Assembly: GCA_033980235.1 (NCBI GenBank)
Contig: CM067067.1
Location: 36,404,200-36,468,199, forward strand
Source of the DNA: Diadema setosum
Taxonomy: Eukaryota; Echinodermata; Echinoidea; Diadematoida; Diadematidae
Direction: 5' to 3'
Length of the DNA stretch: 64,000 nt
In this document: positions 1 through 64,000 of the stretch, piece after piece
Layout of the letters: each line of letters opens with the position of its first letter
How positions within the stretch are numbered: position 1 is the first letter of the stretch
Made by a program: the position numbers and the translations under genes
The notes under the pieces: generated by a model
What the model was told of the DNA's origin: nothing
The model's input: only the letters and a program-made list of their open reading frames with translations
The model's database searches: none

Positions 1-522
1 TTACTGAAACTATGATTCGTTGTCGTCGTAAATCCAATTGGCCCCTTCTTTTCATTTCTTTTTTTTTTGGGGGGGGGGGGCGGCCTGTACTCCCTCGCCC
101 CTATAGAAAATTTAGCAGGTTCTAAGGATTTTTTTTTTTTCATTTTAAAGCAATTTTTGTGACATGGATGAGGTTAAGTTTGTTGAATATCAAGAAAATC
201 GTTGGAAAACATGAAGAAGGGACGAACACAGCCTACTGAACAAGACAATATCTTTATATCTGTTTTTATGTTTCTCTTTGTACATCGTCGAAGAAACAGC
301 ATGGAAGCAAAGTAGGCAGCCGAGTTCCCAGAGCAGCTGCATGCATTGAAGAGAAGAACCATGTTGAATATTGAACGAGCGCCATCTGTTGACGGATTTC
401 TGATGGAAAAGCTGTCGAACGTTTGTCGAAATGCAAGGCAACTGTAAGTAATATTTACCTTTCACTTCATCAGCGCAGTCGCTACCATTTATTGATTATT
501 TTCTTCCTCTTCCCTTTTCCCC

Positions 523-591
523 CTTCTTCTTCTTCTTCTTCTTCTTCTTCTTCTTCTTCTTCTTCTTCTTCTTCTTCTTCTTCTTCTTCTT
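523..591. repeat. (TTC)23 microsatellite
   Basis: Near-perfect trinucleotide array. The serine-rich frame spanning it is an artefact of the repeat. Confidence 0.98.
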
Positions 592-2376
592 GCCTCCCTT
601 CTATTTCAGCGATAAAGCTTGATAAGTTTTGCCACTCAAGTGAAACGATACGGCATGTCGCAATTCATATTTGAAAGAGCTTTTGTTACAATGTGATGAC
701 AATCATATAGTGTTGTGCATCAATTCGTGAAACAAAGAGTAAAAGAGTGTATAGTAGGGAGCCTCCACTAAAAATATTGGTGTGTGTATGTGCTTTTTCC
801 TCTTAATTGTATTCCATTCCACATAAACATCAATCGTGATTATTTGCGTATGTGTACTCGTGTGTGAGTATGTGCGATACCATATCTGTATGCAATATTG
901 TTCAAGTTGAATATGATTATGACACATAATCTAAATACATTTCACAATATTCTAAATGTAACTAAGTAGGACGTTCGCTGAAATCATTTCCATACATTTC
1001 AGTTTTGAGTAAAATAAAACAACAACAAATCAAAATAATAAACCGAAAAATTCAGTGTAAACTGAATATTATCAGAAACCATGTTGTTGCTTGTGTGGAT
1101 AATCTGGCAATTGCAAACCATTTCCATGAAAGCTCATCACTGCTAGTTATATCACTAGAACACAATAATTCGATGCGAAGGATACATTTACTACATTTTG
1201 AAAGAGTTGACTTCATATTTTGGTTGTTTTTTTTAAAGAAAAATGAACGAAAATTTGTGAAGAGGTTGATAAGAAACGGAATGATAACATCATCACCCTC
1301 ATAGTCTAGTTTGGGAGTACGGTTGCTTTTCATGCCACTGTTTATAGAGACATGTGAAATCTTTTTCGGGGGGGGGGGTATTATGATAGATTAAAGCATA
1401 TCTTATGTTTGATATTGATAACCCTAAAATCATTTTGTTTATCTGGTATTAATCTATCGCAAAAAAAAAAAATCAAAACAGAGAAAACTTAGGCGCATTA
1501 GAACTATACAATTTGCCAGTTGGTAGGATAATTTTTGCAGGGAAGTTTACAAATAACAACTAGCAACACGAGACAAAAATAATTACTTAAAAGTATAAAA
1601 GTGCGCCCTCTATAGTATGATTCAAGCAGCATAGCATACGAGTATCATGCAGTGGTATCACGTAGTGGGTAAACCGAAAAGCTTGTGAAAATCATAAATT
1701 CTAGTCGGTCAGTGACCGCAGTGCGCTAGTCGAAATTTTCTTGATTTTCTTGACGTAACGAAATTTAGAGGGTTTATCTGACCTCCGGAACGCGAGATGT
1801 AGACCAATAAATCCATTACGGAAGCGAGGAGGAGGAGGGGAACGACATAGACATGATTTACACGGAATAAAAGTCCGGCCAAATGAAACCTCTCGATGAA
1901 TCATAGAGCAATATATAAATTGTCCACACGTCTTCTTGCGTAGGGATTGAGAAAGCAATCAGAGACTTTACCATCTTTCTTTCCAATTCTCTCCCCACCT
2001 TCTTCCTCTCTCTTTCTCTTGCCTTTAGGATTCTCTTGTTTTATATTCCGTGTCCAGCAGCTTAGATAGTATCTATGCTTTCATAATTTGTCTCTGTGTC
2101 CAAATGCCTTTTCATTTCATTGGAATTGCGGAGGCATACATGATAGATACCAATCGTCCATAAGGATTGCCGAGCAAATAAACGGGGATGTAAACGGCAT
2201 ATGCTGGGATTACTTGCTTGTTGCTTATTTGTTTGTGTGCGTATACGTGATGTGTGAGTGGGTGAGTAAGTGAGTGAGTGTAGGAATTCCCTGTCACTTG
2301 TATTTGGGTTTAATCGAATTATACACTTTGGTTCATACTCGATGATCTTAGAATAATGGAATGCCTTTCCTATGAG
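592..2376. other. Unique AT-rich DNA
   Basis: No coding frame with family resemblance. A C/T-rich stretch ending CTTGCCTTTAGG at about 2030 looks like a splice acceptor, but no exon can be supported after it. GTGA repeats lie near 2257-2280. Confidence 0.4.
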
Positions 2377-2870
2377 TTTAAAGGAGACCTCCGGATGATT
2401 TTCAAATTTTTACATTTGAACATAAAATAATTAGTTATACCAGGGAGGTCACCTCCCTGGTTATACTGGGTACAGAGTTTCAGGATTTATAATGATTGGG
2501 ATGAAGAATAAGAAAGTTTTCGGAATTTCTAACAAATTGCAATGAACAAGGATGATGACATGGCAGCCTCACCATAAGAATGCATGAGATGTGGCTCAAG
2601 GAAGCAGCACAAAAGAAGAAGGCATGCATAGATTACACACAGGTGAGCTTGCAAGCATGCGATATTGTAATGGAATGACACTGCTACATTTCTGAGATAT
2701 GTGAGGCTCCTATGTCATCATCCTTGTTCAGTGTAATTTGTTTAAGGTTTTTGAAAGTACTGTTTCTCTGCTCAAGAACCACAATAAATTCTACAAATCT
2801 ATACATGAAGCTGTTGATTTATGTACTACATGATGTGAAATTATGAAAATCGTCCGGAATGCCCCTTTAA
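2377..2870 (-). mobile_element. Family-A TTAA MITE, copy 1
   Basis: 494-bp element with related inverted ends: TTTAAAGGAGACCTCCGGAT on the left, and on the right the complement of TTAAAGGGGCATTCCGGACG. Copies 2 and 3 (20908 and 33027) match along the length in the opposite orientation. TTAA at both ends suggests a TTAA target duplication (piggyBac- or Kolobok-like non-autonomous element). No coding capacity. A 19-bp palindrome with a 7-bp duplication has inserted at 2441. Confidence 0.85.
2434..2466. mobile_element. Micro-palindrome insertion A with 7-bp target duplication
   Basis: A 19-bp palindrome (2441-2459: CAGGGAGGT, C, ACCTCCCTG) lies between two exact copies of GTTATAC (2434-2440 and 2460-2466). 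It is inside family-A MITE copy 1. The copies at 20908 and 33027 have a single GTTATAC-type site, read as GTATAAC in their orientation, with no insert. Confidence 0.85.
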
Positions 2871-4385
2871 GATCATCACCACTGAGGATTAGAATTCATT
2901 GACAATATCTCATACCTGTATGATTTTCAATTATTTATCATCTTGAAAGTCTGAATGGCTGATACACGATTAGAATTAACCTTTCAAGAAGATAGTACGT
3001 CAGGAATTTGAGATTAAAATCTTAACATCATTGCATCTGTGTTTGTGAGCTAGTCAGCTGTCTATTTGTCTGTCTGTTGTTAAGTGTTTCATCGTAGAGT
3101 AGTCTACAAATTTCCTATGTGGTATTTCTGAAACCTGATTGACAGTAGGTTGTTCAATGAAATAGTCCACATCAATTTTGAAAGCATATCATGTCCATCA
3201 TGTTCGTCACATGGAACTGCATGTTCCACCCAGGATGTCTTACTAACTCTTTGTCACCCCCTAACTACCCCACATGATGTCAGGCTAAGGCAGTAGGACC
3301 TACTCTTAATGTTTAAACTCACGTACGTGTCTTGTTGACTCACTGCTGATGTGTTGTGTTGTGTTGTGTTTTGTTTTGTTTTGTTTTGTTTTCTGACAAT
3401 GACTGTTTGAGTTCAGTTTGAAATCGTTCGAAAAAAAAAAGTATTCATCACATTACACATCATCGGCTATGCATCAGATGAAAGGCCAAAATCGGCATTT
3501 GAAATGTTGCCAGATGCCCCGTCATTTGCATGCATTCAGTGAATCTTTACTGGACTATGACGTCATCATGTCGTCATCACCATTAACGTCCATGGGCTCT
3601 GGCATTGACGTTCATTCGTAGGAGGATTCTCTGGGCAAATAATAGATTATAAAACTATGACTAAGGTTATACCAAACAACTGTCGGGCTAGATTGAAACA
3701 GATAAATAAAAATCACGTCCGATAATCAATCATCTGGTTTTGGTTGCCAGTTGGTCAAACTGAATGTGGGGTGTCATGAAAGTTAAGCAAGAACGCTGTC
3801 GCTCTTCTTGTTCGGGCGCATCCTAATACAAAAGGGTACGTCCTACATTATCATGATCTCGAGGCCTAACGTGCGGTTCCATGTGATGAAAATATTAAAT
3901 GTGATGTTGAGGACATGACAATCATTATGATGACACACTTTCGGTATCTAACGACGACGAACGATGAGAACGAACTCTTTGAGGTAGGTCATTCAAGAGA
4001 AGCAGAAGGTTAGACAGCCCATGTTACAGATTTACTAGGCTACTACAGTATATCGCGAAGGAAGGAATTACGCGAAACAAGTGTCACACGTTTGGAAGGG
4101 ACTGAACCAGCAATACAAACTGCTAATATCCGTTCTCTCGCTTTTCGGGTTCCATGGCGTCTAGGACGATCCTCAGGCAGTTGTCCCCTAAATGGTGTGA
4201 GCAAGGAGGTCAATGGAAGTGGCTTGATGTGGAAGTCGAATGACTTCCTGGAAAGTATCTTGACATATTGTAAGGAAATTTCCATTACTCATGAAATTAA
4301 TTTTTTTTTTATCTATTAAAGTCAACAAGAAGAATCCATGCAATAATATGGTTTTTGATGTAGGTTTTTTTTTTCCTTTTTTTCG

Positions 4386-4418
<33 letters not shown>

Positions 4419-4830
4419 CACGGACTAGCATTTAGGAGAAAAAAAAACCTAGTTTTGTCTGCAAGGCATCGATGGACTGTTGAAGTGTGTCGAGGAATGC
4501 CACACAGATTGTTTCACCAAAGGCGGAAGCTATTGGTTGGAGGAGGAGGAACAAAGTGTGGTATAAAGTTGATGAACCTTTCGGCTCTTGAACTTTAAAT
4601 CCTGCATTTGAAACTTCCGATGCTTACATCCCTACATATAGACAAGATGTTGTACCCATGATGCCCATCCTGCCCCCACTGATGAAGCCGATGAAAGAAA
4701 ATGAATTTGATGCGGGATGTGACGGCGTTTTGTGCGACCTGTCTATTCGGGGTCATCCCAAGAGCTCAACACCCACGAGTCATACAGATAAATCCTGGAT
4801 AATGTATTGCATGTTGGTCTTGTTCACCTA
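2871..4830. other. Unique DNA
   Basis: GTGTT/TTTTG repeats at 3352-3391 and a poly(T) at 4386. No genes recognised. Confidence 0.4.
4386..4414. repeat. Poly(T) tract
   Basis: 29-bp T run preceded by other T-rich sequence from 4365. Confidence 0.95.
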
Positions 4831-4966
4831 GTGTGTATAGCTCGTGGTGTATAGCTCGTGGGCTGTAAGACTCTTGAGCTGTATGACTAGTGGGCTGTGC
4901 GACTTACTCATGGGGATTAAGTATGAATCGTGGGCTGTATATGCCACATGCGTGTCTAGCTCGTGA
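4831..4966. repeat. Degenerate minisatellite, about 15-16 bp unit
   Basis: Variants of GCTGTATGACTCGTGG are repeated roughly seven times (GTGTATAGCTCGTGG, TGTATAGCTCGTGGG, CTGTAAGACTCTTGAG, CTGTATGACTAGTGGG and later units), with one longer interruption. Confidence 0.7.
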
Positions 4967-5304
4967 CGGGCAGCACCAGTTCTACTAACTATATTGCTAT
5001 TGCCACTGTCATCATGGTTGTTGTTGCCGCAGAATGAGAGGAATGATGTACAGATTGGCATACCAGCAGACCAGACCACAACCTTGCTAAAACCTGTGAG
5101 GGATGGCCATATAGCCGCGGTGAGCCCAGAAGAGCAACCGGTGCTGCCTTGCAGCCGGCAGGGCGGCCAGTAGACCTGTTCAAGTTCCTGATGGATGGGC
5201 CGTGACTTAGAATCTCTGCATCGTGATGTTTAAAAGCAGGAAGAGGTTGAGTAGATGCCAAGCAGTTTGACCATTGGATCACCCACCTGCTACTTAATGA
5301 TAGT

Positions 5305-5356
5305 AATGATGATGATGATGATGATGATGATGATAATAATAATAATAATAATAATG

Positions 5357-5387
<31 letters not shown>

Positions 5388-5480
5388 TAATAATAATAAT
5401 AATAATAATAATGATAATAATAATAATAATAATAATAATAATATATAATAATAATAATAAAAATAATAATAATAATAATG

Positions 5481-5516
<36 letters not shown>

Positions 5517-5545
5517 GCAACAATAATAACAATAAAATAATAATG
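5305..5545. repeat. (ATG)n/(AAT)n compound microsatellite
   Basis: Starts as (GAT)n and continues as (AAT)n with periodic ATG interruptions for about 240 bp. All long frames here on both strands (poly-I/M/N/Y/L) are repeat translations. Confidence 0.98.
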
Positions 5546-6286
5546 ACAATGATCATCATTACAATCATCATCATTATTGATAAAGATAGCAATGGTTTAT
5601 CTAGAGTCTCAAAGGGTTTCACAATGTATGTACCAACACCTTGTCAGTATGCCGTCAGTCCAATCACCGGGTACATTTCAAACCTTAGACGTACCACCTT
5701 TTCTCCCCTCTCAAGCCACACCCAACCACGTTAAACGTCCAGCTTTCTTACCGAGTGCCCGTCTAACATACTGGACGCCAGGGTCTGTATACAGCCAGGA
5801 GCTTCGCAAATTTTCCTTCAATCAATTCAATTTAGTCAAATACTGTTCATTCCTGAAACAAAAGAGGGAATTACATATCTGGAGAATATGAATATTTGTC
5901 TCTTATTTGACGTATAACGCGAGTTCGTATGTGGGCGTTTATAAGGACAATTGGTTGGAGACAAAGAATAAACAACAAACATTACAGTCATGTATTAAGA
6001 ATGAATTTTCCTTTTTCACTCAGACACACACACACACGCACACATACATAAACATACGATTTTTTGTTTGTTTTATAGCGTCACTTTTGATCCCCCCCCC
6101 CCCAACAATTCAATAGTAACCACACATTCCATCAGTGGAAGATCGTTGTAAACTGGGCATTATTTGATAAGAAAATACCGGAAGTTGGCATTCCAGTATA
6201 AATGTTAAATTCAGAGAAGACCAGGCAGACCCGGTAAGACATGATTCCACGCGGTAAAGTTGCAGCAAAGGGGACTTACTCAACTC

Positions 6287-6337
6287 GTTCCCTTCTTCTT
6301 CTTCTTCTTCTTCTTCTTCGTTTTCCCCTCCTTCTTA

Positions 6338-6397
<60 letters not shown>
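6287..6397. repeat. (TTC)n followed by (TAC)n microsatellites
   Basis: (TTC)n at about 6290-6320 and (TAC)n at 6337-6397. The array resumes as (TAC)n at 6605-6632 after the fold-back element. Confidence 0.95.
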
Positions 6398-6604
6398 GGG
6401 TCTAGGGCAATTACCCCCTGGGCAATTACCCCGCACCCTTCCCCTGGCCCTAATCCTAATCCTAATCCTGAACCTAACCCTAACCCTAACCCAAACTCCT
6501 AACCCTAAACCTAACCCTAACCCTAATCTTTACTCTTACCTTACCACTAACCAGTATTTGGCCGGGGGGTAATTGCCCTCCGGGGGTAATTGCCCGGATA
6601 CGGC
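6398..6604. mobile_element. Fold-back element with internal telomere-like repeats
   Basis: The ends are inverted repeats built from GGGCAATTACCCC: CTAGGGCAATTACCCCCTGG with GGCAATTACCCC on the left, and GGGGTAATTGCCCTCCGG with GGGGTAATTGCCCGGATAC on the right. Between them (6446-6527) are CCTAAT and then CCTAAC units, the complement of TTAGGG. Both ends abut (TAC)n arrays (6337-6397 and 6605-6632). Confidence 0.7.
6446..6527 (-). repeat. Interstitial telomere-like (TTAGGG)n block
   Basis: About 80 bp of CCTAAC/CCTAAT units with a few substitutions. The block is enclosed by inverted repeats, so it is part of a dispersed element rather than a chromosome end. Confidence 0.85.
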
Positions 6605-6635
<31 letters not shown>

Positions 6636-7156
6636 ACTAAAATCGAGTCTTCTTTTTGTGATTTTTTCCCGAGTCTTTGCTATGTATTACACGACATAGT
6701 AACTATTCCTCCTTGCAATCTCCATTTAAAAGATACGATCACAATAGGTCATGGTTCCAGTTAGTAACGGACATTACGCGATCGAGATAAAGAAGTATTC
6801 TGGCATATTTTACACACTACGAGCCTGACTCATTCTATAAAGCTTGTTGCATGGGTAGGCGAATATATTGAGTTGTTTCTAAAAATTGAATATAAATCAT
6901 TTGGGTTACATGAGACAGCTGCAAAACGTATCCATTCTTCTGGAAAAGAAGTAGTCTTATAAAACAAAAAGAAAATGAACTGTAAGCTCAAGGATGACGA
7001 ATCATCATTTAGACGAACGAGACCTTGCCTATGACATGCGGATTTCTATGACAAACTTAAAATGTTCCTGAGAATTAAAATACCACGAAATGGCATCTAA
7101 ATAGAAACACATGGACAAACAAATCACACGTACATGTATACACACAAATATACACT

Positions 7157-7177
7157 GATAGATAGATAGATAACACT

Positions 7178-7235
<58 letters not shown>

Positions 7236-7249
7236 AAGATAGATAGATA
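7157..7249. repeat. (GATA)n microsatellite
   Basis: About 90 bp of GATA units with a few interruptions. Same motif as the large intronic array at 62007. Confidence 0.97.
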
Positions 7250-8015
7250 TGAAACAGTGTATTCAGCGCATAAAATCTATGCTGTACAATCAAATTTAAT
7301 TTTCCGCTCTCTGGTCGCGAAACACCATTCCAAGCTGACGCCTCATGTGTACCCCCTGACAGCCGGCATGGTCTAACCAAACCAAAGCCCCTTCTAGATA
7401 TACGGAATCCCAAGGGGGGCTCCTGGGCTACTAGCGCTCTCCTACAACAGACGGCGGACGGGTAACGAACGCGCGGGGAAGATGCGCTCTGCGTTCGCTC
7501 GACCGGAACAATTCTACACGAATATCAATTATACTGGGAACCTTTATCCTTGTCATCAACGACATCTAGAAAAACATTGGGCCAGACCGTAGGTCTTAAT
7601 TCTCCTACAGACATAGAGCTGATGCCAAGTCCTCCAATAAAATATATACAAAAAAAAGCGAGGAAAGAGGAATATATTGAGCAAAAGAAAACAGTTTGCA
7701 TATTCATGTATCAATTAGGAGTCGTCGACTGAATCCATGACTTACAGCGCGCAGACAATTAGCTCGAGAGGAGATATTTCGCATTTGGTAGACGGTTAAT
7801 TGGCAGAAGAAAAAAGAAAACCGGAGATATAGTTGGTGGATCGCAGCAGCGTGGCGAGTTGCTATGATACACATGGTTGATAATTCATTTTAGGGGCTTT
7901 GGAGATCACAGTGCTTGAGATGGTACACGTCGCTTTTTGTTGATGTTATATCGGCTAACTGCTTCAACCGATTTCCCCGCTGTTAATATGGCATCATTTG
8001 GAAATGTTAGTCTCA

Positions 8016-8027
8016 CGCACACACATG

Positions 8028-8074
<47 letters not shown>
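8016..8074. repeat. (CA)n microsatellite
   Basis: CA dinucleotide array with a GCGC interruption near its start. Confidence 0.97.
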
Positions 8075-8077
<3 letters not shown>

Positions 8078-8391
8078 CACCACATTTACACACACTCTCT
8101 GCCAGAAATGCCAGATAATACATGTAATATCGTAGAATTGCTTGCCTTGTACGCAAGATCTTTAGCCTGTCGAGTGGTCGTCCTTGTCAATGTCGTCTTT
8201 TTTTTTAATCAATAACTTTCTTGTGCTTCATCGAGAAACCGTCACAGCGAAAGTGCTTCACTGAGGTTAGTTTTGAGTTTTTTTTTCCTGCTTTTTGAGA
8301 TGGTATTTGAAACTTAACACTTACACAATACATGATGCGCAAACTGTCCCTTTTTAATGACCTACTACGTTGATAGCCAATTGAATTACCT

Positions 8392-8968
8392 TTAAAGGAC
8401 AAGTTCACCATAATTTACAAGTGGATTGAGTGAATGCAGCAATATTAGTAGAACACATCAGTGGAGGTTTGGGGAAAATCGGACAATCCATTCAAAAGAT
8501 TTGAATTTTTAAAGTATCTGCACAGTCACTGCTGGATGAGAAGACTTATACAGTGTAAGATGTCACATGCGTACAACGATATAAGGAAAATATAAAGAGA
8601 TTTTCACAAAATTTTACTTTTTGAAAACAGTGCACATTTTCTCGACTCGTCACTGACGTAAGTTAAAGGTAATATTATTCCCCCTTGCCTTCTGGAAGAG
8701 GGAAGTCAAGTGTTCTTTTATTAGGCGAGAAAAGTGAAACTATCATGAATTTCCTTTATATTTTTCTTTATATCGTTGTACACATGTGACATCACATGCT
8801 CTAGTAGTCTTCTCATCCAGCAGTGACGAAGCAGAAACTGCAAAAATTCATAACTTTTAAACGGATTGTCCGATTTTCCTCAAACCCTTGCTCAGTTGCT
8901 GATGTGTTCTATTGATATTGCTGCATTTGCTCAATCCAGATGTCTTTGAAGGTGAAATTGTCTTCTAG
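8392..8968. mobile_element. Family-C fold-back MITE
   Basis: About 577 bp. The left arm TTAAAGGACAAGTTCACCAT...GCAGCAATATTAGTAGAACAC is mirrored by the right arm GTGTTCTATTGATATTGCTG...AAGGTGAAATTGTCTTC. The arms also pair further in around ATGAGAAGACT / AGTCTTCTCAT and ACATGTGACATCACATG. The left end has TTAAAGG; the right end is eroded. No coding capacity. Confidence 0.8.
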
Positions 8969-9356
8969 TATGGCATATAATGCATTAAAGGCATTATAGA
9001 TGAAACAAAAACACAGCTTTAGTGCTTGAAAATAGTTCTAAGATGTATGTTAGGGATAGAACATTTAAATGCAAAACGTCAATCAGTATAGTCAATGCTA
9101 AGTATTGTTAAATATGCAAAATGTGAACAAAGGTTATAATGAAATTATTTCTTGAATAAACCGTCTACAGTTATGGCTTATTGAGATAAAATAGTGATAT
9201 CCTCTCACATTTTAGATTTTATTGCGACATTGTATGTGGTAGGATTTTTTTTTTTTGTGATACAACTGACCTAAAAAAAAAATGCATCAAATACGTGATA
9301 ACTCGAACGTTGTTGTTGTTGTTGTTTTTTAATCACTGCTCCCAATGGTAAATGAT

Positions 9357-9358
<2 letters not shown>

Positions 9359-9399
<41 letters not shown>
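9359..9399. repeat. Poly(T) tract of 41 bp
   Basis: Uninterrupted T run. On the minus strand it could be the A-tail of a retroposed sequence, but no adjoining element is recognised. Confidence 0.95.
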
Positions 9400-9402
<3 letters not shown>

Positions 9403-10620
9403 GAGCGTATTTCCATTCCTGGTGACGGCTCATCATTTTATTGTTGATAAGATACTCCTTTGATCTGATGCGTCTTATTCATCCATTCAATATCATATGA
9501 ATACTCGCATACAGTTTACATTATGTATGGCAAATCAAAACTCAGTTTTATGACATGTGTCTCATGAAAACTAATTCACAATTCATTCTCAGATGGAACG
9601 ACAGAATCATGATGGATTCGTCTTAATCAAACGGGGAGAATCACGTTTATTTATTAATCAATTTGATTTTCGAATTTCTGTCAATCTGAAGTACCACAGA
9701 TTGATTCACCGTTTGATACAACTCAAACACTGTAGTACATTATACCGTATATGTCCCCCCCCCCAAAAAAAAAAAAAAAAAAAAAAAGAAAGAAATACAA
9801 TGGGACCCTCCGCAATGATATCTTTCAAAATAGTGAATCAATCCAAATACATATTCAGGGTATGAAACTATAACTCATTGCCCACATCTTGCAAAAAACC
9901 CCATCACGATTTGCTTCAGTGGTCAAAGAGAAATGAGGAATTTTGTAGAGGATGTCAAGAATCTCTTCCCTCCAAGTTCTATTGTATTCACACACAAAAG
10001 AATCGAAGTGCTAAACTTGGAAGAATCAGACTCATGACATGCTTTACAATATTCCACATTTCTCTGTGATCGCTTAACCAAATTGAATAGGGTTTTCTGT
10101 AAAATAGAGCTAAGATGTTATATTTTAAGACCCTGAAATAGCATTTAGACAGTTTAATAACATTGGGTGTTAACAATGCGAAAATTTGGTTGTAATTTTT
10201 TGGGACGTACTGTATAACCGTTATATATCATGACCTTTTGTAATCAGCTGGTAATGTCAATTATATGATTAATACAAGAGTGAATCATGTCATTTGTCTG
10301 AGTCATTCTTTTTTTTGCATTCGTAAGAACAGAGAAAACAGACAGACAGACACCTTTCAGTTTAAAGACCGACCATTTCTAGCCCTATCAAACACACACA
10401 TACACCCACCTCAAACTACAAGTGTACAGATCATCAGTGTACGTAAAAACCACGCACAGCTTATCATCAGTATACCGTACGTTGATCAAAAACCGGTAAA
10501 AAAAAACACGTAAGAAAAACACATATAAAGAAAAAAACACCGTTAAAAAAAAAAACAAATGTATATACAAACTAACACATAAACACATAATACACATAAG
10601 CTATTATACAAACACATAAT

Positions 10621-10646
10621 ACACACACACACACACACACGCACAT

Positions 10647-10678
<32 letters not shown>
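10621..10678. repeat. (CA)n microsatellite
   Basis: CA array with GCACATACGC interruption. Related CA/ATAC sequence runs on from about 10585. Confidence 0.95.
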
Positions 10679-10680
<2 letters not shown>

Positions 10681-11228
10681 ACAAACACACACGTATACAT
10701 CAACACGTCTGCGATATCTCCCTGGAAGGGGACAGTTGATTGATCAGCAGAAGTAATTGGCGCCTTTTTTTTTTCCGCCACACCACCACAGACCCGATAT
10801 CCCTGCGCTTCGTCAAAATGTGCGATAGCTATCCAAACGGATCCTGCCCAAAGTTTGGCATTCGTCATCAATCAGGTTGCAGATTGCGATAAATCACGAC
10901 TGAGTCTTCGATAGTCCACTGACATAAATATAACTCCCGCACACTTTTATCCATGCTTCTTCCGTAATCATGACACGGAAGAGACAAGTCCGATATATGG
11001 TGTTCTCAATACAAGTCACTTGGCTGTAAATTCACGCCCCCAAAACTGACGGTGTTGATAAGGACTAGATAGTCTCCAAAAAAAAAAAACCCAAAAAACA
11101 TCGAATTGTCTTCCATTTTAGCCTACTATACGTTAACCTTCAAAAAATGCGAGCCTTGCTTTCAATAAGCCAAGCTGTTGGTTTATGGTCCAAAAGCACG
11201 GGTTAAATGATGTCAACTAACGGTATAA

Positions 11229-11237
11229 ACACACACA

Positions 11238-11317
<80 letters not shown>
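11229..11317. repeat. (CA)n microsatellite, about 89 bp
   Basis: The longest CA array in the window, with one G interruption. Confidence 0.97.
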
Positions 11318-11856
11318 TTACTAACTGATAGTGCCTACAAAATTGAACGCGAAAGCAGAAATGGCTAATTTCTTTTTGCTTGTTTTTCTGTAATCATATA
11401 GTTCTTGCTAACTCTTATTATTATACACCACTTGTATCTTCTTTTTCTTCCTTCTTTCTTTCTTTCTTCTCCTCCTCCTCCTTCTCCTTCATCTGTCTTC
11501 TTTGTCGTCATCTTCTTTTCGACACATGGCCGCGCCCGTTAGTTTTGGGGCCACCAAGGTCTCGTTTTGTAAATAAACTGCCCGGTGAGATGTTTCAAAC
11601 TCGAGGCACCGACTGGCCCACGGAGGTCGTCGAGCCCCATCACTCATACTCGTCGATGACGTCTGTACAGACCTTCTTTTGATCTCACGGAGCCCGCCAT
11701 CCCACCAATCTCTACCCCTTCCCTCTCGCCCCCCCCCGTCTCTCCCCCCCCCCCCCTCCCTCCCACCAAACGTCTCTCTCTATCTCTTTATCATGCTATC
11801 TTTCTTTTCCCTCCGCATTTTGTTTTTATTTTTTTTTTTTGTGTGTGTAGGTATTG

Positions 11857-12250
11857 TTAAAGGGTGTGTACAGTTCTGGTCGAGGTGAGGATTTAGCTTT
11901 TAACGTTTTGCGAGATATTCAGAAACCACTCTATGAGATGTCAAAGAGCATGCAGTAACTGTTCTAAGGGGTATCAAAAGTTTATTCGATGGAAATCCGT
12001 TTTGAAATGGATGAGATATCCAAAAACAAGGTGAAACAAAGAGATCCTAATAAAGTTGTCGCATGTCGCCTTTTATTATTAGCATTTTTTTTTATATCTC
12101 AGCCATTTGAAAACCAATTTTCATCAAACAAACGTTGAATCCTTAGAATTACATGCTCTTTCATATTTCATAAGAGGATTTTCATTATCTCACTTTGGAA
12201 TGTTCAAGACATGAATCCCCACCTCAACCAGTACTGCATAGTCCCTTTAA
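11857..12250. mobile_element. Family-B TTAA MITE, copy 1
   Basis: 394 bp with TTAA at both ends and inverted termini: TTAAAGGGTGTGTACAGTTC on the left and the complement of TTAAAGGGACTATGCAGTAC on the right. Both halves contain ATATCTCAGCCATTT or its complement, so the whole element is a loose fold-back. Other copies are at 13852, 20823 and 27332. No protein coded. Confidence 0.85.
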
Positions 12251-12915
12251 CACATGGGTTATGCTATTAATGGTCGTAGGTGGCGCCATGACAACATTCG
12301 CCATCGTGGATGGGAGGGCAAACACATTTCCTGACCGACAGAACAGACGTCGCACCAGCAACTCTCTCCCGGCGATCGCAGTGGTTGTCGGGTTGTCATG
12401 TGATTCCGTATAAGATCGCCAGGCATCGTGTGATGCCGTCACGCCGGCGATATGACAGGCACTTTAAGCTTCGAGGCTCGGCAGCGAGAAATAAGAAAAA
12501 TTACAAACAAACCACAAAGACGCTCACTAATTCATGAGAGTATCGGCGCAAATTCGAGCGACAAAGTAGTATAACACGTCGGGGTTGTGCAATATTTACA
12601 TTGCAGTGGCTTGGCGCGACTGTCGCGTCGAAGGCTTCCTATCATAGAGCTTTTGTTGCCGATAATGTCAAAGCAGCATGAACGCCATTGTTGAGGGAAA
12701 CTTTATGTTTTCTCTTACAAGAAGGGTGCCGCAAAAATACACACGAAAAAAAAATGCGTGATACTGTATTTTTAGAACTTTCACCGCCTAAGAGAATTGG
12801 GAACAGGGAATAAAAACACCGATAAGAGTTTGTAGAGAGATTATGAAAAAAAAAAATCAACCAGTAGAATCATAAAAAAGAGCTAACATTAAAATTTTTC
12901 CGATATGCTTGTATA
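12251..12915. other. GC-richer unique DNA
   Basis: 12251-12640 is CpG-richer than its surroundings and includes ATGCTATTAATGGTCGTAGG next to GTGGCGCCATGAC. A candidate conserved non-coding element, but nothing here proves it. Confidence 0.3.
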
Positions 12916-13012
12916 GATCAATTAATGAAGAGCTTGCTTCCAAAAGGAGCTAAATCTATTGAAAAATGATGGATTTATCGCCTTTTGGAAGCAAGTTCTC
13001 CAAATATTGATC
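12916..13012. repeat. 97-bp hairpin (inverted repeat)
   Basis: The arms GATCAATTAATGAAGAGCTT ... and their complement at the right share a perfect 17-bp core, CTTGCTTCCAAAAGG with flanking pairs (12931-12947 with 12981-12997). Outer pairing is looser (GATCAAT with ATTGATC). The loop is about 13 nt. It could be a short fold-back element or a transcribed hairpin. Confidence 0.75.
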
Positions 13013-13851
13013 AGCATGTGCAATCATTCGGAGGGAGGCAATTGGTAAAAATCATACCACATGCACTTAACTTTGTTCTGCTTCTTTTAGCATTTTGATA
13101 ACTGGGCGTTTGTATAACCTTGACTTCTTGTTTTCTTCATGAGAAGAGAAAAAAAGAGTTAAATCAAACAAGAAAAGTTATAGATAAAACAAGTGAGAGC
13201 GGGAGAGAAGGTATAACATGGATGCCAGGAGAAAGCCATGAAGGGGATCAGCATCTTTAAACTGAAGTGTTACTTTTTTTTCATATGTTCTCCATTCGCA
13301 ATCCATGCAAGAGAAAAATGGTCAGAGCACTATATTATTAGGCCTCACCGGTATCTCTCTATTCTGGAAGTAAGTTATCCATCTTAACTTATCCGTCTTA
13401 TGTGGCGATCCGAAGAGCCTCCTTTCATCCAACGCAGATGGTTACTGTTCCACTTTCCTTTGTGAAATTTGGAGCGCCTCAAACGGTGATATCCGCGCTA
13501 ATCTCGGCGACACGTGTCGATGACTTAACGAACGGGAAGAGCCCCCCGTGCTGTGTGGCGACTGTAGGCACCGCGGTGTGTGTTGTTCCCTCTACATTGA
13601 TTGTTTGGACTCACAACGTGCAATGCAAACACGTTATTGGAGTTGTCCATATTTCCATCTGGCTCTGTGTATGTATTTGAAATAAATGCACATAAACATG
13701 TACACACAACCGTATTCAACCATGATGATGATACATAATCAAAATGCGTAAGTAATTTGCCCCTAGTCAACCGTTGCGGTGATACATCTCTGAGTAGTGA
13801 AGTATTCCAGTCTATTACGTCAGAATTTCTCTCCACAAGGACAATTCATCT

Positions 13852-14247
13852 TTAAAGGGACTGTATATACAGTACTGGTTGAGGTGGGGATTCATGTTTT
13901 GAACATTCCATAGTGAAATAATGAGAAACTTCTTATGAACTATGAAAGAACATGTGATTTTAAGAAGGATTCAATGTTTATTTGATGAAAATCGGTTTTC
14001 AAATGGCTGAGATATAAAAAAAAAATAATAATAATAAAAGGCGACAGGCCACGCCTTTTATTAGGATCTCTTGTTTGACCTTGTTTCTGGATATCTCAGC
14101 CATTTCAAAACCGCTTTTCACCAAATAAACTTTTGATACCCCTCAGAATTGCATGCTCTCTGACATCTCATAGAGTGGTTTCTGAATATCTCACAAAACG
14201 TTAAAAGCTAAATCCTCACCTCGACCAGAACTGTACACACCCTTTAA
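13852..14247. mobile_element. Family-B TTAA MITE, copy 2
   Basis: 396 bp, opposite orientation to the 11857 copy. It runs from TTAAAGGGACTGTATATACA to CTGTACACACCCTTTAA with TTAA at each end. The centre has an A-rich tract and a small AAT repeat followed by AGGCGACAGGCC. Confidence 0.85.
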
Positions 14248-14300
14248 TAGCCGATATTCTCATTCATAAACTTCTTCTCAGGTCAGATATATCTCACATT

Positions 14301-14302
<2 letters not shown>

Positions 14303-14333
<31 letters not shown>
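14303..14333. repeat. (CT)n microsatellite
   Basis: Pure CT run, 56 bp beyond family-B copy 2. Confidence 0.95.
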
Positions 14334-14337
<4 letters not shown>

Positions 14338-14478
14338 GTGTGTGTGACAATTTTACAAATGAGATGTTGGGTGTTTATATCATAAGTTATAACTATAGTA
14401 TATAAAAAATTATAATTTATAAGTTATAATTGTTTATTATGTTGTAATTTTTACATCTATTTAAAAAAAAGTTGCTCA

Positions 14479-14512
14479 CATTCAACAGGGAGGTGAACCT
14501 CCCTGCATTCAA
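14479..14512. mobile_element. Micro-palindrome insertion B with 7-bp target duplication
   Basis: A 20-bp palindrome (14486-14505: CAGGGAGGT, GA, ACCTCCCTG) between exact copies of CATTCAA (14479-14485 and 14506-14512). Same arms as insertions A and C, different centre and different target. Confidence 0.85.
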
Positions 14513-14569
14513 GAAGGATATCAGCTTTTCAAATTCATGAAATTCTTTCGTCGAGATGTCTTCATTGCA

Positions 14570-14657
14570 ACTGACTGACAAATTGCCCTACATCGACGTA
14601 TATAAGCACTGAATTGATCAGTGTTTTACGTTGATGCAGGGCAATTTGTCAATCAGT
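14570..14657. repeat. 88-bp hairpin, precursor-microRNA-sized
   Basis: Left arm ACTGACTGACAAATTGCCCT then ACATCGACGTA. Right arm TACGTTGATGCAGGGCAATT then TGTCAATCAGT. The apex CACTGAATTGATCAGTG also pairs. The nearly continuous stem with a few mismatches is miRNA-precursor-like in size, but a fold-back element is equally possible. It lies 65 bp from micro-palindrome B. Confidence 0.7.
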
Positions 14658-14715
14658 AGTGATATTAGTTTTGTTGTTTGGGTGAGTACAACAGTTCCGG
14701 TATAAAATATTGTGA

Positions 14716-14740
14716 TTTTATTTTATTTTATTTTATTTTA
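14716..14740. repeat. (TTTTA)n pentamer repeat
   Basis: Five tandem TTTTA units. Confidence 0.9.
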
Positions 14741-16374
14741 CTGGTGTTTATTTTTCCTCTAATTAATGCTTTTACATATTATAGTTATGATTTCTACATA
14801 CCGGAACAACAGTAACGACAAGACATAGATTTTGGAAAAGACATGATATGGCTCCCAAACGCAATTGTTTAGTCTTCTGAATTAACAGCCGAGAATAAGA
14901 GGTTCTTCACGTCATGTTCAGGTATCGTGCTCAATGACAATTTGGTTCTGTAGGTATTTCGTTCAAGGTTAAAGACGAATTGAAACCAAACACATATCTA
15001 AACAACTGCTCTTGCATTTTAGCTTTTTCCCTAATATCGGCCGGTTATTCAAAATATTGTAAACGTAAGTCCCCTATCAGTTATCCCATTATTCATTCAT
15101 TCAACAATGTCTTGCTAATCCGTACGTCCTTTTGGCTTTGAGTCGGCGGCGTGATGATTAATGCTGGGTCGAGAGATCGTATATCTTACACCTTGCTCTC
15201 TTGTTGTCGTTTTTCTTCTCATTAGTCGTTAAAAAGCGGGCATTGATATATATCTTTCGCAAAGTATTCGGCTGCATATATTTCGTTATGAAGACTGGAA
15301 CCAATCACATTTCGTGCTGTCAACCTGTCGCGATTCTCGGACACTTTGACGCGCGCGGTTCACCATGTCATCGTTCCTCGGTTGATCTTCAACGTCGTAG
15401 ACTTTCAGCGTGGCGTTTCTAAGTTTACTTGCAACAGTTTGGCCGACGTGAGGTTACACAATCGTCGAGAAGTTAGTTTGTATTGATAAAGTAATTAATC
15501 CATCACGTCTTGTCCAGAAGTCAGGGAAATGTGTAATCGGAAGATAAGAACTCGATCGTCTATGACTTGTGACTACTTAAGCTGTCATGATTCAGGCAAG
15601 GAAGTAAACTTTCTGAGTGGATAATATAATCGTGACTTTGAACAAGCCTATCAAACTTCTCCGTAGTTATCTCTCTCATACCAGAGTTTGAAAAAAAAAA
15701 ATAATAAAATCGAATATTAAATGAAGTAACCCTTGCCCTCGAATGGTACTGTTAGGCAAAACTCAAGTGGTGAAGAGTGCATGCATGCATGCATCCTATT
15801 TGCAACTGAAGTTGACATATATCAACTTCAACAGATATACATGTATATCCGTTAACAAAGCGAATGAAAAAGTAGTTAGCACAAATCACTTCGATGTGCT
15901 TAGTTTTCACCTTTTATTGAGTTTTGAACAAGTCCACAAGAACTAATCCACACACACTGTATCACCTTTTACATTATCTACAATATTGATGGCCAGTTTG
16001 AATTCTAACAATCAGATACACATACATTGTTTTTCTTTTTTCACTGGGGTAATTGATGATCTCTTTCCAGAGCAGTTGAATTTGGGAATAATCAGTGTGA
16101 ACGTATCTCACAGACAAAAAAGAAAAGAAAAAACAAAACAAAACAAGAAAATCAACAAAATGTTTAAATGACAATTTGCCCAAAATATTTATGTGAATTA
16201 AAGGAATTAAAAACATTAGAAACGCATAAGAAAGGACTGAGGAATGTCGAACCACCCACATGTGGTTTGATATTTGTACCGTCGTGTCTGGATGAGATTA
16301 CAGCAAATAATGACGTCGCAGAAGTAGAACAAAGTAGAGAAAATATAGGGAGAATTTGCTATATTTATATAGCA
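14741..16374. other. Unique DNA
   Basis: Includes a (GCAT)n run at 15778-15793 and a mildly GC-rich part at 15300-15420. No genes recognised. Confidence 0.4.
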
Positions 16375-16500
16375 TTTTATTCATTACATTTAATTTAATC
16401 TTATTTCATTTTCTACAAAAGTGTACTATATGACATTTGCATATAAACAAAATAGAGTACAATGTGACTTTTGCATATTCAAATAAGATTTAAATGCAGA
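16375..16500 (-). mobile_element. Possible LINE 3' tail fragment
   Basis: The minus strand gives GCAAATGTCATATAGTACAC, then AGAAAATGAAATAAGATTAA and a decayed AATG tail. It resembles the 39180-39249 tail but is diverged. Confidence 0.35.
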
Positions 16501-16635
16501 TATTTTTTATACAATAAAACAAAGGTAGAACTCTTCATTTACTTCTTTCAGATAGGGAAATGATGCTACTTTACGTTTTCACAATTTCTCAACTTTATTA
16601 CAGATATTGGATCTTCCTCAAACTTATGTATGTGC

Positions 16636-16638
<3 letters not shown>

Positions 16639-16681
<43 letters not shown>
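16639..16681. repeat. (AT)n microsatellite
   Basis: Pure AT run. Other AT arrays are listed separately. Confidence 0.97.
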
Positions 16682-16682
<1 letters not shown>

Positions 16683-17595
16683 TGTAATGAATAATGTTGT
16701 AAATGATATTAATTGGGGTTTTTTTTAATAGTGATGAATGATTTGAAATTTGTAAATACTGTGTTTTTTAATGAAATTTGTATTGTAGTATTGTGTCTTT
16801 GTGAGCAAATGTTGCAATTCAGCCTTTTGGCTGCGGGAATATTTTTATCTAAGAAACCATACCATACCAAAAAGTTCCCTTTAATCGTTGTATTGCCTCG
16901 TTGAGATATGCGGTTTAACGTGTTTTAATACTTCCCAGTGAATTTGTACTGTACACTCGTTCAACAGACCAGTATCACTCAGAGGTAGAACCAGGGACCA
17001 TCAAAGTTAGACAGTCCTGCCATTGACAGCATTATTGTGTGACTATTTAACAATCAAACAATATTATGTTAAACTAAATTATTATCATTAGTTAAACAAA
17101 GTATTATTTATCTATTAAACAATATTTCTGGCTTTACTACTCCTCAATATAGCAATTTATAAGTACACATAACAGAATTATGTAATAGTTATTTCATTTA
17201 AGAATGTTTTCCACCATCGCACTGATATCTATTTGGTATTTCTTCCTATTTCTTCCTACATTGCCTATTATTGCAAGGCATTTTAGCTATCTGTTTACTT
17301 AATCCTTGCTGTTTCAAAGATTTGATTTGATTGATTTGATTTGATTTGGTTTGTTCTCTCTATGTTATTGCTTTACATCAGTTTTCAGCCATATCATCAA
17401 GCATATTTATGCATATATTGGTGCTGTACAAAAGTATGGTTATTTTGTACAGTTTCATCAATTTTCTTTACACAATTGGTCTACATCAATAACATAATCA
17501 CTTGCGATATATATGTAAATATTATGTATGGTATACTTGGAAAGTGTGTACAACAATATTGATAATGACGATACACGATATGTCAAATATCAGAT

Positions 17596-17692
17596 GTAAA
17601 TAAAGACAACTGGATTATTAAAAGAGCAGTAATTCACTACATCATGTAGTGAATTACTGCTCTTTTCTAAATAATCCAATTGTCTTTATTTT
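17596..17692. repeat. 97-bp near-perfect palindrome
   Basis: The arms AAATAAAGACAACTGGATTA ... ACTACAT pair with ATGTAGT ... TAATCCAATTGTCTTTATTT around a single central C at 17643. Only a couple of mismatches and a one-base bulge are seen. With almost no loop it would extrude as a cruciform. Likely a tiny fold-back element. Confidence 0.8.
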
Positions 17693-18076
17693 TGTTAGAT
17701 TTACATGCATTGATTTTTTAAATTAAATTGAAAAAGACGTTTAGTCTTTATTAAAGATTTAACTGACAACTAAAGGTCAAATTGCACAGATGTATACATC
17801 ATACGAAAGTATTCATTGACATAAAGTATAATTTCATACACGTAGATTGATATATAATCATTAACACATTCCAAATTACATACAAATGATACCAACAATA
17901 TAACTTCAAAAATAATTGATCTTGTTATTGCAATTTTCACCCTGTGCATGTTAATCATCCTGTGAATCCATTTCCTATTAAAGGCGTTTTCTTAGTGTAA
18001 TATACATTTTTATGCTTGTTATCATTGTAAATCAGACTCAATTCAGTCATTGGGATTCGATTGGTTATAAACAGAA

Positions 18077-18120
18077 ACCATTCCATTGCATTCCATTCCA
18101 CTCCATTCCATTCCATTCCA
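18077..18120. repeat. (ATTCC)n pentamer repeat
   Basis: About eight CATTC/ATTCC units with single substitutions, shortly before a CA array at 18150-18188. Confidence 0.9.
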
Positions 18121-18147
18121 TGGGGTTTTCTGAACCAATCGACACTC

Positions 18148-18149
<2 letters not shown>

Positions 18150-18188
<39 letters not shown>
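18150..18188. repeat. (CA)n microsatellite
   Basis: Pure CA array. Confidence 0.96.
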
Positions 18189-18191
<3 letters not shown>

Positions 18192-20822
18192 GGTTATTAG
18201 TCGATGAATTCATTTGGTGTTAATTTCATTAGCATACCGCCATTGATTCAATTGCCTGTCTATCGCCATTTTATTTAGAAATGATAGTAAAGAGCAGAAA
18301 AGAAATGAAATGTGACAGATACAAAACTGGGAGGTGGCGTATGTGTGTGCGTGTGATTGTGTTTTAAAGGTTACCTTGATGGAAATTGTCATTTAAAATA
18401 TAATGTACAATTGTGAAACCTTTATTTGTAAGGTAATTACCTCGAGATGCCCTTGAGAAAATGTCTCTTCGCGTGACGTTGACCTTCAGCCCACTGATAT
18501 TTGACTTTCATCAACTCACATTAGGACACCTGTATCCTAAAACTTGCCCTGGGCATTGCGTGGATTTTCTCGCCGCCACGGTAGAAAGACCGCCACGTGT
18601 TCAACCGTTGGTGTTGGCAGTGTGTTGGTGGCTCTGATAGGGGCGCACCACTAACACAACTATCGCACCACTAAATGAAGTTCACCGTACGGTCAGGTGG
18701 GGTACAATCATGGCGTAGCGGGTGCGTGTGCGCAGACGATAGCGTTCCACGTTCCGCCACGAAGAGGAACTCGTCTTTGTCCGTCGGTTGCCTTTAAACT
18801 CCTAGCTGTTTATTTGTTTGTGACAAAGTGATAAAACTGACGTCAACAAAGATACTGAAGATAAAGAAAAAATAAGTTACTCTGATCCATGCGTATCCAA
18901 AATCACACGAGTGGCAACCCCGTCGCATGTAGTGAAACAGATGTTTATGACAAGCAAATGAAAACTATTGTGTGTATGAAGAAGAATCCATGTAACAAAG
19001 CCTTTATAATGCCTGGTAATTTTTATCTTTGTTTGTTTGGGGATTTATATGTATATATAAAAGTTTTTGTATATGAATATTTACTTGAATATCATTAACC
19101 AGTGATGTGATATTTGAATTTAAACGTAATAGAAATTTGCCGAAAACAAATTAGACATAATACCATTAGTATTAGTTGAGGTGAGGACATTAACAGACAC
19201 AAAAACGTACACAAAAAGAAAGTAGGCCTAAATAAAATGAATAGATGATTAGATGAACTGAACTAACACAAAATGATAACGTTATTTCCTAGCTGTTTCC
19301 GAAGTTAATTGTTCCACACCTTGCGTGATATTTATAACCGTATGATCAGGCAGTATCATAACTATGGGTTTTATCATAGTTTTCCAGTCACCATTAATTT
19401 ATGTTGATATCGCTTAATACTTAAAGTATTTGGTGTAGATACAGGTGTAAAGATATCGACTTATACGGTCTTAAATCGATAAATCAAGTCGACTCCTACA
19501 CTCACACAAGATATCACACACACACGCACGCGGGTGCGTGTGCTTGCGCACGCATATATATGCACACATTACAAACAAGAAAAACCACCCTGCATTTTAT
19601 AAAGAAAAAAAATACATAAACACACACACACACATTCTAACAAGTAGGTGTGTAAATGTGACATGAATTTGAAATCAATAGGTGTGTCCACTTCAAACTC
19701 ACATGAATTAACACACAACACAATCCACGCGCCTTCGCGCGTGCGCGCGCACACACACACATACACACACAGCAACAGAGTGAGAAAGAAATTGATGGGC
19801 GCGTGAATTTTTCGCGAATGAAATTCCCATTCTAAAAGATATTCGTTTACGTCTGAAGCATCACTATAATTTGTTCTGGATAATAAATCCAAAGCGTGTA
19901 GACAGTGAGGGATGTGTGGGGGATGGGGGAAATGACATATTAAATTCGCGTTTAGCATGATGAGGGCTGAACGCGCAGAGCCAGTCAACACAAATTGACA
20001 AATAACCGATGCAGAGCGCTATCCGATCATCTGTTCAATTCATTTCTGTAACACTTCCATTGTCAAGCCGAGTTTATCACCCGAAGCCAAATGATGAGGC
20101 ACTGAAAAGGAAAGAATTTATCTTTCTCTTTTTGTGTGTGTGTTTCTTTTCCCCCCAAATAAACTAACTTGCAGATTTTAATGCGCGACTCACCAAATAG
20201 TGCCCCTCAATTGTGCAAGGGGTAAAGTTAAATACATAAATTGAAGGTGGGAGGGCGGGGGGGGGGGAGAGAAAACAACAATATTTGGAAATGGTTTGAA
20301 TACTATCATCGTGTTAGATGAAAAGAAACGTCCCTGTTGAAAGTCTTTGTTCACATTCAGCGTAATTTCTTTACGTGTTGCCCTTTCGTCAACCTCAACG
20401 CATGCCAAAAAAAACCGAAACAAACAAACAAACCAAAAAAAAAACAACTACTTTTCAACAATACTGTTTGAATGTTGAAAATTGTTGAAAATGTCTTTGA
20501 AAAGCTTTAATTTTCCCTGCACATTGTCTTACTTGCTCTGAGAAACAGTAGCAGGATTATAATTCTTTTTCTTCTTTTTTATATAATCCTTCTCAAATCC
20601 TTGTAGAACATACAAACAAACAAACAAACCTCATGTGTGGTATGATTATCATACATTTCAATCATTTTAGAATGGGGCATTCAACAGAATTTTGAGAAAA
20701 GCTGTTTTGCTTGTTTGACCATTATTGATGTCTTTATATGCTCTTCTCTGCCTGTACCTATTTCCCCCTTTGTTTTTTTTTTTCGCTTTATTTCCTTTTT
20801 GTCTCCTCTTTTACTTCATTCC
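18189..20822. other. Unique DNA with a CpG-rich patch
   Basis: 18540-18790 is GC-rich and has GCACCACTAA twice (18646 and 18665). Short alternating purine/pyrimidine runs occur near 19520-19555 and 19730-19760. Confidence 0.4.
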
Positions 20823-21549
20823 TTAAAGGATGGTATAGTATTGCTTGAGATGAGGTTTTTCAACTCCTAACTTTTTGCGAGAAACTTAGAAATCACTTTA
20901 TGAAATGTTAAAGGGGCATTCCGGACGATTTTCATAATTTCACATCATGTAGTACATAAATCAACAGCTTCATGTATAGATTTGTAGAATTTATTGTGGT
21001 TCTTGAGCAGAGAAACAGTACTTTCAAAAACCTTAAACAAATTACACTGAACAAAGATGATGACATAGGAGCCTCACATTCCATTACAATACCGCATGCT
21101 TTCAAGCTCACCTGTGTGTAATCTATGCATGCCTTCTTCTTTTGAGCTGCTTCCTTGAGCCACATCTCATGCATTCTTATGGTGAGGCTGCCATGTCATC
21201 ATCCTTGTTCATTGCAATTTGTTATAAACTTCGAAAACATTCTTATTTTTCATCCCAATCATCATAAATCCTGAAACTCTGTACCCAGTATAACTAATTT
21301 ATATATACGTTCAAATGTAAAAATTTGAAAATCTCCTATAAAGAGCATACAGAGTTTATCAAAGAAGAATTCAGAGTTTATTTGGTGAAAATCGGTTTTG
21401 AAATGGCAAAGATATCCTAAAAACAGAGTAAAACAAAGCAATCATAATGAAAGATGGGTCAGGCCTTTTTATCATAATCGCTTTGTTTTATATATCTCAG
21501 TCATTTCACAACCAAATTTCATACACTTCATCTTTTTACCCGTTATGTT
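20823..21549. mobile_element. Family-B MITE, copy 3, split by a family-A insertion
   Basis: The left part (20823-20907, TTAAAGGATGGTATAGTATT) and the right part (21342-about 21549, with AAATCGGTTTTGAAATGGC and TATATCTCAGTCATTTCA) match the other family-B copies. The family-A element separates them. The far end is lost or diverged beyond about 21549. Confidence 0.75.
20908..21341 (+). mobile_element. Family-A TTAA MITE, copy 2, nested in a family-B MITE
   Basis: Starts TTAAAGGGGCATTCCGGACG and matches copies 1 and 3. It carries the undisrupted site ACCCAGTATAACTAAT that is split by the micro-palindrome in copy 1. The right end is eroded (ATCTCCTATAAAG). It sits inside the family-B element that begins at 20823. 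The family-B copy at 11857 has TGTCAAAGAGCATGC at the same point, so the target was probably TTAAAGAGCAT. Confidence 0.85.
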
Positions 21550-23061
21550 ACATAATCATAATTTGTGTCGTCACTGCCTTTACCATTCGTAATGTCTTTG
21601 CCCACATCACATCTCTCGCTTTATCCCACCGTTTGTTTCTCTGCGTTTCCCTTTCTTCCTCTTCTCTCCCTCTCGATACATTATTTACCACATGTTTTGC
21701 AACTCTTTGATACAGTTTTCACCCTTTCTGTCTATCGTAGCTTCCCACCAGTGGCGTGAAATTCGTACTACCGAAATCGTAGCCTCGGGGTATAAGGTAC
21801 CCACTCCTCGGCATTCGTGTGATGGGCGAATCAAGTTTGACTATACGGGTCTATTCAAGTATTCCTCTCTCTCTCTCTCCCTATATACCCGCTCTTTCTG
21901 CTTTTCCCGAGGAAATCGCGATCCGACATCAATGGTGGGGGATCTCTGTTCCCTTGGGGGACAAGAGCCGGGCTCATCATCTCATTCTCTTGCAGCCGTC
22001 TGTTCTGCGGCGGCTATCTCCCGATGGAACAGAAAAGGGTCAATTCTCGCAGCTGGCGAAAAAACGCGTATCTTTCTTCGCATTCGAGTCAGTATTCCTT
22101 TGTGTACTTCAGTTTTTGTTTTTATTTGTACTTTGACTCTTTCCTATCTCTCCCTCTCTTTCTATATTTTTTTTTTCTAAGACATATACAAAAAAAAAAA
22201 TGAAATGCCTGGAAGGTATGTGTTCTTTGAATAAACGTTGCGTTTGCGAATGAATTAAGATATGTTTTAATTATTTTGGTGAAAAGGATGGGTTGTTTAC
22301 ATTATTTTCTCTAACATTACAGTCTATTTTTAAATAGAAGTTATGGCATTTCTCTTTTACTTTAGATGGTGGGTCGCTGCAATCGACAAATACTGTTTGC
22401 CATCACCGAGTTGTTTTGGCGCCGCGACTACCCCTATCATGTATCTTGAGCATAAGTCCTCAGACCTGAGTTATCTAAGATTATATTCTTGTTCTATTCT
22501 TGTTATGTTCTTGTACCATTGATCGTTGTTAAATTCGGAAGTCCGTTCTGGGACTGCGTCGTTCTTAGAGGACGTATCGTCTAAATTTTGTAACCCTCGA
22601 GGAAATATAGTTTTACCCTATGCAAGGTGGTATCTAAATAGACGCACCAATCCCACTGTTTTATTGAACCGCAGTACACGTAACGTCGGTTTGGTGTCTA
22701 ATCAATTGTTTTTGAGTTAGAATGACTGAACTCTTATATTCCTCAAACACCATCAGGCTCCGTAATGCAGTATTCTTGATAATAAGCTTAACATTATGTT
22801 TGTATCATTATTATGATAATGCTGACAGTGGCAAACTATAATTATGTATGCGTGCATCTACGCACAATTGTCTGTTTGTACATTGTACATAATACGTAAG
22901 CTTGAATGATTGTACTTGTATAACAGTATAATGTATTTTTGTTGTTTACCAGTGAAAAAACAAGTTTCTGTTTCCATAATTAAACAAACAATAGATATTC
23001 ATATCATATCATATCGTATCAGTTACTTGTACAATTTCCACAGCACATTCAAATTGTCTGT

Positions 23062-23099
23062 AATGAATCAGGGAGGTGTTCCCACCTCCCTGAATGAAT
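23062..23099. mobile_element. Micro-palindrome insertion C with 7-bp target duplication
   Basis: A 24-bp palindrome (23069-23092: CAGGGAGGT, GTTCCC, ACCTCCCTG) between exact copies of AATGAAT (23062-23068 and 23093-23099). Same 9-bp arms as insertions A and B. Confidence 0.85.
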
Positions 23100-24342
23100 G
23101 GAGTCAAATGAACAGAATGGTAAAAGATTCATCGAAATCAGAACAAGTAGGCCCTACAAGAAAGTTATGAAATCATAATTTAAAAGGTCCTCATGTTTTC
23201 ACACACCAGAGACATCAGCAGCAATCACCTATCCAAATCGCAAGTAATAACAAGGCCATCACCTCACAGGTCTGCCATTGACTTTTACACATGTATTGAT
23301 TAAAAATTAATGATCTATTTTGACAAAAGAACAAAACGTGTCTTTCTCATCCAATTATTGTAGCCTTAGAACAAAATAAAGGCAATAATGATTTGTAAGG
23401 GAAAAGATGTTGCAGTTGCTAAATTATTTACCAAGATCATAATTCTAATTATATTTTAGTCTACTAGCCAAATGAAGAGTTTGTGACTTATGATAACGTC
23501 ACATAGTCTCTACAATTTTTCGTGTATTCAGTGAAAACAAGTGAGACATTTGAATCAATTAAATAACTTTCTAATTTTACTTCCTATTTCAGTGAAACTG
23601 CCACCAGTTTGTTCATCGGGTCTTACTCTAGTTATCAGAGTGAACTTGACCAACATCCAGTCTGGGTAATCAGTGCACACAGAAAGATGGAGAGAGACCA
23701 AAAACCCTTCAAAATATGTTGAAAAGAGAAATCGTATTGCCTTAAAAACCATATTCACTTAATACCGTCACGTTCGTGTTGAAATGAGAAAATGAAGTAT
23801 ATATTGGATGCGATTTATAAACATATTCAGTGATAAAGGAATTTCTTCGACGCCGCATGTCAAGATTCAAATTAAGGAGTAGGGAGAATATAAACATATA
23901 AACTTACTTTGGAAGAATTTTGACAAGCTTATAATACGTTTAGCAACCTTAAGTCACAAAATACTTAAGCAACACAAAAAAGCCTTAAATTACTAGAATG
24001 CTTATAGCAATGTATGTAGATTCTAATACGATTCATTTAAGTAGTGATATAAGACGGAGAAGGGGATATAGGAAAGACTATTTGAGGATCTAGTTTTACA
24101 TACTACTCATTCAAAAGAGACATAAGTCTTTTTAGGTGTTAAAGAGAATATCTGACAATTGCATATGACATGATTTAAATGATTAATCAAAATCATATGA
24201 ATTAAGAAAACGTGGTCTTAGGTAGAATGGGGAATTTATTTATCTAGTCATCTCTCGTTCATTTCTTTACACTTTCACTACATGTAAATATTTTGCTTAT
24301 TTAACGTTTTGTTTGTTGTTGTATGCTTGGCCTATAATGATT

Positions 24343-24365
24343 TTGTGTGTGTGTGTGTGTGTGTG
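24343..24365. repeat. (GT)n microsatellite
   Basis: Short GT array. Confidence 0.93.
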
Positions 24366-27331
24366 AATATCGTCCTACCGTTGATATTTTAAAAAATGAG
24401 GTTCAACATTTATCTTTAGATCAAGAAAGTGTATTTGTATCATTGACGTTTAACTGTGTTCAAGTCTTTCTACCTACAAGCAACGAGTCCTTTAACATAT
24501 ACAAGCATAATCATGATCGTCATCGGGGACATAAAGTCGCCGATCTCGTTGTCAGCACGTAAGTTCTTGGACATATGCTCACTGTCATCATCATGCCACG
24601 TGATTCAAGCCACCGTGCTAAACATCGTTCTCCAATTTCTCAAGAAAGCTTCCTTCATTTTCCTTCTTCTTCTTCTTCTTCTCTTAATAGCTCGACCAAA
24701 TGTTCTGTGTGCGTTCTTTCTCGAAGCCAGCGTGTCCATGTGTGTTTGACTCTCCTTCCCATCTCTCCTTCTCTATCTCTCTCTTTCTCCTTCTCTCTGT
24801 CTCTGACCCCCCCCCCCTTTACTCCTTTCACCGTCTACCCAACTCTCTCCTTATTATCCGTCCTGTCATGTCATGACTCAGTCGGGTGTGCTTTCTGGTA
24901 ACATTGACGCTGTCAAAATGTTTGCTTTGATAATATCAGAATTGCATACGGTGTGCGACGCCGGGTTGTATACACGTCCAAGAGCTGCAGCGGCGGGCTG
25001 CTGTTGCGCGAGGTTTTCTAGACCATGTTTGTGTTCCGCGCTGCCATCGCTCGGCCAACATGCAGAGTTAGAGACCGCTGTCTACATATACCCGGAGCTC
25101 CCCCGACCAGTGGGTTAGTGACTCGCGAAGTATCGACGAGTGATTCTGTAAAGCGCTCTATGTGCTGATAGAGCCGTATTGAGTACTTGAAAAGTGATGG
25201 CCAGCACAGAAAGGGCAGGTTTCATCACTCATGTTGATAGGATTTACAGCAGGCTGATTAGGTCATGATATTCTGCTTTTTGTTGGGGTGGGGGAAGTCC
25301 CATGTTTGTCTTTCATTGGTAAAGTTGTTTTTTTTTTCTCCAGGTCTCCGTTACATTGAGTGATACAACTACTTTAACAACACAGCAAAGAAGATACCAA
25401 ATTCCGTATACTTCGTTATTATCCTAAACCAAAATTGGCATTCTTTATCTACAGATTTGCAGAATGTTTAACGTCATAATTATAACCCCTTCATGCATGG
25501 CCATCCGATGCTTTTCTGACAGCTTTTTCTTTACAGCTTTAGTTTTATCACAACTCAAACTTCAGCTCTATTCAACAACAAAAAAAAAATGGGAATAATT
25601 ATGGATTAATTAAGGATTGAAGGATAAATGTTATTTGTCAGATATTAGATCAAACCTTCCATCTGTAAAAGACAAATGTTCATTGAAATTCGTTTCTTTA
25701 AAACAATAGATCCTAGCTGATGCAGCATCCACTATGGGCACATACTCTTTCACACTAAAATAAGATCAAAGCGCGGTAACCCTACTCCCCACCCTATCCC
25801 TTATTGAAATGACAAAGTTTTAATACAACGTAATATATAAAGTTATACTGATTTACCACTTCAGGTTACTCCTAGGTGAATAGTCTACTGAGACTGATTT
25901 TGTGAGAAAAGATTTTGAATCTATGACCTTCACACAGCGGTTTCCGCCAAGACCTCCACTGATCCTCACACTAATATTACAATAGTAATATTTAGTCATT
26001 CATTTATTTATTTACTTATTCATCCATTTATTTATGCATTTATTTATTTATTTACTTGTTTATAAATCTAATTACTAATTTATCTATTCATTTATTTATG
26101 TATTTATCAATTAATCATTCTATTTATATATACATCTATCTTTCTTTCATTCTATTAGCTTGCTTGCTTTCTTACTTGCTTTGTTTTGGGTGGGTCTTTT
26201 TTGTGCGTGTGTGTGTCGGATTTCATATAACGGGGTTAATCTGTTTATAAGCACTGTAGTTGTGTTCGAGCGCGAGAAGCTATATATCCAGGCGTTTGTC
26301 ATCCTGATTTTATATAGTTTCTTCCAGTAGCAGGAAGCGATTGGTCACTCAGTCCCACGGACCTTGTGCGAAAAGACCTTCTTTCATGCTCTGCTTACCG
26401 CATTATTTCATTGTGTTTATAGTTGATACAGTGTGATGGGGAAAAAGCCAAAACGAAACAAAAGCGAGGGGTGGAGAATAGTTTTGGGAGTTCTCGAAAC
26501 AAGTTCAGCGCCTCCGAATCCCCATGTCACAATGTTTATTATGTAACATTCACCATTACAGTATAGCGCAATGGTGCTCTGTAAGAAACTATTTAGAAAG
26601 CAATGGTTATGCTTAATCACTGAAGTTTCCACTTTACTTTCTTGTAATATCTTTCAAATCTATTCCCGACCTGTGCTTAATAGCCTTAATTCACAGCAAT
26701 TAGTACATTTTTTTCTTACATTTTGGAAGATCCTTATCATAAATTATCCAATCTTCATTAAAATGATCTAGATACATAACATTATTTACCCTCTTCTGAA
26801 ACAACACACTCATATACTCGCAACTTAACTCGGTACCTTTCTATATTACAAAATTATGTATGTTGTTTTGTTTATGAAACGTGCATTTCCTACCAGACGT
26901 AGAGATGGAGTAAACTGAAAAAAAAAAATGATATATTGGAGTTACTTTTTGGCATGAGCGCAAATAATAAGCGAATTAAATCTACACAATGCGAAAAATA
27001 TAACTTAAAGGTCTCAGTATCCACCCAGTTCCTATTTTTTTTTTTTTTTTTTTTTTACGAGTTGCTGTGTATCAAAGAATCGAAACGGGCAAAAAGGAAA
27101 AAGAAACGGTCATAAAGTCTTTTTTCTAAATATGAATATGAATAACAAAGTGAATTGTACATTATGCGGAGAGTCAGGATATAATAAATGAGTTCAGGGA
27201 AGCATAAAGATGAGAGTAGAAAAAAAAAATGTCAAGCGACTGTAAACTGTGTTTGTTTACCTGTAACCCCCCTCACAATTGACTACAACGTGAGCAAACG
27301 TCCAAAGTTCACACATCTAACAGCGTCTGGC

Positions 27332-27722
27332 TTAAAGGGATGGTATAGTTTTGGTTGAGACCTAATTTCAGGTTTCTAACATTTTTTGGTGAGATAATGA
27401 GAAACCTCTTATAAAATATGAAAGTTTGTAATTTAATGAGGAATTCAACGTTTATTTGATGAAAATTGGTTTTGAAATGGCTGAGATATCCAAAAAAGAG
27501 CGATTCTAATAGAATGTGGGAACCACACTTTCTTACGATCACTTTGTTTTACTTTGTTTTTGGATGTTTCAGTCATTCCAAACCCGATTTTCATTAAATA
27601 AACTTTGAATTCCTCTTAAAATGGTATGTTCTGTTAGGGTATATCATAAGTGTTTTCTTGTTATCTCGCAAAAAGTTTAAAGCCCAATTCTCATCTCCAC
27701 CAATACTGTACCATCCCTTTAA
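27332..27722. mobile_element. Family-B TTAA MITE, copy 4
   Basis: 391 bp with a near-intact terminal inverted repeat (TTAAAGGGATGGTATAGTTT; the right complement is TTAAAGGGATGGTACAGTAT). TTAA at 27332-27335 and 27719-27722. The best preserved ends of the family in this window. Confidence 0.85.
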
Positions 27723-28050
27723 AGGAATACTTCTGTGATAATTCAGTTCAAAATACCCCCCCCCCCAAAAAAAAAAAAAAAAAAAGATAGAAACAACCAG
27801 AAAACAACATTCTGACTAACAAATGTCGGGCCTCTACAACAAAAGGGTGAGGAGACAAAATTGAATGTAACCTTTTACATACAGACGTAATGTGGTATGT
27901 TTCGATACATTCAGAAACATTCCACTCACATGTAGAGCTTCCGTTTTACACCAAATAATTAATAGTGTTACGAGATTTTTCGACATTATGTTCATGTGGT
28001 CATAATTGCTGCTTTTTTTACTTTTGGTATTGGTTTTACAGCATGATAAC

Positions 28051-28052
<2 letters not shown>

Positions 28053-28101
<49 letters not shown>
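28053..28101. repeat. (AT)n microsatellite
   Basis: AT array followed by ATAC units. Confidence 0.96.
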
Positions 28102-28106
<5 letters not shown>

Positions 28107-28430
28107 TCATAAGAATGTGGATATACAATGTGTGATACATAAGTAAAATCGACAACTACGCATTCTTATATTTTTGATTGATTGATTTGATTTGATTTCT
28201 GCACATTTTGCAAAGTGACGTGACAAACAGTTTTCCAAAATCAATCATACATTGGACAAAAAGTGAAAATGTATAATAATTTATACATACCAATCATGAA
28301 ATACTTCATACTTCAGTGCGTTGTGTGTAAAGCAAGTAAGTGTGATAAGAGTCAGTATATTATTCAATAAATCTTGATGATTTGTACTGCAGAAACGTAG
28401 AGAACTTAAATAGAATACACCCCTCGACAC

Positions 28431-28484
28431 ACACAAACACACACACACACATAGAGAGAGAGAGAGACACACACACACACACAC
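28431..28484. repeat. (CA)n-(GA)n-(CA)n compound microsatellite
   Basis: CA units, then GA units, then CA units. Confidence 0.95.
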
Positions 28485-29089
28485 GCAATATTAAAAAAAA
28501 ATCGCACGGTCGTCTACGGCGATCAAAATCAACGCAAATGTGAATGTGAAATTTCTGCTTGCACATAGTAATTCCTTACCATTGTTTTGAAACTTCAAAA
28601 GAAAGATCTTATCCCGACTCTTCCTGTTCTTTGATCAGGGGAGCTCCTTTTTTTTTAATAGAATTTAATGCACTGGTCGTGTTCTAGATTTTAACCAATA
28701 TTGGACCAGATATATATTCGTCTTTTGATTTTAGCCGCTTCTCTCACCAGTGTTAAGTTAAGCAACATTTTCGTCTTCAATGACAACAGAACCTGTTTTT
28801 ATCATATCATAAGTGATATCAATCTTTGAATTCACGATACCAGACTACGTGAGTCACTGTATAAAAATAACATCAAAAGTGACAACAGTGTCAAGTTGAG
28901 TAATAGGATGGCCAGAAACTGAAGGTGAATGAGTGTAAATTATCATTAAACAAGACTGGAATACCAAATGGCGCCTATAATTACACTACTAATGCATCTA
29001 CCACAATACGTGTAGGTGTGGCTCCACACTATCAGTTGTCATAAGCATGTGTGTGTATCAGCTACTACTAAACACAGACAAACATGTAT

Positions 29090-29118
29090 AATTATATATA
29101 TGTATATATACATATATA

Positions 29119-29160
<42 letters not shown>

Positions 29161-29178
29161 CATATATATATATATATA

Positions 29179-29222
<44 letters not shown>
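29090..29222. repeat. (AT)n microsatellite, about 130 bp
   Basis: AT arrays separated by ATTC and ATAC interruptions; Tyr/Ile frames here are artefacts. A smaller AT array is at 29440-29462. Confidence 0.96.
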
Positions 29223-29225
<3 letters not shown>

Positions 29226-32200
29226 TATGCAGTATATACAGATCTTTTGATTTCAATCAATTTGAGATACTTGAGATTATAGGTGCTAAAAACACAAAAT
29301 AGGGCAAATAGTATATAATATGTAATGATTTTAATGAGATTTTCAACAATATTATTGAGATAAAACGAATGCAGTATCAAGAAGATTGGATTCTTGATTT
29401 GACAATGACCTCACTTAAACAGTGGAAACATGTATATGTATGTATATATATATATATATAATATTCATATACAGTTCACGCATGTATATCAATATGTTTG
29501 CCAACTTTATGGTGCTAGACATTTGCATTGTTCTGCTTCTGTCGCGAGCTGTCACTCATGAAATTACAAGTGTATCGAGATCGTGACTCTGTCCCTAACT
29601 GGTTTTTATTCTCACTCAACTCTCCTTTTGTTCCTATTTTCTCGACGTGTTTCATCGCATAAAAATCACTGTTCAATCAAGAGTGACTATATTGGTCTGA
29701 CTTCGTTTGGAGAACAAAGGGAGCAAGCAAGTAGGCAACCACACAATTTTCCCGTACAAGGGGGACGAACAACGCGTGTGTTGAATTTGCTGAGACTATG
29801 AATGGACAGAAAGCAATGGAAAATAGAACAGGGGATTTGCCTGGCTGACATGCATGGAATGTCTAAAAATGGCGGATGTAAACTGGTATAGAAAACCGTA
29901 TAGCGAGTGAATGCAAATGACGCAAGGAGAAAATTAGCTGTAGAGGTCCGAAGTTACTCGGTCGAGCGAGGGAAAACTGTATATTTTTTTTTTGCGTGTC
30001 TAGAAATGCTATTAGATTTGTAAGGATCATAAAAAAAAAACTATCTCTGATATAAGTACGTGCTAATCTTTTGTGTTATTCAGATATATATTTTTTAAAT
30101 ATATATATATATATAAACCCTTACCGGTATCTAAAAGTTCTATGGCTCTTGCCAGGCACCTAAACTTGTGTTTGTTTTTCGCTTTTCTCCGTGCATATTT
30201 ACACACTTGTGACTGACACTCTACTGAATTCGAAATGGCTGTTTCTGTTTGCAACAGTATCGCATCATTCATTATCCATTACCTATACAATATCATGATC
30301 GATTTTGATATTTTCTCTAGGATGAACTGACAAGTGGATCAATTCTGCAGTATTTGTTTTTAATCTATCTATCAAAATATTGTATCTATCTTATTCTATC
30401 TATAATTCATTGGAAACAATCTCATTTAAATGAAGTAGATCCACATAGACAGGAGATTAGGAAAAAAAAAAAGAAAGCAAAGGATATACATTACCCCACT
30501 CGTACATTATTCAGCTTTCATTTAGAAAAAGAGAAAACAAACAAACAAACAAACAAACAGAAATCATGCCGATAACAATGGCTTTCAACTGAGTGAATTC
30601 ACTCTCGTCACGCTTGTCCTATCCGGACCTGAAACACATAACTATACAAACTGAGAGTAAAATTGTGGAACGGAGGCTCGATGTACCGCACACCTTGTCG
30701 TTATAGTAATTTCTCGCTCCCCTGACTTTGGCGTTCACCAAGGCCAGCATCAAAACAAAGGGGCAATCACCGAGGCGCACACAAGGCAAGTAAGGGCGTT
30801 TTCCTCTTCTGTTTCCCTGTTCCCAAAAGATTAATCACCAGAAAGGTGTTTTGACAGACTTCCCTCAAAAATAATCATTGCCTTTTGAACCAAATACATT
30901 GAGGATCGAAGAACGACAAAGAGTGAAAGCGAGAGAGAAGGAAATAGGAAGAAAAGACCAAAAACAAACAAAAATTACAAAATATAAACATGGAGAATGA
31001 ATGCATGAACGACACAAAAAGAACGGAAGCAAACAGACGGAAAATGACCATGGCAATAATTGAAGAAGGAAAGAAAGAGAGAATTACAGGCCAAAGTAGA
31101 AAGAAATGTTTACAGCAAAATAAGTAATGAAAGAAAATGTAAGATATGAATGAATTGAAATGAAGAATGAGAAACTGCAAAGAAGGGATGAAAATATCAC
31201 AAGGCGATGCTGACAAGTCTGCCTATGTCCCGTGACGTACGTTCATTAAAATTGGAAAGCCTCGGTGCGGTACGGCCTGTAGAGGCGGGAAGAAAAACAC
31301 ACCCTAAAGAATGCCGACAAAGGTTGGCGTGCTAAACTAACGCTCATCTGTACAAATAGATAAAAAGCCTTCAAACCACAGGGGAAAAAATATCGTAAGA
31401 GAAAGGATGGGAGGGACTTAGGAGAGAGAAAAGATTGTTCGGTTTGCGATTTGTATCTGGGAGGGGAAGACACCAATAGAAACCTTGACTTCGTGTCATC
31501 TTTTTGCTTTCAACCGCTGTCGAAAATTTCTCGACATACCTCGAGGGTGTGTTGTCTTGGCATTCGGGATGAAAAGAAAGGGGGTAAAACCGGCAGACTG
31601 CTTCTTCTCCACCCTTTCAATGGGGGCAGTTCTGGTCCACTGGCTCCATCGATGTGAAACACACCACCAACACTGGCTGGCATCGGCACAAACTTGAATA
31701 GAAGAGAGCGGGAGTAGAGACCGAAGAGTTGGACGGGAAGAGAGGGGGTAAAAGGAGAGACAGACAGACAGACGAAAGAAAAAAAAAACTATCACGCAAT
31801 ACTCAAACCTGAATTGAAAAGTTAAAAAGCTATTGAAAAGAGCAACCGTCAACCACAAAGTTCTCCTCTTTCTAACCTCTACCATCTCCATCCCTCTCTT
31901 TCTTCTTTTCTCTTATCGTAGCCCTCGGGGAAATTTGACTCTTTTACATTTTTAAAAAGGAACTGGCAAGAGGGAAAAAGATCCGTCAGCTCCCCGGTAA
32001 GAAGGCGACGAGACGCGGGTCAAAGTACTAAACTTGCCGTTCTATACTCGACTGTTACATCCTCAGCAACTGCAATATTTCTATGGCTGTCATTATTTTG
32101 CCCCCATTGTTTAGCGTCGTCTGTTGATATCAGGAAAACAGGGGACAAAAATGACAATGAAAACAGACCTTGATAATTGGCGGTTCTCTTAGAGTGAGCT

Positions 32201-33026
32201 CAGCCATTTTCAAATACAGACGCAAGATCTTTTTCTTTCTTTCTTTTTTTCAGTATATTGTCATCATGTGTTCTTTTACCGCTATTAGAAGCTGATAGCA
32301 ATCTCGATAACCGTGTTAGGCTCTACACATGTCAAAGCTGGTGAAAAATTCCCCTCAAATTGATAATTCTCGGTTGACAGATTTTTAGGCAACTGTTCCT
32401 TTTTGAAGGCACACTCGAATAATCTCTAGAATACAGACACCTTTACTGAAAAGTGAAACAAAGTTCATGTTAAAAAGATATGATAAATGAAGGTTTTAAC
32501 ATGGAATTAGTCATATCATTGATCAGGTCAGTCATTGTTTTAAAGGAGTCCTGTTATCGATTTATTATGCCTAACTATCTAAACAAAATTCGCTTATTGT
32601 ATCATTATGTGACACATCTGAGCTAAACGTTAGGAGTCTCTAGTATAATTCAGTAAAACTAAAAAAAAAGCACCTACAAACAAACAAATAAACACCAATG
32701 AAATGCATACTGTAGACGCTGCAACAGTACAATTGAGTGCCAAGTACTGCTGTTGTTTTGTCTTCTGTTTTCTTAAACCTCTGCCGTGCAAGGTGAAGTG
32801 AAGGTGGTGTCCAGAAAGGGCAGTCGCAAAGATGTTAGTGTAGCGGAAAATTTGTGCTGGCGAATTTCGGGCAGATGATACTAATTACGTCCTCCTTCTG
32901 ACTCGATCGAGTCAGGCATTGCCTGCTACTCAACCATGAGGGCGTGGCATTATCGCTATCACAGAAGCTAGCGCTTTGGCAGAAAGCAGTTGCCTGGGCA
33001 ACATGTCATCCGACAACGTATTAAAC

Positions 33027-33451
33027 TTAAAGGGGCATTCCGGACGAATTTCATAATTTCACATCATGTAGTACATAAATCGACAGTTCCATGTCTAGAT
33101 TTGCTGAATTTATTGCGGTCCTTGAGCAGAGAAACTGATACTTTCAATGATGATGATGATGATGATGATGACATAGGAGGCTCACATATTTCAGAAATAC
33201 TAGCAGTGTAAATCCACCACAGCACTGTTTGCTTAACAAGTTCACCTGCGTATAATCTATGCATGCCTTATTCTTTTATTTTGCTTCCTTGAACCCCAAC
33301 TCATACATTCTTATGGTGAGGCTGTCATGTCATCCTTGCTCATTGCAATATGTTATAAACTTTGAAAAACATTCTTATTCCCTCACCTCAATCACCATAA
33401 ATTCTGAAATTCTGTATCCAGTATAACTATTCATCCGGAGGTCTCGTTTAA
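33027..33451 (+). mobile_element. Family-A TTAA MITE, copy 3
   Basis: 425 bp, from TTAAAGGGGCATTCCGGACG to ATCCGGAGGTCTCGTTTAA, with TTAA at both ends (33027-33030 and 33448-33451). It is shorter than copy 1 because part of the first half is replaced by a short (GAT)n tract at 33147-33170. It also keeps the uninterrupted CCAGTATAACTAT site that is split in copy 1. Confidence 0.85.
33147..33170. repeat. (GAT)n tract inside family-A MITE copy 3
   Basis: Eight GAT units. The other family-A copies have only GATGATGAC here, so the array grew inside the element. Confidence 0.9.
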
Positions 33452-33549
33452 ATATAATTTTGCCATTAGAAACAAAGTATATCTAAATAACCTCTGGTAT
33501 TTTTGTTGTGGATTTTTGGTTTGCATTTGTTTGTTACCCTGTATGTATG

Positions 33550-33582
33550 GTTCTTTGTTTGTTTGTTTGTTTGTTTGTTTTT
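33550..33582. repeat. (TTTG)n microsatellite
   Basis: Tandem GTTT units. Confidence 0.93.
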
Positions 33583-34191
33583 TTGGTCAAGCATACACTT
33601 TAGACACTGGCTCGTATGTCATATGAAATATATGACTTAATATATTCTTAGATATAGATAGATATAAATGTTTGATATAGATAATACCTTGAGATAAGTA
33701 TTCAATACAAAAAAGCGACATCATTTAGTCATGTTGACATTGACGAACACAATGACCGATGAATTCGAGGCAAATTCGTCATTAATTCAAAAGCTAAAAT
33801 TCAATGATGATCATACAAGCAGTTTCAAAAAAGAAATGAGAAAAAAAAAAGATATTTAAAGAATCATAACCATGACTAACATATTGAGCATTTGAAGCTT
33901 GCTGACAATTATATTTTCTTAGCCGAAGGCGAGCATGGCATTCGGGGGAAATGAAAAGAATGTGAAACTGACTTATCGTTGTCGTTGATGCATTATTCAA
34001 ATTTGCTATGAATCAAGATGCATTAAAAACCCACAAAGGTCCCTTGAAACAAACACTCACAAAACATGTTTTCATAGATCCCATCATACATACCTACACA
34101 CATACACACATAGAGATGTGTGTATTGTGTGTGTGTGTGCGTGTGTGTTTATGCATGTACGATAATTACATGTATATGTGTATATACATAT

Positions 34192-34214
34192 ATGATATAT
34201 ATATATGAGATATA

Positions 34215-34274
<60 letters not shown>
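34192..34274. repeat. (AT)n microsatellite
   Basis: AT array with GATATATG interruptions at its start, preceded by a GT array at 34125-34148. Confidence 0.96.
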
Positions 34275-34277
<3 letters not shown>

Positions 34278-34668
34278 ACGTGAAATAGAAGTAATACACA
34301 TCATAATAAATCATAATGAATAGTACTAAATTTATGTGCGAATTAATGTATAATATTATAGAACAAACAGTACATAATTTGCAGAAATGACATTATTAAA
34401 AAAGTAAACAACGCGATGAAAAAGGGTGATCTACAAAAAAAAACACAGCTCGTAAACAATATCGTATCTACCCAAAATGTATCTACGCTAAATAAAAACA
34501 TTAAGCAAATTGTCAACAGTGCTTGAATAGTACTGTTAGTAGTTGATTGATTACTGAATGTTGCTGCAATAAAATGACATTATCATCATTATCATCATAA
34601 TGGGAGTTATCCTTCAATTCATCTTTAGTGGCTGCTGGAAATAGTACTAGCAGTACAACAGTAGTAAA

Positions 34669-34759
<91 letters not shown>

Positions 34760-34791
34760 AAGAAGAAGAAGTAGTAGTAGAAGTAGTAGAA

Positions 34792-34824
<33 letters not shown>
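34669..34824. repeat. (TAG)n microsatellite, about 156 bp
   Basis: GTA/TAG units with AAG interruptions. The poly-Y and poly-T frames on the minus strand are artefacts. Confidence 0.98.
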
Positions 34825-36923
34825 CATGGTGGCAATGAAAATATGTATTTTCCTACTCAGCAGAATCATCAATACGTTCTCTTCATTCCAAAAGGACAGA
34901 CAGTTTCAACAACACCAGTCTGACGCTCACTGTTGTATGAGATTACAAAAAAAAAAAAAACGGTTTCTTCTGTGTGAACGAGTGAATCATTAGCCCTAAT
35001 ATCTCAACATTCTATAGAGTCTGCTCCCCCCCTTTTTTTTTCTTTTGGTTTTGTACCTTGGAATAGCTGTGCATTCTGTGATTTGACAGTAACACTTGTA
35101 ACAGCTGGTATTGGTTCCGTTTATACTCCCTATATAGTTGCTGGATCCTGAGCAAATTTGAATGGACATTTTAAACAAATGCTTGTGATGTCAAGCTACA
35201 TCTGGGAACAGCCACCTCCTTGTAGAGTCAACGACATTGGCAAAATTTATGCAATGTCAATGGTACAAGTAAAAGCAGATTTTTTTTAAAGGAAAATCAC
35301 TGGCCAGTTTCACAACAAAAATAACAAGAACTAATGATGGGAGACCTTTACAAAATCAGGGCAATTCACTTATTTTTGTGAATCAAAACTACACAAAGCA
35401 AAACAAAAATCGAAGAGGCAGGAAGGAATACTCTGTGATTGGAATATGAATTCATCAATCCAGGTCAGAGTTTTCTTCATAGTTTTAATCCGTGATATAT
35501 CTTCAAAACGTACGGCCCCTCAGTCCATTAGAGACACATAGTCTAAATCGCTGAAAATCAGTAGATGAAGACAAGAAAAGAAAAGAAAAGATGTTCAGTG
35601 ATAGCAGAGCCTTTTCCCTGCTTCGTTATGAATACTATAAACGAAGTAGGAGGGAAAATACATCAGGAAGTTTTAGAAAGCACCTAAACACCGAGAAGCC
35701 AGGGAGTGTATGATCTACAAAGGGATAAAAAGGTATAAAAGCAAGAGATAAGGAGAGAGAGAGGGGGAGAGAAAGAGAGCCTCTTGCCTCGAGTTCCGGT
35801 GGAATATGCAGGCCTCGGCGCTCCCCCCAATCCGGCGGAGCCTGGCTGTCTAAGCTCGGGAGTTGCTGATCAATAGATGCGAGAGGATCCCCGCACGACG
35901 ATCGCTAAAACCCCCTCTCGCTTGTCTGCCTCCTTCCAAGGTGCTTAGAACCTTGGGAACAGCCAAAGACGGAATGAAATCCACCAAAATCCGGCAAAAG
36001 ATTTTCGGTGAATTTCGTTTTATGCAGCCTATCTCTTAGCCTGTCGGTTTCCATATTTCTGCAACCATCCGTCCTTGCTCTATGCGTCTTCTGTCTTATA
36101 GATAAAAGGTAAGGATTAAGGTATTTCGTGGCTTACAATGAAGTCGGTGAAAAGTGAATTAGACGGAAAATGCGGTTTTTTCTCTCTCCTTTTAACGTTA
36201 ATATTTTGGCCAGCTACACAAAAAATGCAGATCCAGTTGGCGTAATATGATGGTGGATTTAGCAAGGGAAAGTCATCGTCAGAAAGACAGGCGAAGAGAG
36301 CCCTGATGCAGTGCTGAACCAAATCGCCGCAAAATGATCGTGGAGCTCTATTTCCCCGCATTTGGTGCTGACCTATTTTTGGTGATTGTTAATCTACCGC
36401 CCCATGCCCTAACGGCTATCGTCTTCGTCTTCTTTATCTTTTTTCTTCTTCTCCATCTCCTCTTGTTTTTTGTTTTTTGTTTTTGTTTTTTGATCGTATA
36501 GGTCGCTACACCGTGAATGTCTTGTTGGACGATCGTCAAACACTCTTATTCGAGTCTGAGAAAGCTAGAAATCAATTATGAGGTCAACAATTAATTCTTC
36601 GTAATTATTTTCTCATCCTTCAGAAACATTATGCGTCTGCAAAGAATGATTTTTTTTTCTAACGCCTAAATATATATATATATATATATATATAAAGCAA
36701 TCGCATAAGCTTGCTAATAAGGAATCTCAATATTGGCCTTCTCTGTATATAGAATGATTACTTTGTATTCAGTGTAATACCATGATTGAAGTCCATAAAG
36801 GAAATAGATACCATCAAAACAAGAAGAAGCTAGTTATTGTTTAATCCGTTCTGAAAACAGACGCTATCAGCTTTTTCTGAGCTAACCGAATCTATTGTAG
36901 ATCGTTTTTTTTCATAAAAACCT
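34825..36923. other. Unique DNA with a GC-rich patch
   Basis: GA-rich run at 35750-35780 followed by a GC-rich patch at 35780-35990. C/T-rich 36420-36480. No gene supported. Confidence 0.4.
36670..36693. repeat. (AT)n microsatellite
   Basis: Short AT array. Confidence 0.93.
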
Positions 36924-37145
36924 TCTGGAATGATCCAAGAAGTTAATGGATAAGACATGTGTTTCAATTTTTCTTCAAAACAGGGATTTTTAAATGCAAT
37001 AATACATAAAAATCGATTGATTATTTCGAACATATCTGGAATGATCCAAGAAATTAATGGATAAGACATGTGTTTCAATTCTTTTTCAGAAAAGGGATTT
37101 TTAAATGCAATAATACATAAAAATCGATTGATTATTTCGAACATA
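36924..37145 (-). repeat. Tandem duplication of 111 bp
   Basis: Two copies (36924-37034 and 37035-37145) are nearly identical, both starting TCTGGAATGATCCAAGAA. The period is a multiple of three and both copies stay open on the minus strand within the frame 36830-37165, giving two 37-residue repeats (MFEIINRFLCIIAFKNP and KHMSYPL.SWIIP). No family is recognised and the frame may be chance. Confidence 0.8.
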
Positions 37146-37305
37146 TCTTGAATACTAACCCCCATAAGAGGTTGAAATGGCTTTTCGTCAACACCACGGT
37201 GAATTGGGACAATCTGAACAGGTTTAACAGAAAACTGTAATGATAAAGGTGTGGGGGCGGGGGAGGGGTGTCATTTTCCTGAAGCTTAGCTTTTGATATC
37301 GAAAA

Positions 37306-37509
37306 ATGGAAAGGGTTACTTACACATATATTAAAAGTTTCGTTGTCATTATTATCATATTATTTCAAGTAGCACAAGTTTCACAAGATGGAAACGTGAT
37401 TTTTAACCCAGATGATAACGCATGGAGTTCGAGTAGCAGATATAAATCAATGCATTTTGTAAACACTGGTAAAATTAGTTACGAACAATTACGAAAGGTT
37501 GAAGTTTGA
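37306..37509 (+). other. Small frame with signal-peptide-like start
   Basis: A 67-codon frame with a hydrophobic N-terminus, IKSFVVIIIILFQVAQVSQ, that looks like a cleavable signal, followed by a polar, Ser-rich tail. It has no neighbours of related function and I recognise no homologue. A frame of this length is expected by chance in 64 kb. Confidence 0.15.
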
Positions 37510-38124
37510 GTAGTAACTGTCCTACAAGAGCATAAACGTTTTACGAAAGTCAAAATAGAAAATAAATGGTATTGAGCTGTTGATGAGGTCAGAAAATTTT
37601 CAGATAAATGCAACAACTTTCTTCCACGTTTTTACGACTTGTTCTATTTGACAGTGTTTGATAGTTTTGTCAAACGTGGAATAGTGTTACCATAACACTG
37701 AAATATATTGCAAAGGACAAAATTCGAGAGAAAGAAATAATGAAAAAGAGGTCTTAACTTATTTATGTCTGAACAATGTAGTTACATTTGTCATTATACA
37801 ATACTCTACTTGTTGTCTATGTGCTTATTTGTTCGTGTATGTTTTGTGCATAGTTATGTATAATATATTTATGTGTATTCCTTTTGCTTTTTTACGTATA
37901 TTAGAATGACCAGGATATCAATTTCCAAATATTCGTGGATAAAATTATGCATAGATGAGTTCCATTATGTTCCATTAGAAAAGATTGGAGCTAAATGAAT
38001 TAGGTTCAGCAAATTAAAAAGAAAAATAATGCCAACTCACAAAAACAAAACACTTAATGTCAGTTACTCTAGCTCATTTCATGATTACAGAAACACATTC
38101 ATACACGCTTTCATCCTAAAACTA
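37510..38124. other. AT-rich DNA upstream of the LINE
   Basis: Nothing recognised. Confidence 0.4.
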
Positions 38125-39249
38125 TGTTAACAGAATGGAAAATATGTTAATGTTATATTCATCTTTAATTTTACCCTATCTGAACTATGGCATTCTCGCC
38201 TGGGGCAACACTTACTCCTCGTATCTAGAAAGAATATTATTATTGCAGAAAAAAGCTCTTCGTATTATTTGTAGAGAGTCGTGGAGATGTCATACAAACG
38301 ATTTGTTTTATCAAAATAATATTTTAAAAATTAAGGATTTGTATTGTTTGAATTTAGGTCAGTTTATGTACAAATTGATAAATAATTCCCTTCCTTTTGC
38401 GTTTGATTCCATGTTTATTCAAAATAAAACTGTACATTCATACCCCACGAGACAAATCAATGAATTCCATTTACCACTCTCTAGGACGATTTTTGCAAAG
38501 TCTATATTCTCCTCCGCTGGACCTAAATTTTGGAACTCCCTTGACAGCAGCATAAAAGAATCTCTAAGTTTTAACACTTTTACTTTGAAATTAAAGAAAT
38601 GTTTATCAATTCTTATATCACTGGGGATTTGCATTTCGAAAGTTGCTAACTGATTTCTTTGCTGTTAAAGTCTTTACTTTGTTCAATCTATTTCATAACT
38701 GTTATATATATTACTTATAGATAGTCCACTTCTTGGTAAGACCAAAGTCTCATGTGCCCTGGCGTTGACCCTTGAACTCTTCCTCCTTTGTCCTTTTCTC
38801 TCTCTTCCTCTGTCTTCCTGTCCCCCTCTGGCCTTTGACCTCCTATTTATTCTTTCCACGCGTATGTGGGAGAGCAGCTTTGTTTTTGTCTGTGTGTGCG
38901 TTTTGTGTGCGTACTTGTTTTATTCTCTGTTTCCCGAGGACTATGTCAAATTGTCTTGTTGCATTATTACTATAATTTTCACGACTCACGAGGGGACTGC
39001 ATTCTACAAGCTTGGCTTTTTAGCAGTCCCCTCCATTTCCGACCTTTTATTTCTTTCTTATGATTCAGTCACATTTTGCCCATGTACTTTTTCAACTAGT
39101 ATGTTTATTGAGTCATGTAAACAAATGACGTGTATCTAAATTTCATTTGGAAATGTAATAGTTACATTGTACTTAATTTGCTTGTATGAAATTGTCATAT
39201 TGTATGTTTTGGCCGGAAATGAAATAAAAATGAAATGAAATGAAATGAA
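38125..39249 (+). mobile_element. 5'-truncated non-LTR retrotransposon (CR1/L2-Jockey group)
   Basis: An open frame at 38135-38653 encodes the C-terminal part of a LINE polyprotein just after the reverse transcriptase catalytic core. Typical landmarks are LILPYLNYGILAWGN, LLLQKKALRII, HTNDLF, LYCLNLGQFMYKL, RTIFAKSI and GPKFWNSLDSSIKES. The YADD catalytic motif and everything upstream are missing, so the copy is a dead 5' truncation. A 3' UTR follows with a stem-loop (about 38990-39035: GAGGGGACTGC ... GCAGTCCCCTC). The copy ends in a short (ATGAA)n tail at 39213-39249, as in CR1/L2-type elements. The frame is intact over 172 residues, so the insertion may be fairly recent. Confidence 0.85.
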
Positions 39250-40599
39250 GAGTACCAACAAATCCAACGAAAATGTCGCATCATATCACACATGCATGAA
39301 GTTCAAAGTTCAAAGTTTTGTTCGAAGTCAAAAGAAGCAAACGTTAGGAGACTACAACACGTTTTGCCAAAGCAGTATCATCATCGAAAGTGGAGTCTTT
39401 GTTTCTATTTTTTGTTCTCTTTTTCCCTCCCTGGGGTTGGGACTGCGTTGTCTCTTTCTTGAATGGGTAACACGAGTCTTGTACTGCGTGAACAATATTT
39501 ATCGGTCGATTTCTCAAATGTGTCAAGCTTACCAAAAAAATCGGAAGTTGAGGGTTGGATCGGAGAAGCTCAAAGTAAACTGTTAAAACAATATGCCACC
39601 GGGTAGGTCAGAAGAAAGAAAACAAAGAAGAGAGCTACCCCATTCATTATCCTATGAGACGTCATATAGAGACTCTGTTTGAAACCAAGTCGGAGGTATT
39701 TCCCCCATTGGGCGTACAGAGGTGCAACGATATATGTTATGGTGTCGTTTATCAACAAATGGACGCTTTGCTTTTCCTTTCACACGCATTCTCATGGAAC
39801 AAGAAAAGCAGTCGTATATATATATATTTTTTTTTTTTTCATACGGGCAGCATTCTTGCAAATTTGTGCTCAAATTCATCAACCTTTTTGGAGCGGATGT
39901 TTTCCTTCACATTCACAAGTACTCGAGAACGTGTAGATAACTTAAAGAAATCGTGTCTTGTTCTGGTATCAATGGATTTCTAGCCAAGTTACCAAAAATA
40001 AAATCATGTTACATTCTGTTACCATCTTGCACTCTTTTGCTCTGTTTGTGCTGGTTTTGCACTACATGAATGTCATTAGAATTATTTGAATATGAATTAC
40101 ATTTCAGATTAGGCATAATAAGCAATATATACTTTGCCTTTTAAAAAGATAACGACTACGCTAGACACATCAGATCGAGTCAAAAGAACAGAATGACCGA
40201 AAACTGTAAAATGATTTAAATATTAAGGGAAGAAAATAAAAGCATAAGAATGCCAAGGATTGGCTTACTAATTGGTAGTTGCTAGCAATGAACTAGGAAT
40301 GAACAATCGAGTACTACTATTTATGTTTATATATAGGCCTACATTTATTGATTGTAGAGAGATATATATATATATTATGCATACATATATTTTGATTGTA
40401 GAGAGATATATAAATAGAGTTAGAAATAGATATGTAGGGGCTATAATAGCCCATTATCATTGCGCATACATTATACATCTGCAGGGACAAGTTAAAACAA
40501 CCGGTATCTATAGAAGCATTACAGGGAAGTATCCCTGTTTCTACCTCCTCTAACCTCAAAATTACTCAAACCCTGCATAATTCTACCACCTTTGAGAAG
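39250..40599. other. Unique DNA
   Basis: A short palindrome ACAGGGA AGTA TCCCTGT near 40523, unrelated to the CAGGGAGGT family and lacking a direct repeat. A small direct duplication, TTGATTGTAGAGAGATATAT, near 40347 and 40391. Confidence 0.4.
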
Positions 40600-40907
40600 A
40601 GACGGACACACCAGGTTTCTCCAACGTTTCTCCAACGTTTCTCCAACGGACACATCAGGTTCCTCTACCTCTATCATGCCTCATATGACTTTAAACCCTG
40701 AAGACTCACCTCTTCCCAGCTAATCTGCTAATACGCCTTCCTAACAATAGTACCTAATCCTTGACTCGGAATAACGGATATTGAATATCCCAACATCATG
40801 CATTGACTAAAAAGTTGAGACAATTTAGATCAGGCACCATGAGTGCCCTTCAAATGCGGGGTACCGGGGCTATACAAAAAGGCATTATCATCATCATCAT
40901 CGTCATA
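40600..40907 (+). mobile_element. LINE 3' end remnant with (ATC)n tail
   Basis: GCGGGGTACCGGGGCTATACAAAAAGGC followed by (ATC)n at 40882-40906 is the usual look of RTE/I-group LINE 3' ends in invertebrates. GAAGACTCACCTCTTCCCAG upstream resembles the LKTHLF coding region near the end of such elements. An 11-bp repeat (GTTTCTCCAAC, three copies) lies at about 40613-40648. Assignment to a clade is tentative. Confidence 0.45.
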
Positions 40908-42656
40908 ATTATACACATGTATCATTATTTGAAAGAAAGGTTCGGGTTTGGGGGTATTTTTGTGGATTTTGGGGGTGTTTTGTGTTTATTTTTTTAGTTA
41001 GTTAGTTAGTTTGTTTGTTTTTTGCTGTTATGGCATCCTGGTTCTATGTACCATATAATAGTCAGTTCACCATTTTCGTGTAACCCTTCGCTCTCAATTC
41101 TTTTGCAATAAGAAAACAAACAAACACAACAAACATACACCAAAAGAAACTGAAAATAGAAACATGGTCCCACGTTAATATTGTTTGTTTGTTTGTTTGT
41201 ATTTTGTTTGTTTGTTCAGTTCAAGGCATTTACCCAGCCTTATGATAAGACGCGGAAAGATGTCCGACAACAACAACAAAAGAAATCACAGTTTCAAAAT
41301 GACTGTCCTAAATGGCTTAATGGACAGGGGCTTTGTCATGATAATGCGCGCTTCTTTCTACCGCTCATCACCACGGTAAGGATGGTAGCTGGAAATCCAT
41401 TAAAGATTTGCATAAATGCCGCGCATTTACCTCTGAAAAACTCGTGGTCAAGACTCCAAAGCCGTGTTGGGCCGTGTTATTCCGTTAAATTTCACTCCTT
41501 TGGCCCGAACCTTACGGGCGTCAACAGGCGTGGGATTTAATCGACGCCCCGTTGCAAAAGCAGCAACGATCGCGTAAAAAGGTGGTAAAGCCCGTGGTAT
41601 TTATACTACTGGCTGTCCATGCTTTAGGTTATTCATGTGCGACGCCACGAGAACGCCCCTAACTGTGTGCGTAATATACACCAGTGAAAATGAAACCCGT
41701 GAATTATGATGGTTACACTCAAAGACACACTCCTGTTCTTAATTTGGATAGTATATTATTGTCTTAATAGTTTGTCGCTTTAGTAGATGAAACTTAATTC
41801 ACATAAATATTTATTTAAAAATTAATATTTTTTTTGAGGGATGGAAATTAGAGCAAAGTAAAACTTGATATCAGAATTGCTTGTTTTTATATCTGCGAAA
41901 TACATATCTGATTGGTATCAGTGTCACTTTTAATGGCAGTAAGTCATTACGAGGATGAGAACGAGTATGGGAATTTGGTTAAATTTGAATTAAGGTTACA
42001 TATTTAGTGGTAAATGTAAAAGATTCTTATTTATTGATTCAGTTTGTAATTAAATTTTCTTGAAAATGACAACGACGAATTTACTACTACTTATTGTCAT
42101 CTGCAGACAATTTCATTTCAAAACAAAATTCATTCTGTGTTTGCTACTGTCAATAGCTCCTCTGTGATGAGTTTTACCAGATTATGATAAGCTAATCGTT
42201 TGTTTCCTTACCAAGAGAGAATTTTGTTCTTGTTGTTACTGCCGTCTTTCCCCGTGGTATGCGTGTGCGTGTGTTTGCAGTATGTGAGTGGCCATACGCG
42301 CGCGCGTGTGTTTGTTCGTCCTTATCATTTCCTCTTTTTTTCCTTCTTCTTTCTTTTTTAATGAATTCGTTCATGAACGGGACTCCGTGTTGGCGGTGCG
42401 AGAGGACAGGTTTATTCAAGGGAATCTGGGATCTCCATACCGTTATTATCGGGTTATATCGCTCGGGGTGATTATTATGAAGTGTTTCCTATTCCCCCCA
42501 TGAGCTAGTCCAAATCAGACGTGATTAACGCCATCTCTCAAAATACCGCTCTGCGCTCGAAGCTTATCACTCTTGTCGGAAGAAAAAAAAAACCAAAAAA
42601 AAAAATCAAAACTACATACAAAAATAAACAATAAGAAAATAAAAATCGAACACGTG

Positions 42657-42704
<48 letters not shown>

Positions 42705-43156
42705 TTTTCATTCTTCTTCTTCTTCTTCTTTTTCTCTTTTATCTTCATAATTTTGTAGGAGGACCATTCCTTCTGGGTTTTTTTATAATCATAACTGAAA
42801 CAAAATCTGCCTTTTTAATTGCATTCTCTATGTATTTAAGTATGTAAGTATTTGGACTAACGGTAGGACACACATAGGAAAGAAGGTCTCCACTTTATCT
42901 GTCGTACCTTTGTCGGTGTATCGAATCTTCTATTGAGTTAACCACCGGATCATCAACGTGGTGTAACTACCATGCCCTGGACGGAGAAGTGTGAATGACT
43001 TTCATGACCATCTCTTTTGAGGATCTGAGAATGTATGTATGTGTGTGTGGGCCTATGTATGTGGGTGTGCGTGTGTGGTGTGGGTGCGTGTTTGTGCATG
43101 TCTGTTTATCCATGCGTTAAGTTCAAATGATTTGTTTTTGTCCGCCTATGTTGACA
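40908..43156. other. Unique DNA including a GC-rich patch
   Basis: 41380-41660 is GC- and CpG-richer, with GTGTTGGGCCGTGTTATTCC and CGATCGCGTAAAAAGGTGG. Candidate cis-regulatory DNA only. GTTT repeats at 41182-41215. Confidence 0.35.
42661..42701. repeat. (CT)n microsatellite
   Basis: Pure CT run, preceded by A-rich DNA and followed by (TTC)n at 42711-42730. Confidence 0.96.
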
Positions 43157-43300
43157 TCCATTTCATTTCATTATATTTCATTTCCGACGAAAGTATACAA
43201 TACAATATGACATTTGCATTTAGGGCCTACAAAAGAATAGGATACAAAACATTTCTTGTGTTTGTTTCCGTATCAAAAATAGTAAATACATATCCACATT
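43157..43300 (-). mobile_element. LINE 3' tail fragment (same type as 38125 element)
   Basis: Read on the minus strand it gives AATGTCATATTGTATTGTAT followed by CGGAAATGAAATATAATGAA and ATGAAATGG. This is close to TGTCATATTGTATGTTTTGG and GGAAATGAAATAAAAATGAA in the 38125 element. Confidence 0.5.
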
Positions 43301-43564
43301 AAAATATCCTACATTAAATTTCAGATAGATTATATTTCATTGGAGTGTACAAGAAGTACTGGGAATGTTCTGTGTATTGCAAATGTAAAATACAAAGAAA
43401 ACGGACAGAAGGAGAGTAACATGTATCTCTTCCAACCATTAAAAAAAAATCCTTGTTATGAATGCATTGTGCTACTCTTTTACCATCGCAAAGGCGGTAT
43501 ATTATGTATTTCATTTGAATGTTATCCTCCTAATACCATACCTACCTTTATTCCAACTCTTCGG

Positions 43565-43756
43565 TGAGATAGCGCCCAGGCAGGGAGCAACGCTCCGTGC
43601 GCGTTTTCCAATAGACGAGAAGAGAGTTTCGACCGCTTCCGCGACTTAAACTACGGCGGCGTCGCGATGGCCTGACGCTCTGAGCGGGCGAGAACAGACG
43701 CGGAGGCCAAGCCGGAGAATTAGTCGCCCTTTCTTCTGCTAAGCCCCTTAAAAATG
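43565..43756. other. CpG-dense GC-rich patch
   Basis: About 190 bp of sequence far richer in GC and CpG than its surroundings (for example CTACGGCGGCGTCGCGATGG). No convincing frame or homeobox. It could be a promoter or cis-regulatory element, or part of an unrecognised non-coding exon. Confidence 0.4.
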
Positions 43757-43800
43757 GCAGCAGAGAACGCTAGGGATCCTCGCGCTCTCTGCTGCTTTTT
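43757..43800. repeat. GC-rich 14-bp stem hairpin followed by a T run
   Basis: GCAGCAGAGAACGC pairs with GCGCTCTCTGCTGC (43782-43795) with one mismatch around an 11-nt loop. Six T residues follow directly. It lies at the edge of the CpG-dense patch at 43565-43760. Confidence 0.55.
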
Positions 43801-46719
43801 TCTACCTTTTGTCTTTATTTTCTGTCTGTGAAAGCGCGTAAGTCTGCCGTCCTCACGCCATCAATCACTTACTCCCTCCCTGCCTCCACACTGTGAGGAG
43901 AAGGATAATTTCAGACAATGCAGAAATGTAAATGATTTTCGGCGCATCCTGGCCATAGAGACTCGTGCGTGGAAGCGCAGTGGGTAATTGCGAAAATTTA
44001 ATAAGAGCGGCTTTCAGATGGTAAATCACGTCACGCACGCGGTGAATATTGATGTCGGCCAGCGTGCATTTTGAGTTGGTATCATCGACTGGCATTGGAG
44101 TCATCCTTGTCTTGTATTCATAGGTTTAATCTTCTATGCTTTCTCTTTCCCCATGCCCCCTTCCCCCGACCCCCTCCCCTCTATAACTTCTTGCCCTTTC
44201 CCTCGCGGACTGATCCGTGATAGGGGCGCATCTAGGCGAGTTTCGTTGGAATACATTCTGGAAACACCGCACGTGGATATTTCCATTCTGCGTAGAATTC
44301 TATTATCAGCAGTAATTGGAATGTATGAAACATTTCTTCATTAATTGAACTCTGTATGATAGTGAAACATGTCAATCTTTTTTTTCACAATTAATATCGT
44401 TTTTTATGATTTTGTACTTTAGCAACCACGGGAATTTCGTCTTTCCCCCTTTGAGACATATCATACTGATAATAACATAACTCGTGATATGATATAAGGC
44501 ATAATGATAATTATAATTTCTATACTTGTACTATCTTCTTCCGTTTGTACAGTTTATACAATGGGTTTTGTCATGACCAAGGACACTACTACATCATTAA
44601 AAACTTTATGTTTGATAAATAAAGTGTAAAACATAACGTTTTGTCTATGTATAACGTATGTATCAACAGTACAACCACTGAAAGACGTGAGTATCTGTTT
44701 GGGTATCTTTTTATTCAAGTATCATCTCTTTGGAGTTAGGAGAAGTTTTGGCAGCACAGGCGCAAACTCATCGTTTCTTTTTCCAACGACCATTTCCTTG
44801 CCTTTATATTTTTGGTTGTCAAATCACTAGGCATTTGATAGGTGTATGCTAAAATTTTGCATTTGCATTTGGCATTTGATTTATATACTGCCAATGACAT
44901 ACCCGCAATAGGTCGCAGCTTTCTTTTTTTTTTTTTTAATTAAACAAGAATGAACTTTGCAGTGGCTTTTGGCGTTTGGTGTCATGGATTTGTCATAGTT
45001 TTGCTGATGAGATTATGTTTATATATGTATATATTTCATTCATTTATTCATTTTTATCTATATTTTCATGAATCTACTATTACTTCCATTTCTTTTCTGA
45101 ATATGTATAAATCTATTCTACCTTTCCATAACAAATAACACATGAAAGGTACCGATGGGGTTAAAGATGTTATTGCCACTTGTTTGTCGTAATATTGAAT
45201 ATTTTACCACATCATGCATGTTTGATTTTAAGTTTAAATCAATCTGATAGTTGACCCTTTATACAGCTCTGACATTGTTAGATGTCAGTTTCATGTTCTT
45301 TTCACAATTATTCATATTTACATGCCCCTAGATATTCGTAACTCATTGTTTACTACTATATTGCTTTGGTCACAAAATCCGTAGAAATTTTCAGCATTTC
45401 ATATCTTTACAAGTTTTTTCTTTAGTAGACTGCTGTATGTCTTTAAATGAATGTTTAATTGTGTAATTCTGATGTGTTGTGTGTGTATGGAGAGAACCTT
45501 CAGCGTTATATACTACATACCCTCGAGTGAGCAAGGTGCTTGAATTGTTGAATTTGCCCGGAGAATCACAAGATTGCATGAAAACACACACACACACAAA
45601 ACACACCAAACACAACAGAATCATGAGTATATTCCATATGATTAACTAGCCTTCCAATGCTCGAACAGCTTTGCTTGAATCTGCCATGTTTATTTATCCC
45701 CTGTCCGCATCACAGTTGTAGCCTATTAATTGATGAGCGCGCATATTTTCGCCATGACTCCTGTAAGTTGTGTCTGCGTCATCCAGTACGGTATATATAT
45801 TTAGGATGGCAATGTTTGTTTACGCTTTCGCCGTTCTGACTGCCCTTTTTCCAATCTGTGAATGTAGTCATTCCTACAGTCCTCCCATCATTGCCTATAC
45901 CAGGTACACAAATGATTTTTGTGTGTTGACATTGAAGGTGAGGGGTGAAGCTGAGATGCACGGCTCATGAAATACTTTGGTATGCTGGTAAATGCTGTAA
46001 TGCATATAAATATGACCACAGAGTACTTGAAGAAACAATACCGTCACTGCACCTAGACAGAAAATCATTCTTTGACGATTGTTGTAATACTTTGTGATAC
46101 TTTACACTAGAGACTTTTTGTGTTGTTCTAAATCTAACTGTGTAAGTAAGTATTAACATTGTTTTAAATAATACTTAGTACCTTTTGCTTTCATGCAGTA
46201 ACGCTAATGTTCCGATAAGCCCCTTGCTGGAGCCGCAACAGAATTTGACTGCGAAAGTAAATGAATAGATGAATATAGAAATACATTGATATATCATTAG
46301 ATAACTAATTTATTGAATAAATTAATCAGTAAATAAAAAATAAATAATTGAATAAATGATTAAATCAATAGATAAATAAAACAGATTATTGCAGATTTGT
46401 GTTCAAACTAATGAGAAGAACTGGACCAGGATATTACCTTACCTAATTTGCATAATTAGTGGTTATGTGGTTGCTACTAATATCATTTTCATGAAAACAC
46501 AAGAACATTTAGTATTCGATAAATTTGTTACTTCAAATCCAATTTTGATAAGTGAGTCTCATTTTACTCTATGATCATGATTACGTCACCTTGAGAACGG
46601 CGTGCATTTGCACATTTAAGAGCTTTATGACGTTTCAGAGGTGTTTATAACAATTAGCAAAAGTCACATGTACGAGAAATAACTTCTTCAAGCTCTTAAG
46701 TTTGGAAGGACAGGACAAT
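43801..46719. other. Unique AT-rich DNA
   Basis: CpG-moderate to about 44060, then AT-rich. No gene supported apart from the possible LINE tail at 44850. Confidence 0.4.
44850..44930 (-). mobile_element. Possible LINE 3' tail fragment
   Basis: The minus strand reads GCGGGTATGTCATTGGCAGT then ATATAAATCAAATGCCAAAT and ends in short GCAAAT repeats. This is the common form of LINE 3' ends with a short tandem tail. Confidence 0.35.
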
Positions 46720-47083
46720 GTTTTTCAGCCTCGTCAAAAACCTGTTCCTCTGATTTTGTTTCATATCTGTTTGTAGTTTCATTAATTCATTATTCGTTCT
46801 CTTATGCATTTTCTGCGGGTCCCCATGTCGTACAAGCTTTGCTTTGTAGTAGGACCCTAAATTTCCATTCCCATCCTTATCTAATTTGTACTGTGCATAT
46901 GTAAATATAAAAAAAAAACTACAATTATATTTTCTTCATTTTTGTCACTCATATGTATTTCGTAAATTGACGTGGTTTTTTTTTTGCAACTATTACAAAT
47001 GATTATGCTTTGCTTATACATTGTATATAATTTTCTCTGTTTATTTGATGGAAATGAAAATAAATCTGAACTTTGGACTTTGA
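46720..47083 (+). mobile_element. LINE 3' end remnant
   Basis: Non-coding 3' end of a LINE. It has a hairpin CGGGTCCCC ... GTAGGACCC (46816-46857) with loop TACAAGCTTTGCTTT, matching the 3' UTR of the 38125 element. It ends in GGAAATGAAAATAAATCTGAA and TTTGGACTTTGAA. The 5' limit is approximate. Confidence 0.6.
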
Positions 47084-47409
47084 AAAGCCTGTAATGTTTA
47101 GGCGGGTGCTACCTTGCCCTGTCATAAATTATGGCCTGCAATACTGCGTTGACAAGAGATCGTGGATTGAGCTGCAGAGATCGTGGTGTGGTTTTGGTGG
47201 CCAGAGGTCAAACGGACTGCAAAGAAAAACGATGCATCACCCAACACTGGGTTACTCAATAAGGAGGACATGGTCTCCTTGCTTCCGGTTTATTTATTGT
47301 CGGGCCTCAAACACTCTACTTCTATCCACACTTTAAAATATGAAATGGTAAGTCCAACATTTTTAGTGTTAAATTTAACATTTACAAAAGGTTCGAGGAG
47401 TGATAACAT

Positions 47410-47770
47410 TTAAAGGGGATGGCTAGTAACTGATCAGTGGGAATCAGTGGGAATGCTGGGGGATGATTGTTCCAATCCTTGTGGGATTAATTTAAGAGTA
47501 AATTATATATCTATTGTTGGGTGAAAATTATTTGCTTCAGAATGGTGTCATATTCAAGTAATGTGCAGTTTAATCGCCCCGTCACTGTACAGGCATGCCT
47601 ACCTGGAAACATTAAACTGCCCATTACTTGAATTTGAGACCATTCTGAAGCAAACAATTTTCACACAACAATAGATATTTATAATGTACTCTTAAATGAA
47701 TCCAACAAAGATTGGAACAATCATCCCCCAGCATTTCCACTGATTCCCAGTAACTAGCCATCCCCGTTAA
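47410..47770. mobile_element. Family-D fold-back MITE
   Basis: 361 bp with TTAA at both ends. The left arm TTAAAGGGGATGGCTAGTAA is mirrored by TTACTAGCCATCCCCGTTAA-like sequence on the right (CAGTAACTAGCCATCCCCG). Pairing continues through GATTGTTCCAATCC, ATATCTATTGTTG and TTTGCTTCAGAATGGT almost to the centre. A short GAATCAGTGG duplication lies in the left arm. Confidence 0.85.
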
Positions 47771-48186
47771 AATGTACCATTTTCTTTCTTTAGAGTGTGC
47801 CTACGTACATCTTCAGTGCCCATATACTCACGGTGGGAAGAAATAAATAGCGAAAGGAAGAGCAAAGACAAGGCGAAGTGAAAGGGGTGACGGGAGAGGG
47901 GTAGAAAGGGGACGGAAAGGGATGTGGTGTGAAAATCGAAAATGTATGATTTTATCAACAACTATTCTTGAAAGCAGATTCAAGCGAGACATGGAAAGAT
48001 GTTTTAATGACAAGGACTGTTAGGGGAAAAATGCTATTGACCTCACTGTCACTTTATAGCAATGCCATAACCTACCCAGAAGTAATGAATTCTCTGTTCG
48101 GCCTAGAGTACTTTATATTTTATTGTCCAGCTGTTTAATTCTTTCTTTTCCTCTTTATGTATTTATATGACAACTTTGCGTAAGTC

Positions 48187-48417
48187 TTAAAACAACGAAA
48201 CATTATAGTTGTTACACTTAAAACATTGGGTTATGTTATGTTATTTTATGTTATGTTATGTTTTGTTATGTTATGTTAAACAACGAAATATTATAGTTGT
48301 TACACTTAAACATTATGTTATGTTATGTTATTGTTATGTTATGTTATGTTACATGTTATGTTAAGTTATGTTATGTTATGTTATATTATGTTATGTTATG
48401 TTATGTTATGGTACATG
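48187..48417. repeat. (TATGT)n array with an 88-bp tandem duplication
   Basis: ACAACGAAACATTATAGTTG followed by TATGT pentamers occurs twice, 88 bp apart (48192 and 48280), then a longer pentamer array runs to about 48417. Confidence 0.9.
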
Positions 48418-49590
48418 TTCATAGGGAAAGACTTGAAATACATTAGTAATCATGTTTATCCTTTTTTTTTTTTTTACTGTAAGCTTTCAACTAACAGAGC
48501 AATCATTTACCCCACTTTATTATCAACAGCATTTATTCAAAATATATAGATACACGGGGTATGGGACGTTTGCACGTTCAGTATTATAAAAATAAATACG
48601 TTGCACACGTTGAGTTTGATGTAAGATGTTTCTTCACTACTCTTACAAGAAATTGTACAAGTAACAACCTGTGCACTTCAGCTGTATTTCCCCCTCTCAT
48701 TTAGAGGCAGAGCAAATGAATTTATTAACTACTATACTTTTGACACCTACATGATGTTATTCTCATGAAAAAAAATGTTGAACATAAAACATAAATCAAT
48801 TTAAGTTATTCATACTATTTCATGTAATTAACATTTATTGGAGTATGGACAAAAACACAATTACCTGTAGATAATCAGTTAATACTAACCATTCAATTAT
48901 CATTAAACGATGAAAAAGAATGTTGAAACATGATTGTGTACACAAAGTGTGTGTGTGTGTGTATGTATGTGCACTCGTGCAAGCTGGCATATGTATGTGG
49001 GTGCTTTGGCGTCTTTTCAAGCAGCTGTAAATAGTTGTGTGGTTTTTTTTTTAAGTTGAAGGAAAATTTTACATTGTAAGACTTATGTCTAATTGTGTAT
49101 TGTAAGACTGTTGCATACTGGATTGTAGGATATTGTACAAGTCTCCTTGTTTGTTTGAATTCTTTTCATTGTTAATACGATGCTGATATCGAACTAAATT
49201 CGAATAAAGAATGTCATAAAACACAGTATAGTAAAAAGGGGAACGACTGAACAAGATGATTTTGTCGATTGCTATTGAACTCAACCATTTATCCACATGC
49301 GTGCGTGTGAGGGTGTGCGTGTGTGTGTTAGCGAAAAGAAACAGGAAAAGAGACTAATCTGTTTGCGGTCTCAACTCCATATTGTCGCGGTCGATGAAGT
49401 TAATTTAATCCTCGACGGAACTTGTATGCTTGACCTTAATTAAAGTGACTGAAAAGTAATTTTACAAACCTCATCCCAAAGTTAAAAAAAGAACCCCCGA
49501 CTGAGATTGATTGTTCCCCTTAAATATGAACTGCCCCTCCCACTCCCTAATCGGTTATCAAAATGAAACATGAAACAGAAGAAAGAACAA

Positions 49591-49591
<1 letters not shown>

Positions 49592-49621
<30 letters not shown>
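49592..49621. repeat. (AT)n microsatellite
   Basis: Pure AT array. Confidence 0.95.
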
Positions 49622-49629
<8 letters not shown>

Positions 49630-50914
49630 TCTCTACCTACCTTTTATCTGTATGTATAGGTACCTACAGGCGCCATTGTAACCATTGTAAAGCAGTTAGC
49701 AAACTGAATGTGCCTGCCTTGTATTTTGAATGAAAACATAAATAAATGAATAGATATTTGCTGTTATCCCTCATATTTTACTCCTCGCTCTCTCAACATG
49801 GCAGCGGCTATCTTGCATTCAATCTCAGCGCTAAGCTACCTATTGAATGGTTGACTCTCAGATTCTAGTTCTCAAATACTTATCGTTATTAACTTTCCTT
49901 GTCATTCAATTACTTCTGAATGTGTGGCAGCTGATCTTTGCCTTCCATATAAGTACGAGTGAGCTCAGTGGAAATATGACAATAAATTGACCTGAACTAA
50001 AATTGAACTACACATGTATATCATTACTTTTGGAAAAGGTGCATTCTTTGTTTGCACCCATATAAGCCAACTCAATTCTCAACACGTTCTCTTTAAAAAG
50101 ACTGATTTTCCTTTAGGGAATTATCATAAGGATATTCAAATAGTTATCCGTCTTGTTTTGAGCAATGTGATATATACAGTACATTCAAACCTTCTACTTT
50201 ATGTAATAGGTAAAGTTCATAAGTATACATACACACATACATTCACATACATCGGAACTCTCGCTCGCACACACACACACACACACACACGCGCGCATCA
50301 ATGATACACTAGTGTTATCATTTTGCCCTTAGAACGAGAATTCATATACATACACGTATAATAATCATGATCAAAAATCTGGTGACTTCGATGACATTGG
50401 CATGGCAGATCGAATCCCGAGTAGAATTGCAAATCATATTTAAACCCGCCATACTGTCAGAGAGCAACAGACTGTTCCATGTATCAATCCTTGTTGTCTT
50501 GACATAGTGCTTGACATGTTAACTGCAATACTGAAACCATGAATTAACGTTTTCATTTCGATGAGAAACCTATCCGTACATAGATGTTTGTGGTGTTTTA
50601 ACTGAGAGTATCGGGAGGGCTAGACGATCGGCCCTAGTGGATGGATTAATATCGTAAAACTAAAACCACGAACTACAGAGTACATGACGTTATTGGAATA
50701 AGTTTGTGTGTCCCTTATTGGACGTTGTTGAGCGTTTTTAGTACATTTTCATGATCTTAAATATACATATCAATATACAGACTTACATAATACAAACGCA
50801 TATGGTTATTAATGTATATGTTGTTGTTTTGTTTTTTTGTAGAAAAATAAAACACTTTTGTATGGTTAGCTTCCTTCTTCTGAAGTTCTATTAACTTTTG
50901 GTAGAAAAGAAATA

Positions 50915-50916
<2 letters not shown>

Positions 50917-50948
<32 letters not shown>

Positions 50949-50991
50949 GATAATTTATATACAAGTAATACGTATATAAACATATAGATGT

Positions 50992-51063
<72 letters not shown>

Positions 51064-51087
51064 TACCGCAGAGAGAACAAAAGGAGA

Positions 51088-51121
<34 letters not shown>
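50917..51121. repeat. Cluster of (AT)n, (GT)n and (GA)n arrays
   Basis: AT at 50917-50945, AT/GT/AT at 50994-51056 and GA at 51091-51121. Confidence 0.95.
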
Positions 51122-51126
<5 letters not shown>

Positions 51127-51764
51127 TACAGTATCTAAATCTGACACGTAGGATTCTATTCCCCTTTATACTCGGGACGCCCGGGCACTTGGATGGGTAG
51201 GTATGTTAAGGCAGTCGGCAGTCAGATTAATATGCAGCAGAGCGACATATTCCGCGCCGATTAGGAAAGGTGTTCGACTATCACATTCCGGGCCAATGAA
51301 ACGGGAATGTTTTCATTCCAGTAAACAACCCAATATGAATACTGCCGTACAAGCGTGACCTCAACTTGACTCAGTACCTGTATCGGCGATGTAATATCGC
51401 GTCGATTCGCAGGGCAAGGCGCCTCCAATTTGTACCATTACCCGGACCGGAGGGGTGACGCAAGTGTAGCTGATCACAAATTCCCTATTTCCACTTACGC
51501 TCTTCCACGTCATCCGCGCCAACGAACTCCCTTTTTGCGAAAGCTATCAACGAGAAATATCGGTAAGGAGGGTGCTTATACTGTACAAGGTTGAAACAAA
51601 AGAAAGATGGAAGGTACGTTCAAGTGGGAAGAGGTGTTTAGATGGGGATACCATTCTGTTATTACAACAATTACATATAGACATTTTTGGCTTCAGTTGC
51701 AGTTTGCATTTCTCTTATCTTAATGACCACTGCGTTTCTAACTAACTAGGAATTTCAAAAACAT

Positions 51765-51776
51765 CAAGAACAAGAA

Positions 51777-51814
<38 letters not shown>

Positions 51815-51838
51815 CACACACACACACACACACACACA
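51765..51838. repeat. (CAA)n then (CA)n microsatellite
   Basis: CAA units at about 51775-51812 pass directly into CA units. Confidence 0.95.
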
Positions 51839-52299
51839 TATTTTGAAATCATCCATGATTTTTTGCTTATTATTTAACTCTCTTTCTTCGTCCCCTCCCC
51901 TTTCTCTCTTTTTATCGCTCCCTTTTTCTGCATCATCAATTCCATGCAAAATTAAGGGAACAAATGGAAATCCCAGCCTTTTCTGTCAATTTGTTTTAAT
52001 TACCAACTTGCCTTAGTTTCACCTCTAACTTAACGAAATCATTTTGATGAGGGAGAACACGAAATAAACTGGACTTCTTAATTTCTTCTTGATTTTACAC
52101 AACACTCTCGCAAGACTCCGCAGATTGCGTAAATTTCACATATAGTGACAATAACACTGTCAAACTCATTTTACTGAAAAGTAGATAAACTCCTTTCACT
52201 GAAAACCAGAAACACTTAGAATTGTTTTTTACCTCCATTCCCAATCATATTTTATTACATAAAATTTGGCAACCTTACATCATCATTCTGGTCTTATCT

Positions 52300-52577
52300 T
52301 CTATCCGTTCTCCGTTTCTTTTTCACTAACACTGATTACTCGGGGCTTACAGCCAAACAAGCTAGCTTTCATGTAGGTCCCGTCATACTTCTCTTTGATC
52401 AACCCCATTTCGATTTCGATTTTGACCAGTTATCATTACATGTAATTACTGTGTTATCACCATGTATATTGTTTGTTTTCTGCACATTGTTCACAAGGTA
52501 AAAGAACTTGTCTGGTTTCTGTTGTAATGTTCACAAATGAGAAGTATGAAAATAAAATGAATTGAATTGAATTGAAT
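52300..52577 (+). mobile_element. LINE 3' end remnant with (AATTG)n tail
   Basis: The hairpin GGGGCTTACA ... TGTAGGTCCC with loop CAAACAAGCTAGCTTTCA (about 52343-52382) matches the other LINE 3' UTRs. The copy ends in GAAAATAAAATGAATTGAATTG (52548-52576). The 5' limit is approximate. Confidence 0.6.
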
Positions 52578-52734
52578 ATACCAATGTTTGTTTGTTTGTT
52601 TTTTCTCCCTAAAATTCTGAAAATAAATGATTTGTATATATTTCTACATGGCCAGTTTATGTTTCATTACAGTTGTTTTCACAGTAATCAACTTCCTAAA
52701 GTATTTCATGATTTATTCTATTGAAATAGCCACT

Positions 52735-53568
52735 TGCCTAATTACAAACGAATTTCATCTTCCCTTATTGAGAACAGTACATTTGTTTACACTGGAACAA
52801 ATCTTTGGAAAAAAATGTGTGATAGTTTAAGAGAATCTGTTAAATCCATTGCATTGGAATATATATCTAAAAAGCATTTGCTTTTGAGAAACAACATTGG
52901 ACAATCAAACCAACTATAGCATTTGTGTAGTGGCGTGTTCTATCATACAGAGCTTTCTATATTTCTATATTCCTCTGTTCTTTCCCCTCTCTTCAGTCCA
53001 CTCTCTCGTCTTTTTATCTATTTTGTTGTTGTTGTTGTTTTAGTGTCATTGTGCTTTCTTCCTTGTATGATATCGTGTGTAACTTTGTGTATAGGTATAT
53101 GTGAAAGTGTTTATCATACGTGTGTAATATGTACTATTGTGGTTGTCTTTTCAGGGTACACACGGCTGAATTCATAGCATCTGTAGGTTGTAACACTGTT
53201 GGCATTGTCTTAATTTGTATTTCTTTGTGTTTTATAATAGTTACTGTGTATAATCATGACGTTTCCTGCTGTACATGACTTAATTTTGGATGATACTCAG
53301 TATATATCACGTATAGAGTGATCGACTTTTCAAGCTTTGCTTTTCATTGGACCACTTTTTCCATTATTATTTTTACTTTTTGTCACCCATTCATTGTACA
53401 TTGCTATTTTTGGTTAATCTAAGAAATAGCATATTAGTTTATTAGATACTTTATGATCTTATGTATTCTCACAAAATGATAAAACAATGATTGTGTAATA
53501 TATGCTTTGTTGCTTCTTTCCATTTTTGTTGGATGGATGGAAATAAATGCCATACTGAACTTGAACTA
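52735..53568 (+). mobile_element. LINE fragment: C-terminal coding remnant plus 3' UTR
   Basis: The frame at 52734-52919 includes TGTNLWKKMCDSLRESVKSI, which lines up with GPKFWNSLDSSIKES of the 38125 LINE. The start of the frame is not a true N-terminus. The 3' UTR holds the hairpin GTGATCGA ... TTGGACCAC with loop TTTTCAAGCTTTGCTTTTC (53318-53355). It ends in GGATGGAAATAAATGCC and ACTGAACTTGAACT. It lies just downstream of another LINE tail at 52577. Confidence 0.65.
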
Positions 53569-53715
53569 GAAACCCTCTCTTCTCAACTTAGTCATTAGTA
53601 TACTGAAATTTGCTTAACTCTGTTTACTGGGTAAGGGCCTTATGATATTGTCTGAAAACACGATTGTTACATCTCCTGTATTTGGATAGTCTGGAACAAT
53701 CTATCAATAATAGTA

Positions 53716-54247
53716 CACTGTAAAAACATCGGTGTTAGATTTAACACCACGGGTGTTAAATCTAACACCGATCAAACTTCAATAAAGGACCACACCCACA
53801 GGTGTTAAAAATGCACTGTGATGGTGTTGAAAAGTGTTCACCTTACACTTCGTGGTGTTAATTTGACACTGTACCTGGTGTTATTTTGACACTGTACTGG
53901 TGTTAATTCAAAAATGACACCACATGGTGTTGGTTTGATATTTGCTGGTGTTAATGTCAATGGTTTAACACCCGTCCAGCTTCAATAAGGGACCACACCA
54001 GCTGGTGTTACTTTGGTGTAAATTTATTTTCACATTTTTTTCAAAAATCTAGTATTTTAATGTAAAATTCTTGATCGTCTTGTTTAAATTAAAAATCAAC
54101 AAGAAGTGCAGTTACTAGGAAACTCTTCAAAATACAGTTTAAAATTTGGAAATGACACCCGTAGGTGTTAATTTAACACCATAAATGAGCACCGAAAATT
54201 TAACACCAGCTCGGTGTTCACTATTTAACACCGGACTTTTTGCAGTG
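53716..54247. mobile_element. CACTA/EnSpm-like non-autonomous element
   Basis: 532 bp with termini CACTGTAAAAA and TTTTTGCAGTG, flanked by TA on both sides (53714-53715, 54248-54249). The inside holds many GGTGTTA units in both orientations, including GGTGTTAGATTTAACACC near the left end, and two copies of CTTCAATAARGGACCACACC about 204 bp apart. CACTG-type ends are known for animal CACTA-group elements. No transposase frame. Confidence 0.7.
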
Positions 54248-54422
54248 TATTATGTTTATGCTGCACACTAATATCATTTTTCTTGTAACAACAGTCTTTC
54301 CAGGTCAACCTCAATGTATACATAAAGTGTTTGTATGTAAATGTAATTAACATAACATATATTTACAAATATGTATATGTGCGTGTGTAGATAGTTATTT
54401 AGAGAGAGAGAAGATATACATA

Positions 54423-54426
<4 letters not shown>

Positions 54427-54461
<35 letters not shown>
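54427..54461. repeat. (AT)n microsatellite
   Basis: Pure AT array, with a short GA run about 25 bp upstream. Confidence 0.95.
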
Positions 54462-54464
<3 letters not shown>

Positions 54465-57400
54465 CGCGATGGATGACCATCGTTTCGTATAGTTTATTTT
54501 CCATGGTTGGTGTTTGTATGTAATATTGTTGATCATCACTTAATGATTCTACGGATTTTCCGCTTTTCGCCTACTAACATATAAAACGTTTATGCCCATT
54601 TCTTGTACCGCTATAGAAATAGCACTGTCTCATCCCAGAGGGCCAAACTGTGTTGTAGCGATTGAGAGTGTGTTGCATTAATATGATATCTCATAATTAT
54701 ACCTATCCTCTCTTCATTGAACTATTGCGAGATCACCCTTACACCAGTCTGCAGTTGATAAACAAGAACATTGCTTCCGTTAATCAGCAAGAAATTATCT
54801 TAAAATTCGCATTTGAAACCTGTTCCCCTGTTATAAACGTGTTCATGATCATGCCTAACTGTACCGGCGTTTGGTTCATTACGACATATCATGAATAATA
54901 CCTGAATAACTTTAGGCGTTAAGGAGGGGGAGGGGGTGAGTGGTAAATGAATTATCATTTGCAGCCACAAATACAAAGGTCACACGGAGGGCATACATGA
55001 TGAAAAGTCGAGTCAATGATAAATCTGTATGTCGACGTTGTGTTCTTTTATTCCACAGCTTTTCAAAGTAATAAACATCATCGCCGAACAAAAAGAAAAA
55101 AAAAGAAAAAAGACGAACATACGATGAAGAATGTTTACAATATCTTACAAGACTATACAAATATTTATTACAATGCTATCGTTATAACGAATCAGTCACA
55201 CAAATTACAAAGTGAGGATATCATCAACACTCGAGTGCGTAAGATTTGACGAAAAAGACTTAGTTTATCGAGCCCTATATCGTCATGTCGAAATCGACTC
55301 TGCTAAAACATTATTTACTGTAGAACTGTTTAGTTTTGGCATAGTCATCGCAAGGAATGATGTACTTCTAAGCCTTCCAGTCTCATGATCACTCTGCGTA
55401 TGTAAAAATGAACGTGACGGTGCAACCTTTCTTCAAATCTTATTCTTGATACGCCCTTACAGCAGTTTCTGTAGGTTACGCAGAAATCGTTTTAAAGACG
55501 CCAAACACAGATATACTTAGTTGATTTCCAGGCGTAACTTTCCAGAGAAAGCATTTGCCTCTGCTTGGAAGTCGACACCACACATCTGTGCTCATTACAC
55601 ATAATAGCCAGACCTCCAAAACAAAAGCCTATAACTCTCCCTCTCTCACCACCAACGATTCAGTAAAAAAGAAGAAGACAGCAACAACAACAATAAATTT
55701 TATTACAGAGCGGTTATCTATCACCAAGAGATGGGGGAGAAAACTTCGAAGACTCTGAGGGCACGCTAACGGAATGCGGCGTGTCTTCCTTCGTGTAAAG
55801 GCTGCGTCCAAATTGAATCACGGAGCACCAAAAATGAAAGGGGCGGCGAATGCAAATTTCTGCGCGTCCCTAGACAATCAGCGCGAGCGGAGGAAATAGA
55901 GATTGCATTTCAATTTGAATTTCCACTCTAGAGAAAACAAGTCCAAAACATCACCACTTCCGACAACAACGACGACGACGAGTATCGCATTGTTTCGTGC
56001 GTTGAATCTCTAATGCCACCATAAATGCAACCCCAATTTTCGAGAAGGGGGGGGGGGGGGGGACTACTAATCCTTTTACATGGCTTTTCTCGGGTTGTGT
56101 AATCGTGGGTTATTTCAGGTCAGCAAAAATTGGTTTGACAATTGAATTGCCCGATCAAAACCAATGTGGGCGGGAATACTTAATGTTATTTTCGGTTTAC
56201 AGTGGTTAGTCCGGAATTGTCAACTCGCTAGTATAGAACGGGCTCCGAAATCACTCATCGCCAAGCTACGTGACGGATTTGGATTCTCTTCATAGATTTC
56301 TTTCAGCCAAAATAAAGACCCCTGCCAGTGACATTAACAACAGTCGCTTGCTTGCTCTCTGGTCCAAAACAGTGCAGTATGTTTGTTCGTTAGGTTGCTT
56401 GTTTTTCGACACCTCTCCTTCTTAACAACGGAATTATTACAATTATATATTAATATTTGTATTAATTACATACAACTCGATGTTCTTCGTCATCGTATGA
56501 CGTAGCGTGCAGATAGTGATGTCCCAGTTTATGATACACATCTTTTCGACAAACATAGAATCAGAACATTTCACACTGGAGATTGTGAACTTCTTATGCT
56601 TTAAGCGTGCAATATTTCTATGTATATTTCCGGCTAAAGAAATGTCGAGCTAGTCGGATGCTTTGCTATTTTACGAAAAGTAAACTGAATAGACCCCACT
56701 ACCAATTCTTACAAATGCCAGTAAGCTGTTGCTATAGAATGGCACCACAATAATTAGTCACTGACGATGAATTGACGTACTGAATCCTACGTCATTTAAG
56801 GAGTGCAATATTATTGCCCTTTTAAGTTTGTTAGCGCTGTTAAATCACGAAGTGTCCTTTGTTATATGATTGTCTGCCACACTAATTACTTACACCGTAC
56901 GGCATACGATGCTTTTTTTTAACAGAAAAGTTAGAGTCCATTGAAACACTATCAATATGAGAAAGCGAATGAAAACAATGAAATGTTCAGAGTCAAATAT
57001 TTATAAAGCAATTGTTCTTGCGTTTATGCCGACGGTCGACGTAGATTCCTTAGTCCCACATGCGCTAATTTGACAGACAGTGGCCCAACGAAACGAGCTG
57101 ACCGTCACCTAGATAGTGTAAACAGTGCCTTACAAGCATCTCCTATGCCGGTGCATAGATATGATGTCGGGGAAAGGGGTTTCATAGTCCTCCCTACACA
57201 CCGTTTCAATCGGCTCCCGTTACCGATGCAGCCATTAAACTGTCGCCCGCAATTTGGGACAATTTGAGCCGCACTCGTTGTCAAACATGGACAAAAGTGA
57301 TCGCTCTGGCGTAATGAACACGGGTATTCACAGCAGCTTTCTTTTTTTCCCCCGTCTTCCACCTTAAAGGGGGGGGGGGAGTGGGGTTCAGCTTCAACAA

Positions 57401-59251
57401 ATTTACAAAATAGGAAGCAAAGAAGCAAGGGGGAGGGGGATCTATTGAGATGACTACACTAAAGTAGCCCGCGTAGTCGAGATGGCGCGAGCCATCAAAT
57501 GATAAAGTACATGAAGATGAAGGACAGCGTGTGGATGATGCAGTAGCCGTGCGCACTTTTCGAAGGCCGCCACTTGGAGTAATAACAAATCGGGTCGTTG
57601 CACACCTCCCAGTTTCCACCTTGTCGGTTTGACACACCGACTTGTTGTTATTGCGTTTGCTTTTCAAATACCTTTCCAGTCTTCTGCTGAATCAGGGAAT
57701 ACGCATAGCTTTTACCGCATGCAGACAGTTTCCAATCTTGTTATCAGCACCTATGGGGTAATATCCTCAAACACGTTCTGGATCAGTGATGACATTTAGA
57801 AAGTTAATGCATAAATTAGTTACTGTATTTCATTTTGTCTTACCTATTACAGAAATGATCGCTAATATTTTGAAAATTAGTAGCACTCTCATAAAAACCG
57901 TGCTCTATAGAAAAATTAGTTTGATCGGATTCTTAGATGATATCATCTCCAAAAGCCTCCCAGTAAATCTTACAATATTGACAAATGTACCGCTTCGACA
58001 AAGAATAAAAAGCATATCACGTCTGTTTCGTAATTGTATTCTTTTTTTAGACCGCTAAATCAAATTTATAACATTGAGCTTCAGAAACCCCGAAACAATA
58101 TTTGACAGCTGTAGTGATTATAATGATAATCATAATAAAAACACTGACAAAAGAAGGCGACATACAACGGTATAATGAGCTGGCGGGACAAATAGGACTC
58201 ATAGCTTGCCGACACAGTAGATTGGTCTGGGCTTACTGAATTCACATGCATGAAAAGGACAATACACTCTCAGATGCGCCTTTAACATTGTATTGGCTAC
58301 AAAATAAACGCAGGCACACAATATGCGTCAAAAAAAAAAAGGCGTTGACTTTGGAATCCGAAAACCATGTCAACTTGTGAAGGTTACAAAACCCAAGAGT
58401 AAATAGAGTGTGTGTGTGTGTTATGAACTTACTCTACACTTAAGTCTAACATTTCATAGCGGATCATTATCAGAAACGACCAAAGCAGAGTGGTGACCTT
58501 AACTTCACATAACTGTGAGACTGATTACTATACACACTATCTAGTTTAGGCAACAGAAATCAGTTAGAGAGTGGTGTCGTGTTGATACATTTAATGTGTA
58601 AAAAAAGAGTGTTGGAATGATGGCGGTAGACAGGTTTACATTATCAAAAACAATCGTGATAATAATACCTGAAATATCACGCCAAAACATGCAAAACCAA
58701 CTATTTCATCATCTCCCCTACTCATGAGCATGACGGACTTCAGTTTGACATGGCTGACATAATTATGTCACTCTGTCGCTCCTCGGCGAAATAACACGAA
58801 GCGATTCAAATCGACACTAATTTACCTTGCTTTCTACCTGATATGATACGTTTTTAAAAGCATTCCGCTTTCCTCCTTTTTTTTGAATAGAAAAAAAAAA
58901 GAAAATCCATCTTCAGAAGATGAAATTCGAATGTGTATGAGAAAACATGCTATGTTATCTCCTTTTGAACACGTATCAGGGGTCTCAATAATAACATGAA
59001 AAAGACAGGGGGACACTCGTGCAAGATTCTCCTTCCCAAAGCTCTATTCAGTTTAAGATATCATTCACAAAATTGATTTAACTATTTTTACAAGCAGGTT
59101 TAGATTTTCTACGATACGTATAACATTGCTTGTATGGAGGACGCAGAATTCTTCGTGTGAAACAAAACAACTTGCACAATTACGAACTTTCATCATTGCG
59201 TCATTTCTCTTACAATTTTGGAATTACCTATTCATTCATTCATTCATTCAT
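54462..59251. other. Unique DNA, gene-free as far as visible
   Basis: CpG-richer stretches at 55740-55900 and 57010-57290. An ATTC repeat lies at 59233-59251. No homeobox, no hexapeptide and no recognisable coding frame on either strand. Confidence 0.4.
56047..56062. repeat. Poly(G) tract
   Basis: A G run of about 16. Other homopolymer G runs are at 69-80, 1369-1378 and 20259-20268. Confidence 0.9.
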
Positions 59252-60689
59252 CGTTCTTTTGTTGAGCAACGGAGTACAGTTTATTGATGTATTTTACGGA
59301 TCGAATATTCAATGTAATATCTACCTATCTAAATAATTTACTGGCATTTATGAGCTCAAAACTCATTTTATTACTATCATTACAATAATTATTGTTCCTG
59401 TTTCTTAATTCAAGTTAGACACTATTTGAACCTTTACCTTAGTTTTGCGACCTTCAGCAAAACGTTAGGACACTATATATTGTAGGATTGCTTGGCTTCA
59501 TTTTAAACAAACATTTTGACTGCCTCTTGCAGGTCTGTATTTTTTATTTTTTTTTTTGAAGACGAGATTAAGCTGGCTTCATAATAATCTCGGTGTTAAT
59601 CTGATACTTTGAAAATCGTTTAAACTTCCATCAAGCAAGAGAGACTGATATCCCTCAAAAATGGACTCGCCAAACTCAAAAAAGCTTACAAAGTTATCAC
59701 TAGATTTTACTGACATTACATCAAGTCATGTGATCTGGATGATGCAGTTATCATAAATATTATTATTATATCACTAACAAGAAACTTGATATTATTTGAC
59801 ACGTTTGTCTAAACCTTCCCACTATGTTTCTTTTGGCTGTCAACATTAATCACCGATTTTTCTTTCCTTTTTTTTTTCTTAATATCGACACTTTGTTGAA
59901 CTCTGTGTATTTTCTGTACTTTCACAGTACAGTGCTCACCATCCAAGCCTATAGCCTACATTAAAATCCTGACCATCCCTCTTTTTTTAAGGAATTCATA
60001 CAAAGTATACTGCATGATTGAAAAAAAAAAAGATAATCGAATCGTGAACTCTACTGTCGTGGCACGAACCGAGAATAGTAGGTAATTTAACTATAGAATC
60101 TCGTGTGTGTATTAGGAGTAGCATTAGATATAATACGGCTACAATGATACAATTCATTTCTCTCAACGGGATTGACCATATAGGGAACATTCCGATTCCA
60201 CGTCCTTCTTCTGTTCTGTTTTGCCTCTACAGGCATACACAAAAATTGTCATTTAGCTTCCACTCCATTTCTGCGTGCTTAATTACGCCTCGTGTTCTCT
60301 TGAGGGGTAAATCCCTATTCTTCCCATGGCTAGTAATTTGACCCCAAAGTAATGTGAATGAAACACGTGCTCTGACTTCGGAAATGCATTTTTGTATGCG
60401 TCGAGTCACCGTCTTTATCTTCTGTGTTGTATTATACACGACTTTGACTGGGAACAAGACTGAAACCGTCTGGACTGAATTAGCGTTGTGTATACATTGG
60501 GCACACTGGTTCTGATGCTAAGGGGAGACCTCCCTCACTCAGTGCACGGAGTCTCAGACAGCCGGCCACCTAAGATAGAACACGGAGATGCTTGGCGCTC
60601 GTACACGTTATATGCGTGTAACAAGCTCATCGATCAAACAGCAGCCATTTTGGCTAACGCAAGGCACCATTCCCACACCCCCTCCCGTA

Positions 60690-60720
<31 letters not shown>

Positions 60721-61666
60721 CTCACATCTGGCTACTTCGGGGTGTTAGAAGCATCGTGTTTGCCACACCACGTTCTAAGTCGACCTGCTCCTAGCTTTAC
60801 CAATCTCCAGCGTTGCACTGTGTGAGCAGGACGCTGCTGCTTGAAGGGGTCGATGCAACTTGGTCCCCGCGGAACGGCGGCTCCACGCCTCGGGGGCCGG
60901 TCGGCGAGGATTGTTTGCCTCAGTCGACTCATCACTGTTTAGATCGCCTCATCCCTTTCGTTTCATTTTAATGGGCCATTTGTTTTATTGAAACATCTTA
61001 TAATTCATTTAGAATTGTTTCCCTGCCTCCGTTCCACTTTATCCCTCCCTCTCTTTCTCTCTCTCCCTCTCTCTCTCTCCTCCTCCTCGACTCCCACACT
61101 CTCGGTGTGAGTTAATGTGCACGGAGTCCTCGTGCCCTATTCCCAAGCCGAGGGTTTTTTTTTTCTCTCTTTGCCAGACATTCTGACGTGCTTGGTCGCC
61201 GTGTTCATCTCTCAACCACGATGCACGGGTCGATGCCGACTCCATCTCGTCCCCCAATACCCAGCGGGGCCTGTCTCGCATCCCAGCCTAGTCCGTGCGC
61301 GGCATTCCAAGGTTGCCGCTCATTGTTAACGCCAAGCTACTCCACACACGATATCTACTCTTGATATTAATACTCTCATTACACGAACATGAGGACAGGG
61401 TATCCATTGACTATAATCACAATAATCATGAAGAAGAGAAAATGTTTGTTTGTCTTATCAACAATATAATACAAGTGCAAATGTTTATGTTTGTGTCCAC
61501 TGTCTTTTGAATGAAGTCCGTGGCACTCACCGCAATGACAGTTGTTGTTGGTTTTTTCTCCAGATAGAAGAGGAAAAAATCCGAGTCCAACTGCCAGGGC
61601 GGTATTCGGAGGGTCCCAGGCTTTAACCAGTTCTTTATTCTTCCTCCGTGGTGAGGGGGCGTGCTA
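59252..61666. other. 3' flank / possible 3' UTR and regulatory DNA of Hox5
   Basis: AT-rich to about 60480, then distinctly GC- and CpG-richer from 60530 to 61340, with C/T tracts at 60690-60725 and 61040-61085. No coding frame with family resemblance. The GC-rich part is the natural place for a long 3' UTR or cis-regulatory elements, but nothing in the sequence proves either. Confidence 0.4.
61634..61639 (-). terminator. Possible polyadenylation signal of Hox5
   Basis: AATAAA on the minus strand, 28 nt beyond the stop codon. This would give a very short 3' UTR, and Hox genes often use distal signals. Another AATAAA on the minus strand occurs near 60982. Which is used cannot be told from the sequence. 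Confidence 0.3.
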
Positions 61667-62375
<709 letters not shown>

Positions 62376-63352
62376 GGAGACAAAAAAGATGAAAACAATG
62401 AAGACAGGACTCGAGTGATATCATGATAAATGCCATGGCAAATCCTATGACAACAGACTAGAACAGCAATAAGTACTCTGGAAATAACGTCACCAAGCTG
62501 CAATACCTATTAAAAAAAAAATGTCAGTTGTTGCTGAATTATTAAACTTTTACTTTTAACAAGCAAAACAACGCAAGATTTGCCAAATCACTATGACGCT
62601 ATTACAAAATGGAAGTAAAAAATACTTTGTATGTTAGTGGATATAGTATAATCAATAATGCGGAATGATTTTCGTTTTCAATCTCTACTATATTCACAAA
62701 ATACGGACACAAAGTTTTCTCCCTTTCTCTAATCTCTCCCTTACCCCCCCCCCCCCTCTATATCTTTGAATGCATTATAGGGCTCAACATGAACTTTTTT
62801 CTTGTTTGGGCCACTAAAATCTACACATCTGACATTTGGTAGACCGAAAAAGAAATGTATCTGCCCGAAATAACAGGAAAAATAACAATCCATATTGAAT
62901 CATAGTTGCCCCATCGGGCCGCCAGCAGATAATCTTGTTGGAAATTGGGTGGCCCGACATCAATTTTAGTGGCCAAGGGCCACCGGGCCAGCTAATATGT
63001 CGAGGAAGTGAGAAGTGGAAGTGAGTGGACATGTGGACATTATATGATTTGTAGGTTCTATCAATTTCTCATTTCTGTGTAGAAGACACGGCCAAAAGTT
63101 TCACGTCCTTGCGTAAGCACTGAGCACCACCGAGGAGCAGGGACATGTTTTAATACATCAAGCATATGAGGCAAACATAATGATAGTAATACAGTCACAT
63201 CGCGCATTATTTTGTTATCATGCCAAGTTCCACTAACCGATTCCATCGCTGTGTATGAAGCACGTGGTCCAGTAAATCATGAATTAATAAAGTATCAAGT
63301 AGGTTGGAAGTACTCATGTAAAAGGTGAGTCACGGGTGTGAAAATTACTTTG
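62376..63352. other. Intronic region with no recognised exon
   Basis: Presumed Hox5 intron sequence. It contains a C-run near 62743 and an AT-rich stretch. At 62800-63000, GGGCCACTAAAATCTACAC and TTTTAGTGGCCAAGGGCC hint at an old inverted repeat. I see no YPWM-type hexapeptide frame on the minus strand, so exon 1 is not here. Confidence 0.5.
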
Positions 63353-63418
63353 GATGGTTAGCACAATGGTTAGGGATAAAAGTGATATGCGAGTTCATAA
63401 GTTTCCCAGTGTAGGTTT
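63353..63418 (+). mobile_element. Second tRNA-like fragment, possibly split by the fold-back
   Basis: GGTTAGCACAATGGTTAGGG contains an A-box match (TAGCACAATGG). A partial B-box-like GTAGGTTTCAA ends exactly where the fold-back element starts. This suggests, but does not prove, that the fold-back inserted into an older tRNA-derived SINE. Confidence 0.3.
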
Positions 63419-63581
63419 CAATAGGGAGCTTTAGATTTTAGACGCGCGGACGTTCAAAGAGAAATAAAAAAAAACACGATCTGAGCGTGCGCAGTAGCCC
63501 GGATCAAGTTACTGCGCACGCTCAGATCATGTTTTTTTCTCTTTGAACGTCCGCGCGTCTAAAATCTAAAGCTCCCTATTG
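63419..63581. mobile_element. 163-bp fold-back (MITE-like) element
   Basis: Two arms of over 70 bp are almost perfect reverse complements. The left begins CAATAGGGAGCTTTAGATTT and the right ends with its complement at 63581. Both contain GACGCGCGGACGTTCAAAGAG, and both arms also carry CTGAGCGTGCGCAGTA near the centre. The loop is about 12 bp (63497-63508). The very high arm identity suggests a young insertion or gene conversion between arms. A target-site duplication is not clear; at most TT on both sides. It lies in the presumed Hox5 intron and appears to interrupt a tRNA-like sequence at 63353-63418. Confidence 0.85.
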
Positions 63582-63611
63582 TTATGCGGTGAACACGTAC
63601 ATCTTGTCTAA

Positions 63612-63692
63612 GGATGCTGGACAGGATACGAACCAAGAATCTTCTGTTTAAAGAGTCTAAACCTTCAACCACTACACCACAGGGGACCCATG
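63612..63692 (-). mobile_element. tRNA-derived SINE head
   Basis: On the minus strand there is a good A box, TGGTGTAGTGG (63669-63679), and a near-consensus B box, GGTTCGTATCC (63624-63634), 34 nt apart as in tRNA genes. The 5' end reads GGTCCCCTGTGG. The acceptor and T stems do not pair well, so this is a SINE head or tRNA pseudogene rather than a working tRNA. The body would run towards lower coordinates, where the fold-back element begins. Confidence 0.5.
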
Positions 63693-64000
63693 AAAATTGT
63701 GAATATGACCATCAGGAACAGATTATGTGGGCATTACTCATGCCCACACCAATCCAGGGACCTGTCTCACGAAAACAGGAACTACATCGAGCCAAACAAT
63801 GGGGCAAAATTCGGACAGATTCAGATCGATCTAGCTGGGAAGGATTCATAAACATCCAAGATTCTAGAACGTGATAAAATTGTAAAGATATTGTTCCCGA
63901 ATGGTTTGATGAAACCGTTCTTAATTTCTGCGGACTGACTGATCCTAAAATTGTTCCTAAGGTCAGATGAATTAGATTTAGGATTGATTTTAAAGCTTTA

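Follow-up and report, generated by a model that had tools for sequence, protein, structure and literature searches.

This 64,000-nucleotide stretch of DNA from Diadema setosum (referred to as the window) raises the question of how three short palindromes with identical arms, each placed between the two copies of a perfect 7-bp direct repeat of its own, could have originated. The set of three palindromes is real and well defined, and its members are most likely scars of transposon excision.

The palindromes and their flanking repeats

All three palindromes are built of the 9-bp arms CAGGGAGGT and ACCTCCCTG, which are identical at every site (9/9 bases agree in 6/6 arms, i.e. 54 arm bases without change), and of centres which have neither length nor letters in common: C at site 1, GA at site 2 and GTTCCC at site 3. 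The direct repeats which flank them are exact and differ from site to site (GTTATAC, CATTCAA and AATGAAT, respectively). Their length is exactly 7 bp in all three cases, the adjoining bases being mismatched on either side. The original prediction had reported these positions, arms, centres and 7-bp repeats, and a recheck of the letters found all of them as stated (Table 1). At site 3 the arms permit 10 bp of pairing, with TTCC left over. DNA folding yielded a stable hairpin at each of the three sites, as is to be expected of palindromes; this gives no indication of function.

Table 1. Palindromes, flanking repeats and related repeat copies in the window
Feature	Position	Strand	Basis or remark
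Site 1, left GTTATAC of the 7-bp target duplication	2434..2440		sequence
Site 1, 19-bp presumed scar CAGGGAGGT-C-ACCTCCCTG	2441..2459		sequence and pattern match
Site 1, right GTTATAC	2460..2466		paralogues at 21333-20905 (-) and 33429-33026 (-) with one copy only
Site 2, left CATTCAA of the presumed 7-bp target duplication	14479..14485		sequence
Site 2, 20-bp presumed scar CAGGGAGGT-GA-ACCTCCCTG	14486..14505		sequence and pattern match
Site 2, right CATTCAA	14506..14512		sequence
Site 3, left AATGAAT of the presumed 7-bp target duplication	23062..23068		sequence
Site 3, 24-bp presumed scar CAGGGAGGT-GTTCCC-ACCTCCCTG	23069..23092		sequence, pattern match, DNA folding
Site 3, right AATGAAT	23093..23099		sequence
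Dispersed repeat interrupted at site 1	2376..2873, edges approximate	+	Kolobok-like by TTAA edges only
Paralogous repeat copy, empty site (one GTTATAC)	20905..21333	-	alignment extends to either side of the junction
Second paralogous copy, one GTTATAC	33026..33429	-	BLAST reaches just 2 bases left of GTTATAC

The pattern CAGGGAGGT-N0-20-ACCTCCCTG was matched three times in the window, compared with a mean of 0.00 and a largest value of 0 in 100 dinucleotide-preserving shuffles. Exact CAGGGAGGT occurs six times on the two strands of the 64 kb, every time inside one of the three sites. At the base composition of the window, a single exact 7-bp flank match has a chance probability of 9.7e-5, from which a value of about 1e-12 is calculated for three independent sites. 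The sites were also recovered by a scan which made no use of the arm letters; it asked for direct repeats of 6-11 bp around inverted arms of 6 bp or longer, with an inner span no larger than about 80 bp. Of its six rows, three are the sites, two lie near 48.25 kb in one GTTAT tandem array, and one is 54313-54345; this last row is at the level of the controls (0-1 rows per simulated sequence, n=10). A scan of the window for trimmed or one-sided scars gave five rows, three of them the known sites; the other two candidates, 6406-6427 and 59938-59978, were rejected as being at control level (0-3 rows per simulated sequence, n=20).

IMG/VR served as an outside control. It contains the same palindrome 12 times in 11 stretches, three of which have one 23-bp palindrome and its flanks in common. 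A matching 7-bp flank was present in 0 of these 12 occurrences, and even the best flanks had 4 mismatches of 7. Scans of IMG/VR with two guessed ends matched 15 and 34 stretches, respectively, and provided nothing of use.

Site 1 is situated within a dispersed repeat about 400-500 bp long, of which two further copies were found in the window. A BLAST query from which the palindrome and one of its flanking repeats had been removed aligned through the junction to the first of these copies (453 columns, 91.4%). With the palindrome kept in the query, the main match to this copy started at 2460, and a separate 28-bp piece was matched on the left. The second copy aligned (80.9%) from 2 bases left of GTTATAC onward; farther left there is a gap, followed by the left end of the repeat, and the left flank is less well covered. 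Since the paralogues hold a single GTTATAC, and one of them aligns across the junction, site 1 is a true 26-bp insertion (19 bp plus the 7-bp duplication) into a pre-existing sequence. No empty sites were found in the window for sites 2 and 3, where, self-matches aside, no BLAST hit crosses the junction; their perfect 7-bp repeats suggest that they are also insertions with target duplication.

Excision as the probable origin of the palindromes

We consider it probable (about 0.75) that each palindrome is the scar of one insertion and one excision of an element of the same cut-and-paste family, with a transposase that is most likely of the P superfamily. The identical arms combined with unrelated centres point to three independent excision scars, and not to a single mini-palindrome that was copied. 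Had a single ancestral palindrome diverged by mutation, it would be surprising that 54 arm bases escaped while every centre was rewritten. Such a result is obtained when two like ends are joined independently at each site.

According to the mechanism that we propose, an element with a terminal inverted repeat starting with CAGGGAGGT, and probably reading CAGGGAGGTG, would have inserted into the target and duplicated 7 bp of it. The transposase would then have nicked one strand at the edge of the element and the other strand about 10 nt or more inside, which would leave about 10 nt of the element as a single-stranded tail at both donor ends. These tails would have been filled in and end-joined, with slight trimming or with filler of up to about 4 nt. 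To judge from the three centres, this could give rise to the same arms, variable centres and intact target duplications.

Five end sequences were tried. With CAGGGAGGTG the cores are explained by fillers of 0, 1 and 4 nt (split into left end, filler and right end as 9+0+10, 10+1+9 and 10+4+10), with CAGGGAGGTGGGAAC and CAGGGAGGTGTTCCC by fillers of 0, 1 and 0 nt, and with CAGGGAGGTGAA by fillers of 0, 0 and 4 nt; the fit of CAGGGAGGTTTC is poorer (1, 1 and 6 nt). As CAGGGAGGTG, CAGGGAGGTGGGAAC, CAGGGAGGTGTTCCC and CAGGGAGGTGAA fit about equally well, the cores are compatible with more than one end beyond CAGGGAGGT(G) and with a cut depth of 10 nt or deeper. If these are excision scars, 9-10 or more nt of the presumed end would have been retained per side at all three sites.

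A comparable structure is found in Drosophila. The P transposase carries out a staggered cleavage of 17 nt, as stated in the excerpt compared (PMC7776569), and the donor ends retain 17-nt non-complementary 3' tails (PMC2895639). In the passages of the latter paper which concern P{wa} junctions in Rad51-mutant flies, both 8-bp duplications were kept in 63 of 66 isolates (its Table 1), and part of the flank was lost in 3 of the 66. In 36 of the 66, both duplications were present and 9 nt or more had been retained from either end; these have cores of 25-44 bp, in which the ends are joined bluntly, through microhomology or with an insertion between them. Among the 63 isolates that kept the duplications, 27 had less than 9 nt left at one or both ends (PMC2895639).

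Like the P{wa} scars in these passages, the sites described here would consist of a duplication, arms from the element's own ends, a short variable centre and the second duplication, and the P{wa} centres, with their microhomology joins and small insertions, are likewise comparable (PMC2895639). There are also differences: the duplication is 7 bp here and 8 bp in P, the tails of P are 17 nt long, and the end sequences are unrelated. Moreover, the cores of 19, 20 and 24 bp are shorter than all 36 comparable P cores, and at least 9 nt are present at both ends at 3/3 sites, whereas 27/63 P isolates kept less. The shorter cores and the retention of long ends at every site imply that the position of the cleavage, or the extent of trimming, would not be the same as in P.

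The original prediction had offered two readings, an extremely small mobile palindrome or the excision footprints of a transposon which cuts well inside its ends in the manner of P-type transposases. The footprint reading is supported by the empty-site paralogues of site 1, by the identical arms with differing centres, and by the build of published P-element junctions. Its suggestion of hairpin repair, in the usual (hAT) form, is not supported, as the palindrome arms do not vary between the three sites and the 7-bp flanks are intact. The statement that no described family has this form was too strong, since the form is already known from the scars of the Drosophila P element.

The putative parent element and alternative explanations

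The target duplication found at 3/3 sites (7 bp) is of a length typical of the P superfamily, i.e. 7 or 8 bp. In the passages compared, the commonest duplication length is 7 bp for 1360 (274 of 279 sites) and 8 bp for P and for hobo, a hAT element (1,196 of 1,198 sites for the latter; PMC3276498). Galileo has mostly 7-bp duplications (PMC2775673, PMC4168063), with 8 bp in three copies (PMC4168063). The targets of the P group tend to have ANAGT in the 5' half and ACTNT in the 3' half (PMC3276498). The empty site 1, A-GTTATAC-T, fits the AGT...ACT core of this group, which is present at 18 of 63,992 window positions; this core was found at one of the three sites, being absent from the targets of sites 2 and 3. 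The elements 1360/Hoppel and Galileo, as known here from parts of Drosophila papers, resemble the sites in their 7-bp duplications and in the motifs GTTNAAC and GTANTAC, which are similar to the GTTATAC of site 1 and unmatched at sites 2 and 3. The passages of the Drosophila literature that were compared describe no excision scars of 1360/Hoppel or Galileo.

A sea cucumber is reported to have three genes similar to THAP9 that encode a P-type transposase domain (excerpt of a preprint, PMC13228809). Pdre2/THAP9 of the zebrafish is a P-superfamily element of a non-insect animal with a short, 13-bp terminal repeat. It differs in having an 8-bp duplication and the end CATACCTGTCAAC, and in S2 cells the deletions of flanking DNA were larger when zebrafish THAP9 acted on Drosophila P elements. 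Past the leading CA, the ends of Pdre2 and of P (CATGATGAAATAACATA) have little in common with CAGGGAGGTG. The presumed ends CAGGGAGGT start with CA, as do the terminal inverted repeats of the P superfamily; this is a weak criterion, since such a start is common to many superfamilies. The duplication length, the target of site 1 and the sea cucumber genes indicate, and do not prove, a member of the P superfamily (P, 1360, Galileo, THAP9).

The parent, probably a P-superfamily element, was not found in the window. Elements of this superfamily would depend on a P-type transposase (THAP and an RNase H-like domain with a GTP-binding domain), either their own or that of an autonomous partner. The 9-mers within 2 mismatches of the arm (49 on the plus strand and 42 on the minus strand) gave 470 pairs of CAGGGAGGT-like ends at most 20 kb apart, and matching 7-bp flanks were present at the three presumed scars only. 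A general scan of the window (14-bp inverted ends with at most 2 mismatches, at most 8 kb apart, simple sequences filtered, exact 7-bp repeats) gave six rows, 0 of which started with CAGGG. No transposase gene was detected among the 13 ORFs scanned with Pfam (of 18 ORFs of at least 120 residues), a homeodomain being the single match. Among the paper titles listed, including those on footprints, 7-bp families and echinoderm P elements, none described a transposon family with CAGGGAGGT or CAGGGAGGTG ends; such a family may nevertheless be in print. KolobokP, which occurs in echinoderms and for which excisions are reported, was ruled out by its duplications of 3-5 bp, as given in the excerpt compared (PMC9587614).

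It is unlikely that the sites are scars of another superfamily with CAGGG-type ends, e.g. hAT, or of an unplaced superfamily that cuts about 10 nt inside. Such an origin would be in keeping with the frequent CAGGG start of hAT ends, and no parent transposase was found among the ORFs scanned. The excision of hAT elements involves hairpins on the flanks, and the resulting palindromes or changes are built from flanking DNA, not from element ends. In contrast, the flanks are intact here and all sites have identical arms. In addition, the duplication is 7 bp at three of three sites, against the 8 bp of hobo in the passages compared (PMC3276498), and the 8 bp of hAT was found at none of them. The 7-bp duplication and the flank-hairpin chemistry disfavour hAT.

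Aborted gap repair from a sister copy (SDSA), in which the outermost end bases were re-copied and then joined, would make the palindromes extreme internal deletions of a P-like element, which seems quite unlikely. For P elements, the passages compared describe repair in which synthesis stops short and the ends are then joined (PMC2895639), and the extra nucleotides at site 3 could represent such synthesis; however, scattered lengths would be expected, and the 9-10 nt per side (at most 15) at the three sites would fit a fixed cut better.

We also regard as very unlikely the transposition, by some transposase, of an ultra-short palindrome of 19-24 bp as a unit. The exact, differing target duplications and the empty-site paralogue of site 1 do mean that something with such ends was inserted, and no longer element bounded by such ends and by 7-bp flanks was found in the window. 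A copied unit would, however, have a common centre, and the centres differ here while 54 arm bases are unchanged; in an ultra-short MITE the whole interior would be common to the copies, which is not the case for C, GA and GTTCCC. Furthermore, no transposase is known to us which brings together two ends separated by about 20 bp. Nothing was found in favour of chance or of an artefact of the assembly or the library, and the probability of such an origin is practically negligible in view of the three matches against 0.00 expected, the empty-site paralogues of site 1, and the 7-bp repeats at 0/12 unrelated occurrences of the palindrome.

Implications and genomic setting

If the palindromes are excision scars of a P-like transposon, such scars alone would yield the end sequence, the target duplication and the approximate cut position of an element that has possibly vanished. 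Any echinoderm genome can be searched for the pattern (7-bp repeat, CAGGGAGGT, 0-10 nt, ACCTCCCTG, and then the first repeat again), and the matches would provide a count of past excisions and a record of end-joining outcomes in the natural germ line. They would also test whether a cut far inside the ends, as in the Drosophila P element, is general within the superfamily.

The 64 kb contain three presumed scars and no element was found in them, which would be equivalent to about 47 scars per megabase genome-wide if this density held. A far-reaching and very improbable conjecture is that the stagger of a P-like transposase of echinoderms is shorter (about 10 nt), and that this enzyme leaves scars with intact targets so frequently that they far outnumber the elements. 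If true, the surplus of scars would suggest very efficient excision, perhaps developmentally programmed removal by a domesticated transposase of the THAP9 type, and not ordinary transposition.

The homeodomain recognised by Pfam belongs to an exon at 61667-62125 on the minus strand, which gives the window the appearance of animal DNA. Among the best 120 of 5,158 protein matches, its highest identity (96%, with 76% of the query covered) is to Hox5-type proteins of two starfish, Acanthaster planci and Asterias amurensis, and the window is probably part of the Hox region of echinoderm DNA.

Dispersed repeats

The inverted ends of the ~400-500 bp dispersed repeat are alike (TTTAAAGGAGACCTCCGGATGATTTTC ... 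AAAATCGTCCGGAATGCCCCTTTAA in the first copy, 2376-2873), and in the window the repeat is bounded by TTAA at its edges. A TTAA rule for Kolobok is given in PMC9587614. On the strength of these similar inverted ends and TTAA edges, the family is consistent with a Kolobok-like non-autonomous element. Copies of a second dispersed family also match their own reverse complement, with 98% complementarity between the outer 98 bp of those at 11857 and 14247.

Features of the window
Feature	Position	Strand	Remarks
~400-500 bp dispersed repeat, first copy	2376-2873	+	inverted ends, TTAA edges
Same family, second copy	20905-21333	-
Same family, third copy	33026-33450	-
Second dispersed family, copy	11857-12250
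Second family, copy	13852-14247
Second family, copy	27332-27724
Second family, partial copy	21353-21534
Direct tandem duplication	36924-37153		111-bp unit, 94-95% identical
ORF	38120-38653	+	resembles non-LTR retrotransposon reverse transcriptase, by eye
Hox5-type homeodomain exon and upstream microsatellite	61667-62370	- (exon)
Long AGAT microsatellite	62008-62370		immediately upstream of the exon

Other reading frames and simple repeats

The 111-bp duplication preserves the frame of a 146-residue minus-strand ORF. Neither this ORF nor that at 38120-38653, which by eye we take to be like the C-terminal part of such a reverse transcriptase, had a match in a Pfam scan. Since the AGAT microsatellite directly adjoins the Hox5-type exon, a stop-to-stop frame extends from the repeat into the homeobox. 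At 6448-6526 the telomere-type repeat CCCTAA forms an interstitial array.
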